Notes under the pieces: generated by a model
Told to the model about the DNA's origin: nothing
The model's database searches: none
Seen by the model: the letters and a program-made list of their open reading frames with translations, nothing else
Assembly (NCBI GenBank): GCA_914767715.1
Contig: OU612071.1
Span: forward strand, 17,232,948-17,296,947
Length of the DNA stretch: 64,000 nt
Source of the DNA: Membranipora membranacea
Lineage: Eukaryota > Bryozoa > Gymnolaemata > Cheilostomatida > Membraniporidae
Direction: 5' to 3'
Program-made: the position numbers and the translations under genes
Shown here: piece after piece, positions 1 to 64,000 of the stretch
How the letters are laid out: the number at the start of each line of letters is the position of its first letter
Position numbering within the stretch: position 1 is the first letter of the stretch

Positions 1-1084
1 CTGAAAACTGAACTCGCATACAAGAATCAATAATCAAAATTATTGTATTCCTACACTATTTCATATGAAATTTGCTCTAAAAAATCAAAAATCAGCTTCA
101 ATAATCCACCATCAGAGTCAAATATAGTTTTGGAATGTTTAGCTATAATCATTTGCAAAAATGATAACTATTTACTGAGAAAAATGCTAAATGTAAATCA
201 GTCGTTATTGCTTGATAGTGCATCATTTATTAGAGTTCTACACATGACGTCAAATTCTCCCTTATCAACGAAAACAACATTTGTATGCTGCAGAAACTGA
301 GCACATGTACGGAATCAGAAATGATTGATCTATCTGTATTACCCTGGTCAGGGATTGGAGAGAGTGAATATGATGACAATGATAATTTAACAACCAAAGC
401 ATAGGTTTGCCCGAAGCCTACATTAGTTCCAAAAATGATGTATTAAATATACGTTCCCGAAACCATGCAATAGCATTGCGAGTAGGAAAATCTGGGCTCA
501 GACATTGGGTGATCACTTAATTACTGATGATGAGCCAGAATGAGGTGAGATAGACACCATGAATTTATTTTTATTATGTTACAGTACATTCTGCTGTAGT
601 TTCCATATAGGTGGGCCTACATCTATATACGGAATCTTTGCACACAGTAAATCGAATATCTGTATCTGTAATTTTAACCTGATATTAACCTCGAGACAAC
701 ATTCAAGCCAGGAGATGCCACATATTGCTACCTTATGAAGGTCCTGTATGACATTCTGAAAAAAAATTGGCTGCAGTTTATTGTCTTGCCTGATTGAAAT
801 ATTTTATCGAGCACAAATCACTCCTGATACCTGGGTAGTATTATGATAGGCTGTTGTCTTTCTATCAATTTGCAGCTGGTTGCCAGCGCTCCAGCCATAG
901 TCAAGCAATACAAGACAGCCACAGTGTGTTCTGGTTGTAGTTTGTGATTTATCTAAAAACCCAGTTTGGTGGTGCTGCTTCATCTTTATTTTGAATATAA
1001 TATATACAATTCTCTCTCTCTTTCGGTTGCATGTTTAAATCTGGTATTGTCTCGATTTTTGTGATACAGTATTGAATGATATCA
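1..1084. other. Non-coding, no gene seen
   Basis: AT-rich sequence with only short random open frames. The longest, at 43-300, has low-complexity composition and no domain, and no convincing splice-site pair joins it to anything. I see no RNA gene or clear repeat here. Confidence 0.5.
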
Positions 1085-1290
1085 GGTTATCAGGTTAGCC
1101 TAGTGGTTTTTCGGATTGGATAATTGATCTGACGACTGGTTTTCGATTCCCGAGCATGGCCCCTGAGAAGCCGAGTACGGTAGATTGTTCCAATGGGTAC
1201 CAACGCTTTATCCATTGTAGGTCCCAATTGGCTCGGGTTGGCTTTGGGCTGTTTGGACTCAGCGGGTGGTAATGAGTAGTGCAAAACCGC
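1085..1290 (+). repeat. tRNA-like SINE sequence
   Basis: An A-box-like stretch (TTAGCCTAGTGG, about 1095-1106) is followed after about 30 bases by a B-box-like stretch (GGTTTTCGATTCC, about 1138-1150). This is the spacing of an RNA polymerase III internal promoter in a tRNA-derived SINE. The following GC-richer segment to about 1290 would be the SINE body. No tRNA cloverleaf is intact, so it is not called a tRNA gene. Confidence 0.45.
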
Positions 1291-3245
1291 TTAGAAGTAC
1301 CAGTCATGGCTAACATATGAATTAATAAACTATTTATATCCATATCTAATAGTCATCACATAATACTTGAAGTTGCCCAGTCTCGCATAGAGTGAATGCA
1401 ACTCACATTTCCATTCAGCTCGCATACTTTCCAGAGTTTATAGATTGCTCATTTATGATGATTATATTACTTGTAGAGTCACACCAAAGTCTGACATGTA
1501 GTAGAGAGGACTGAGTATCCAACGGATGGCTTCGCTATATTTGCAGCTGTGGCTTCAGGTGAGCCTGTTCTTATTATTGTATTGAGTTGAGTTGTATCCG
1601 TTATCCTACAACTCCTAGCTTACAATTATAACACTACAGTTCTGTGACAATTTTTGATCACATGTGTCACCATTCCCTAGTCTTAATGTTACTCATCTCA
1701 TACCTTGGTGTATGGAAGTTGAGGGAAGGTGTTTAACCAGATAACAGTTAAGCAGCATTGAGATGGGGTACATTTATATTTTTGTATTGTATTCATCTCA
1801 TTCCATGAATAGGAATTTAGCTATGAATCTTCAAACTCGACAGACTGAAAACATGACACCACAATAATATCAATAATAGTTGTAGGTAGATTGGGCAGGG
1901 CTTGCCAATATTACTTGCCTATGTACTATTTTTTGAAATCACATGGGGATCTATCGATCAGACTCAAAACATATTCAATGAAACAAAGCAAAACTCGGGC
2001 CAGAAAATGACAGGGAAGAGGGAAATCCACTAGTTGCAAATTGGGGATTATTTTCATTGATTACATTTTGTTAACCTCTTTGAACACTCTACACCTGTAC
2101 TGCTTGAGACCAATGAAGACCAGTCAGCACATAGTCAGAAGAATTGACAAAGTTTGCTTGTGGCCTATGAGTGGAGTACATGTAACGATGGTTTGCAATG
2201 TGATGATGTTATATCTGGATATTGACATTTTAATTAAGGTTAGAGGAATGTCCGGGACCCTCATGATTGATTTATAAGTAGATTGTGTTAATTAAAGATA
2301 ATGAGCAATTAATTTCCCACGTATGTTAATAATGTTTCCTTTTAATGCTGTGCATCACTAATAAGTATCATATATAATGTAATGTTCCCCTAACTATCGT
2401 CAGTTGTGATATTGGGATCGAGAATAAAAGTAGCAATTCTATCAGCTCACTCTTTCCTTATTAACATCTCACACTATCCAACTCATAAGAATTCTCCCAA
2501 TATAACTCACCATCGAGACACAACACTAAATCATTACACACAGCATAAATACAGGACATTATCAGACACAAAGATGTAACTATAACACCAACCAAAAAGA
2601 CTCATTTTCAGTTACATCAATGATAAGGATTGGGTAACAATGAATTACCAGAAGAAAAAATGAAACTGTAGCCTGTCATGACCATTGGAAGTTCCTTCTA
2701 TGCATATGTTCCTTCTATGTTCTTACAAGTCTCTTATATTGCTGAGAGTTAATAATTGTATTCTTGTACAATAAGATGTCTTCCAAAAGATCAAGATGAC
2801 ACAACTATTAACTATATAACAGGTGACCATGTCATTACATACCACACTATTTAGCCTATCCGCATTCGGTTTTTTTGTATGATACATCTGTTGTCAAAAT
2901 TCCTAGCCTGCTTGATTGGGGTATCTTGTTTAGTAAAGTTATTGAAAGCATAGTGGGCATCTGGAGTTAAAAACAAGCGTGTGCCCTGTGCACACCCCTA
3001 GGAAATGTTGTTCTCACTGTGGTTGCAGAGCGGCATATTTCACATTTTGGGTATCAGTAGCGTGCCGCCTCAAATAGCTGCCTATTGCAATATCCGGCCC
3101 TCTAAGACCACAGGGGAACAACCAATTGTTCCCCTGGTCATTACATAGCTGTTCAAATTGATGTTCAGTTTTGACTAAATGGGTTCCTTGAAGTCACAGC
3201 TGGAGTTTGGGACTTGCACACATGCAGGTAAACATGCAGGTACAC
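1291..3245. other. Non-coding, no gene seen
   Basis: Short open frames only; the one at 2041-2277 has no recognisable domain. A splice-like run TTTGCAG...TTCAG|GTGAGCC occurs near 1540-1565, but no reading frame supports an exon. Confidence 0.45.
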
Positions 3246-3426
3246 CTAGACCACCCGGACCACCCGGACCACCCGGACCAACCGGACCACCTTGACCACC
3301 CGGACCACCAGAACCACCCGGACAACCCGGACCACCCGGACCACCCGGACCACCCGGACCACCCGGACCACCCGGACCACCCGGACCACCCGGACCACCT
3401 AGACCACCTAGACCACCTAGACCACA
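3246..3426. repeat. 9-bp GC-rich minisatellite (CCACCCGGA)n
   Basis: About twenty tandem copies of a 9-base unit CCACCCGGA, with edge variants CCACCTAGA. It is open in several frames, giving Gly-Gly-Pro, Trp-Ser-Gly or Asp-His-Pro peptides, as expected of an in-phase 9-mer. It stands out from the AT-rich surroundings. The Gly/Pro frame is not collagen: there is no regular Gly-X-Y chain beyond the array and no splice context. Confidence 0.9.
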
Positions 3427-4184
3427 CATTGGCGCTTGACAATAGACCTGTGATAGGTAAATAAACATCAGGATACTGTCAGTCAGTATTGAGTTATTTC
3501 AAAGTTGGAATGAAGACGACTACTTGGTAGTGGGCATAGTATATCTTTTATGCTCAAATGATAGCATTTTCCTTCCCATCAAGGGCTAAAATTACAGTCA
3601 GAAGTTAACACCAGGGAAGTGCTGAATGCATTGCATTGAAGATATACCCAGGCAAATTGGTTTCATAAGAATGTATAATGTTTCAAGTTACCTTAACTTT
3701 AGCCCAATGTTCCAACATTTCGCTTCTTCTTATGGGTGCTGTATCATATTCAAAAAAATTAATTTTTATGTTATTGGCTGCAGTAGGTAGCTGTCTAACA
3801 TAATCGCAAATGTTGATTTCACATGGTGGTGTGTTCCTGTTACCTCCCAACTTGAGCATTCATTAAAAAGGGTCAGTCCTATTAGAAATGTGGATATATC
3901 ACTCCAGTAAATCAAATATTGTGAGTTCATAGGGCAAATAAAATTAACAAAAAAATGAAAATTGTGGAAAATAGCAATTAGTTTTTGTTCAATTATTTTA
4001 GCAAGGATCATAATGGATCATAGAGGTCAGGGGGAGGCAATAAATCACTATGATCCCAATTTTCAGACTTTGCAGCAGTTTTACTGGAATTAGGTTATTT
4101 CATATGCCTTAATGACTTTTCAGCCTCAGATCTTTAAAACCGTACCAAACATGGCCTAGTAGGACTGTCACTTTAAATGTATTT
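3427..4184. other. Non-coding, no gene seen
   Basis: AT-rich spacer between the minisatellite and the diverged duplication. The minus-strand open frame at 3766-4011 shows no domain and no splice support. Confidence 0.4.
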
Positions 4185-5010
4185 CACTGAGCCAGTTAAA
4201 TCTGTATTAGAAACTAGCTATTTACCAATGGAATTAGTCCAATGTTTGCCCAAAACCAATTTTCCGTTGTGTTTCTTATAAATGTTGAGGCCTTTCATGA
4301 TCAAGGTTTTTGCTGAATAAATAAACGTTTTGGCAGTCAAGGTGAACATAAAAGTCCTAGTTTCTTGGATGCTTTGGATTCAGATTAGATAGATATATCA
4401 GGCTAAAACTTGTTTGCTCACGCCCAAATAATACCACTAGGCCGATGTATTCATAAGGTTTTATGATAATTTCACAACCAAAGCGGAGCGAACACTATAT
4501 ATTTGATGAGTGATCCTTTGTGTGCCGAATGATACATAATCACTGAGATACTCAGGGAATAAGAATCGTTATTTTTAGATTTCACAAACTGCTCCGTACT
4601 GAGCCAGTTAAACCTGTTTTGTAGACACTAGCTATTTACAAATTCTTTGCCAAAACTAATTTGCAGACTAAAATGATTCCCATTGTTTGTCTAATTATAT
4701 TAAGACTCACTCGATGTCAAAATTTCTGCAGAATAAATTGCTCTTTGCGCAGTCAAGGTGTTCATAACAAATCTGTTTCTTTGATATCAAAGTTAGAAAG
4801 AAACTACTACTATTTGATTGTTCATGTGAAATACCACCAATCAAATGTATTCTGAAAGTTATATAATTTCCCAACCATTTGGGAGCGAATAATATACAAC
4901 TTCTGAGTGGTTCTTGGCACATGGGGCACAAGTAAAATGTCACGAATAGAATTAGTTGATATCAGCCTTATATTGACTGCTGAAAAATGATGCTGAAAGA
5001 CTAATGCATG
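4185..5010. repeat. Diverged tandem duplication, period about 415 bp
   Basis: Two head-to-tail copies begin near 4187 and 4600 with ACTGAGCCAGTTAAA. Both continue in the same order through ACTAGCTATTTAC, a TGCTGAATAAAT / TGCAGAATAAAT segment, GCAGTCAAGGTG, a degenerate middle, and a GGAGCGAA block about 300 bases in. Identity looks moderate with indels, so the duplication is old. No coding potential is shared by both copies. Confidence 0.6.
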
Positions 5011-5967
5011 AAGAAGATCAAAAGGAACAAAGGTCACAATCTCAATTTGTTACCCTGTCTTGACTTTCTTATCTCTAAATATTGGGCTAAGCAATAGAGT
5101 AGTGAGGTATGATTGTAGAGATAAAGGCAAAGGTGATGTTTACAGTTGACAAAGTTAAAAATCATTGATAATTTGCAAAAAAAGAACAGAGATTCATAGC
5201 TTCCCCGCCCCCTCCCCTATATGACCGCCTATGACCGAGATTGCCTTCCTGAACAACATTAACGGTTGGCTGCGGGTATGATATGTAGTAATACTGAAGC
5301 TGTAATTGTCATCAAGTTTTGTTACCAACAAATTATTTTTTTAAACAGTTAGCAAGTCAAACCAAAACTATAGTCTCTATAATATTTTCTTCGATAGGCA
5401 CAGCGGATCGGCCTCTGCGTAAGATGGATGTTTAAACCTCAACACTCCAAGTAAACAATATGAATCACCAAAATGTACATTTTAGTTAGTGTGATAACAA
5501 AGCACCTTATCGTCATGCATACCTGGATCTCAGGTGAGATCCTACTTTTAAACCCAACTTAGTTCTGTCATAACCAATTAAAATATTTTATCTTTCTTGT
5601 TTTTAGGATATTCACAGGCAGTTCACTGGCAGCTCAATCTGAAGATTTTCAGGACACAAGAAAAGTAAGAGCAAAGTGTACCAGTTGAATTTTTTAAGTA
5701 TTTATTCTGGTTTGCAAACGAAAGTGTTTACGAAGGAGAGATAATGCAATGAATGTCTGAAAGCATTTTGCAAACTTAGTGTGGTCCAACATTATTGTGT
5801 GTTTCCTACATTACAATGATTACTGTTCCATGGAGGAGAGAAAGATACTTTGCAAAAACTTCTTTACAATTCAATCACATCATGCCTTTTCTTATCACAA
5901 GTAGGCATTCAATGATTAAATATATAGAATCATCTCCAAATATATTGCTGGCAGAATACAAATGTTT
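5011..5967. other. Non-coding, no gene seen
   Basis: No gene recognised. A stretch at about 5608-5665 is bracketed by TTTTTAG and GTAAGA and could be a small exon, but it matches nothing I know and is not called. Confidence 0.35.
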
Positions 5968-6423
5968 TTAAAGGGATAATACACTTCTGACCTCTGTTTG
6001 GCAGCCAATGGAGCACAGAAAAATGTATGTACATACATAAACTCCTTATTTGTAATTCAAAACTCCTTGTTCTGCTCAAATGTGCATTCTAAATTGTAGT
6101 TGTGCATCTCCAACAAGAAATAAGACAACTAACAGAATTGCTTGTGAACTGAAAAAAGCTGATTTTGTGAGCAGTTGTGTGCTCCTACCTCTTGGTTAGT
6201 GTCTCAATTATACAGATACTCATGAGTACGCATGTGCAATAATGATGACCTTTGGACTTTAGCTTGTTATTTTCTAACATCCCAGCTTTACACTTTTATT
6301 ACCATAACCGGATATGGTAATAAAAGTGTAAAGCTGGGCTGTTGAGGAGTTTATGTATGTACTTACATTTTTCTGTGCTCCATTGGCTGCCAAACAGAGA
6401 TCAGAAATGTATTATCCCTTTAA
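5968..6423. mobile_element. Foldback element, internally deleted copy
   Basis: Starts TTAAAGGGATAATACACTTC and ends with its inverse, TATTATCCCTTTAA, so termini are inverted and contain TTAA. The left arm (about 5968-6305) matches the left arm of the large palindrome at 14559-15240 almost base for base. The right arm keeps only the central inverse of the ACACTTTTATTACCATA motif and the outermost 70-80 bases, so roughly 225 bases of it are lost. Non-autonomous: no open frame. Confidence 0.8.
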
Positions 6424-8541
6424 TATCTAAAATTTAGTACGAGTTGAGTCCACATCACATCATAACAAAAAAAGTCCGACGCAAAAAGCTGATCATCTCA
6501 ATTTGATAAAGGCGTCAGAAAGCACTATGTCAAATGGGGCAGGTGCATGTAAATGTCATAGTTTTAAATGTATTGGGCTGACGTAGAAAACTGTGGAAAG
6601 CTCTTATTTTGACTATGGTAGTTTGAGCAATTGATGACAATACACTATCTCATGTACTCTGTAATACTCATAGTGACTACCCTCACCAAGTTTGAGAATG
6701 TATGTCTTCAAGAAAATCTGATCTGAATAGCTCTCTTTTTCTTTCTTTCTACGAAAAAACCTGAAATTTTATGTTTATAACTCACTTTGACTATTCTGGC
6801 AAAGGCAAACTGGATCATATCGTTGCCTTTTGTGGTTATCATTGTGGACATGTGTAACCAGGACAATCGATTCAACAGGTACCTAAACAATATCAATAAA
6901 ATGACAAAATTCTGTATTGGATGATCAATTTAGTTGCTTGATACTGCCATTGAAGAAGCCAATATTAAACAAGTCAGAACAGATATCATAAGACAGGGAA
7001 AATGTTCTTCTATTTATTTTCCTTTCAAAAATTGAATGTTCAGTCACCATATAAAATACTTGATTTGTTTTGTATTGAAAGGTTCCATGCAAATTTATAG
7101 TTTATGTTGAAAATATATCCAATGTGAATCAAAAACTACCGCCTCATCACTAGGTTGATTAATTAAGTGAAGCCAACAATGTGTTGGTCATTATCAGAGT
7201 TTTTCACTGAGTGAATGAAAACCTGAAAATCACTAGGAGCTTATGACAGTGAAATCCATTATATTTCCGTAGGAAATAAAGTATAATCTGTTTTAACCCC
7301 AACTATATATGAAACATGCACACAAAATTGTGTCTGTTGATAAGGCAGGCCATAACAAAATCAAAATCCCTATAAACGAAGATCTCTCCGAACCGGGGCA
7401 TGTGTTAAATTAGATTCACTCATGTTAACACAAGTTAGTTACATACTTCGAAAAAGCTTAACTTAAGAGGTTTTACTGTCCAGTGGGCAAAATGACTCAA
7501 TAGTCAAGTTTATAAAATTGATGTGCTTTCCTCTTAATCAGAAGTTTTTCAAAAGCAAAAAACTCAAATTTTAGGGTTGGAATTTTATCTTTGGAAGGCA
7601 ATCCAACGATAGATATCCCATCGCACCTCCGTATTTATATAGAATTTAAAAGTTATTTGGAGTAGTCTTCATTTGTGTTTTATCTTGCCCTCATCATTTC
7701 TGTGGATAATGTAACAAATGTATAATTATGCTTTGTTCTGATTGCCTGTTGGGAAGGAGAAAGAGCCAATCCCAGGTCAACATAACTGAATTTCTTTCAT
7801 ATTCCATCTTTTATTTCTACCTGGCTCCAACTCTCCCTCTCACCAGCCAATGAGAGCAAACATTGTCAAGGGCAAGGTGATATAATTGTCAAATGGTTGA
7901 TGATAAATTTTCAAAGATGTAAGGTTCTTTTGGTGCTAGAAAGCATTTTATCAATCTAGAGGGAAAATCAAAATATCAATATCCCTGACTCTGGAAGAGG
8001 GTCATGTCCAATGCTAATAACGATTTGAGGAATTGTATGTACTATATAATATTTGACTGTGATGGCCTACTAAAATTCAAAATACTAAACATCAATTGTG
8101 TTCCATGTTAGAGCTGTCTGAGCGCAACAATGCAATACTCATAATTTTCCTTTGCAGATGGTCGCACATTGAGCAACACCTTTTATTGCAGCTCTGCTTC
8201 AGAGAAGATGGTTAGGGTGACCGGTCGGTGAGTAGAATAAACTTTAATCATAAACCAAGGTTCTCTTCCCATATCTTCTCACTTTGGTTGACCAGGCTTG
8301 ACAAGGCTGAGAGCGAGCTGTGAAGTTTTCCTACCTCAAACTGTTTAGATATTATATTGTCTATATTTATATTTTTGATGAAAAGGCTACCTACAGACAA
8401 CACCCTTTATAATCAGCAAGCAGCACTCAAGGAATTTTCCTTCTAGCCTTTATGATGAAGATATCAACAATTATGATAACAAAAAACAAACAAGCCTTTC
8501 ATTTGGCTTGTACTTGAGCAGGAAACATCAACTCGTGATTA
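6424..8541. other. Non-coding, no gene seen
   Basis: AT-rich spacer without a recognisable gene. A 71-base stretch at 8158-8228 lies between TTTGCAG and GTGAGT and is open in one frame, but has no identifiable domain or partner exon. Confidence 0.35.
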
Positions 8542-8834
8542 AATTTACAAGTTAAGTGAGACTTACCTACGTAGTCCGTAAGTTGAAACTTGACTATAAT
8601 TCTCATTGAAGCACTGCTATACTATGGGAGACCAAAGGAATTCCACCGCGCCTGCGCAGCTCCTCACAATTTACCAGCACCCGACAAAGTTGTGACGCAA
8701 ACAAAAATTTTTATACTTCCCTCTGGTTAGGGTGGGATGGAGGGCCTTTGGTCTCTCATAGTATAGCAGTGCTTCAATGAGAATTATAGTCAAGTTAAGG
8801 ACTACGTAGGTAAGTCTCACTTAACTTGTAAATT
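8542..8834. repeat. Inverted repeat at 3' end of DIRS-like element
   Basis: Arms of about 90-97 bases (8542-8638 and 8745-8834) are reverse complements with one small indel, separated by about 106 bases. Each arm includes a variant of the element's terminal repeat (GAAGCACTGCTATACTATGG). The position next to the 48-bp terminal repeat suggests the complementary region that DIRS elements use to close a circular intermediate, or a related solo terminus inserted there. Confidence 0.75.
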
Positions 8835-8880
8835 CTCATACTGAAGCACTGCAATAATACTATGGGATTCCCAAAGGAAT
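8833..8880. repeat. DIRS-like inverted terminal repeat, 3' copy
   Basis: 48 bases beginning TTCTCATACTGAAGCACTGC are the exact reverse complement of 13029-13076. They lie just downstream of the recombinase stop side of the element. Confidence 0.85.
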
Positions 8881-9049
8881 CTTTGTCCGGTCACAGCTAG
8901 GGTGCTTCAATAAATAATACTACCTTTCTTACCGAATTTAGAGTCAATGTAAGTCATTTCTATCAGACCTTCATCAATGAGTACGGTAGTAATAACAGAT
9001 ATGAGATACTTCGTTTTGTAGATCATACATATCTTAAGATAATTGTATT

Positions 9050-10020
9050 TCAAACAATAAACAAAACAGTGTATGATAGCACAGCATGAGTAAAAGTATC
9101 ATTCTGATTGATAATAGATTTTTTATAAAACCTAGCAAAAGTATGGGCGTTAGACCACCCAGCTGCTTTCAAGATAATGTCAATGTCAGTTCTACTGGCA
9201 GCTTTACTGCTGCTTGCAGCCCTGGTATTATGGGCAGAGAACGAATTAGGTACACCAGCAGTGTGAATGCAATCACATATCCAGCGACTAATCGACTGAG
9301 TAGTAACACCTTTATGAGGCTTTTGGAAGCTTATAAAAAGTTGAGAGATATCTTGTTGAAAGTCTCTCGTCCGTTCAATATACTTCCTCAGGCAGAGGAC
9401 AGGGCATATAGTATCATCTATGGTTAATCTACAAATTTTCAAAACAGTTTGATAGCCAGGTCTAGTAGTTTTGAGTACCTTGGTAAACTGGCAAACAATG
9501 TCATTACCATCGTTGCTACAGAAAGAAATATCCATAGCTCCTAATGATTGAACTCTATGACCAGAAGATAAGGCTATGAGAGTCGCACATTTATATGTTA
9601 ACTGTTTCAAAGAGGACAGATTATTGTCAACAGCTTTTAAATGGTTTAGCACAATGCCAATATCCCAGGTTTGTTGATGCTTAGGCAGAGCTGGTCGTAG
9701 TTTGAAGATGCCTTTCTTAAATTGAACGGTGAGTGGATGTTTACCGAAGTCAATATTAGCAGGTTCATCAATTAGCTGAACAGTTTGAGACAAAGCTGAT
9801 CTCGCCGAGATTATGGTGGAGTAGCTCTTACCATTCTTAAAGAGTTCTGTTAGGAAGTTGATTCCGACTGTGATCCTCACATGGAGATGGTCAATCACCC
9901 CGACTGATGTACAGTAATCTTTAAAGAGTTGCGTATAATGTAGATATTGATCATGAGTAGACTTTGATAAGCTAGCCGCACAGATAGTGATTGCTTCATG
10001 AGATAAGTATAGGGTGAGCC
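9050..10020 (-). CDS. DIRS-like tyrosine recombinase
   Basis: This enzyme would integrate the element's circular DNA intermediate by site-specific recombination. The frame stays open upstream of the first Met (about 9898) to roughly 10020, where it overlaps the end of the RNase H frame; that upstream part fits the N-terminal SAM-like region of such recombinases. The catalytic set is visible: Arg in SSGHRVQSLG, His-Asn-Thr-Arg in SAHNTRAAS, and the nucleophile Tyr in FARFYKK. The order and spacing are those of the tyrosine recombinase family and this ORF looks uninterrupted. It lies downstream of RNase H, the usual DIRS order. Confidence 0.8.
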
Positions 10021-10021
10021 C

Positions 10022-10873
10022 TTATCGTCTTCCCAATAACCTGAAACAATGTAAATTGAGTTTAGCCCATATGGGATGCTCACTCATAGGGTCATGCGGT
10101 AACCGTACAGTGTCACATTGCACTGGTAACGGTAGTGGATGGTCGACTAAGCAGTCGAGGATTAATGGCAACCAGTATTGTGTATTCCAAGATGGAGCCA
10201 CTAAGATAAGTTCAGCTTTATCATTAACACATTTGTTGACAACTTTGCCAACAAGGGCAAAGGGAGGGAAAGCATAACATAGTTTGAAAGTGCCCCAGTT
10301 TACAATAAATGCATCAGTGGCGACGCTATGAGGGTCAGGTTTCCATAAAATGTACCGGTCTACTTTGTTATTTAATCTAGAAGCAAACAAGTCAATGTCA
10401 GGATTGCCAAAGTTCATTGTGATTTTTCTGAAGCATATATTATTGATAGTCCACTCTGTGTATGGAGTAAAATTTCTTGATTCAAAATCTGCTTCATGGT
10501 TATCTACCCCGGGTATATACGAGGCTGACAGCTGAATGTTCTGTTCTTTACACCATAGCCAAAGCTGTTTTGCTAGTGAGTCTGATTCTTTTATTCTACC
10601 ACCCATGTTGTTTATATAATACATAGCACAAGTATTGTCCAGCTTTACAGCTATATGCTGAGACCTGGTTGGGTGAAAAGATTTGATAGCAAGCCAACAT
10701 GCATAAAGCTCAAGCCAATTTATGTGCATGAGTCGTTCGTTAGGAGACCATAAACCACCAGTTTTGGAACTACCGCAAACACCTCCCCATCCCTTTAGAG
10801 ATGCATCAGAATAAATAGACATAGATATAGTTGACTTTTTGATGTCCACAGGTATCAGAATGTCATCAGACAA
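10022..10873 (-). CDS. DIRS-like RNase H domain
   Basis: Would degrade the RNA strand during reverse transcription. Acidic residues expected of RNase H are present in order: Asp in IYSDASLKGWGG, Glu in HINWLELYACW, Asp in VKLDNTCAMYY, and Asp in NHEADFESR. A C-terminal extension with DIDLFASRLNNK and YAFPPFALVGK is typical of DIRS and related elements, bridging RNase H to the recombinase. The frame is open for 283 codons but is separated from the reverse transcriptase by stops and frameshifts. Confidence 0.8.
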   Translation of the reverse strand: MSDDILIPVDIKKSTISMSIYSDASLKGWGGVCGSSKTGGLWSPNERLMHINWLELYACWLAIKSFHPTRSQHIAVKLDNTCAMYYINNMGGRIKESDSLAKQLWLWCKEQNIQLSASYIPGVDNHEADFESRNFTPYTEWTINNICFRKITMNFGNPDIDLFASRLNNKVDRYILWKPDPHSVATDAFIVNWGTFKLCYAFPPFALVGKVVNKCVNDKAELILVAPSWNTQYWLPLILDCLVDHPLPLPVQCDTVRLPHDPMSEHPIWAKLNLHCFRLLGRR

Positions 10874-11056
10874 CCACCACTCAATGTTAAGTACTGCGTT
10901 GTGACAGTTTCATACTCGCATCAAAATTACCATGAGAGAATTTTGAGCAGAGATTTTATCTCTCTCCAAGTCCCGGTAGAATAATTTCCCCCATTTACAT
11001 CCTTGAGAATTTGCTATCAAAAGGCCTACAAGACTGGCTACTTCTCTAATTGAGAT

Positions 11057-11690
11057 TTACATGTGATGTTTCAAGATATGTTTACATTTCTTGCAGAGTA
11101 ATGAAATAGTCATACGAGTACTGTTTATACAAAAACCTAGATGTGTAATAGAATGAGATGGTGTAAGTACAGATTTCTCTTCGTTTACTGAGAATCCCAA
11201 AGATTCAAACAAATCCTGGGCAACATGTAAGCTTTCCAGAAGCTTTGATTTAGACTTAGTTATGATAATCATATCATTGACATAAATAATGAGCACCTAA
11301 CACCATGTGTGCCTCTAAGCACAGCAAGAACAGGCTTACAAATTCTAGTGAAAATGCGACAAGCACTTGTTAACTATCAAAGACCATAACTTGATACATA
11401 TAAAGTTTTTCTCCCCAAAAGTATTTGAGGTATTTACGATGTTCTCTTGCAATGGGAACAGAGAAGTAAGCGTCTGAAAGGTCAATGCTACCAAGCCAAT
11501 CTTTACTTTGGATTAAATCCCATACAAAGCCCAGATGTTCCATCTTGAAGTGTTCATATTTTATGAATTTATTTAGTGGTTTCAGATTTAGAATGATACA
11601 AATTTTACCATTGGATTTTGTCCTGGTAAAAATATTGGATATAAATTCACCTGTCTCATGATTAGACGAGATAATAGCCGCAATGCTGAG
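11057..11690 (-). pseudogene. DIRS-like reverse transcriptase, frameshifted
   Basis: Reading the minus strand across frames gives the DIRS-type series: EFISNIFTR, ILNLKPLNKFI, HFKMEHLGFV, SIDLSDAYFSVPIAREHRKY, then FTRICKPVLAVLRG and LIIYVNDMI, then LGFSVNEEKS and THLGFCIN. At least two frameshifts break it; one is near 11297, just before the active-site box. The usual Y-x-D-D box reads YVND, so the first catalytic Asp is lost as well. It is therefore inactive. Confidence 0.8.
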
Positions 11691-11863
11691 AAGTCAATTC
11701 ACTTCAAAGTCAATTGCATCATACTCACTAGATGAGAATTTTATGGGAATTTTATTTTGAATTGGAAAACTTTCAAACTCCGATTTGTATCCAGATATGC
11801 AGTTCAGAATGTAACTGTCAGAGGTTATAGATTTCCATGTCAATAAACAATCTTTAAGTGCAC

Positions 11864-12953
11864 CTACCCTCTTTGGATTTTCTGGTGTGGTGGGTGTGCA
11901 GGAGGTAGAGATGTCTGATTCGGGATATCTTGGCTGTAATGGTATTGGTAGCCTTGTTGATGGTTGGACTCCATCCTGCGATATGGGTGGCCTCTGTATT
12001 GGCCCCTGCCCCTGGCACCTCTGAATCCTCTCAGCTGGCCTAAAAAATTAGCCTGTTGAGGAGGTTTATGAGACAGTTTCTTTGACAGTTTATTAGCAGT
12101 TTCCACTGCTCTCATGCTTTCTTCAAGGTTCTCTCCAAAGAGTAGGCCTTTTTCAGGTTTAGTTTCTGTTGACAAATGTTTATAATTGTCATTGAGGGAG
12201 GTAAGTACAACCCTAACCTCATTAGTACGGGCCCTAGAAAGGCAGCCAAATTCCATAGAATCTGCTAGAAGTGAAAATACTTCCTCAAACTTGCCTGCTA
12301 GTTCAGGTTTTCTAACTACAGACTGTAGCTCAAGCAATTTATCCATTGCCATGCATTGGGCAGTAAGAGATTTACAGATGGTGCACGATTCAACTACATG
12401 GAGATCCCCATTTACTTTCTTAGGATTAGGTTGAAGGGCTTTGAACCTTTGTTCACCCGGCATGATCTAAGCTCAAGAGTGGCAGGAACAGGAAATTTTG
12501 TAAAATTCTCCACTACTTTAGTGCTCTGACTCCCTGATTCATCAAAGTTGTTCCTTGCCCCATTATGTTTAACCTTACAAAAGTTTCTTTTTAGGTTGGT
12601 ATTTACAAAGTCAGCCACAGCAGAATCTATGCTGGCCCCTGTTTCTCAGTTACTAGCTGAGTAAGTTGTCTTAGATAAGCACTGTCATTGTTTAAGCTGT
12701 GATCCCTGTCGCTTATGGCATTTTCTTAATTAGATTCTCTGGTAGTTCTGAAGAATCTACCTAGAGCCTGGTCCCCGGAGTCTACACCGGGTCCAGGACT
12801 GTCATTGTTTTCTCTATTATTATTGTCATAAATACCTCGATCTTCTTCTTCTTCCTCCTCATAGTTGAGTTGTTCCTCGTGTATCTCTACACCTCCAGAT
12901 GCCATGGTTATTAAGTAGAAAAGTTGTTTTTTAGATAATTTTAAGAATTTCAT
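11864..12953 (-). pseudogene. DIRS-like gag-type region, broken
   Basis: Three overlapping or adjacent minus-strand open frames (12953-12726, 12618-12412, 12463-11864) fit one broken ORF upstream of the reverse transcriptase. The first starts with an acidic stretch (HEEQLNYEEEEEEDRG). The last is basic near its end, with Arg/Gly-rich RGFRGARGRGQYRG, a plausible nucleic-acid-binding tail. Position and composition suggest the capsid-like ORF1; there is no zinc knuckle. Confidence 0.6.
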
Positions 12954-13028
12954 AAGAGGAAAATTTTTCCCCTATCTTGGTGAGAAGCTTAACAAGCCGG
13001 AAGTGAGGAGCTGAGCAGGCACGGTGGA

Positions 13029-13076
13029 ATTCCTTTGGGAATCCCATAGTATTATTGCAGTGCTTCAGTATGAGAA
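13029..13076. repeat. DIRS-like inverted terminal repeat, 5' copy
   Basis: Exact reverse complement of 8833-8880 over 48 bases. It marks the 5' end of the minus-strand element. Confidence 0.85.
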
Positions 13077-14064
13077 TAAGAAGTCTTCTGCGAAGTTGTA
13101 GCGGTTTGAATTTTGAAATGAGTCGCTCTGTTGGTACTGTCAAACTCTATAAACATCATTGAGACATCTACATACTAAACATGATGCATCGCAACAAGCT
13201 TACTTATATTAAAAATATAATAAACCCTTGATTACAAAGATTAGTTCACCTATTTGAATTCTATTCGGCATTTGGAAAAAATTCTGAGAAGTCAAGAACC
13301 CATTTTATAATTACCATGATCAAATAATGATGACAAGGGTATAGGGCTCACCTCCAAGCTTTATTTCATTTTGAAATACTATGTTCGCAGTTGTTTTCCT
13401 GCCTTCTTGCTCATGGTGGTTTTGAGAGAACACTTTAATTCTCTTTTCCCAAAACTTAAGCTCAATGAAGTTAATCAAATACTGTCCTCAAAGGGAAGAG
13501 ATAGGTGACATAAATGTTGTTATTATTGGTTACTCAATCATGCTCACACATATGTGCACCTATTTAGAAAAGAGCTAAAAATAGACTCCTGACTCTTAAA
13601 TCATTATCCATTATTCTCAATAAAAGCATTACAAGATTGATCTGATCTGATTTTGCCCAAAACGATCTGCTTATCAAATATCAGTTCAGAGAGCTTAAAA
13701 TTTGGATGTTGACTGAAGATTTTTTGCTATAGCAAAAAATCTTCAGTCTTCAGTCATTTCCTTGCTATAGCAAAACATCTTCAGTCAGCATCCAGACTCT
13801 TGTCACATGACGGCAATTTAAACTTGGACTCACCCAATAGTGCATAGAGTAAGCAAACTCAGCCTATATTTTTTCCTCAATTATGAGGAATTTCAGTTGA
13901 ATCCACAATCTGCTTATCAAATTGTAGGTCATTGTGACCTACAATCATGTGGTAGGTCTTTACCTACAACATGTCATGTCATATTGCACACCAATGATAC
14001 ACATTCAGATAATCAGTACCGGAGGAGACACCATATACTATGATTCAGCCCAGAGGGGTCTGTA
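13077..14064. other. Non-coding; short inverted motif
   Basis: No gene. At about 13711-13788 a motif GACTGAAGATTTTTTGC and its inverse occur around TTGCTATAGCAA, giving two nested short hairpins. Elsewhere only short spurious frames occur. Confidence 0.4.
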
Positions 14065-15429
14065 AAGCTGTAGCTCCACGTAACGATTTTTTCATCGATT
14101 TGGGGTCACGAGTGGTTAATCGGTGGATCTGCACGAGTGATTACTCGTGTTAAGTGGACATCCAACTTGTTGGTCTTTTGCCCGAGTGATCTAGACGATC
14201 CTCTATGCTGATTGGTTGTTGATTGCTTGCTTAAATAATTACGCGGTTAAACACGTCATCTATCAAATCGTGACAGGCTATCAAAAATGGAGGAGTTGAT
14301 AATATCTGTAGTTAAATCACATCCTCCTATTTATGATAAAAAAGACCATAACTACAAAGATAGGAGTGGTGCTGTAGTGAAAATATGGAAGGTAATAGCT
14401 GTATCACTTGGAAATGGAAGCTGTCCTGACATGACATCCATAGTATAGCATAGGAAACTCAATTTACAGAAGAATGAAATTTTATTTGGTGAAGATTCTA
14501 AGTGACAAAGACCCGGATTTAATATGACACTATATCCGGTCATTTGTTAACACGCCCATTAAAGGGATAATACACTTCTGATCTCTGTTTGGCAGCCAAT
14601 GGAGCACAGAAAAATGTATGTACATACAAAAACTCCTTATTTGTAATTCAAAACCCCTTGTTCTGCTCAAATGTGCATTCTAAATTGTAGTTGTGCATCT
14701 CCAACAAGAAATAAGACAACTAACAGAATTGCTTGTGATCTGAAAAAAGCTGATTTTGTGAGCAGTTGTGTGCTCCTACCTCTTGGTTAGTGTTTCAATT
14801 GTCCAGATACTCAAAGTGCGCATGTGCAATAAGGATGACCTTTTGACTTTAGCTTGTTATTTTCTAACAGCCCAGCTTAACACTTTTATTACCATAACCG
14901 GATATGGTAATAAAAGTGTTAAGCTGGGCTGTTAGAAAATAACAAGCTAAAGTCAAAAGGTCATCCTTATTGCACATGCGCACTTTGAGTATCTGGACAA
15001 TTGAAACACTAACCAAGAGGTAGGAGCACACAACTGCTCACAAAATCAGCTTTTTTCAGATCACAAGCAATTCTGTTAGTTGTCTTATTTCTTGTTGGAG
15101 ATGCACAACTACAATTTAGAATGCACATTTGAGCAGAACAAGGGGTTTTGAATTACAAATAAGGAGTTTTTGTATGTACATACATTTTTCTGTGCTCCAT
15201 TGGCTGCCAAACAGAGATCAGAAGTGTATTATCCCTTTAAATATCATTGGTCAATCGATTGAACTGAGGGAGTTAATTGGTCAATCTAGGCACCTGGTTT
15301 ATTACCCCACTATAACTCACTAAACCATCGATTACTAACTCATAGGCCTGTGTAGCAGTGTGAGATCGGCCTAGCATGTCTAGACATGCCATCGGCCTGT
15401 GATTACATCGTTACGTGGAGCTACAGCTT
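14065..15429. mobile_element. TIR element carrying a nested palindromic element
   Basis: A perfect 23-bp terminal inverted repeat (14065-14087, beginning AAGCTGTAGCTCCACGTAAC; inverse at 15407-15429) encloses non-coding sequence and, inside it, the complete palindrome at 14559-15240. Without the insert the host element is about 680 bases, a MITE-sized non-autonomous DNA transposon. Confidence 0.7.
14559..15240. mobile_element. 682-bp near-perfect palindrome (foldback element)
   Basis: Runs from TTAAAGGGATAATAC to GTATTATCCCTTTAA. The two arms, about 338 bases each, are reverse complements with hardly any mismatch. They meet at about 14899/14900 in ACCATA-ACCGGA-TATGGT, so there is essentially no loop. 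The same family is at 5968-6423. TTAA at both ends suggests a TTAA-type target, as in piggyBac-like transposition, but that is inferred only from the termini. Confidence 0.9.
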
Positions 15430-15904
15430 AACACATATGGTTCATCAAGAGAACTTTTCACCATATGTTTGTTTGTTTGTTTTAATTGGAGCTTTTCATC
15501 CGAAAATGCTTACAATAGATAAAAATCTTTGTTTGAAAAAATATTAATGGAAAACTAAAAATGTCCCTTGGTAGATTCAAAAAATATTCGAAGAGTAAAA
15601 GCTTTAAAAGACATGGACTACTACTCGCTATATTTAGGATTTGCTAAAATAAAGTCACTGCGTTTTACCGTTCTTGTTTTGGTAAAATAAAAGTCAGACT
15701 GGGAGCTGGATGAACGCTTTGGTCTACTAGCTTGCTTGATTCTCATTCTAGACCTCAGGGGATGATCATGGTTTGTTGTTAGACGGGCCATATAGGTGGA
15801 GCATGGTTCATTGTGAGTCGTGCACAGTGTTGGAATCTGTGCCAGTTCTAGTCTCGTTTCATAGCATTCTGTTTCATTGTATATGATGTGTAGTGCTAGT
15901 TTTT
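15430..15904. other. Non-coding, no gene seen
   Basis: Spacer between the TIR element and the LINE fragment. It may include the 3' untranslated part of the LINE at its right end, but no feature is clear. Confidence 0.35.
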
Positions 15905-16825
15905 GACATTTTCTCTATTTCTGCTCTCTGTTGCTCAGTAGTGAAGGGGAACCAGGCTGCAGCTGCATGGCTAATCGTTGGTATGATTTGTGATTTATAC
16001 ATAAATGTATAAGAGAGCCCTGGTCTACACCTGACTGTTTGAGAACAAGCAGGCCGTGTATCTTTCGATTGGTCGACTTGCGTCTCTCTGCGATGTGGTC
16101 CGAGAAAGTCAGGTGAGAGTCGATGGTGACGCCGAGTAGCTTACTAGAGGTGACATTTTCTATGTCGAAGCCATCGATTGTGAGATTGTTTTTCATTATT
16201 AATTCTTTCCGTAGAGAGATGTTTAGTGACTTTGTTTAATGTGTGTTGAGCTTCATCTTATTAGCCATTGCCCAATCAGAACACTGATTCACAAGTTCTT
16301 GGCCTATGTTCGGTACAACAAACTCAACAGATGCTTTCGTATTGCTGATGGTATTAGTTTGTTCTTTAGCTAGAGGATAGATAGTGGTAGTGTCATCAGG
16401 ATATTTAATAGTCGTTCCATGTTGGAATTGGAGCAAGTTTACGAATGCTAACCAAAGCACAGGGCCGCACAGTGTACCTTGAGGTACGCCGACGTTGTTC
16501 TTCAAGTATGTAGAGGTGGTGTTATGTTGTCGAATGGCTACACAGTGCTGACGATCTTGCAGATAGTGTGCTACTAAGGCTATTGATTCCTCAGACACAT
16601 CTAGGGATTTCAGTTTTGACAATAATATCGAGTGGTCCATTGAGTCAAATGTCTTGCTGAAATCATAGAAATCATATCAAGTGTACAGTCATGACCTATT
16701 ACTAGACTGATCTCACAATCTTGCATTGGTGTGAGATGGAAGTCAAGCTTTGGCGTTTGGCGGCAGAGATTGGATTGCTGACCACTGGCTTTGCTGCTGG
16801 AGTTGTACTTCAGCAGCAAAGCCAG
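15905..16825 (-). pseudogene. Non-LTR retrotransposon reverse transcriptase fragment
   Basis: The minus strand encodes, in two broken frames, the LINE series VDHSILLSKL-like (here MDHSILLSKL), GVPQGTLCGPVLW, then a decayed catalytic box KYPDDTT (normally Y-A-D-D), DWAMANKMKLN, and after a frameshift SSKLLGVTIDSHLTFSDHI. These correspond to reverse-transcriptase motifs and the thumb region of CR1/jockey-like elements. Endonuclease and ORF1 are missing, so this is a 5'-truncated dead copy. Confidence 0.8.
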
Positions 16826-16837
16826 TGGTCAGCAATC
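16773..16837. repeat. 27-bp perfect hairpin at LINE boundary
   Basis: Arms 16773-16799 (GATTGCTGACCACTGGC...) and 16811-16837 are exact reverse complements with an 11-base loop. It sits where the LINE similarity ends, consistent with a template-switch or twin-priming scar at the 5' junction. Confidence 0.85.
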
Positions 16838-17027
16838 AAGTCTCTAAAATATTGGTTGTGTTAGGGTTAGTCTGTTGGGTTAGTTGCTACTTTGTGGGTT
16901 GTTTCAGGATTTGTGGCAGTTGACATGGCTTGAGTGATGGTAGACTTTTCAGGGAACTTCTTTTCACCTTACCTCACCTTACGAATTGACAAAAGTCAGC
17001 AAAACTTGCATGCCTGTTGTGCTCACA

Positions 17028-19443
17028 TTTCACACTGATATCACACATCTGATATCGAACTCTGAAATGCTAAATCAACTCTGATATCCACTTTTTTTAG
17101 GTGTTTCAGAGTCTGAGATTATCCTTCAGGGTTTATTGCATATGCTTTCAGAGTCTGAGTGTCCCCAAACACTGATAATACTTTGTTTTTACACCCTGAA
17201 ATGTCACTGTAACCCTCACATGGATGAATTATTGTTATCTTTTATGACAAATAGTGCCTGCTCACAAAAGATTATCAGTCAAACCAAGGCTTTATAATCT
17301 TTGGTCAAACTGTGAAAACAGTACTCATTTAATCTAGGTCAACATCAATTACATAACTTATTTCCTTTGACAAATATGAATGATAGTTTAATTTAATTTG
17401 TGAGAATCAAAATCTACCTGTGCTAGCAGACTGTCTCTTTTCATTCAATTTACTGTCAAAAGGCCTCATTTTGCAAAGTGAAGCTGATTAGAGAGGGCCT
17501 TCAACCAAAGATCGTTACTCCGCAGGCTGGTATCAAGGATATTTTAGCAAACTACTGATTGAAGTGGTGAGTGTTATTTATTATTTGATAGTTTCATAAT
17601 TGAAAGTCCACTTTGAAGACAGTGCACATGTTCTGCAATCAGCTTCCATTTAGTATTTTTATCCTGTCGCCAGTTGTGTGATCAACTGCTCGCTGGCTAA
17701 TTTCTAGCAGTTATCTGACAATAAGATCTTGATCTTGTACCATTGCCTGAACGACTGTTCAATACCAACCTATGAGTGGATGGTATAATTCATATCTAAT
17801 TTTTCAAAATTTCACACTAATAACATTTTTGGTTTCAGGAGTTCCGACCAGATTTGCAATCAATTTTCTGATAAACTAGTTGAACACACTGTAAATTGTG
17901 GAAATTAAGTGAAAAAAGGTAAACTCATACATCACCCAAGGTAATATCACCACCCCACAAGCCTGTTGCTCATTACGTAGACTCAACGATCAATGTTGCA
18001 TTTGTAATTGTTACACAATGTAATGTTTTATCTCTGCAGGTGAGAACCCATGCAGCGCTGACAGTGGTCAACAACACAAAGTCGCTGTTTATGAATCACA
18101 CTACCATAACGATATATGACACATATACAGAGGCGATATTGCAGCAATTTATGCTGCATTTCATATCAAATTGAGATGGCCTGAAAACCTTCTATGCAGC
18201 CAACATCAAGTCTGTAATCGCCTACTCCTGCACTGCATTTATAATCTGCTATGAGAAACCGATAAACAAGACTAGAGAGTATCCAGCGATCTGGTACTGG
18301 GATTATGCTGCCATTCTCTGACAACTATGAGCATAGGCTGGACAATCTAGCAACGCCACCCATCACATTATTCCTGCTCACCTCTTGCAGTGAACAGTTC
18401 ACTAAAATAGCTGACGAAGAACACTACCCCCTGAACTCTCATATTAAAATAAATACAGCATTTAATTTTTTATGCAACTTTTCAGCTATTTGCAGCTCAG
18501 ACTCCTTTTATTTATTTTCCAATCATGTGCCGAACATTCAATGCTATCAACCTACCACAGGATGGATATTAGAATTAGGCAATAATCGGACTTCAAGCTT
18601 CAAATTTAAAATACTTGAATGTCAGACCAAATTTTGATGCTTTGTTAGAGATTTTATGTGGCCTCCGCACTGCTATAGAGTATGTAGGCAGAAATGACAC
18701 TATTAAAACTTTTCTTTCAACATTTGGTATGTTATAAAAATATTCCTCCTGTATATTAGCACAAAACAACAGGAAATCACTTAAATTTAGCTAGTGTTTT
18801 TGGAAAATTATTCTTCAAACTCAGCCTCAGAGTCACCGCATACTTCTATAATAATTTTATTTTCAATTTACAAATATTTTTGATCATTCTAATAATTGTG
18901 AGCATTCTAGTTGACATAACAATATATCAAGCATAATATTGCCTGCCTTGTGAGCCTATTTCTTACAGCATCTTTGTTGGCATTTGCATATGCTGGCCAA
19001 CCCATGAATTCCCATGTGCTTCATATGTGCCAAAGTTCTAAGGATTCATAGGCCGGTCAAATTCTCGCCATCAACAGATTTGACCCCATGCTAATTTCTT
19101 AGACTATGCCTCTTGTGTTATGTTGCTCAGCCTCCCTAAAGCCATTGTTGAACTACTGATGATCTCAGGCTATCCTGAATATGAGCCGTATTAGTATAGT
19201 ATCTGTTATTACCTTATAAATGCACTCCCAGCTGTGTAAATAGACTCGTATTACATAACGGCTTGTAATAACAAAAACCGATGAATGCTATCAGGGTTTG
19301 AAAAACTCTTGATATGCAGTCAAATATCAGAGATAGCTCATAATATGCTTTCAGAGTTTGGTAACGTAGAACCTGATATTTAGATTCATAGCATTTCAGA
19401 GTTTATTTTGCGATGATATCAGAGTTTTTCGATAACAGTGCAT
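17028..19443. mobile_element. Decayed element with inverted subterminal repeats
   Basis: The left side (about 17028-17190) and right side (about 19262-19443) share, in opposite orientation, clusters of CTCTGATATC, AACTCTGAAATGCTA and GCTTTCAGAGT. Outer ends read CACTGATATC and GATAACAGTG. Inside, about 18030-18720 plus strand, are long but broken frames after a TCTCTGCAG. Peptides such as TIYDTYTEAILQQF and NVRPNFDALLEILCGL look coding-derived, but I do not recognise the family. It could be an old DNA transposon. Confidence 0.4.
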
Positions 19444-19720
19444 GCAGCCAGCTAGTCGAGACCATTTCCGTGTGAGGTTGTCAGGTGAGACATTTGGGAA
19501 GCCTTTGAGCATCCTAGTCGATGTCAAGAACTGAATGTTAGTTGATGTTGCAAACAGAATCTCTTTCAAGAAGTCTGCATACTCCCTTAGAGAGTGATCG
19601 CCTTTTGGGGTCAGTTTAGGCCAGGATTCTGACCTTTCTCTACATTCATCTGTCACGTCAAATGGGTCTCAATACATCCAGTCCAAGTATGCTCTTGCTG
19701 CTGTATAACCTTGTAACATG
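19396..19720 (-). pseudogene. BEL/Pao-like gag fragment
   Basis: The minus strand reads GYTAARAYLDWMY, an in-frame stop, DPFDVTDECRERSESWPKL, then GDHSLREYADFLKEIL and LTRKWSRLAG. This order (a Gly-Tyr-x-x-Ala repeat-length helix, D-P-F, W-P-K-L, L-x-x-F/Y-x-D-F-L, then x-x-W) matches the gag-like segment found before the peptidase in BEL/Pao retroelements. It is a short fragment with a stop, so non-functional. It overlaps the right margin of the decayed element. Confidence 0.55.
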
Positions 19721-20520
19721 AACCATGCAAAGTTGCCAACAAAAATTGAGCTGTAAACATCAGCATTTGATCAATGTCTTCAATACCAAAGCTAGTTCAG
19801 CTGTAAAAATCAGTCTTGCCGACATAAAGATATACTAGGCTTAATATCCCTTCACCACATTCACACCCTCACCAGGTTTGGTTTGCACTTTCAGGCACCT
19901 GCAGGTTCATCAATGCCCTTTCAGCGAGACAAAAAATTTAAAATCATAACAACCTAAAAATAGTTGTAAATGAAAGAAAGCAACACGCCAAATGGACATT
20001 AACATATTAAACAGTAGGACTGTCTTTTATTGGTTGACAGTTTAAATTCCCGAAAATTAAATTCAAGAGAATATTTATATCGGCAGAAAATCTAATACTT
20101 TTGCATACACAAAGTTGATTTTGCATATTGTTATAACAATAGGACCACCTGATGAGATCTCTGAGAAAATTTTGTTACTGGATGAGTCCCTGCAGACAGA
20201 TTGATGTCACTGATCACAAGGGCGTGTCGTTTACTAATGTGCCCACTCTAAATACAACCAGTTTGAATGAAGTCCACCATAATCATTTTGTTATTGTTTT
20301 TTCTTGACGGGCCTCAAAGAATAAAGAATTTAACCGGGATTGAATTCTTTATAGATGGTCTTACAACTATATGAGCAGGATGCTGCCCAAGTCCCAAAAA
20401 GGTTAATTGCTGTTAACAGGTGGAATAAAGTTTCGTAAAGAGAGAGCAAGCCACTACACACACTGCGCTTGCAAACCATTGCAGAAAACAATATAGTGTT
20501 TCAAAAAGTGTTTCTTTCAG
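19721..20520. other. No exon identified upstream of the ROCO-caspase exons
   Basis: The first supported exon of the downstream gene starts with an acceptor site at 20520, so at least one 5' exon with a start codon must lie upstream. I could not identify it here or further left. Its donor should be phase 0. Confidence 0.4.
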
Positions 20521-20825
20521 TGTTTAAGAGCATTCCTGGCAGTTCAAGTTTCCCTTTTTTATGACATTTTAAGAAATTTGGTAATATGGCGAGAAGTATT
20601 TTGGAGAGAAGAAAATGATCCAGACCCAGGTGAGGATTGGTGGGAGAAAAGAAGTCTCCCTCACAGTTATAGTTGTTCTAGTGAGATACGGCTAATCGTA
20701 ATGGAGAGGAGATGCAAGTCTGCTGTCACACATCTTAGGATTAGTCATGAAGAATTACTACGCGATCAACTTAGTGAACCACTGAGTAAATCTGTCAGAC
20801 ACTTATGTGTAGAAGGTGGAACCTG
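20521..20825 (+). CDS. ROCO-caspase exon 1 (visible): N-terminal segment of unknown fold
   Basis: The acceptor is TTTCTTTCAG and the donor CTG|GTAAGT, with phase 0 in and phase 2 out. It encodes 101 residues starting CLRAFLAVQVSLFYDILRNL, hydrophobic and probably helical. A charged, Trp-rich stretch (REVFWREENDPDPGEDWWEK) follows, then HLRISHEELLRDQL and SVRHLCVEGG, which leads into the repeats. I do not recognise a CARD, DED, Death or TIR domain. An alternative acceptor (TTTTAAG, 20573) would shorten it. Confidence 0.65.
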
Positions 20826-23800
20826 GTAAGTGATCTATCTGAAAGTTCACAGTTATAATATCTTTAAGGACATTTCATGGCCTGGTTAAAGGGCAACCAA
20901 GGTTTCGCAGCAATGCATTTATGGATAGTAAATAATGTGCTAGGCAGCATCAGCTTTGTGCATTACGCGATGCAAAACTCAATTTAGTTGCCGACTCAAA
21001 GCTGGGTAACACTTCGGTTCAGGGGAGGTTCCAAGACATTGCTGTAATGATGATAGAGCAAAGGCTAAATAATAACAGGAACAGGAAACTGCTCTGTGGT
21101 ACTCTATTTTAGCTTAGTTTGAGTACCTGGTGGATGAAATGTTTCAGAAGACTTCTGGCTGATAAATCATCTGAATTAGATTTTGTCTTTTTCCCTCTGC
21201 AGAAGGTGCAATCGGCTATTAATCAATGAGGGCCAATGAGAAGTTGTTTGAAACCCTGGTTGCCCTTTAAAATTCAATGTCAGGCTACAGTGGTTTTGAC
21301 TGACATTCCACTCAAACAACTATTGGTTGTGGAAGTTAAAATCCCACTCTCACAATTGAGCCCTTTACTCGTCACAAGACCGAGCTATACTGTCATAATT
21401 CACAGTTTGTTTGCCTGAATATTATTTTTTTAGATCAGTAGAGGGTTGAGTTGTCAAATCATACTTTCCAAAGAACAGGCGTTTCACAACCACATCTAAA
21501 AGAGCCCTGAAAAGTCTTTGATTAACATTAAAGTTTTTTAACAGATTGCAATTATATCATAATACAATCAGATCAATCAGTGTACAATCATTCCTAATGG
21601 TTGAGTCAATGAGCAAGGTTCTACGATATTGTCACTGTTTTGAATATTCTCTAAAATTTGTTTCTTTTTAGGCTGAGTAAGGATTGTACTAATTTATTGA
21701 AATTCCTGGACCAGTTTCTTTCGTTGGAAGAGTTACATCTGGAAGGGTTAACTTTAGATGTCAATACCTTAAGGTATAGTACTTTCAGCAATATATTACT
21801 TGATTTTCTGATCAAATACAAATGTTCCTATTTTTGCATGCACATAGGTCGCAATCTATGCTTATTTGATTATCCAATGAAGTCACTCCCACAAACTTGG
21901 CTCGGGAGAACACCTTCAATGCTAAGGCATCTATCTCTTTATACCACAATTTATTTTGTATATTATCCATTTGTTTTGAATTATCTCATATTTGTGTTAG
22001 TTGTATGACTTTTGGAAAACTTAAAGCAATCGCTTTGATGAAATCAACCCATAACAAAAATACCTAATCTTAAATCATATCTCACAGAATTATTAAGTTT
22101 TACACATCGAAAACTATGTCGCAAGTGTGTAGTTTTGATTTTCAAATTTTTGGAGTTGTGCTCACCCACAAGTGAGAAGTGTCAGAACAATTCCACAAAG
22201 TAAACACTAGAACTAGAACGATGCAATCTGAATACCTTTTAGTTATCAATGGAAACTGTTTCCAATGACAATCTCACATCAATCCACCCTACTGACCATA
22301 TGTTTCCAAGTGGTTTAATATTTCGCGGTTAGCAGCGACAGAAACCGGAATACTTAAAAATAGCTAATCAACACATAGCTTGCAAAAAAATGATACAGAT
22401 TGATTATTTTTGATATACCATTGCTAAGTTTTAAGCCAAAAAAACTTTTCTATGGACTTAATAATCATTAGCTTAATATATTTGAATCTATGTATCCTAC
22501 ACACCTAACCAACTCAATATCGGTCAAACAAAAAATTGAAACCTGAGCTTAACTAGATCAATAGGATATAGGCCTATCTCTCCAATAAACTGAAAAATTA
22601 TTTTAGTTTGGTTTAACCAAAGCTTTTGAAAAGCATGTGATTTTGTAGCATTTTTTTATTCGGTAAAACATTTCTGAACAAAGCATACAATGGTGGCAAA
22701 CGAATAAAACCCATCAAAACAGAATCAGCCAACAGTAAGTGGCAGAGACAGTGGTGTCATAATCCATATTTGAGATATTTTTTTTGTTGCTGCCACAGCT
22801 TCCCGCTGCCCAAACTTAATTAAAAATTTCCAATTGCAACATGTTCGATCTGGAATAATAATCACTTTTGTGATATTTATGAGCCATCATAGTATTGGAG
22901 TCCCTTGGTGTATTGCAAGGGCGCTACACTATATCATACTGTGATTTTTTGTACAAAATTTGATCAGCTTTCTCTACCAACAAAATTTAGGCATGTGCTA
23001 ATTCATGCAACAATCACTACCATTAAATAAATAAGTAGCTTGCCACATAACTGACAATGGTTTGTTCACATAGCAAGTCCTCGCAATTATAATCCAATAT
23101 TTGGCACCTGCACAATAGAACTGATAAAGCATAACTCCAAGATAAACCCATGTTTCAAAACAAGATACGTGCGACATAGTTTCCGATGTGTTAATCTTTT
23201 TTTTTTTCAAATAAATAGTGTTTTTCACTTGGCTGGACTAACAGAGTTTTGATGGGCTATTGTTTATGAAAAATATGCCGTACTAAGATTTTCCAGTCGT
23301 CCATGATCCATGATCCATGCCAAGGCAGAGAAATGAAAATAAGTGTGAGCTAATCCGCCTGATAATGGTTTGACAAAAAACAATGCTAATATTGAAAGAG
23401 TCACAGTTATTGGATGTCATTTTATTACCTATCATTCCAGTCTACAGCTACCCTCTCTCAAAAAGTTGGATATCATTGAAAATAACTCGTTGAATCAGAA
23501 CAAGCTTGTTGAGAAACTTAATGGTCTACCGCAGTTGAAAGAGTTGAACCTGTCATGGTCTGAGTTTCCTGAAGGGTATGTATAAATATGTCTTACTTTT
23601 TTCAAGATTTTCATTCAAACCCGTCCAGTTGAAGTGTTCTTGGAATCTTCCAGCATAAGAACTAATATTCATGAGACCTCATCTTGGCCAGATACTCAAC
23701 ATGCCCATTTGTGAAAGGAATCAGATCAGTGTTTGATATAAGGTGTCACAGATGGTGTTCTTCAATTGAACTAATTTTTGACCATTCTATCTGTCTAGCC

Positions 23801-26800
23801 TACAGCTGCCAGTTCTTGAAAAGCTGGATATCAGCAGGAGTTGGTTGACTAACGATGGTAATCTTGCTGAGAATCTAAATGCTCTACTGCAGTTAAAGGA
23901 GTTAAACATATCTTTGTGTGGACTTTCTATGCTTCCTGAAGGGTATGTCAATGTGTGTCACTTTTTGAGAGATATTAAATCAAATTAGCTCATTTGATTT
24001 GATCTTTGACTCTTCCAGGACAAGAAATAACATCCGTAACACCCTCTTTTAGGTGTATCAGTCATCTTGTGAGTAGATTACAATAAAAAATTATAATTGA
24101 CATTAATATCAATGAGACTGATTTTATCCTTCCAGTTTACTGCTGCCCTCTCTTGAAACGCTGAATGCCAGTGGGAATGCGTTAGGCGATGATAAAAAAC
24201 TTGCACAGAAGCTGAGTTGTCTGAAGCTGCTGAAGGATTTGAACATTTCACGGTGTGGACTCTCTGAGTTTCCTGAAGGGTAGGTGCATTCTTATAAGCT
24301 TTCACAGACTGAGATAAAACTTGTAAACACCAAAGATTAATAAAATAAATTGGATAATTCATCTGTGGGTCAGGCAACAAAATGTAGATAATATGTGACA
24401 CCATCAATGTACGTTGATGGTGTCATAGAATATCTGGTTGGTATCAGACACTCATCAAAGTTAGACGTCTCTCAAAGATACCTAGCACCCTCACCCAAAA
24501 GGACTAATTCAAACACAGACTTTTCAAGCACCACAACAGTTGACAGTTCCATGTTTTCGGTTGAATGACTGTCCCCCATGTTTGAAAATCCAGCTCTTTG
24601 GTAGAGGAGCTATCTCTTTAGGCACTTGCATCGCCATTTCAAGAGAGTCTAGTCTCATGTGACAGTGCAGCTACATCGGTATTGTATTTCTCCTGCTCCT
24701 TAGTCACCATTGCAGTCTGGCGTTCTGGTCTTGCTGATCTGGTTCGAAACATGCGTTGTTTTAGACAAGATTGTTCTCACTCTACCAAGTTGTCTTCCCA
24801 CTGCTTGTTGAGGCCAGCGGGTCCTCAGCATAAGGAACAATCTAAGCCCCAAGCTACCAATGTGCCTAACCAAGTGAGCAGGACTAAGGTGATCCTGGGC
24901 ATAAGAAAATATGTCATATCTTACTTGAAAATTGCTGTGGAACCATCAAAACAAATCCTAGCACTTAGGGTAATCTGCTTACTACTTGTGTACTAAGGCT
25001 GCTTTGAGAGCATATCTAAATCTAGATTACCTGGCATAGGGATCGTACTGCACCCTTCAAACAGAAAAAAGTTGAAAATGTTTTCCCGTCTTGTGCAAAT
25101 AAAAATTATGAGGGGAACACAAGGTTTACATTGTCCTCAGTATTTTTTCACATTTGTAATCCTAGCTATATCACATAGAAAAGACCGATTCTTGCTCTAC
25201 AGCAGTGAATGGAAACTCCCCAATATCTTATTAACATAAAGAATTTCTGAGCAGGTAGTGTGGCTAATGGATATGATCCCTAAATGAAAGTGGGTCAATT
25301 CTGAACAGGTTGGGCATACATTATCTACCAGGCTCAGAATGAACTATGCTGAAAACTAGAGAGCATTTTCCTTCCAAGCACAAATTCAGATTAACAAATA
25401 ATATAAGAAGCAGTAAGTAGTGTTCGCAGCCCTGACATTAGCAGAAACCTAGATGCAGGTAAACAAACAGAGGCTCTCATCTTCGACCTCTTCAGAGCAC
25501 ATGACAAAGTAAACCATCAAAAGGTTCCAACCAATCTTAAAGGAGTGTGCTATTCAAGGCAGACAGTCACCCTACTCCGCATAATTTCAACAATTTAACA
25601 ATATAATATAGACAAATAAAATTAAGAAAAATGCATCGGATTAGAAGAGGACTCCTACTCGAAAGGGAAAAACACAGCACTAATACCACCAAACAGTTCA
25701 ACAGAACTCTTAAATTCATCAGGAGAAATGTAACCAACACAACTGACGGGATGAATTCCTTTGCCTACAGCTCGGCAAACACTTACTCAAGTGCACCTGC
25801 AATTTGTTGAACTTACCAGCACAAACCTCCCTAAAACGAATCTGCGACAACTTAACCCGAGCCAAACTTGGCCCCGAGCCAAACTTGGTCCGAGCCAAAC
25901 TTGGCCTTATGTAGTAAAACTTGGTCCCAAATACCAAAAGTTGGCGCCGATTAGAAAAACTTGGCCCAATGCAATGAAACTTGGCCCCGATTAGTAAAAC
26001 TTGGCTCCATGCCGTTAAACTTGGCCTCAATTAGTATAACTTGGCCCCAAATACTAAAACTTGGCTCCAAATATATAACTTGGCCCCATGCAATGAAATT
26101 TGGCCCTAAACATGAAATTTGGCCCCATGTGTTGTGCTTTCAATCAAAGAAGAACAAACATAAATTCGGTATTTATTTTGCAGTAACAATGTTTTATTAC
26201 GATTTCACATTGAGACGACAAAATGATATGGTATAATAAATGAATATAATAAGCACAATTGTAATCTGTATTATCAAACTCTGCGTACAGGATCTCAGGA
26301 CTTTTTTGTTCCTTTTTTCACTGTGAAAAGAGAAGGAAAGACTTACCATGACCAGGATTCAACCAATGCAAATTATCTTCACATGTTATATGCACAGTGA
26401 TTCTGTTTCACATGAGATCAAGTGGACGTGATAGTAGCCTCACCTATTTATATCTATGAGGGATGACTCTCGGTAATGAGGAATGGGCTTATCTTTTATA
26501 TATTCGATATCATTTTTTTTCCACCTCTCATGTCACACGGGGACGGGGATTTTGATCTATAAATTTGCTATAATATGAGAGTGCATTATCATCCACTACT
26601 GAGGTGGTTATAGTGATTGGTGATCAAAATCTGTTATCTGCTCTACTAGATACTTAATATTTTCCACTCCTGAGGTGGGATAGAGAATGCTCTATGCTGA
26701 CAGGCTATGAGCCAAATTGCTATGAATGACACATTGCATCAGTTATGGGGAACGCTTAAAGCTGAGTAGCTATCAGCTAATCAGCTACATGTGATACCTT

Positions 26801-29800
26801 AGTATCTTTAAATCCCATAGGGTGATATCGAGATTGATGGACATAGATTGTCTGTAAGCTAAACTGCCTTATGTGATACCGCGGTTTCTTCTACTCTCAT
26901 AGGATAGCGATTGATGGGTGACAATCTGCTTTCAGCTTATCTACTATAGGTGATACATGGCATCAATGTAGAGATTGCTTATGCTGAACTGCTATCTCGT
27001 AGTCTGCTATATGTGGTACCTTCCACTCCCATGTAGTGGTATAGCAATTTGTCAGATGATGAACTGCTATTAACTAATCAACTATAATGTGACACCTAGA
27101 TACCGTAAAACGATTGCTCAACGCTTATCTACTGCTTACCTATGATGGTGATCTATAGCATAAGCATACTGTATATATCTATTTATTTCCCAAACTCCAT
27201 CCAAGTCTGATTGTGATTGACCAAATTGGTCAGCAGGCAGAATGGAACAAGCTCAGAAGGGATCGAGCGTTTTTAGTGATATAATACAAATCTCAGCTGA
27301 TATGTATAAACTTATGGTTGTATTCTCCGTAGAAGCATTAAGCAGAGGATAGTATGAGATAAAGGGAAACAACTGCTGGAAAACTAAATTGTCACCTCAA
27401 AAGTTTGTCATTATTACCAGCCAAGTAGTGTAATTAGGTGTTATGTGACAATAGGAGCTCTGCCCTCTTGTAATGAGAGAGGACAACTCATTCCATCTCA
27501 TAACACAATATACTGATGGTTGACCTCATGTACTCATGACACAAATTAGAACAAAAACTAAACAACAATATTAAACTTGGCCCACAATATATAACTATTT
27601 GACAAGCGATTAGTGTCTATATGTGACTCAGAATTTAGGCTATTGATATCAAGCAGAAGCAAATAGCCATATATGAGTTGACAGACAGAAAATAACTTCT
27701 GACTTGAGAACTACTGCTTACTAGCAACTAGCTTAACATCTGCATACAGGCTGAAATGAGATCCAGAATTTTTAGGAGTGTGATGAGAGTCATACTGATG
27801 GATCAATCAAATCTAGCAGAGCCTTAGCCTACTAGCAGGATGCGATCAGGACCTTTTAGCAAGTACTGATGTACTGATTAACAATCCTACTAAGCACAAA
27901 AAAAGCACTAAACTTTGAAACTTAGCGCTACACTAAAATGTTTGCTCCAAATATATTCAATCATTCACATCCGCACTTGCTATTAGGCCCTATTTGGCCC
28001 TATATACTTGAAATTGGTGCGGGGAAAAAATACCTGTTCTTAGTCCCAAACACTAAAACTCGACCTCATACCCTATTATTTGTTAAAAACACAAATCTTG
28101 GCAATGAGAACAGCTTTGCTGCTAGATTATCTAAACTCAGCATCGAATAATCTCGGTTTTCTTATGAAATCAATTGCTCATTATTGTAAGTTTTTGTAAG
28201 GCAGTGAACAGCTCAACATACAAAGGTGAGTATACAGAAAAAAGTCGGTTGTTCAACAAAAACGATGAGGCAGCATTTATTTAATTTTCACACAGTAAAT
28301 AAGATCATTTTTGTTAAAGAGTGAAACGGTTGCTGTTCGAAGAACAAACCGTTCTGCTGTTGAATATTGTCTCGTCACAAGTGGACTTTATACCGGGCTG
28401 AGTAGGAGTTTCTTGTACAAATGTTCAGCTGCCCAGTTTAAGACTGTTCTACAGTATGACCTGGCGATGCAGCTAGTTTGTCATGTCAACGAAACTGAAT
28501 TGTAAAAACCTTGCTCAAATGAGCTTTCATGTGGCATATATTAAGTATTACAGACAAACCACCAAACCAGATCACCAGGTCTGCTTACTGTATGTTTATT
28601 TCTGGAGTTATCTGTGTAATGCTTATGAGTGGCAATTCTGAAATCTAACAACAGCCACAGTATTTTTATCTGTGATAATTGCGTCATACAAATTTTTTTT
28701 AAACCTGTTAACTTGTCATGCCAAAAAGGGTTCCAGGTTGCTCATGTATGCATGCTTAGTAGTTAGCTGCCGTGGTCGATGTTGGTGTCTTTAGTCTACT
28801 AATAAATTGTCTCCAATCATCTCTGCTCTGCTCTAAGGGGGATGTCCTGATCTGTCAGGGTTCCTTTTTGAGGCATCGGAAATGCGTATTTCCAGTTCAG
28901 TGTCAAGCTTGTTGTTGTTGGTGACAGACGTACCAAGATACTTAAACCTGCTAACCATAGCAAGGTTTTCACCATCAATATGGATGTCATCGCCTGCGTC
29001 AGATAACCCCGGTGGAGGTTGGTACATCACCTCAGTCTTTTTTATGTTAATCTTTAACCCAAACTGTTTGGCTGACTGGGAAACGAGATATAATTTCCTG
29101 TGCATATGCATAGTCATGAGCAACAAATGCAGTATCATCTACAAACATAAGTTCACGTACTAATGCCCTTTTTGTGCTTCTTACAGATTTGAACTAACCA
29201 ATATTGAAAAGATCTGCACCATGTCTGGTTTGGATCCACACTCTTCGCTGAAAGTTTATGAAGGCATGAGTAAGCACCGCTAACAAATAGATGGAAAAAA
29301 GTGTGGGAGCAAGAACACAGCCCTGCTTCACTCCACTCTCAACCCTGAATGGTTTCGATAGTTCACCTTTCGCTGACTGATGCATTTATTCCTTGGTGTA
29401 GGGCCGACACATGATTGGTGAAATGGGCAGTTTCTTAAGAATAGCCAACAAGCCATCCCTGTTCACAGTGCCCAAAGCCTTGGTGAAATCCACAAAAACC
29501 ATATACAATGACATCCTATGCTCAACACAATTCTCTTAAATTTTCTTCAGGGAGAATATCATATCTACAGTGCCTTTGCCTGCGCGAATTCCACATTGTG
29601 CCTCTTGGAGTAAGACCTCTGCATAAGAGCTCAATCTGTTGAGTAACACACAGGCAAATACTTTACCAGGTATTGATAAAAGTGAGATGCCACGATATTT
29701 CCCATAGATATGCGATCACCTTTTTCACATAGTTATAGGTTGGTAAAGAGTAAAGAGTCAACAAATCTCATAAGGGTGCTGCACTTGTAGAGACCCTCCG

Positions 29801-32800
29801 AATTTGATAATTTCAGGGTGTCTTCGATCCGCACCGGGTGAATTTCTATTTCTGAGCATATACATAGCATTGTTCACTTCCTCCATGTCAGGAGCATCAT
29901 CCATCAAGGTTTGTATTGGGTGTTGCAGTAGGTTGTTGGTTGCTCTGTGGTTGACATCATTCCTTCCATTGGAAAGAGTGTTGAAATATTCTGTCTAACG
30001 AGAGAGAAGGTCTTTTTTCTCAGTCTGTTAGGTCTGATTGTCAGAGGAAAGTAGCTGATCAGATTAAGATCAGCGTGGTTTTTGACCTGATCATGATGTG
30101 GTCAGTGCTGCAGCTGGCACCTCTCATAGCTATAGTATCACCGATGTCCCACAAATCACGTTGGCGAGTGATAATGAAGTCGATCGGGTGCCAGTGTTTA
30201 GAACTCGAGTGCATCCATAAGTTTTTATGGCTCGCTTTGTGCATAAAACTCATGTTTGTTACCACCAGCTGATGTTCAGCACAGATAGACAGTAAAAGCT
30301 CACCATTGGAGTTGGACCTTCCAGTCCAGAATTTTCCAAACACAGTATTCCAGATCTCATCATTAAACCCGAAACCCCAACTCTGGCATTAAATTCACCT
30401 GGGAGCATGATTTTATCTTCTTTAGGTACTGTCTTCAAGGTGGAAGCCAGTTGCTGATAAAACTGTGTGATGGTCTCTGCGCTATTTGCCTTTGTAGATG
30501 CATACACTGCGATGATAGTAAAATATCTGTGCTTGTTTAAAGGGAGTTTAAAGGGCAACCAAGGTTTCGCAGCAATGCATTAATGGGTAGGAAATAATGT
30601 GCTTGGCAGCATCAGCTTTGTGCATTATGCGATGCAAAACTCAAAGTAGTTGCTGACTCTTAGCTGGGTAACACTTCAGTTTAGGGGACGTTCCAAGACT
30701 TTGCTGTAATAATTATAGAGCACAGGCTAAATAATAACAGGAACAGGAAACTGCTATGTGGTATTCTCTTTTAGCTGAGTTTGAGTGCCTGATGGAAGAA
30801 ATGTTTCACAAGAATTCTGGCTGAATAATCATCCGAATTATATTTTGTCTTTTTCCCCATGCAGAAGGTGCAATCTGCTATTAATCAATGGCCATCAATG
30901 AGAAGTTGTTTGAAACCTTGGTTGCCCTTTAAGGGTGATCATTTACAGGCTTGGGGTCTTCAGTCATGGCGATGACAGCATTGCTCACAACCAAGGCTAC
31001 TCTCGATTCACTCCTCATTCCTGAGATATTACCACTCCAGTATATTGGGTAGCCTGCCTCTTGCCTAATGCTACCAGTATCACCAAAACAAACCTCACTT
31101 AGTGCTCCAACATCAATTCCACATTTATTTAGCTTTTGTACAATAATGGCACTCCGCCTTTCTGGTCTATCTGCTTTATCACAATCAAGCATTGTTCTAA
31201 TGTTCCATGAAGCAAAGTTCAGATCACAAGTTGTTTTGACCTTTTTATCCTGGGTGACGCCCTGCTAGTAGGTATTTCTTTTATTGTGAGACTTCATGAT
31301 CCAAATTGGAATATAGCTTGCAAAGGATTTGTAAGGCTACTCTGAGTTTTGCGGGTTGTCAGAGCAGCCCCTCCACAAGCTGAGGAAACTCTGTACTGTC
31401 AAGGTGAGACTGAGACGAGTGCACATCCTCAGCTGTCGCAGTGACTGGCCAGATGTGCTGAAGGGTGTCACGCTCCTGGCTTATTTCCATTGTTTGTCTT
31501 CCCATAGATCCCCATATGATTAGCCTGATGTCCAGTTTCCAGTGGTGCCCGCGAGGAGGGATATATGCAGCCTTGGTATGCAGAGTCTGTATTTTACATC
31601 CTCAACACACCATTGGTGGCAGCTCCTGGTTTCTTTTGTCATCATTAGCTCCACCACAATCATGCTTACTCAGGAATTAAAGCTAAATGTGTTCTAATTA
31701 AGACTTCTATGGTCAATGGTGAAATTTAAATTTCTTGTGTCCCAAATAAATGATCATGGTAATATTTTGTAAACAACCTATGGAACGATGAAAGTGATTT
31801 TCAGCTTAAAGTTTGGTTATTCATAGATTGGCACATATTGATTGTAATGTTACATCATTTCACCTTACATTATTCATGGAAAGTTGGCTGAACTTCATAT
31901 CTTATAGTGCGTAGAGGCAAGTTTCAGTACATATGGCCATGTCTTACATTTGGGGCCAAGTTTCGCTAATTGGGGCCATGTTTCATTGCATGGGCCAAAG
32001 TTTTATAAATGGGGCAAAGTTTTACTAATTGGGGCCAAGTTTCAGTGCATGGGGCCTATTTTTATATTTTGTGCCAAGTTTCAGTATTTGGGGCCAAGTT
32101 TTCCTAATTTGGGCAAAGTTTCATTGCATGGGGACAAGTTTTATATTTTGGGCCAAGTTTTAGTTATTTGGGCCAAGTATTAGTTATTAGGGCCAAGTGT
32201 CAGTATGTGGGACCAAGTCTTATATTTGGGGCCAAGTTTTACTAATTGGGGCCAATTTTCAGTATGTAGGACCAAGTCTTATATTTGGGGCCAAGTTTTA
32301 TTAATTGGGGCCAAGTTTCATTTCATTGGGCCAAGTTTTAGTATTTGGGGCCAAGTTTTACTAATTGGGGCCAAGTTTTACTGCTTGGGGCCAAGTTTTA
32401 CTACTTGGGGCCAAGTTTTATTGCCTTCGGCCAAGTTTCATATTTTGGGCCAAGTTTACTAGTTTGGGCCAAGTTTTATTACATGGGGACAAGTTTTACT
32501 AATTGGGGCCGAGTTTTACTGCTTGTTGGGCCAAGTTTTACTACTTGGGGCCAAGTTTTATTGCATTCGACCAAGTTTCATATTTTGGGCCAAGTTTATT
32601 AGTTTGGGCCAAGTTTCATTACATGGGACTAAGTTTTAATCCATTGGGCCAAGTTTTATATATGGGGACATGTTTGGCTCGGGCCATGTTTGGCTCGGGC
32701 CAAGTTTGGCTCAGGCCATGTTTGGCTCGGGCCAAGTATGGCTCGGGCCAAGTTTGGCTCGGGCCAAGTTTGGCTCGGGTCAAGTTTGGCTTTGGCCAAG

Positions 32801-35800
32801 TTTGGCTTTGGCCAAGTTTGGCTTGGGCCAAGTTTGGCTCGGGCCAAGTTTGGCTCGGGCCAAGTTTGGCTCGGGTCAAGTTTGGCTCGGGCCAAGTTGT
32901 CACGAAATGTAGAAATGTAACCAACACAACTGACGGGATGAATTCCTCCGCCTACAGCTCGGCAAACACTTACTCAAGTACACCTGCAATTTGTTGAACT
33001 TACCAGCACAAACCTCCCTCGAACTCGCTACATATGACTGCAGGGAGACTGGCCAGCAGGATGAGAAAAGGCAACAGAGAGAAGCATGACATGGTTCATG
33101 CAGCACCTTGCGTTGAACAAGCTAAATGTTGGACAGAAAGACAGAAAACAGACCTGTGCCTAGTCTTCGCAAAGACATTAAACACCTACTTCACCATTCG
33201 GACACACAACAACATCTAATATTCTTCTTTGAATACTACTAAAGACTTGATTTCCCTCCCAATGTTAAGACAACTGCAGCTATTTGCCTCCCTGCCCTTC
33301 TCATCAGGTATCTGAATTAAGATACCAAGTACCAAAAGTAATTTACTATTATTTCACATCATCATTCTACATGCATATCGAAGGGCCAGTAACTTGGGCC
33401 GTTTGATAGTGTTAACAAGCTTGCTATGACTTAACCAAGAAAATATTGGTGAAGCACACCTTACAAATTCGACTTGTCCTGACCAAAGTATTTGTTTTAG
33501 GTTACAGTGTCTCCGTCATCTCGAGACCCTTAGATTGGTGCAGAACAATATTACAGAGATTCCCTCTTGGATAAACGACTTTCCTAAGCTCGAATACGTA
33601 CATCTTCAAGGAAACAGAACACTGAAAAGGCTAAATCGTTGTCTTAACAAGTCACCTCTCAAAACACTAGACTGTAGCGACTGCATAAACATCGTTGAGC
33701 CCCCATATGCGATATCCCAAGGTGGAATTACTGACATAAAGCAGTATTACTCAGATCTGGCATTAGGTGAAGAAAACTTAGTTGTTTCGACATTGGCCTT
33801 CATCGGACGGAGGATGGCTGGAAAATCCAGTGTGATCAAAAGTATTCGGAACAAGAAATTTTCGAAAACTGATAGGACAGCAGCTGCGACTGACGATCAA
33901 ACAACCAGCGTGTTTGATTTTGTTGAAATTTCAGTGGGATGTGAAGGTAATGATCCCCTTTCAGTGAAAGCTATTGATTTTGGAGGAGACGAGGTATACC
34001 AGTATTCATACCAGCTGACATTTAGAGATGACTGCACTCCTGTTGTGGTGGTCAATATCAAAGACTTTGAGAATGAAGCTAGGAAGTGGGGACGCCGTGA
34101 GGCAACTAGAAGAATCGTCTTCGACTGGATAGCACATCTGTATCTAAGTTGCACACATCTTGGGCGACCTATTTTGGTTCTTACACACCAGGATCAATAT
34201 CAGAAATCTGAATCGGAGAAGGTCAACTTCAAAAGATTACGGGAAACTCTCCTGCAAACCATCGAGGAACTTAAAGAGGAACTCCTCCTCCATAGTGGCA
34301 TCGCATCCGATATTGACATTTTGTGCGAGCCTGACACAAAGCTCTTTGCAAATGAAGACATTCATGAAATAGGATACCCAGAGTCACAATCGAGTTATAT
34401 GAGCATTTTCACACCTTTAGAGAGTACTCTGTACAAGAGGCTAGCATCGCATGTTTCCACGATTCCAAACACCTGGATGGATGAAATCAGGAAAATCCGT
34501 GAAAATAAGGAACCAATATTACGGTACAGCGAACTCCAATCCGGTCCGCACAAGTCTGCTAGGCTAGATGTAATTCTAACATACATGAAGCGCAGCGGGG
34601 ATATCTTATGGTACCATAAGGCTGTGACAGACAAGGATGGAAAAAAAAGAAAGATAGAGTCTGAAGGCTTTGAAGATGAAATATATCACAACATGCCAAA
34701 AGTCACAGAGGTCATCAATAAGTTGTTCAATCACAAAGCCAGTGAATGTAACTGGAACGGCGAATGGTCCAAAGGTATCATCACAGAACATGATCTCCAT
34801 CGTCTTTTATCACCAACTGGGACAAATGACAAGCCAGTCCCTGCATCCGTTGCAGTTTCCCTTCTGAAGAAATTCCAGCTCATATACGGACCGACCAAGG
34901 AAAATAAGATAGATACGTACGCAATTCCATGTTTCATGCCGCCTCGCAGTGCATCTATTGCAAAGAATGATATTAGTTTGCAATTATCTATGATCTTCAC
35001 TGGACTCTCTGTCCCAAGGTACACATACAACCAACTCACTGTGAGTTTTATGAATCAATTCAAGAAAGGGAGCAACCAATCAGAAGACCAGCTATACATT
35101 TATGGCAACGGTTCGTCTGCAAAACTCACAAACGGCAAAATGCAGATACATGTACATATGTGTCATCAAGTAGAAGATCAGAGGATTCTACTGAGAGTTG
35201 AAGCAGATGCTGAGGCTATTGAGACATGCTGGGGGATCTTGCTTGAAACGGTTGAGCAGCTGGACAAGGAAGTAAAGCAAGTATGGAAGGCAGCACAGAT
35301 CACATACGAAGTGCAATGTGCACACTGCACGCTTACAGATCAGCTACATCCACACATAGACACCGACCCTGTATATCTATGTAAGAAGATTGGAAAAGCT
35401 GTGCCCTGTCAACAACATCATCCGCATCAGGAGGGTATTCCAAACTGGCTTGTTCATCCATGTGAGTATATTATTGACAGGTTACATTATTATGTTTTAA
35501 CTCTTCAGTAAGACTTATGGTTGCCGAATTCAAGGTGTTGAAAAAGTGTTTTATATTTTATTCTTTCAACATGCATTAGGCCCCTTCCTTTTATTCTATA
35601 AACAATCATATAAAATCAATTGTCTCACACAGAAATACCAACCTATCCAAGCTAAAGTCAAAACTCAGGGCATCTATCTCATCTGAACAATATGCATATA
35701 AATAGACCACACCATGACACATGCTGTTGACAAGATAGCACTCATTTGACTGAAAACAACGATATGGCATAATTGTGCCAACTTTGCCAACAAAACACAG

Positions 35801-38800
35801 TTCAATTTTTCTAATACTTACACTGCTATGAATAAAGTTTGATTGCGGATCTCTTACTTTGGCACTTCTTCACCCATGTCTATCTCCAGCTGTAGCGATT
35901 CTGAGTGAGTCCTTTTCCAGCCTACAATATGACAGTATTGTTACAACTATGTTCTAACCTTTACCAGGCACAGTCATGAATACAGACGAACGGGACAATT
36001 ACATGTCCTATGTCAGAAAGTTCAAGCCAACTGAAGGAGATGAAATCATGGATGCTCTTAACACATATAAGAGTATCATTGAACTGGATCCGAGACCTCA
36101 ACAAGCTCTCCAGCCTGAGTACAAAGTTGAAAAAGTAAACAAAAACCGATGTGAATAAGTGAAAAATCAAAGAATATTTTGTGAACAATTTGAGAATATG
36201 CTCCTTTTGAGGTCATCATACACGCCCATGCCTTGATACTGGCACAAACAATCTGTTGTTGCTTTCTTTCTGAATTATAGGATTACAGGATGACAGAAAT
36301 AAGAGGACGGGTGCTCATCATCAACAACAGATGTGTTTCTGGAGAGTTGAAGGAGAGAGTAGGCTCTGAATATGATTATGACAATATAGAGAGAATGTTT
36401 CGAAAGTTCGGATTCATCATCAGTGGATTCAGCATTGGGAGAGACAGAGACTGGACCGCTCAGGTATTGAACATTGATATTCCTGTCATATCATTAGAAT
36501 GCTTTGTAGCTTCAAACAGATGCTCCACATGTGCGGCCTTTTGAGGAGGGTAGGGTGGTATGTAACGATATGGGACACTTTCATGAACTCATTGAAGCAA
36601 AATACCATTCATTGCACCTATTATTAAGTCTAAAAAGTTATCTTCATGAAAAATTAATCTAATGACTTTCACTCAAAATTTCGTTTTGATAATTCATTGT
36701 AGGATATTGTTGAAACAATTTACAAAGAGACACAGTTAGTAGATACAAAGACCAAAGCATCACTTCACAGATCATTCGGGATGTTTGCTCTTGTCATCAT
36801 GAGTCATGGAGGTAACGGCACAATAGCTGGTAGTGATGGAATTGTGATCAGGCTACGAGACATTTACAAACATCTTCTTTCCTCAAGAAGTTTCCCTTCT
36901 ATGGCTGGAAAACCAAAGCTTGTTATTTCACAGGCATGTAGTGGAGGTAAGAAAGTATAAATTATGCATTCAGTAACATTGTACAAATTCAGTCAATTTT
37001 CGTTTCAGAACATACTGCACACTTGGCAATGCAATCTTTATTGAGAATTAGTCATTTATAAGTTTTTGAGGATAAATCAATACATGGAACTCCTGATATG
37101 CTCTCCTACTCAAGCCTCCCATGAATGATAGTCATTCCCTGTTTCAAGCCGAGAGGGAGCAGCTAGATGGTAGTGCGAACAGTGTGCATTCTTCTGGATG
37201 TACATTGAAAAAGGATCAACCTGCTAATGACGATGTTCAATCTGTACACCCCTGCCCTCCGCACTCAGATTCTTCAACAGAGTCGGACACAGAACCTCCT
37301 ACTAAGGTTCCACGATTATCAAGTAGCAGTGAACAACCATCGGATGTCAACCTACCCCAGCAGAGTGACCCTACAAAATCATGTAATATTTTGAGGATCA
37401 TAAACAGAAATTCGAACCAGTAGAGTGATCTGAAAATAGTTTTTACATTAGGAAACAGGGCTGTCAAGTGACGTTTGTCCCACTAGTCTAAACTGCCGGT
37501 AGAAAATTACTTGACCATATTCATGACCTCAGATTTTAACAGCATCAGTTTCTCTATAGTGTCATTTAAAACTTCATTCATGATTTTGTTTGGGATAATC
37601 AAATTTATTGTTTCTTTTTTATTTTCAACACTCTGTTCTCATTCTAATTCCTTTACTTTTTACTAATTAATCTTCATTATTTTGTATAGCAACTGGAGAT
37701 TTTCAGCCAAATCAGGATCCCATTCATTCTAATGAGGAAGCAGCTACTGCTCATCTCACTTCTGATGATCTTCTTGTCATGAAACCAAGCTTTGACGGTC
37801 TGTTTCTAATATATATACATTTTTTCTACCTACAGTGATAGGCACCTACTTTGACATGTGAACTGTGAATGTGAAAAGAGCCTATACTAAATCTTGATAT
37901 GATACTGATCGATTTCCCTAGAGATTAACTTTGGTGACCTCATCAAAACTTCTTTAACTCTCATGAATTGCTTCTACCTAAAACTCACTCTTAAACTGGT
38001 AAAGAGTTCATTTGATGACCTTATTGCAGGTGAAGTGTGAGCAGTGTATGGATGTCAGCTTTAGCGCCATTCATTTATCACCTACCAAATGAATGTGTCA
38101 AATCAAAATTATGTATTTATCCGTCATTGCTATGTTTGTGTGTGCTATTAAGATGTTTTGTGAGACGTTTCAGACCCCCCCCCCCCCCCCCCCCCATAAG
38201 ACAGTACTACTGCTGTCACATTGCCATCAGTTCACATATACTCGAAGACATAGTTAACCAAGCTTTTACTTTGCATTGTCTTACACATTAAAAATGTGAT
38301 ATGCTCTAGCTACTGGTCATACAACTATTTCAACACAACCAGCTTGAATGTTGTTCTTTGCTTGCAGGAAATTGCTCATTAAGATACCCAAAGGTGGGTT
38401 CTCCGTTTATCAGGATTCTTGTCTCAGCCTTTAACAAACTAGCTGGTAGGAAGGACTTAGTGAGACTTGGTGAAATAGTGAGTACACTCTTGTTTCCTCT
38501 TTTCAACATTCTCTCCTTCTCTGTATGAGAAGAGCCAGGGGCGTATATTCTAAGAAATTTCACAAGCTGACTTTTTAGAGATGAGCATAATGATCGGGCG
38601 CAGCCCTATTCACATGCAGTAGGCGTGGCGGGGAGGGTGTGGGAGGGGTGCTTAAGCTCCCACCACGGAAATTTTTGCATATCGGTAGCTAAATAGTGCA
38701 AGCAGAGAGGTATTTCAATAGCTCACTGAGCTGTTAGGTACTTTCAGAAAACAACTCAATAGCAGTAGAAGATTACGGTAAATAAACAATACGATTATAT

Positions 38801-40660
38801 ATATAGCCCAAACTCTGCTTAGTGTTTGTATGTATTGAATGGAAAGCAGAGTGGTACCGATTAGGGAAACTTATTATTCTGCGCTTTAAGCAGTCTCTTC
38901 TTGATAGAAAACTGTGAGGGCCCATGTACAAACTATGCTATGTGTTTATACATGTATATAACATGAACAAACAAATAATAGCTTTGACTTGAGATTCTGT
39001 GACCTGTGTACCTGTATGCCACATTATCCACCATTGGCGGTTGGTTGTTCAACATTACTGTGCAGTGTACTTTAAGTGAATCTCCGCTTGCCGTGCATTA
39101 CAGATTATGCTACTTGATAACTTCCTAAATAACTCTTTATATCATCATCATCATGCTTAATTAGGAAGCCCAATCTCCTGTTTTGAGGGTTTTGAGGGTT
39201 ATGGCTACCGTCATGTACCATCCTTGAATGAGCATCATTAATTAAATCCTGCAAAAATCTTTCTGTAATGTAAAGTAGAATTTTTTATAAAGATCAGTTG
39301 CTAGCGGCATTTTGAATGGAGTCGTCGCAATTTGGATTTTACCTGGCAGCTTGCTGCTAGGGTCATGTATATTGTTTCTGAATAAAACCGGAAAACTGCC
39401 AACAACACAAATTGTCGGAGTATCTTACAATTTTACAAAGTCTGTTCAGGAATATGTATAGCAAAAATATTCTAGCTAGCTAGTCAGTCCAATAGTCCAG
39501 TCAGCTCAGGCAGCGTGTCCCTGATTTATGTTCCTTTCACTGCAAGCTGTTTTGATTAGCTACTAGGCAACAGTGTCACATGTTCAATTCACCGGGCTTT
39601 TGATTGGCTTGTCCAGCTCAAGGTCAAAAGTCAAACTCTGTATGTGCCGTAATTCCTCACTTATAAGACACCTCCCTTGGGAAAAGTAAAAATGCTCCAG
39701 TTATAAAGCACCCATGTCAAAAAAAATCTGGTCTTGTTTGGGATTCAAACCCGCAACATTCCTAATAAACAGTGATCACTAGGCAGACACTTTACACACT
39801 GAGCTATTCAGCCTGGCTTTAAAAGCTGTGCTTTGATACGCGAGTTATAGGTGAGGAATTACAGTAGTAAGCTACACCCAGTCCCCATGACTTGAACACA
39901 GTAATCACGGATTTTCATTCATCCACTGAGAAGAGCTATATCTAAATGGCATTAAATTTAAATTGGAATACACACTGCTCAGAACATCAACAATTCTTAT
40001 ATGAGAATGTCCATCAACAATGTGGTGTTGAGCTCTTTGACATTATAGATCCAGGAACAAACAAGAGAGTCCAGTATAAAAAGTACTCGGGAAGCTCTTA
40101 GTGAGTGTATAAGTAACCCTCAATATGGACAGAACTCCATTACTATGAACACGTTCACACACGGCAGGAAGCTATACCTGTATCCTAGAGTCAACATGAG
40201 AACAGACATTCCAGCTGAGACCATCACTGAGGCTAATCAGCAGCTACCATCTGAGAATGAGAGAACAACTAAACTCGTCTGGGAAACTGGTCAGTCATCA
40301 TTAACAACTTTTAAATACAATGACTGGTGTATTATCAGAGCAGTAAGCAGACCTGATAAAGGGAAATAACAATAATCACCAAGTGTTGGATAAAAATGTT
40401 TAGGCTCCCACAATCAACCCAGAAACATGTGTTTTGATTTGGTCAAAGGAAGAGTAGACGTTGGAGGTGGTTAATGAAGAAGGAGTAATGAAGAATATGA
40501 AACAAAGGCATTGAATCATCTTAAGCATACTGATACACTTTTCTTATTTCTACCCATAGATGTTGAGGATGTAGAAAGGTGTGCAGGCTATGAGAAATTA
40601 CCAAGCACACGAAAGTGCTTCAGAGTAGAAAAGAATGTACAGAACCCAAACCAGCTATAA
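20521..40660 (+). CDS. LRR-Roc-COR protein fused to a caspase (5' end not found)
   Basis: Fourteen exons join in one frame: 20521-20825, 21672-21773, 23441-23575, 23799-23942, 24136-24279, 33501-35461, 35968-36134, 36281-36463, 36703-36946, 37149-37382, 37690-37797, 38368-38477, 40049-40289, 40560-40660. The sum is 4,179 bases, 1,392 residues plus TAA. Domains, counted from the first visible residue: unknown helical segment 1-105; leucine-rich repeats about 110-340; Roc GTPase about 370-520 (GRRMAGKS 379-386, DFGG 436-439, THQD 505-508); COR about 600-930; linker; caspase 987-1330 (His1082, Cys1126, p10 Arg1248). Roc-COR is a GTP-regulated dimerisation switch; caspases are Cys proteases of cell death and inflammation. 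An intracellular sensor-switch-protease role is inferred. The start exon is missing. Confidence 0.85.
20886..21270. mobile_element. 385-bp TIR element, copy A (in intron)
   Basis: Bounded by TTAAAGGGCAACCAAGG and CCTGGTTGCCCTTTAA, it is the same length as and highly similar throughout to copy B at 30548-30932. No open frame, so non-autonomous (MITE). It lies between the first two visible exons of the ROCO-caspase gene. Confidence 0.85.
21672..21773 (+). CDS. ROCO-caspase exon 2: leucine-rich repeat
   Basis: The acceptor is TTTTTAG and the donor AAG|GTATAG. It supplies LLKFLDQFLSLEELHLEGL, an LxxLxL core of a leucine-rich repeat. Entry and exit phases are both 2, so it can be spliced to any of the following repeat exons without a frame change. 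Confidence 0.75.
21774..23440. other. Intron, no feature recognised
   Basis: 1.67-kb intron of the ROCO-caspase gene. AT-rich with poly-T and poly-A runs. No further repeat exon with the LPxLxxLDI pattern is visible. Confidence 0.5.
23441..23575 (+). CDS. ROCO-caspase exon 3: leucine-rich repeat pair
   Basis: The acceptor is ATTCCAG and the donor GG|GTATGT. It encodes LQLPSLKKLDIIENNSL, then LNGLPQLKELNLSWSEFPEG: one inter-repeat half and one LxxLxLS-x-FPEG unit. Phase 2 to phase 2, like its neighbours. Confidence 0.85.
23799..23942 (+). CDS. ROCO-caspase exon 4: leucine-rich repeat pair
   Basis: The acceptor is CTGTCTAG and the donor GG|GTATGTC. It encodes LQLPVLEKLDISRSWL, then LLQLKELNISLCGLSMLPEG. 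Forty-eight codons, aligning residue for residue with the next exon, so the two are products of exon duplication. Confidence 0.85.
24136..24279 (+). CDS. ROCO-caspase exon 5: leucine-rich repeat pair
   Basis: The acceptor is CCTTCCAG and the donor GG|GTAGGT. It encodes LLLPSLETLNASGNAL, then LKLLKDLNISRCGLSEFPEG. The length of 144 bases and the phase are the same as in exon 4. The next exon lies 9.2 kb away but continues phase (GG + G) and repeat pattern. Confidence 0.85.
25425..25580 (+). pseudogene. LINE reverse transcriptase fragment
   Basis: The plus strand reads SRNLDAGKQTEALIFDLFRA followed by HDKVNHQKVPTNL. This is the palm start of non-LTR reverse transcriptases, where a catalytic-Asp strand (IFDLFRAHDKV, usually LDFSKAFDKV) precedes H-x-x-L. 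It is a fragment only, ending in non-coding sequence. Confidence 0.5.
25725..25832 (+). repeat. 108-bp direct repeat, left copy
   Basis: Starts AGAAATGTAACCAACACAAC and runs to AACCTCCCT; nearly identical to 32911-33019 in the same orientation. It adjoins the left minisatellite array. Confidence 0.85.
25850..26130. repeat. Minisatellite array, left (CCAAACTTGG type)
   Basis: Tandem units around AAACTTGGCCCC. The first three are 13-17 bases (GAGCCAAACTTGG); the rest are about 20 bases with variable middles such as GATTAGTAA or ATGCAATGA. This is the reverse complement of the array at 31940-32895, with the short units again next to the 108-bp repeat. Confidence 0.85.
26585..27150. repeat. Degenerate tandem repeat, period about 80 bp
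   Basis: About seven units recur in order: a CTGCTAT / CTGCTTTCAGCTTATCTAC segment, a TGTGATACC or equivalent, a CCACTCC / CTCTCATAGG segment, and GATAGCGATTGATGG or a variant. Lengths vary by a few bases. It has no coding capacity. Confidence 0.55.
28790..31255 (-). pseudogene. RTE-like LINE remnant, endonuclease plus reverse transcriptase
   Basis: From 31255 leftwards the minus strand encodes an AP-endonuclease start (ASWNIRTMLD, RPERRSAIIVQKL, IDVGALSEVCF), then, after an inserted 385-bp element, PLNKHRYFTIIAVYAST and MLPGEFNARVG. Next come reverse-transcriptase pieces FRVESGVKQGCVLAPTLFSI and FGLKINIKKTEVMYQPPPG, SRFKYLGTSVTNN. This motif series is the one in animal LINEs often mis-annotated as craniofacial development protein 2. 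Stops and frameshifts are many. Orientation is opposite to the host gene. Confidence 0.8.
30548..30932. mobile_element. 385-bp TIR element, copy B (inside LINE)
   Basis: Starts TTAAAGGGCAACCAAGG and ends CCTTGGTTGCCCTTTAA. It interrupts the endonuclease frame cleanly between the codons for about PVNDHP and KLPLNKHRY, so it inserted after the LINE. Copy A is at 20886-21270. Confidence 0.9.
31940..32895. repeat. Minisatellite array, right (GGGGCCAAGTTT type)
   Basis: About 35 units of roughly 20 bases (GGGGCCAAGTTTTACTAATT and variants) occupy 31940-32665. They are followed by about 15 units of 15 bases (GGGCCAAGTTTGGCTC) to 32895. It is open in several frames, giving repeated GPSF or ARAKFGSG peptides, but these are by-products of the repeat. 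Confidence 0.9.
32911..33019 (+). repeat. 108-bp direct repeat, right copy
   Basis: Nearly identical to 25725-25832, same orientation. Although the two arrays are inverted relative to each other, this flank is not. Confidence 0.85.
33501..35461 (+). CDS. ROCO-caspase exon 6: last LRRs, Roc GTPase and COR
   Basis: The acceptor is TTTGTTTTAG and the donor CAT|GTGAGT; 653 codons. It opens with LQCLRHLETLRLVQNNITEI and KLEYVHLQGN repeats. The Roc GTPase then shows the P-loop GRRMAGKSS, switch-2 DFGGDEVY and G4 THQD. COR features follow: ILTYMKRSGDILWYH, NMPKVTEVINKLFNH and LLKKFQLIYG. The C-terminal COR part has a Cys/His cluster (QCAHCTL ... VPCQQHHPH ... WLVHP) like that in MFHAS1-type invertebrate ROCO proteins. 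P-loop and Mg-contacting residues look intact, so GTP binding is expected. Confidence 0.9.
35968..36134 (+). CDS. ROCO-caspase exon 7: linker
   Basis: The acceptor is TTTACCAG and the donor AAA|GTAAAC. 55 codons of charged, probably helical linker (TDERDNYMSYVRKFKPTEGD) between COR and caspase, playing the place of a short caspase prodomain. No CARD or DED visible. Confidence 0.75.
36281..36463 (+). CDS. ROCO-caspase exon 8: caspase p20, first part
   Basis: The acceptor is GAATTATAG and the donor CAG|GTATTG. Encodes YRMTEIRGRVLIINN, the classic start of the caspase large subunit (Y-x-M-x-x-x-x-R-G-x-x-L-I-I-N-N), then ERVGSEYDYDNIERMFRKFG. The Arg before V-G-S matches the S1-pocket Arg of the R-x-G-T/S-x-x-D motif. 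Confidence 0.9.
36703..36946 (+). CDS. ROCO-caspase exon 9: caspase p20 active site
   Basis: The acceptor is TTCATTGTAG and the donor GGAG|GTAAGA. Encodes FALVIMSHGGNGTIAGSDG, with the catalytic His, and SMAGKPKLVISQACSGG, with the nucleophile Cys. The pentapeptide is QACSG; most active caspases have QACRG, QACQG or QACGG. Gln and Cys are kept. Confidence 0.9.
37149..37382 (+). CDS. ROCO-caspase exon 10: Ser/Thr/Pro-rich inter-subunit insert
   Basis: The acceptor is TTTCAAG (weak polypyrimidine) and the donor CAT|GTAATA (weaker than the others). It keeps frame with both neighbours. Its 78 residues, rich in Ser, Asp, Pro and Thr (HPCPPHSDSSTESDTEPPTK), form a low-complexity insert between p20 and p10. 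Several Asp residues could be processing sites. An upstream Met frame from 37121 is not used because it breaks phase. Confidence 0.6.
37690..37797 (+). CDS. ROCO-caspase exon 11: linker to p10
   Basis: The acceptor is TTTGTATAG and the donor GACG|GTCTGT, a weak donor. 35 codons ending HLTSDDLLVMKPSFDGN across the junction, the position of the DFL-x-x-Y-S-T-x-x-G strand that begins the caspase small subunit. Confidence 0.65.
38175..38195. repeat. Poly-C tract (21 bp)
   Basis: An uninterrupted run of 21 C within the intron between exons 11 and 12. Likely length-variable; exact length could be an assembly artefact. Confidence 0.9.
38368..38477 (+). CDS. ROCO-caspase exon 12: caspase p10, first part
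   Basis: The acceptor is TTGCTTGCAG and the donor ATA|GTGAGT. Encodes NCSLRYPKVGSPFIRILV, equivalent to the S-W-R-N-x-x-x-G-S-W/F segment; its Arg is the p10 S1/S3-contacting residue. Then AFNKLAGRKDLVRLGEI, the helix of the small subunit. Confidence 0.85.
38478..40048. other. Intron with a TIR element and tRNA-like sequence
   Basis: 1.57-kb intron between the two p10 exons. Apart from the element at 39648-39863, no feature is recognised. Confidence 0.6.
39648..39863. mobile_element. Short TIR element containing tRNA-like sequence
   Basis: Imperfect terminal inverted repeats (GTAATTCCTCACTTATAAG and its inverse CTCGTATAGGT-type copy, GTGAGGAATTAC) enclose a minus-strand stretch with an A-box-like TAGCTCAGTGTGTAAAG and a B-box-like GGTTTGAATCCCAA. 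It could be a tRNA-derived SINE inside a MITE, or a degenerate tRNA relic. No complete cloverleaf. Confidence 0.5.
40049..40289 (+). CDS. ROCO-caspase exon 13: caspase p10 C-terminus
   Basis: The acceptor is GACATTATAG and the donor CTG|GTCAGT. Encodes SECISNPQYGQNSITMNTFT then HGRKLYLYP, matching the Q-x-P-x-x-x-S-T-L-x-K-K-L-Y-F-x-P end of the caspase fold. About 35 further residues extend past the fold. Confidence 0.8.
40560..40660 (+). CDS. ROCO-caspase exon 14: C-terminal tail and stop
   Basis: The acceptor is CTACCCATAG. Encodes a short charged tail (DVEDVERCAGYEKLPSTRK ...) of 33 residues, ending QNPNQL-TAA at 40658-40660. Beyond the caspase fold; no known domain. A splice to a different last exon cannot be excluded. 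Confidence 0.65.
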
Positions 40661-41897
40661 GGGATTGATGAGTGGAAATGTAATAGTGTTATCGATCAAA
40701 AATTTGAAAAATACTATTCATTCAATTTACTAACTGTTCATCAACATATTCGACTCATCTTATAGCATTCTAGTAATTTGCATAACCTGGACAAAAGCAG
40801 ATTTTCTGGTTGACTAAAGATTGGGACTTATAGCACAAGCACAGTATTCCTCAGCAAGATGGTAGTCTATTGCACTGAATCATCAGAGTTTGATTAACAT
40901 TAAATTCCTCTCCGAAGAAAAAGCAAGATGCAATTTACCTAGCAAGATCTTACATGAGTAAATGTTGTCTGATGATGCTTGCTGGATTGAGCAGTGAAAA
41001 ATGCTTCTCTTTTAAATGTTCAACTCCTTTCACACATTGCCTTGAGTTCCTGTGTGCAGAAGAACAGCAAACATTCATCGTCCTGATATTAATCTAGGTA
41101 CGGTGTTACTCCTACATTTCATGAAGTTTTTGCTGATCATTGTGGTATCAACCTTGGAATTTGTAGTTAGATATATCTGTTAACTGGAATGTCTGCTTAT
41201 TTCCCACCTCAATCCTACTTTTAGAATATAATTTTTTACAGATTCTTGAGATAAATGGACTAATCCTGCTGGTATATACTGACGATCTGCAACCTGCAAA
41301 CACAATGTCATCAGAGTCGACATTGTGATGTACATAGTGCTTATCACTCCAATAGTAGAGTATCATTATTTTTAACTAGTGCATATTTATATCATGGTGA
41401 TTATGTGTGGCTCACCAATATTTATAGTATTATCACATTTTACTTTAATATCTGTTTATCAGGCAATGGATCAGTACTATGATGGGTTATCTTCATAGTC
41501 ATCTTCCACACGCCTTGATGGCCGCGGCAAAAACCACCATTGTCATAAGCAATGGTATAGTGTTTAATACCACAATCATAACTATATCAGTAGATTTAGC
41601 TTTTCACCTATCTTTCATATCAACAGGTAGCTGCCTTTTACAAATTTTGGCAGCATGATGACTTTTCAATCATCAGACGCTCCGTGCTGAGCTGATTACA
41701 AAACTTTGTAGTAGTTTAGCCTTTTGATAACATTATTATGAACACATTTAAGACCATTCCTCTTATCTATATTCATATTAGCTATCTGGCAAAGGATCAA
41801 TACTTTGATGGGTTATCTATCGTCATCCTCATGGCTGTATCAGAATCAGACGTGGGGTTTTGTTGGCAACGGCTCATTACTGTACTTTATCTAATGG
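40661..41897. other. Intergenic, 3' of the ROCO-caspase gene
   Basis: No gene seen. Presumably contains the 3' untranslated region; an ATTAAA near 40890 could serve as a variant poly(A) signal but is not distinctive. Confidence 0.4.
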
Positions 41898-42012
41898 CTG
41901 GTTCACATTGTCCCAGATGACACTAGGATGCCATCCCAGATGCTTATCCCAGATGGTCCCAGTCACGTTATAAAATTCATCCCAGGTAGCCATCCCAGTC
42001 AATGTGAACCAG
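41898..42012. mobile_element. 115-bp TIR element (MITE)
   Basis: Exact 13-base terminal inverted repeats CTGGTTCACATTG and CAATGTGAACCAG. The interior has repeated CATCCCAG / TCCCAGATG motifs. Non-coding. Confidence 0.7.
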
Positions 42013-44127
42013 AAAATGACACAATCCCAGACTGTCTGGGTCCGACGGGGATTGCATCGGGAAAGTTTGATGTTTACTATTATTAACGTTTTGTTTACAA
42101 AGTGTTCATGTTTTTCGCTCACCAATCTGTCGGTGTTATGTTGATTCAGAATATATACCAGAGTTGCTTCTTATAATATCATTCAGTACTCTGGCGCTGC
42201 AACAGTTTTTGACTTGCTTGGTGGTGTGACACTCCTGATTTCAACTTGTGCAGATTTTATTTACGCTAGCAGTAGTGTTTTATGCTTACTTGATATTGGC
42301 ATAATACAGCTCATTTAGCACTTCAACCACAAAAAATAAAAGTTTTTAGAAACACCACACCATTTTCAGTTGAGTAAAAGCAGGTAGTGACACAAGAGGC
42401 GTTGAATGAGTCCTAAACAATGTTTAAATTTTTTATGGTTGGTAAAGCGTTACTAAGGACGTGAAACTAGAATCTGCACAGATTGAGTGGCTCTGCAGAA
42501 ACAAGATGACGTGATTGGTCAATATCAGGAATGTTCAGTGTCATATTTCCGCACCAGCTGGTGCAATTTGGGAGTTGTGTATTACTCTGCCTATACCGTC
42601 AGCATGATTTGTAATAAAAACCGTTACAATGAGGATAAAAGCTGAAGTATTCTCAACAAGGTGTAATTTAGGTGCTATAGCTTGGCCTGCACCTAAATAA
42701 GAGTTTGCAGCCCACCAGGCAAAATACACAAATTAATTCACAATACCAATAATGTGGATATAATTAACTAGGACAAGAATTGAAAGAATGAGAAGCGCAT
42801 CGACACGCTGGGGTAGTTGCACTTGCACCAGCCGTGAGGAGGTTGTAGTAGAAGAGGCCTTCAAACAGCACTAGACTCTAGGTTTTTTGTGGATTCATGC
42901 GTGTGGTACAGTGGTTTGTGTATAACTGCTTGCTGTGCCTAGTATCGCTTGTACAAAACGATATAATCAGTATACATAAAACTATTTGTTGACGAGTATT
43001 ACTCAACCTCGTGGTTGAAGGGGACCATTAGGCCTACATACAATCTTTTGAGTTTGATAAGGAGTTTTTCATCATTGACAGTGTTCAAAAGCAGGCAACA
43101 GGCTTTATTACTAATGAAGACCATAATTTACATTCCTGTTATCTCAAAGGAAGGTCTCAGTTCCTGATGCTGAAGATGAGAACCAACAGATTTCTGCAGA
43201 GTTTACAGTTCTAAACAGTATAATATGACAGAGCCTTGCTTCCACAGCACTTTGTAATTTGCCTTTGACAAAATTGCCAAAATAAAATATCTATATCCAA
43301 ATTTAGAAAACCCTTTTAATCACTTTTCAGTTTTATCATAGCTTTTATTATAAATGAGTATAGAAATCTAGCTGTACATAACATACTATGTATATATGAA
43401 GCAATGTGAAAATTCGACCACATCAAGAAACCAACTCTTTAGAAAAGTTTTCGGCCTGTATCAACAAGAATAAAAAAGAAGATAAAATAGAGCCACGGCA
43501 GTTGAACTATAAACATCACATGAAAATTTCGTTTAAAAAATATGTTAATATTTTGGAAGTCTCTCTTTGAAGTTGGTTAAGTAGAAGTACTTGTGCGGAA
43601 CCATTATATAATAAAATATATCAAGGTGAAACAGGGCATGGGCATTAGTAAGCTGGAAAAAATAACGCGTGTTCAGCCTCGTAGTGTTTACCCAGTTTTT
43701 TGTCACTTAAATAGTAAGGGAACAAACCACCATAAAGGTAATTTGCAATTTTTGCCGCAGCATTGCATAAAAGGGCTAAAAACAGTCTGCATCAGTATAT
43801 TTAATCTAGTGAGACCAGGTCTGGTCCACTGTAGGATTGACCTTTCATATGACTTTGTAGTTGTGAAATTAGCAGAACTTATAGTCAGTCATTTTATTTT
43901 AGGCTAAGTTTTCTTTTGCGTCATATTTTTATCAAGCTAATCAAACTCTTTCTTCCTCCATCGGTGAAAAAGTCTTTCTTGTATCCATATATCTATCCCA
44001 TAAAGCGGCCATCACCTGAAACAATAACGACAGTAGCTTTAAAATTCTCCTATTTATATGCCTTAAAATACTGCTGCCACTCAGGCAAATTTGTGTTCAT
44101 TGAATTCTGTATAGCTGCAAGATAACT
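42013..44127. other. Intergenic between convergent genes, no gene seen
   Basis: Separates the 3' ends of the ROCO-caspase gene (plus) and innexin 1 (minus). Open frames such as 43593-43907 have no recognisable domain or splice context. Confidence 0.45.
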
Positions 44128-44309
44128 TATTGAGGCTTTAATCTCAGTATCATCACCTAATGGGCAAATAATTTGGGCAAACTGATCTTCAAAACCATGG
44201 TATGGTAGATAATTACGTAGATGATTAATATCATACCCTGATTTTGATGATCAGTTTGTGCAAATTAATTGCCCATTAGGTGACAATGCTGAGATTGCAG
44301 CCTCATAAT
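44128..44309. mobile_element. 182-bp foldback element at the innexin 1 3' end
   Basis: TTATTGAGGCTTTAATCTCA on the left matches, inverted, the right end (TGAGATTGCAGCCTCATAA). CACCTAATGGGCAAATAAT and its inverse lie inside, with a short centre near 44220. It lies 60 bases past the innexin stop, so probably within or at the end of its 3' untranslated region. Confidence 0.8.
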
Positions 44310-44368
44310 TTTAGTTTTGAGCTATACAAATATCAATAAGCACATTTGCCTGTGTGGCAGCAGGGGCT

Positions 44369-44419
44369 TTACCAGTAAATCTTTGTAATAAGTACAGTAA
44401 CAGTTTCCTCATCATCATC
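44369..44419 (-). CDS. Innexin 1 coding exon 9 (C-terminus)
   Basis: The acceptor is CATATAACAG. Encodes DDDEETVTVLITKIYW then TAA (44371-44369). The acidic tail is short compared with many innexins; the weak polypyrimidine tract leaves some doubt. Confidence 0.7.
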   Translation of the reverse strand, partial: DDDEETVTVLITKIYW

Positions 44420-47400
44420 CTGTTATATGGAAATATTTTTAGTTTAATTTGGATAATTCATTGAGCAGAGATATTGTAGACTTGCAGCAGTAGTGTAAGT
44501 TATATTAAATGTCTTGATTGACAGGCTCTATCAATAAAGGCTGGTCCACATACCTCTCCTACAACAGCATCATTGGTATTCTTTCCGATTTGTCTGAGGG
44601 TGAAAACACCGTCTAGTCTCAAAAAGTGCTCAACAAAGTGTGCCACATCCTGGAAAAAATGTTAGATGAAATAAAACGAGATAAAATGAGATGAAATGAA
44701 ATAAAATGAAAAGTTTGATGTGGGATGCGTATTATGACCATCTTATTTATAAGCATCAATCAACTAATAAGTTGCAGAGTTGTATGCCCATTGAAAAAGA
44801 GGGGACAAATCCAACACACGATGTTGCTGTGAATGAGTACAAAGAGAGTGAAATTAAGTATTTGTAGACTGTGTTCTAAGCTGTATGTCGGCACTTACAT
44901 GGTCTTTGTGGTAACGCCCCATTATTTTGAGGTATTTCTTAGTGTATGCTCTCTGTGAACTAGAGGAGGTAGCTGTAAAAAGCCACAGGATGAGTCCAAG
45001 AGTGGATAGCACTGCAACCAATAGCAGCCACCACCAAATTACCATGTAGACCTAAAAAATGTATGACAAAACACACACTGAACAATGCTCCCAGTCTTAG
45101 TATAGGACATGATGCTAGCTTGAAATATATGTTGTACATCACATTCAGGCTTTTACGCAGATAACTTTGAGGTATATTTCTTAATTTACCTCAATGAGAA
45201 GTTTGATGATTACATGATATGTTTAGTCTCAAGTCTCATAAGGTGTGTGAACTTGGTGTAAAATAAAGAGATCAGGGAAGTTGATGTGGCAAGAAATGCA
45301 TGCTTAAACTTATGATAGCCATTGCATCTGGCTATTCTAGTTGTCTATTTTGAGTATTTAGGAACAGAAACCTGCGTAATAAAACCAAGAGTATAGGCAG
45401 AAAGTTTAAACTATTACCTTCTCGTTGAAGAGGTTGACAGACAGTAAACACTGAACGGTGTATCTGTGGATATTCTGTCCAAGCCTGCGAATCTCAAATG
45501 AGCATATTGTAATTTGTGGGAAAACTGGAGAAGTCTGCCAGTCCAACCCTTTTGTCAAATCTCGGACAGAGGCGTAACCAAAGTTGGTATATCCATCACC
45601 TGTCGAGATAAACGCATCGGTGAAAAATGACAGACATAATATCGTAAGTGTGGCGTGAAAAAACAATTCTCTACTTCCTTACTCTGGTGATTGACCATTC
45701 TCTTTTGTAATTTTTGGTATTGTCTCTCTGCTCTACTATCCTACTGTCTCAATATCTCACAGGGCCGTGATATAAAAACATTGGTAAGGGAAGCAAAAGT
45801 GCGAGGCGAGTCCAAAGCATCACCAAGAGGGGTGCTGTAAGCTCTTCCCAAGCATTTTAAGCAAATTAGCCAATGGATTCTGACATTGATTATTGAATTA
45901 GAGTGTTTTTTTGGCCACTGTATTTAGCTTTCTAGGGGAGGCAGTGCCTCCCTACCTCCCATAGAACTACAGAGGAACTAGAATTCTAGAACTAGAATCT
46001 AGAACTAGAATATGGAAACTAGAACCTGGAATCTAGAATCTAGAACTAGAATCTAGAACTAAAATTCTATTTTTACGTTTTTGATATTGTATCTTTGTTC
46101 TACTAACCTACATTTCTCAACACTTCCAATAACTGATTGACCGAATCTAGACATAGTTTAACTCACCTAGAATGGCGTTTAGAAGGAAGATCTGTATGAC
46201 AGCGTTAGCGATGTACAACATCTTAGTGATCATGTACATGATAAACACATATTTACCAAATCTCTTCCCCATTGGCATTCGTCTCTATAAAGAAAAGAAA
46301 AGGATACAAAGCTGTGAGGTGAATGTTTGAGAATAGGGAAGGAAGATTGTAACATATATAAACGTATAAAATAAAAACTTGTTTCTGTAAAGAAACAAGG
46401 AAAGTTTTTTGTGTAGCACAATCACGTAATATATTCAAAGATCATGAAATCACAAATCAAAATGTTTTCAAGTATCATGAAGTCATAATTTTATAGGAGT
46501 CAGGAGTGGTCTGACGGTTAGGGGTAAGGACTTGTGATCTTATGATCCAGGTTCTATTTCCGGCACGGGCCGGCATATCTGATTTGGCACTGCAAAGCCA
46601 TTCATCCTGGCCAGGTCTGTTCGGATCAGGAACAAAAATACACTGCCTCTTCGATAAAGAGTAGCCGGTACCAGCAGGCAAGGGTATAGGGTAGGCCTAC
46701 TACCCCACACAAGCCACCTTAGCTTAAGGTGCCCATTAAATAGGGCGGTCAATAAGACCTGGGTATAGAAGAAGAAGAAAAAAAAACCCCATGACTTAGA
46801 AAAATGATTCTGTTATGCTGTGCGTGGATGATTAATTGCACAGCTACACTTACATTCTTGTAAGGTTGCCTGTAGTTGATGAAGCGGACCATGTTATTAG
46901 CTAGGTATGTTATCGATTCATCTCTAGTCTCGGGATTTAGGGACTCTGTGTCTCTGCAGATTTTGACAATGTCTTTAATGTTGTATCCGGAACCCTCAGC
47001 AGCAATATTCCAAAAGACCCCTAAAAATGATGGAATATATTATGTTAAATATATTATATTCATGTAGTATTACATATTATAATGACGCATGCGTAAAATG
47101 ATTGATTTTGTGTCAAACACAACTGTTTGTAGCAGTGTAAAGTCGTGTTTATAGATAAGATAAGTTCACTATTGGTTTGTTAATGATAGTTGTCCCCTCT
47201 CTCTAAATGTTAAAGCGTGTGTCTTTGAGAAAAAATATTCCATTGTGTAAACTGTAACTACATACATGATGTCTCAATTACCCATAGACAACCATCAACA
47301 AGTCACATAGACAACCATCAACAAGTGACTATCACATCATAGTTATTGTTATGTAGCTGTTTTACTTAGCCTACGAGCCTTATGAGCTAGCGAGAAGCAG

Positions 47401-50400
47401 AGTTGTCCCCTCTTGAACTCGTAGAAAACTCTATTAAATCCCCCATTCTACTGTTATACTTTAAACTGTAACTATATATGTGATATTTCCATAACCTACA
47501 GACACCTATGAACAGATCACTACCACAACATAGTTACTGTTGAGCTTCGGCAGGCTGTGGGGTGGGTCAGGGGGTCCCCCCACCCACCCACTCAGCCTAC
47601 CCAGGCTAGTTAATGTTATTGTAGCTGATTTACTGTACCTGGTATCATGAAGAGGAAAGCCTGCATGGCCAATATGATCGGAACCCACTGGTAATACTGT
47701 AACTCCTCTTTGTGCTTGTCTGCAAATCCAGACTCAGGTTTGACAATCGATTGGTTGAAGGGTATGTAGTATGTGTTTTGAACCTAAACAGAGAAATCAT
47801 CATCAATATATAAATCACGATACCCTGGCTAGATAATGGAACTGAGAACTTGCGGTTAAGACAATTATTTATTGAAACACATGCAGCTTTTCAAATAATT
47901 ATAACTGTAGATAGCTGCAGTAACTGAATCAAATATATCCATTCCTATCATCTAGCAGAAAGGATCATCATTCATCACCCTTCTCATGACACAGTCATTT
48001 GTATTCTTGAAACAATGTTGCATGATCGTTGTTTTTTGAAGTTATCCTCCCATAGAGCATGGGACACAACTTCCTATATACATACCCAACATATATTGTC
48101 CATGTACTCCACCCATTGATCCTCAAACTCTTGAGGTTCATAGCAGTCTATAGGATCCCCTATGTATGAGTATGATGATATGAGTAAGGCACACATGAAC
48201 AACAAACCTGAAAATAAAATAAAAAGCAAATAAGGAAATTGTCCTAACTGTCATCCATTGCCAAATCCGTTAATTTTGTTAAAAGGCCGCATTGATTACA
48301 AAAGCAAAGAAGGTACTATCTTTGGTAATCTAAACATCCAATGATGTGGTTGTTTCACTATTCTTTGCGCTCTACACGATTGTAGTTTGGAAACAGCCTC
48401 CGAAAACATAATCATCATAGTCCAAAGTCAAACGTAACTCATTTTCTGATTGGATATAAATAACACCAAATTTTGTATTGTTTGCCCACAACAAGAAGGG
48501 CATACAGACAACTGCTGCTTGGAAAGTCCCAGGTGCAACAGCATCAATAATAGCTTGGTGAGTACCAAAATAACAGGCCTGAATACAAAGCATAAAGAGC
48601 TCCATCTGTCATCCCTATCATCATATTATAGACCAAACACAAAACTCGGCAGCATATTTGTCTATGTTCTTTCTCTCAATCATTCCATGTTAATTTTGAA
48701 AGAAAACCCATTATGAAGTCATATACATGTACCTTCGAATGCTGCCTTCTTTTGATGCAGAATTGAATTGGCATTATGGTAACAAACTAGCAACCAGTAG
48801 CAAATGATGACCTGACACAAGATACTAAAACCCTCATTTTGAATTCTTTGATTCTTGACACATTGAATGTATTCTTGTGGAGTTTTTCATAGATACAATG
48901 AGTGGAATAGGGATACTATAGGCCGCTTCAAATTTAATTAAGTTTGATTGACAAAATCACTGGCAAGTTTCCATCGACAGCGAAGCTGCCGATGTGGCAT
49001 ACCGATTGGGCAGGCTTCCTTTAGATCAAGTTTGGTTCAATTGCCTGCATTCCAGTAAGTTGCTCCCTTCTACTGGTCACCCCGCAGGCAAAGGACTGCG
49101 GCGTGACTAGTGGATCGGGAGCAACTCCGAATACAGGCAAATATACCAAACTTGGCCTAGGATTCCTTCAATTCAAGGCTGAGATTACAGCTCTCTACCA
49201 TCAACTCTTCTATTGCTATTGCTTCTCACTTTTATTATATAATGACACAATTTGAGTTATAACAGGCAAGAACTTTGACAGCTTGATTATCATCTTTCTC
49301 TCATCTTTTCTATGTGATTATTGTAACTGTCCACAATTTTGTTATGTAATAAGAGAGCAGATTGTCTGGGCATCTACGAAGAAGATCAGGGTGACTGGCT
49401 GCAAAACTCAGTCAACACCTACCTTATCTGAAAAGCGATTTACAGTGACATACACGGGCTGACACAACATGCATAGACCCCTTCCCTTAGCCCCCTCTCC
49501 CCCACTCCTGATGCAGTAATGTCATAAAATTCTACAAGCGTGGCCATCAGCAAGAGCCCTTTCACTTTGTCCTTACTACATATTTGTACATCGCCGCCGT
49601 GTAGGCACTAAGTTGGTTGAGTAGGCGAGCTTTAGAAGTGCCTGCCACATGATTTTAATTAAAAGAGACAGTGACTTAGCCAGCTAATATAAATAGTTTA
49701 TTACTAACCTAACAACATAATTGGGGCAAAACGTTCAGGGATGTCCTGAAGAGATATTTAATTCCAAACACAGGATCTCTACTTTGTGTTGACTTTGTGT
49801 CAGGGTTACATGCATACTAAGGTTTAAAGAGAGATGAAATTTCACTACAGAATTTAAAATAATGGGTGGATATATACAATAGGGGACAGGGGGGATGAGC
49901 TGGCAAGCTGCCAAAACATGGTTATAAATTACAGCACAACTAAGTTGACCCTCTCCTAATAATGATTCTTGCTCATACATGGGTTTATTTTAGGATCATT
50001 TTAATCTAATGAGACACTTTGGTGCTCTTTATTTTTAAAACAATTCTCAAGTCTTGAGTTCCCTTAATATTAGAAATGACAGCATAAGTATCCATGTGGC
50101 CGCTATTTTCAATGTCAAACCTGTGGGATCAAATGAGGATTTATCTCCCAATTTTGAAATGGTGATGTTGATGTTTTAATCCAGTAGGTTAGGTCAAGCA
50201 AGTTGTGTAGAGTATCCTCAAACAACCTACAGTTCCCCCATTCCTATGTCTTGGGCCTAACCATCAGTGGATAACATTATTTCCTAACTCCAATTTCCTC
50301 ATACCCTCAACACTTTGGAAATAACTCAAGCTTAATGAATCACAATAATTTCCAGTGCAAACTGTCAACAGGACAACAGCCATACATGATTCACTATTAT

Positions 50401-52815
50401 TGAGAAATTTGATGTCGTATTAAGCCTATTTTTATTCTTCTCAGCAACAGCAAAGCAATAAATCAGACGTAACTTATGACCAGAATAGGGACATATCTTG
50501 ATAACTAAACCAGAAACCAGCAATAAGATGGAAGCCACTCATGAAAATTACTATGATGATGATTTATTTTTGAATAGTTTAGATATGGAAACCGCCTCAT
50601 TAAATAAAAGGGCCTCTCATAACAGAGAAACAACATCAAGTATGAAACAATGTAAATGTATCCCACAATGCAATTCTCGGGATTTCCCAACATTATGTCC
50701 AGCATACGTGTTGTAAGTATTCAACCTGATCCCAATAGAGATTTCTGATGAATGTTGCATTGCGTGTTGAGACATGATGCATGTCTTCCTAAGCACAAGA
50801 TGAACTACTAAGTAAGCTACTCTCTATTTCAAGGAGGGATTTTGCATTTCTATTCAAACAAATTCAAACTAAATGTATGGACAATTTATGCAAAATTGAG
50901 ATCCTAAAATGAGGATTAAAGAAGATTTCAAGTGTTATGACCTTTTTCAGAAACTCTCAACTGTGTCTATAAATCATCTTAGATGACTGATGAGCTAGTT
51001 TGAGCCTCTCAGACTTCTGACCCCCCCTCCACTCCGGCCGGGGAGACTACTGATAAACCTGCTTCAAATATTGGGAAAGGTGAATATTGTTCTCTGGTAT
51101 ATTATAGTTGATGATATCCCTTCACATTGTTCCCCTGATGATCTAATCTCAGAGCATAAGGATAAATCTGTCATTTAATTATCCTGTTTGTCAACTTGTG
51201 ATTCACATCTGATGAGGTCGTAGTTTCAGGGATGACAGACTTAGGATACCATAAGGGCTTTTGACTTTGAAAAGTAACCTCCCTCCCTCTCTCTAGTTCG
51301 AATTCATGTTTCTTAGTCCTCTTTGACCAGCTACTAAAAACTCAGCCTAAAGCGATTTTTAAAAGGGCATTCTTCATTTATGTATACCTCATAACTATCA
51401 AAATTATGTGGGAGGGTCAATCTATTTCTCCTTTGTCTCTAGCTGATATATTGTCCTATCCCAAGGTGTTAGCAATTTATAATCTTTGGTGTTAGTACTC
51501 TACCTGCATTTGTCTACTATAGCCAGTGGATCACATAATAAAGGTCTTTAATAGCTTGTATTGTACCAATGAACTACAATGTGTAGGCTATACCAGTGTC
51601 ACTTGACAAGGCCATTGGGTGACTACGAATTTAGTGATTACTCAATTTCAGTCCGTGAGGTTAGATTTTGGAAGTTTTGATAGATAGCTTTGCTTAGGAT
51701 AGGTTTAGGATAGGTTTAGGAGTAGGTTTGAACATGGGATGGGCTTTGTGATTAATCAAATTCGATCAAATCACAAAATGAAAAACTACAGCATGAAGGC
51801 GAAACAATTTAGCATCCTACAAGTTTCACAGCACTAATCAGATGTAATTATCACTCTGTGTTCCATGAGGATTGGTGGATCCCAATAAAAATTCCCGCAG
51901 TTAGAAGATGACGCACCAAATGTTTTCAAATAATCACAAGTGACAAGATAATCTCAATCATCAACAAACTGTTGTTTTTCCCCTTATTCCACCTATAGGC
52001 CTATCTTCAGTTTTGTCTTGGAGAGTTCCATTCAGAAGTACTTGATTCCAGATTATACCCAAAATTTATTCTTCTTAACAATCTTACTGTCAAATATGAT
52101 TTATCTAAGCCTTATAAGAGAGACCCCTGCCTACACAGTTGATTCTACGACCACCGGCATAGACTAAATTCCAGGCGAGAAAGTCCAGCATTGTATTTTT
52201 CACTCGGATAAATTCTGATAAGACAAATGACCTTTCAATGTACAGATAGATCAAGAATGGTCCAATTTGCCTGCATTCAGGGTTTGAGGAGCCGTCGCCG
52301 GCTCACCAGTAGAATGAGAATGAGCGGACTGCGGGCAAATTGGATCAAACTTGATCTAATGTACAGGCGTCCATAGCTTAATTTTCAAAAATAAACCTAG
52401 CCTTGTTTTCTTTGATAGGTAGCTCCTAATTTTGTGATAGAACAATTGAGCTGGAAAAGCTGTTTTTATTATGTTTGAGGTTATTCAACATGGTTAGATA
52501 TATTGTTGAGTGGGTCAGGGAACTGATAAACCAAGCTTGGTCCATTTGCCTGCATTCCGAGTTGCTCCCTTCCACTGGTCACGCCGCAGGCAAAGGTGTG
52601 AACAGTGGAAGGGAGCAACAGGAATGCAGGCAATTGGATTAAACTTGTTCTAGAGAACGGGTGTTGAGCTGTTAACCTTATGTATAGATCACTGCTGGGG
52701 TAATCAACTTACCAATAGAATATTTGTTGCTGAGTCTATCAAAGGCATCATCATCCCGGTTGGAGACGAGCTTGCTCCCCTCCCGCAACGCCCCGATAAG
52801 ATCCTCGGCCACCAT
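44369..52815 (-). CDS. Innexin 1, complete (gap-junction / hemichannel protein)
   Basis: Nine coding exons: 52713-52815, 48086-48207, 47639-47783, 46854-47020, 46167-46284, 45418-45599, 44899-45051, 44554-44649, 44369-44419. The sum is 1,137 bases, 378 residues plus TAA, within the usual innexin length. The start is MVAEDLIGALREGSK, the typical innexin N-terminus. Four membrane segments: about 35-52; after YYQWVPII (about 105-125); about 190-216; about 281-305. Extracellular loop 1 has Cys at DCYEP and NICW; loop 2 has Cys at TICSF and TVQCL. The IHRYTVQC...NLFNEK signature is intact. The protein forms intercellular channels or hemichannels. It has an N-glycosylation sequon, Asn85-Gln-Ser, in loop 1. 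A second innexin lies upstream in tandem. Confidence 0.95.
44554..44649 (-). CDS. Innexin 1 coding exon 8
   Basis: Acceptor TTTTTTCCAG, donor GAG|GTATGT. Encodes HFVEHFLRLDGVFTLRQIGK, the conserved cytoplasmic segment F-x-x-x-Y/F-L-R-x-D-G-V-F of innexins. Confidence 0.9.
44899..45051 (-). CDS. Innexin 1 coding exon 7 (TM4)
   Basis: Acceptor ATTTTTTAG, donor CAT|GTAAGT. Encodes the fourth membrane segment VIWWWLLLVAVLSTLGLILW and the start of the cytoplasmic tail (KKYLKIMGRYHKDH). Confidence 0.95.
45418..45599 (-). CDS. Innexin 1 coding exon 6 (extracellular loop 2)
   Basis: Acceptor CTCGACAG, donor AAG|GTAATAG. Encodes GDGYTNFGYASV, then VFPQITICSFEIRRLGQNIH and RYTVQCLLSVNLFNEK, with both loop-2 Cys residues. 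Confidence 0.95.
45955..46075. repeat. TAGAAC-type short tandem repeat
   Basis: Irregular repetition of GAACTAGAATCTA units for about 110 bases in an innexin 1 intron. Confidence 0.75.
46167..46284 (-). CDS. Innexin 1 coding exon 5 (TM3)
   Basis: Acceptor TCTTTATAG, donor CTAG|GTGAGT. Encodes RRMPMGKRFGKYVFIMYMIT and the third membrane segment MLYIANAVIQIFLLNAILG. Confidence 0.95.
46503..46786 (+). mobile_element. tRNA-derived SINE
   Basis: The plus strand has A-box-like TGGTCTGACGGTTAGGGG and B-box-like GGTTCTATTTCC. The body includes TTAAATAGGGCGGTCAATAA, and an A-rich tail (GAAGAAGAAGAAAAAAAAA) ends it. The 3' body also occurs at 61285-61376. Confidence 0.75.
46854..47020 (-). CDS. Innexin 1 coding exon 4 (cytoplasmic loop)
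   Basis: Acceptor ATTTTTAG, donor AAT|GTAAGT. Encodes GVFWNIAAEGSGYNIKDIVK and the charged cytoplasmic loop between TM2 and TM3, to INYRQPYKN. Confidence 0.9.
47639..47783 (-). CDS. Innexin 1 coding exon 3 (loop 1 / TM2)
   Basis: Acceptor TCTGTTTAG, donor CCAG|GTACAG. Encodes VQNTYYIPFNQSIV, then the YYQWVPIILAMQAFLFMIP signature. Contains the sequon Asn-Gln-Ser on the extracellular side. Confidence 0.95.
48086..48207 (-). CDS. Innexin 1 coding exon 2 (TM1 / loop 1)
   Basis: Acceptor TTTTCAG, donor TGG|GTATGT. Encodes GLLFMCALLISSYSYIGDPI then DCYEPQEFEDQW and MDNICW, the first membrane segment and both loop-1 Cys residues. Confidence 0.95.
49024..49159. mobile_element. MITE family A, copy 1 (innexin 1 intron)
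   Basis: Terminal inverted repeat around GATCAAGTTTGGTTCAATTG CCTGCATTCC, with the inverse at the right end (GAATACAGGCAAAT...AAACTTGG). Shares GTTGCTCCCTTC and ACTGGTCAC with copy 3. Non-coding. Confidence 0.75.
49160..52246. other. Innexin 1 intron 1, no further feature
   Basis: Part of the 4.5-kb first coding intron. Short frames such as 50498-50716 are spurious. Confidence 0.55.
52247..52356. mobile_element. MITE family A, copy 2
   Basis: Left end GATCAAGAATGGTCCAATTT, right end inverse (AAATTGGATCAAACTTGATC). About 110 bases, in the first coding intron of innexin 1. Confidence 0.75.
52530..52654. mobile_element. MITE family A, copy 3
   Basis: CCAAGCTTGGTCCATTTGCC at the left, GGAATGCAGGCAATTGGATT at the right; interior GTTGCTCCCTTCCACTGGTC is inverted against CAGTGGAAGGGAGCAAC. 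Lies only about 60 bases from the donor of coding exon 1. Confidence 0.8.
52713..52815 (-). CDS. Innexin 1 coding exon 1 (start)
   Basis: Encodes MVAEDLIGALREGSKLVSNR and DDDAFDRLSNKYSI, the standard innexin N-terminus; the ATG is 52815-52813 and the donor TTG|GTAAGT. The exon extends 5' to about 52864, where TTTATTTCACAG forms an acceptor, so the start is preceded by a spliced 5' untranslated exon. Confidence 0.95.
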
Positions 52816-53046
52816 CTTTAATCCTTAGGCTACAGCGGATTAATCCAGTAACTCGGTTAATCACCTGTGAAATAAAACGCACAGTGACATGAACGATTCA
52901 AATATTTGGCGACAACGCAGGGGTTTTTTTATTTTAAAATTCTGACTGTTAGTCCGGTGGCAGCCCCCTCCTATCTTATCACTTCCATTTTCACTCTTGG
53001 ATGGATAAGGTTTGTCAGTTGTATCTGGTTCAGTTTTACATGCTGG

Positions 53047-54057
53047 TAATATTGTACCTTACACCAAGTTGCACCATCGGCCGCTAATTGCCAAAAAAAC
53101 TGCCGGTAACAGGGAAAGTGATCAAAAAATTATGATATGGTTTCAAAACATCCAAAATCAGAAAGAGCATGTCATAATTAGTGGATCTACAACTTTACAT
53201 GGGTCTGCTATCATAAAAAGCCGAGATGTGGCCAACAACGGTTTCAATACCCCTTTTATCACCTGTGTAAAACTATCATTAAAGCGAAACTACTTTTTCA
53301 ATTATTCTGCTGCCTAAAAAACAGGCTTTGAAAGTTCGTATTGGTCTGATTTTTTTATGGTGACTGTGTATTGACCCTCCCATTGCATAAGACCAGTTTT
53401 TAATGCTCTGAGTGTGTCGTTTTTCAAATAGTGCGTATTCTTCGGTTTCCTTTATAATAATCATAAAAATCGTCTGTATAAGGTTATATAGCGTGTTAAG
53501 CAAAAGCAAAACTCCTTCAAGTAACATCATAAAGGTGCGTAGTGCTGACAAAAAATTTTTGGTCATTGATTGAGTCAATACAAAACCACCATAAAAAATC
53601 AGATCGATTGAGGCGCCTGCAAAATTGAAAAAGTAGTGTTGTTTCAATGATAGTTATATACAGGTGATATAAGGGGGTTTGCAACCGTTCTTGGCCACAT
53701 CTCAGCTATTTATGATAGCAGATCCATGTAAACTTGTAGATCAACTAATTATGACATGCTCTTTCAGGTTTTGGATGTTTTGAAACCATATCATCATTTT
53801 TTGATCACTTTCCCTTTTTTTGCGGGGTTATCACTTTTTATAAGGTTGGTCATTCACTCAATATTTGAGATATCATGCTGATATTATACCAAAAACTGAC
53901 CAAGGTATGTATAAATCTGATTGCAGAGTTTGAGTAGCCCAACTTATAAGGTGAGCACAGGACAGACCTTTGAAATCTCAAAAAACAGCAATTTTGGCCA
54001 TTTTCGGCAGCATTTTTGGCAATTTGCTGCCTAATGTGCAACTTTGTGTAAGGTACA
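53047..54057. mobile_element. About 1-kb foldback element upstream of innexin 1
   Basis: Left arm from TGTACCTTACACCAAGTTGC to about 53260; right arm from about 53665 to GTGCAACTTTGTGTAAGGTA CA at 54057. The arms are inverted with small changes, and share AGAAAGAGCATGTCATAATT and TTTCAAAACATCCAAAA. The centre has no gene. A further inverted GTCC-GTGGCAGC pair near 52953 and 54168 may mark a larger host element. Confidence 0.8.
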
Positions 54058-55262
54058 TCATCACCATTGCGACCGCCTCAAAAAACTACCCTAGATTCCA
54101 CTCTTAGAATCTATCCATCCAATTTCGTAAATGAAGTTGCATTTCTAGCCACATTTTTGGTAGGCTGCTGCCACTGGACTATGTGATTTTTGGATGAAAC
54201 TCATGACAGAGAGGTTTGGCATAAGGCTTTACTCAGGCGTGATTTCTCCATTAAAGCTTTTCAGGAAATCGTGGCCTTAGCTCAGATGAATCAATCAAAA
54301 TAGACATTTATCAATCACAGAATTATCAGCAGTTTCTTACTCTAGATAAGGGACTCAGAAACAATATATTCCACAATTCCGGTTCCTTCCCTTGTTCTCA
54401 AATCCCAGATACCATATTCAATTTACTGACCACCACAAAAAACAAAGTCAATGTGGGTTTTACTATGATTTTATAAATGGTGTGGTAAATTCAAAGCTTT
54501 AAACTTCATAATCCCAGAATGGAAAGTATATATTAGTGGTCTAGTGTTCATAGCAATGCCACGACATAAATCATCCACCGTTTTTGGTGCGGCCCTTCAT
54601 GGCATAGCTCCTGAATTAATAATTCATATAGTAAAAAATTGTAGGAATATTTCAAGGATCTCAACAATAATAATCTAGTGTTTCTAAAAGAACATGCTAA
54701 GTAAAGATGGTGAAAAACTTGATGGAAGCAGATTTGAAGTAGCCTACCATGTCGTAGAATTCTAAGATATTTGAAATTGACATTATTGATGACAAAATGG
54801 AATTACCTAATCATAGTAATACTCTGTAGCTGTCACCACTGTAAGCGACAGACTTGAGTTTGTATTTTTCTGATGCTATACTAAGTGTATATGTGGCGTT
54901 TCAAAAGTTTTCCTTCAGTTTCTTATCAAACCAAGAGGCTACTCTCACCAAAGCTTTGCCCTTGAGATAAGGATAAAAGATTCACTACGAGTAAAATTTT
55001 AATCTGAGTAAAAGCGCACTAGTAAAAATGAAACATTCCCAAAATCTCAATACATTTGACTGGAAGTATCCTATAGTAGATTTATCTTAACTATAGTCAT
55101 TTCTCATTGCTGTTGCTGGTAATGTTCGTAATTGCTTACCGAGTTTTTAAATTAAGAAAAAGCGCAAGGGGAACTGAGACATTCCCTCAAAACATTTATG
55201 AAGACATCCTACAGGGAATTTATCTTACATATAGTAATTGCTAATGTCTGCTATGATGATGA
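54058..55262. other. Upstream region of innexin 1, no gene seen
   Basis: AT-rich, short frames only. Likely intron between the 5' untranslated exon and the coding exon of innexin 1. Confidence 0.4.
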
Positions 55263-55270
55263 TTACTTAC

Positions 55271-55390
55271 CGAATTCTATCTTTGTGCCGCCGCGCTGTT
55301 GACCACCTACGCTGTAGTCCGCTCTCTCTAGTTATAACTTCTACTACTACCTCACTGTGCCGCCGATTAGCTCTGCTCGAAGAAACATTC
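55271..55390 (-). promoter_or_regulatory. Possible 5' untranslated exon of innexin 1
   Basis: On the minus strand a GC-richer segment (with GGCGGCACA-type motifs) ends in AATTCG|GTAAGTAATC, a strong donor at about 55270. It would pair with the acceptor at 52865. No transcript evidence; another donor-like GGTAAGC occurs near 55139. Confidence 0.3.
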
Positions 55391-58300
55391 ACTGATCTCA
55401 ATTCCAATTGTCACTAAGATAACCCTCAATTACGTATTCTGTAGCCCGTCGATGACACAAAGCCTATATTTACTTGATATAAATGAGAGGTCTAGAATTA
55501 CAAAGAGATGCTTTTCACTGATCACTGAACGCTATGTTGCATATACACTGGTTATCAAACGATGTATAAGGAGGCATTACTGTCATCTGCTTTAGGGGCG
55601 GAGCTTAGGATGGCTATGTTGATTTAATGGAGCAATGTCTTGCCACTCATGACACACGGCAACAGGTGATTTTAATGACAGTTTTATTTGCCGTGGAAAA
55701 TTTCGCACTGCTACCAAAACAAATAAGTGAGAAGATTGGATGACAACGACCACGAATTATGTCTGACACAGTTAGTCTTTCCTAAACATTTGCTGTTACA
55801 GGGACTTTGGACATCATAGATTATCAATGGATATCTAAGGATTATCTATAGACCTAGTGCCCAACCTAGGCTATTCTATATATATATATCATCTGAAAGT
55901 TTAAAATTGACGCTGTGCATAAAAAAGTTTGGGCATCCAAGATCTATAGTCTCTGCTGTAACTTCATTTTAAAAACATCTTAGACGACTACGACCATCCA
56001 CTAAACTCTTGTGCCTAAGTTGAAAATTAGCTCGCAAAGCTAAAAGTGACAGATACCTTTCCATCTTTGTACAGGAGAACCAAATGTTGTTGAATGTTTG
56101 ACATTTCTGTAATGAATTTTAGTTCAGCTTGTTTTAAACACATATTACGGTTTTCGCCAAATCCTTAGCGCTATCAACCAAGCAAAATGGATGGATGTTT
56201 AGAAATAGCAATAAACAAACCTCAGCCTGAAACAGTCTGTGATGTGCCTTTATCAGATGGGCAGCTTTAAAAAACCATCAGCATAAGAGAAAACGGAAGA
56301 TTAAAAGCGGTGTAAAATGATGTCAGATTAAGTTGATTATGGCTCATACGGAGGACCATCTTGGTAAAATAATGTGATGTGATGATAGAACGCGTCCACC
56401 GATCTCAGCAACCAGTCTGCTGTTCAGAGTTTATTGGTTACAGCACCTGAATGCATCAAGTCCGAGTGACTGGCCTGCCTGATTGCTCGGGGGAGGGGGG
56501 GGGGGTTTGGGGGTGGTAGTTTCAAACTAGAATAATCGGCTGGTCGCCACACTAGTGCCCGACTACATGATTATACTGCTGCACTTTTAGTTGTCAATTT
56601 ATGTTTGAATTCCGATTTGTACCGGATGCGGGAACCAAATAAAAAAAGTAATGAACTGGTTGGTTCACAGCCGACTGACTGTGACACAGGTTTAAAAATA
56701 CTTTTCACAGATAGAGAGTAACCTTAGCCTGGGCAGGCTGTCATGTCGTGTCAGCCATTTATCTATGATCTGAGAAAATTTTAAAACTTCGCACAAATGC
56801 AATCCTGGTATTTACAAATATAGAACAAGGTGACACAAGAATCATCGAGAAGAAAGTATTGGCAAGTGAGCAGTGATAAGTCGGCAGCCTTCTCTACAAA
56901 TCTCTTTTATTTCTGGTAGAGCATCATTTCTACCAAAAAATTATAACGTAGTTCTGTCTGACACATAGATGACTGTATTGTAGTAATTGAAATATAATCA
57001 TGTGAGTTACAAATCAAGCCAAAAGCACCAATAAAGTACAGCAACAGCATTCCAATCTGATTTCGGAGCACCTGACGGCAGCTGGTAGTATTTTTACCCC
57101 GAGATGAATCAGAAAGTTCGGATCCAGAAGCGATGGTAACTCCCCTGATGTAGTCTCGCCCTACTGCTACTTTTTTTGTTTTAAATAGCAGTAGCGTGAC
57201 GAGACTAGCCCCGATAATCCAACCCTTTCCTGTGGACTCGGCTAGCATCGGTGTTTCTGATAGCAATCTGAATATCATAGTACATATTCATATTAAACGG
57301 CAATGAGGGTTGTTTTATTTTGTTCTAGTAAATCAGCTTAAACATGGGCAGACAACTATAATTGTCTGAGACCCGCTTTAATATCACTCTCAGTACTAGT
57401 GCCACCCCTCCCACCCTCGCTGTCACTGCCATTGGAACGTGGTTATAAACTATAATAACCGGCTGAATTCATATTATGAATCAAAGACAAGCACAGTATG
57501 GATGCTGAAGCCAAAGTATCTAGAAAAAAACCTTGTTTAGAACAAAAAAAGTTCTATTCAATTGTATTGAAGTGGTAAGAGCCTCTTCGCCCTCGCCGCC
57601 ACCACCACTGACCGCATGTTTGGCAATCGTCCACTTCCGACAGATCAGTGTCACGTCGTATAAAAAATGAGAGTTGTGAATCCACAAGAAAATCACCCTT
57701 ATCGACTCTCCAACACTGCAGCGAGGGTATGTGTGGGTGGGTTATCCGCACATGATGGGGAGTATAGTACACGGTATAGTGTTTGTTTACTGATGCAGAG
57801 TAGATATGAATAGAGATTTTACGTAAGTGTTCATTTAGAGAGACAATAACGATGACTGTATAAATGATATATCCTTACTCTGTGATGATATCATATGGTT
57901 ATAGAGCAGTACATTCATATAACCAATGCTGGCAGGCTGACTACGCAATGCTTTCCTCACACTGTCTATGTCCCACGCAGACGATAAGGAAATCCTAGAC
58001 TGAAAAAAGAAATGATGGTTGGCAGAGAATAACTTTTGTTGGTTTTATACCGGCAACATTAAGTGAACGTCATGCTGCCGCTAACTGTGTAATAGAAGTT
58101 TATCTCTAGATCTCAGAGTAATGATTCTCATGCTGTCACTGACAGAAATATAATATTTGTCTTTTTTTGGACTCACCTTTATTTATTTTCCACTCCTCGA
58201 ACTACGATAAACTTTGTGGCTTTTGACCAAAAATGTTTTCTCTTTTCGACAGGTTATTGAGATTAGGATCTGAACTTATATAGGACTAGGCAGGAGATTA

Positions 58301-60124
58301 AATGTTATAAATGCACGTTACCCACTGATATCAAATGGTGCTGTTTTGGTGGCATAAACGGATTCTGAATTGTGGAAACCCATTACTAGTCATGGAAAGA
58401 AAATCTATTAATCACACAAATTTTGACTTTCTATAGATCTTTCCATTAACCTTCACTGTAGGGGGTGTCCTCTACCGCCCAGCCATTTATCATCCTAACT
58501 CCACATGCTAGATTTCTCCCCTCATCCCAGCATGTTTTTAGACACCAACCCAGAGAAATCAAGTACCCACCAGACTATTTTTAGTAATATATCTAACTTC
58601 CTCCAGATCAAATCTTTGGCTCAGACTTACTCGTGATGTTAACAGACTTCCGAGCAACTCTGCCCAAACTGGCCACTCTGCCTATGTTATCAATGACTGC
58701 TTATCAGGCAAAATAATCTGCTTGTTCGCACAAAATATCTGTAATTGGAAGATTTCGGGCCGTTGTTAGGATGTTCTACCTAGGGTTGTGCCAGCCGGAA
58801 GCAGCAGCACCCAAGATTTTGTAACAATTCAACTATCTCCATTTTTGCCAAGGCAACGAAGGAACAATCGTTATCAATTACATCAGTGCCTATTTCGGAC
58901 GCCTCAGCCGGCAGAAGGAGCAAATATACTCGAGCACAGAGAAGAAAACAATTTGTTATTGCAAAAAGAAGTCAGGCATTTTCTGCGGATTTTAATTGGT
59001 TTATTTTATCAAAACTTTAGTAAATAATAGCAAAGTAAAAAGTTAGGTTACAATGCATATGACATTATTATAATAAAGAGAGTAAATGATCACCAAAACC
59101 ACAGTAATGGTAATGAAGATATGAACAGACAAATAAAAGAAGATGAAAAAAATTTCCACCCCAAGCCACGCAACTTTGGACTAATCTACCGGTTCAAAAG
59201 AAAACCCAACTCTGATGAAATGTGGGGGTAGTCAGTATTGATGGGGGTTCCATGTACAAAGATTTCAGCAAGCACTGCAATGGTTCGATGGTATGGAACA
59301 TATAAAACTGACTGAAACCAATGCACACTTAGACCTCTCTCATTCCTACCTCCAAATACAAAAGAGCTAGGCATTCTTATCAAGCTTGTATATCTTCAGA
59401 CAAATAAGGGGTGGAAATTTATGTTCAACCTTTCAAAACTGAATTGAGTTTAATGATGCAAGGCTTTACAGATATCAAAGGGGCCATGAAATATCAAGTA
59501 AAGCCGGCACCATCAACACAGGCTCCAGATCTATTAGCCTGTTGTAAAAATAATACATCAAATAATCATACAGCATACTGGGTATACATGATAGCAAAAA
59601 TGGTATAAATGGGATGGCTAAATCAAAAGTTGCTCTAGCATGATGGGTAATGTTAATCTACTAGTATATACATGAAAGATTTTACATGACATAAAAAGAC
59701 TGGTTATAAAGTCAGGCCTATTCATTGAGTGAGCACAGTGAGCTAGTTATTGGGATAGGAATAGCGCCCCCTCATTAAGATGTTACAAAATTTAAGGTAT
59801 TTGGGCTAGCACACACCATCCTGAATCATTAGCGCATTTCATGCTTCTAGACATGCGTAGAACCAACATCGTTCTACCGTGGGAAGACTAGATAATGAAA
59901 TTCTCAAATTTTATAAAGTATCAAAATGTTATCAAAACTCAATCAGTATCAAGTCGTACAAATCGGCAAGATATTGAAATGAATAGCGGAAACACTAAAA
60001 ATATTGCATAGTAGAAGTATTTTGCATAGTATTGATAGTTGGTCTTATTGTAGGCTAAAAGTTGGAAGTTTTATTACAAGTCACTGGCAGCTTAAAGAGT
60101 AGGTCCTAGCGTAGTGTAATTAAG
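55391..60124. other. Between the two innexin genes, no gene seen
   Basis: Short open frames only (for example 56907-57278 minus and 58788-59027 plus); none has a domain or splice support. Includes a G-rich tract near 56489-56515 and a TA run near 55878. Confidence 0.45.
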
Positions 60125-60312
60125 TCAGTGGTGAGTGAGTCATTGAATGACTCACTCATCCAATCAAATCAATCAGAATCCCATGAATCCAACTCACTCA
60201 CAATCAAGTGAGTTTGATTCATGAATCACTGATTCTCGGTTTGGTTGTTAGGCTGATAAGTGAGCGACTGATGACTGAGTCAGTTGATTGATGATTGGTC
60301 TGAGTGAGTGAC
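60125..60312. repeat. Repetitive GAGTGA / CAATCA region at innexin 2 3' end
   Basis: Overlapping direct and inverted copies of GTGAGTGAGTCATTGAATGA and GATTGATTGG-type motifs just past the innexin 2 stop. May form the start of its 3' untranslated region. Confidence 0.5.
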
Positions 60313-60425
60313 TCACACAGACTCATCAGCTTGGCGTCCTGGGAGCAGTGAGTCGGTGGTTGGCTCGAAGCGGGGTTTGCGTCTCTGCTGCCACTGATCC
60401 CATAGAGCAGCCATGATCTCACCAC
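60313..60425 (-). CDS. Innexin 2 last exon
   Basis: Acceptor TTTATTCAG. Encodes GEIMAALWDQWQQRRKPRFE and PTTDSLLPGRQADESV then TGA. The E-I-M-A-A-L-W stretch is the conserved C-terminal innexin motif that innexin 1 lacks. Confidence 0.9.
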
Positions 60426-63400
60426 CTGAATAAAGATAAATCAATCAACCAATCAATAACAAGTAAGCAAATCAATCAACCAATCAATACAAGTTAGCAA
60501 ATCAATCAACCAATCAATACCAAGTTAGCAAATCAATCAACCAATCAATACCAAGTTAGCAATTCTGAAAATAGAGCGACCAATCAATAACCGGTTAGCA
60601 TATCTGAAAATAGAGCGACCAATCAATAACAGGTTAGCATATCTGAAAATAGAACGACCAATCAATTTCAAGTTGAGTAAGTCCTAGAATAGATCATGAC
60701 AAGGCCAGACTGTACTATCAACAATAAAAAGAGTCATCAGGGAGAAAACAAAAATAACCAAGTTGGTACTTTTCTTGCGTTCCATGTAAAACATTGCTAA
60801 GTCAGGTCATTAACAAACAATCATACAGAAATAGACAAGGCACCTACCGATAGCATCATTGGTGTTTTTGAGAATCAGTCTCATGCAGAATACACCATCA
60901 AGTCTGAGATAACCGTGCATGAAGTCATCGATATCCTCATCAGTGTCTCCTGCAACAAAATAATCAGACTATTGTCACGGAAAGTTTCAAACATAGTGCA
61001 TCAAAAACACTATAACTAAGTTTTCATATCACTCGAAAACATGAAATATGATTGATTATGTATTTGAGTGCATGGACCCTCTTTGTTTAAAATAAAACTG
61101 TATAGCTACACTCATGAATCAAACCCTTCTCCTGATTAAACATGACATAAAGCTTATCAGTTTGTGAGGGTGTATGAGCATTGTTATAAAATATGTGGAT
61201 TTCACTGATCCAGCTAATCACTGATCAATTCTGGCTAATCAGAGAACTAAGTCATTTGACAGTAAAAAAACCGATCTACGGCAACGGCGGGCATGGGTAT
61301 AGGGTCACTAACGCACACAATCCGCTTGCCCGTTAAATAGGGCGGTCAAATAAGACCTAGTGTAAAAGAAAGCAAGGAGCATACCTTTCTGAAGTCGTCC
61401 CATGATGGTGAGGTATTTCCTGACAAAGGTTCGGTTTACTGAGCTGGCAGCTGTGAACAGCCAAAGGATGAGTCCAACACATGAGGCAGCGGCGACAAAG
61501 ATGAGCCAGAACCAGAGGACGCCAAAGACCTGCAAAGAAAAATAACTATGTAAACATATGCTGGTAAAGAATTTCAAAAAGATGCCATTATCATTTTATC
61601 AAGACAATCTCAATCAGTACATTGTATTCCATCCGCCAAAAGGGAACACGTCTGGTAGTGTCAGGTTGACAAGCTGAGAAGGACCAAACCCCTTGGAAAA
61701 GCGACATTTCTTAAGCTCTGGCTACACACGCCGTATTTTCACTAAAATTGGGGCACTTTCAGTGCGGCCAGATGGATAGCTTAGTTAGATCTGCCAGATG
61801 CCCCAGATGGGCTAACAAACATGTTCGTCTTCAGCCAATTCTTAGGATAATTGGGCGTGTGTAGCCATAGCTTTAGTCTTAGTCTGAGCACACAGACAGT
61901 GTACTGACCTTCTCGTTGAAGAGATTGACTGGTAGGACACATTGTACTGTGTATCTGTGCTGATTACCTCCCATACGTCTCACCCAGAAGTCACAGTAAG
62001 TCACATATGGGAACATTCTAGATCCAGGGTAGTCGGGGTCGTTCAGCTGAGCCAGTACTTGCATTCCATATTGGTGATATCCATCACCTATAAAAACAAT
62101 TAAATAAATATATGAATAAAGAATATAAATAAATAAATAGGCCTATATATGAATGAACACAAAGCAGGGAAATGTACCTGTTGGTTAAATTGGCAAGGTT
62201 TAGTCACTCACCACATTCCGAAGTATGTCGCGGCGAAATAGAGGGTGGCTAAAGGGCAAGGCCGCAACGTGTGCACCGCTTTGCATTAAAGTTTGTAGGC
62301 AGGGCGGAGCACACCTTGGGATCTAACAAGTCCTAGTAGTCAGTGGACTGTATCGGGCTTCGCACCCATGACCTTCAACAGTTGCATACTGAAGACCATA
62401 GCTCTAACCCATTGAGCCACCTCATACCTATCAATTTATTGGCACAGACTGATCTAAGCCAAGAAAGTTACGACTGATTTTCACTCAAAAGATAATGTAC
62501 TACCTCAATTCTTTCCTTTCACATTATAGAGTGCTATCCTCTTTTTTGACAGACATAATTGAAATTTAAATCCCAATTTTGGAGTCCGCCCAAATTTGTC
62601 ATAAACATTGCTGCAGTGAAAAGTGACAGTGATATATCACAGACTAATCTGAGGCTCATCATGGCAGAAAATTAAACCCCTCTGACATTCAAATACCGGT
62701 TAGAACCGGGGATCTGGCCGATGAACTGCCTGTGGAAAAGTTCTACTCAAGCCTTTTACCCAGCTAACTAAAACTCCTTGTCAAAAGTGTTGCTTAGAGA
62801 TTCACAGAAAATTTACAGAGCCATCAATTTAGGCTATAACACCTAATTTATTACAATAAGCAGGCAACGGAATCAATCTTGTGGCTTTTTGAGTGACAAT
62901 TTAGTGATAAAATGCTTAGCCCAAAAATCCTGAAAAGATAAGCGAGTGGTAATTGTGGGAAATTGGTGAGTGCCCACTGTGGTCACTCTAACAATTGTGA
63001 AGGGGCTTTGGTGTGTTTGTACAGTGGAAAGGTCCATTTGAGGAGGAAAACTGACCAGTCGCCATGTCTAAAACAACATGCCACGCTGTCTGTTTCAGAG
63101 CAAGCAATATTGCTTGTCTGTAACAGGACAAGCAATAACCGGAGTGACCGCAAATTATAAACATATAGGACAACCATTATAAAACTCATTAAAATTCAAT
63201 GACCTTTCCAAACATTTCCGACCTGGTCTTTGTATGACAAGAATCCATAAATAATTATCTAAGGCCCCTGGTATGGGTGCAATCAAGAGCACACAAACCA
63301 GTTGAAAATGGCAAATGGTTTTTCTTAACCAATTCTTGGAATAAAGCAATATATTATACAAAGCGATACTTGATATAAATCAAAACTTGCTAGAAAGTAT

Positions 63401-63661
63401 ATGAACCTAGAACTTTATTTAGTGACATTACTAGGTGAAAGTCTTCAGAAATAATTTGTGAACACTTTCACACCGATATTTCACTAAATTAAGTTCTAGT
63501 GATTTTTGAAATTTAAATTAAAACTTACCGAGCATAGTGTTGAGGATGAAGATGAGGCCGACGGCGTTAGCGATGTACAGACACTTCACGAGCAGATAGG
63601 CGAAGAAGAGGAACATACCGAATCTCTTACCGCATCCAACACGAGCCTTACCCATAATACC
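60313..63661 (-). CDS. Innexin 2, 3' part (5' end outside window)
   Basis: Five exons: 63529-63661, 61909-62087, 61385-61529, 60848-60949, 60313-60425 (stop TGA 60315-60313). Visible: TM3 (KCLYIANAVGLIFILNTMLG), loop 2 with both Cys (MFPYVTYCDFWVRRMGGNQH then RYTVQCVLPVNLFNEK), TM4 (VLWFWLIFVAAASCVGLILW), and the cytoplasmic tail ending GRQADESV. The phases of the internal junctions match innexin 1, except after TM4, where innexin 2 splits inside a codon. TM1, loop 1 and TM2 should lie past 64000. Same family and channel role as innexin 1. Tandem placement implies duplication. Confidence 0.93.
60430..60665. repeat. Tandem repeat in innexin 2 last intron
   Basis: Units of about 31-38 bases: first AATCAATCAACCAATCAATA plus AC-AAGTTAGCA (four copies), then a variant with CTGAAAATAGAGCGACC and GGTTAGCATAT (three copies). 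Confidence 0.85.
60848..60949 (-). CDS. Innexin 2 exon, cytoplasmic tail
   Basis: Acceptor TTGTTGCAG, donor ATCG|GTAGGT. Encodes DIDDFMHGYLRLDGVFCMRL, aligning with innexin 1 exon 8. Confidence 0.92.
61285..61376 (+). mobile_element. 5'-truncated SINE 3' end
   Basis: GGGTATAGGG, CGTTAAATAGGGCGGTCAAA and TAAGACCTAG match the 3' body of the SINE at 46503-46786. It ends about 10 bases from the donor splice site of the exon at 61385. Confidence 0.7.
61385..61529 (-). CDS. Innexin 2 exon, TM4
   Basis: Acceptor TTTCTTTGCAG, donor AAAG|GTATGC. Encodes VFGVLWFWLIFVAAASCVGL and ILWLFTAASSVNRTFVRKYL. Confidence 0.95.
61909..62087 (-). CDS. Innexin 2 exon, extracellular loop 2
   Basis: Acceptor TTTTTATAG, donor AAG|GTCAGT. 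Encodes GDGYHQYGMQVLAQL through VQCVLPVNLFNEK, with Cys at TYCDF and TVQCV. Confidence 0.95.
62335..62425 (-). repeat. tRNA-like sequence (probable SINE)
   Basis: The minus strand reads GAGGTGGCTCAATGGGTTAG, with an A-box-like TGGCTCAATGGGTTAGAG, then GGTCATGGGTGCGAAGCCC in the B-box position. No acceptor-stem pairing; intronic. Confidence 0.5.
63529..63661 (-). CDS. Innexin 2 exon, TM3
   Basis: Acceptor AACATAATGTTGCAG-type (ATGTTGCAG), donor CTCG|GTAAGT. Encodes GIMGKARVGCGKRFGMFLFF and the third membrane segment. First innexin 2 exon inside the window. Confidence 0.93.
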
Positions 63662-64000
63662 CTGCAACATAACGCAACGCAAACAGTTAGATGAAGGGGA
63701 CATCATTTATTGTGTGGAGCAGAACGATTACTACCCATAATGATAACAGTGGTTTATTTCCCGTCAGGCCGACTTTTTACAGTACACTAGCTTGATCAAG
63801 TTAAGGTCAAATTCTCTTTCTTCCCGAAGGTTTTTCATCAAATTATTTTAGGGCAATCATGAATTTTGACGTGCAGACACACATTTTAGCAGTTAGATTG
63901 GAGTTGTGTCTTCCTAGATGATCACTTTGGGTTGTGTTGTCAAGTATACCAAAAACTTGTGCAGAATCATTGTATAAATAAACTTTGGTTCAAAAGACGT
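63662..64000. other. Innexin 2 intron, runs off the window
   Basis: No exon recognised; upstream innexin 2 exons should be beyond 64000. Confidence 0.7.

Follow-up and report, generated by a model that had tools for sequence, protein, structure and literature searches.

The locus on the plus strand of this 64,000-nucleotide stretch of Membranipora membranacea DNA (the window, by which the whole stretch analysed is meant) raises the question of whether a ROCO protein with leucine-rich repeats (LRRs) and a caspase are encoded by one gene or by two neighbours. From the sequence, a single protein seems more probable than two adjacent genes. It is quite likely that a single gene joins the ROCO part and the caspase part and, with a shade less assurance, we consider it probable that this gene specifies an intracellular protein built of N-terminal LRRs, a Roc-COR GTPase and an intact C-terminal caspase.

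In regard to the gene model, the chain of 14 exons extending from 20521 to 40660 (+) was rebuilt from the sequence (Table 1). After splicing it comprises 4,179 nt, corresponding to 1,392 codons and one terminal stop, with GT-AG borders at all introns and phases matching at every junction. The 14 exons in unbroken phase and the 1,392 residues claimed in the earlier note were thus reproduced, and this agreement suggests that exon 37149-37382 was already part of the earlier model. Position 20521 is an acceptor and not a start codon, and the first in-frame Met of the chain appears only at residue 61 (20701), so the 5′ end of the model is incomplete. Splice sites were scored with approximate general weights, not trained on Membranipora membranacea, and expressed as percentiles of the GTs or AGs in the window; by this measure, weaker sites include the acceptors at 33501 (top 14.9%), 36703 (top 17.2%) and 20521. 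Codon usage was assessed with a rough test trained on the large exon 33501-35461 against a background of 400 open stretches, and this test gives no support to exon 38368-38477, a clear p10 exon, nor to exon 2. The first two exons are tentative, backed by little except frame and phase: exon 1 received slight support from codon usage, while exon 2, with an acceptor in the top 0.1% of AGs and a donor in the top 8.8% of GTs, fell below zero.

Table 1. Proposed features of the ROCO-caspase locus, with positions in the window
Feature	Position	Strand	Basis and remarks
Proposed exon 1, N-terminal region, tentative	20521..20825	+	Open frame; donor top 0.3% of GTs, acceptor top 11.6% of AGs
Proposed exon 2, tentative, LRR-like by eye (FLSLEELHLEGLTL)	21672..21773	+	Phase 2 in and out
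LRR exon a	23441..23575	+	Phase 2-2; LRR_4 0.0025 on ORF, below cut-off
LRR exon b	23799..23942	+	Phase 2-2; LRR_6 0.0078 on ORF, below cut-off
LRR exon c	24136..24279	+	Phase 2-2; self-similarity to a and b
9.2-kb intron	24280..33500	+	16/20-bp tandem repeats; reverse-transcriptase-like sequence on - strand
Large exon: last LRRs, Roc GTPase, COR	33501..35461	+	Pfam, homologues, predicted fold; phase 2 in, phase 1 out
Exon after COR	35968..36134	+	Linker of 55 residues, or start of a separate caspase at ATG 35977
Caspase p20, first part (LIINN)	36281..36463	+	Peptidase_C14 profile 1-43; alignment
Caspase p20, second part	36703..36946	+	SHG, QACSG; Peptidase_C14 1.7e-10 on ORF
Optional exon, Ser/Asp/Pro-rich inter-subunit linker	37149..37382	+	78 codons, phase 1-1
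Caspase p10, start (DDLLVMKPSF)	37690..37797	+	Alignment to caspase-3
Caspase p10, core (NCSLRYPKVGSPFI)	38368..38477	+	Alignment to caspase-3
Caspase p10, C-terminal part	40049..40289	+	Phase 0 in; reading ends GRKLYLYP
Last exon with stop codon	40560..40660	+	Exon chain

By Pfam, by its homologues and by its predicted fold, the large exon is an LRR-Roc-COR unit. The Pfam search proposed in the earlier note was run on the chain and placed LRR_4 (4.9e-07), Roc (9.5e-07, 29.5 bits against a cut-off of 27) and Peptidase_C14 above cut-off, with COR-A below it when judged from the single sequence (0.00099, 19.5 bits against 35.3). The Roc GTPase has an intact P-loop (GRRMAGKS at 33805) and, with DFGG at 33976 and THQD at 34183, a complete set of GTP-binding motifs. 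That COR directly follows Roc, as in ROCO proteins, is indicated by PF16095, which is carried by two homologues (P0001 and P0002) aligned across the COR region, together with the predicted RocCOR fold. In the fold search, LRRK1 (8.9e-19), LRRK2 and the Chlorobium tepidum Roco protein ranked first, the predicted structure of the large exon having a mean pLDDT of just 63.8. In a PDB sequence search, the large exon alone gave 12 matches, all to LRR regions only; with an 8-row alignment as query, LRRK1 and C. tepidum Roco were present among mostly LRR matches (best 60 of 244).

When the large exon was used as a query, eight proteins were found at E 0.01 or better, among which P0001-P0007 share 29-37% identity with it (34% over 97-98% of its length for P0001 and P0002). 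Seven of the eight were aligned, P0008 being excluded (E 6.9e-4, 18% covered). This excluded sequence, a weak match of 1,149 aa on a 19-kb contig, combines ROCO parts with an immune-type domain of a different kind, its precomputed Pfam list including TIR, LRR, Roc, COR and PF19964. Neither the large nor the downstream exons gave a Pfam match to a kinase, which in LRRK proteins follows COR, or to NACHT or NB-ARC, as expected of an NLR, Roc being present instead. Likewise, the N-terminal kinase, ankyrin repeats and death domain of the DAPK1 type had no match in the parts scanned of a model whose 5′ end is incomplete, and LRRs are found in their place.

The three LRR exons upstream are 135-144 nt each, with about 50% mutual identity, and they join the large exon in phase and in register, following the common pattern GLQ..L..LE.L. 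In the 9.2-kb intron that separates them from the large exon, ORFs on the minus strand, one of which was scanned by Pfam, are LINE-like by eye; RVT_1 on 28833-29138 reached 16.7 bits, below the cut-off of 29.6. The middle of this intron is flanked by a 109-bp direct repeat of 97% identity (25724-25832 and 32911-33019), and related 16/20-bp satellites lie in opposite orientation beside both copies (25856-26129 and 31912-32898). A 385-bp interspersed repeat of 90% identity is shared by two introns of the locus (20886-21270 and 30548-30932), its second copy adjoining sequence that is LINE-like by eye.

In regard to the downstream exons, the sequence indicates that they constitute a complete animal-type caspase. 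Peptidase_C14 was matched at 5.1e-25 when exon 37149-37382 was included (88.9 bits against a cut-off of 21.4, profile 1-205 of 233) and at 3.9e-25 when it was left out, and the closest structures in a PDB sequence search were caspase-3/6/7 and -2, with a best E of 4.2e-12 (best 60 of 166). Both p20 and p10 with the His-Cys dyad and the Asp-specific S1 pocket, by which animal-type caspases are recognised, are present. The catalytic His (36805-36807) and Cys (36937-36939) align with the dyad of caspase-3, and the alignment with the same enzyme places the S1 pocket residues Arg, Gln and Arg at 36356, 36931 and 38382. These kept residues correspond, in the numbering and roles that we assume, to Arg64, His121, Gln161, Cys163 and Arg207 of caspase-3. 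The ORF of exon 40049..40289 alone had no Pfam match, and its GRKLYLYP ending presumably resembles the ends of p10 domains. CARD, DED and death domains gave no Pfam match, the exon before p20 gives 55 residues only, and the long prodomain with CARD or DED that marks initiator caspases was not found. Exon 37149-37382, a linker between the subunits with several Asp residues, has weak splice sites (acceptor top 10.6% of AGs, donor top 18.5% of GTs) and a codon usage reached by 0.5% of the 400 background open stretches; since its sites are weak and it is frame-neutral, its inclusion may be optional.

Judged by its sequence, this part of the chain is a caspase of animal type with the capacity to cleave after Asp. 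A catalytically dead caspase part, fused or not and devoid of protease function, would overlap with the other readings of this locus, and we consider it very unlikely. Two deviations speak for it, namely Leu at a pocket position that we take to be Trp206 of caspase-3, and QACSG at the active site, where the common caspase motif is QACRG or QACQG. However, His, Cys and all three S1-pocket residues are kept, and the caspase exons are free of stops and frame breaks. The domain content reported earlier, comprising LRRs, Roc with an intact P-loop, COR, and caspase p20 and p10, holds, and the active sites are intact.

The finding depends on whether one gene or two are present, and the evidence on this concerns chiefly the junction between the large exon and the exon after COR. 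Three of the seven aligned homologues (P0001, P0002 and P0005) can be aligned as far as this point; P0003 departs slightly before the exon end, and P0004, P0006 and P0007 stop or lose their similarity much earlier. In the three, resemblance to the large exon extends through the motif [IV]P..L..P and breaks off at the donor of the window, the next residues being CK, GN and CT, respectively, compared with CE in the window (T|GTGAG). Judged from the protein sequences, all four pairs are compatible with NGT plus a following purine, as expected of a phase-1 GT donor, and the CK, GN and CT pattern is what a gene caller reading through such a donor would print. The shared stop of similarity, combined with donor-compatible residues, argues that the end of the large exon is probably conserved. 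Furthermore, both splice sites are strong: in the window, the donor at 35461 ranks among the best 0.8% of GTs (expectation 0.023 per 50 nt) and its partner acceptor, 35968, among the best 0.8% of AGs. Among the 21 acceptors with a score of at least 2 in 35501-36600, the one at 35968 is the strongest and opens the longest in-phase reading (63 codons). AGs at least as strong and followed by at least 50 open codons occur twice per 64 kb on the plus strand, 35968 included, and twice on the minus strand; counting against one gene, a looser acceptor score of at least 5 with the same minimum of open codons yields 27 on the plus and 25 on the minus strand of the window. The exon opened in this way is coding-like in its codon usage, none of the 400 background stretches scoring as high, and it continues in phase into p20.

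Several features of the same interval are compatible with two same-strand neighbours, an MFHAS1-type LRR-Roc-COR protein and a stand-alone caspase of effector type, an arrangement that we regard as rather unlikely. Only 9 nt inside the exon 35968..36134, and thus within what would be the first exon of the caspase, there is an ATG (35977) from which a short-prodomain, effector-type enzyme could start. Caspases with short prodomains are ordinary, and the N-terminus supplied by this exon aligns weakly with that of caspase-3. The ROCO gene would then end either in a short terminal exon, for which in-phase acceptors exist at 35890 and 35921, or, if the donor at 35461 were unused, at the in-frame stop met on reading past it (35511), and the AATAAA at 35831, between the large exon and 35968, could be the end of its transcript. 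On the other hand, the end of the ROCO exon resembles a conserved donor in the three homologues that reach it, which makes it improbable that most transcripts read through to 35511. Likewise, the strongest downstream acceptor keeps the phase and is the one at the start of the caspase exon, and no acceptor scored in 35501-35967 has both a comparable score and a comparable open reading. Between the linking exon and p20 there is a weak donor, 36134 (top 13.9% of GTs), which counts against one gene yet bears on both models.

One locus could also give several products, the fusion being made alongside a separate caspase and a protein limited to the ROCO part, through alternative splicing or transcript ends. 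A good joining intron does coexist here with plausible independent ends and starts, and exon 37149-37382, being frame-neutral, could be skipped without breaking the frame; even so, we would hardly expect such a mixture. One gene is favoured because the exon end is apparently conserved, the splice sites at 35461 and 35968 are strong and the phases match. The earlier claim of a single chain is supported to this extent, with the two-gene arrangement standing beside it as the unlikely alternative described above.

Homologues carrying the two parts together were sought with a joint Roc-COR-caspase query (residues 80-1115 of 1,115), and none was found among 6,489 thinly sampled candidates, no candidate reaching E 0.001. 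This search missed the homologues that were later found with the large exon alone, which points to thin sampling and makes it weak evidence against the existence of ROCO-caspase homologues. A search with the homologue alignment gave no relative among 59 pattern-matched stretches of genome contigs or 100 such stretches of viral contigs. Within the 64-kb window, tblastn revealed no paralogue outside the locus at E <6, and Rfam gave no match at gathering score.

Comparison with known systems shows which parts of the predicted chain are familiar. LRRK1/LRRK2 and C. tepidum Roco have the same LRR, Roc (GxxxxGKS, DxxG, THxD) and COR parts and the same predicted fold, whereas in the window COR is followed by a caspase and not by any match to a kinase. 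LRR-Roc-COR without kinase is shared with MFHAS1-type ROCO proteins, and P0001-P0007 are of this layout as far as the exon shows; the chain in the window differs in that it is predicted to run on into a caspase. In turn, animal caspases-3/6/7 and -2 share p20, p10 and the catalytic and S1 residues with the caspase described here, which would differ from them, if one gene is present, in being joined to LRR-Roc-COR.

A ROCO protein with a C-terminal peptidase is not without parallel, the relevant entry being IPR009003, which we take to be the trypsin-like peptidase family. According to a study covering brown algae, three brown-algal ROCO proteins carry a C-terminal IPR009003 peptidase, the LRR-ROC-COR arrangement with this peptidase defines group 3 of brown-algal and other SAR ROCO proteins, and the brown-algal ROCOs are treated as candidate immune receptors (PMC11378527). 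In group 3, as here, a C-terminal peptidase follows ROC-COR, but the peptidase is of another, non-caspase family and the hosts are not animals (PMC11378527). For animals, the study speaks of up to forty ways of combining ROCO with other domains (PMC11378527), among which a caspase is conceivable. In the placozoan Trichoplax, at least 17 ROCO genes with CARD, death, TPR, LRR and AAA parts are listed (PMC4104024), so the range given in the earlier note for animal ROCO proteins, namely kinase, ankyrin or death domains, was too narrow, placozoan ROCO genes with CARD and death domains being in print. Those with CARD or death domains (PMC4104024) likewise join a ROCO switch to parts of the cell-death machinery, but theirs are adaptor domains, through which partners would be recruited, whereas the chain in the window has the protease itself attached. 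Given these placozoan and brown-algal proteins, a ROCO-caspase would be a variation on a known theme.

Related to this, variable C-termini, some with a caspase effector, are reported for TRADD-N proteins of the sponge Amphimedon, which are likewise single animal chains combining signalling domains with a caspase; they have death-like and TRADD-N domains at the N-terminus, and no Roc-COR switch is described in the sections available (PMC8195603). ROCO proteins have been sorted into three groups, none of them described with a protease in the part of PMC6337361 at hand, and the word caspase is absent from both PMC6337361 and PMC6320773. No ROCO-caspase was found among the listed articles and the passages of them covered by the literature search, and the passages of PMC7159879, PMC11797021, PMC11508797 and PMC6321704 added nothing on ROCO.

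If the locus codes for one protein, the following mode of action could be proposed. The LRRs would bind a ligand, as their families suggest, upon which the Roc-COR unit may change its nucleotide and oligomer state and thereby bring two caspase domains together. The caspase would then be activated by proximity, with self-cleavage after an Asp of the linker between its subunits, and could go on to cut substrates after Asp, with cell death or inflammation as the outcome. Such a single chain would accomplish what Apaf-1 or NLRs achieve by recruiting a caspase, and would do so without CARD, DED or death-domain adaptors. The receptor-protease function, the ligand-triggered oligomeric platform and the likeness to NLR receptors are what we infer by analogy. 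We tentatively put forward, as a reasonable possibility, a self-contained receptor-protease in which Roc-COR takes the place of NACHT/NB-ARC and the caspase forms a covalent part of the chain; one animal protein would then combine sensing, switching and the execution of cell death.

Should one protein be made, the GTP state and dimerisation of a ROCO protein would become readable as caspase activity, an easy assay, by contrast with the GTPase-kinase link in the Parkinson's protein LRRK2, which is hard to read. It would also mean that ROCO GTPases, like the NACHT and NB-ARC ATPases, have served as switches for animal cell-death effectors.

The Pfam scan of ORFs in the window covered 20 of them (10 + 10), a part of all. 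Downstream of the locus, innexin matches on the minus strand lie above cut-off at 45406-45678 and 61879-62142 and below it at 46749-47039 and 61308-61595, and these innexin-like exons look like at least two innexin genes. They mark the DNA as that of an animal with innexins and argue against a sponge, since sponges are not known to have them. Upstream, a DIRS-like retroelement with approximate bounds of 9050-12466 (-) contains a tyrosine recombinase ORF of 323 aa (Phage_integrase 1.8e-07, above cut-off), an ORF with a Dam match (5.9e-05, below cut-off) and ORFs that are RT-like by eye, and a reverse transcriptase fragment of another element is located at 16236-16676 (-, RVT_1 3.7e-09).
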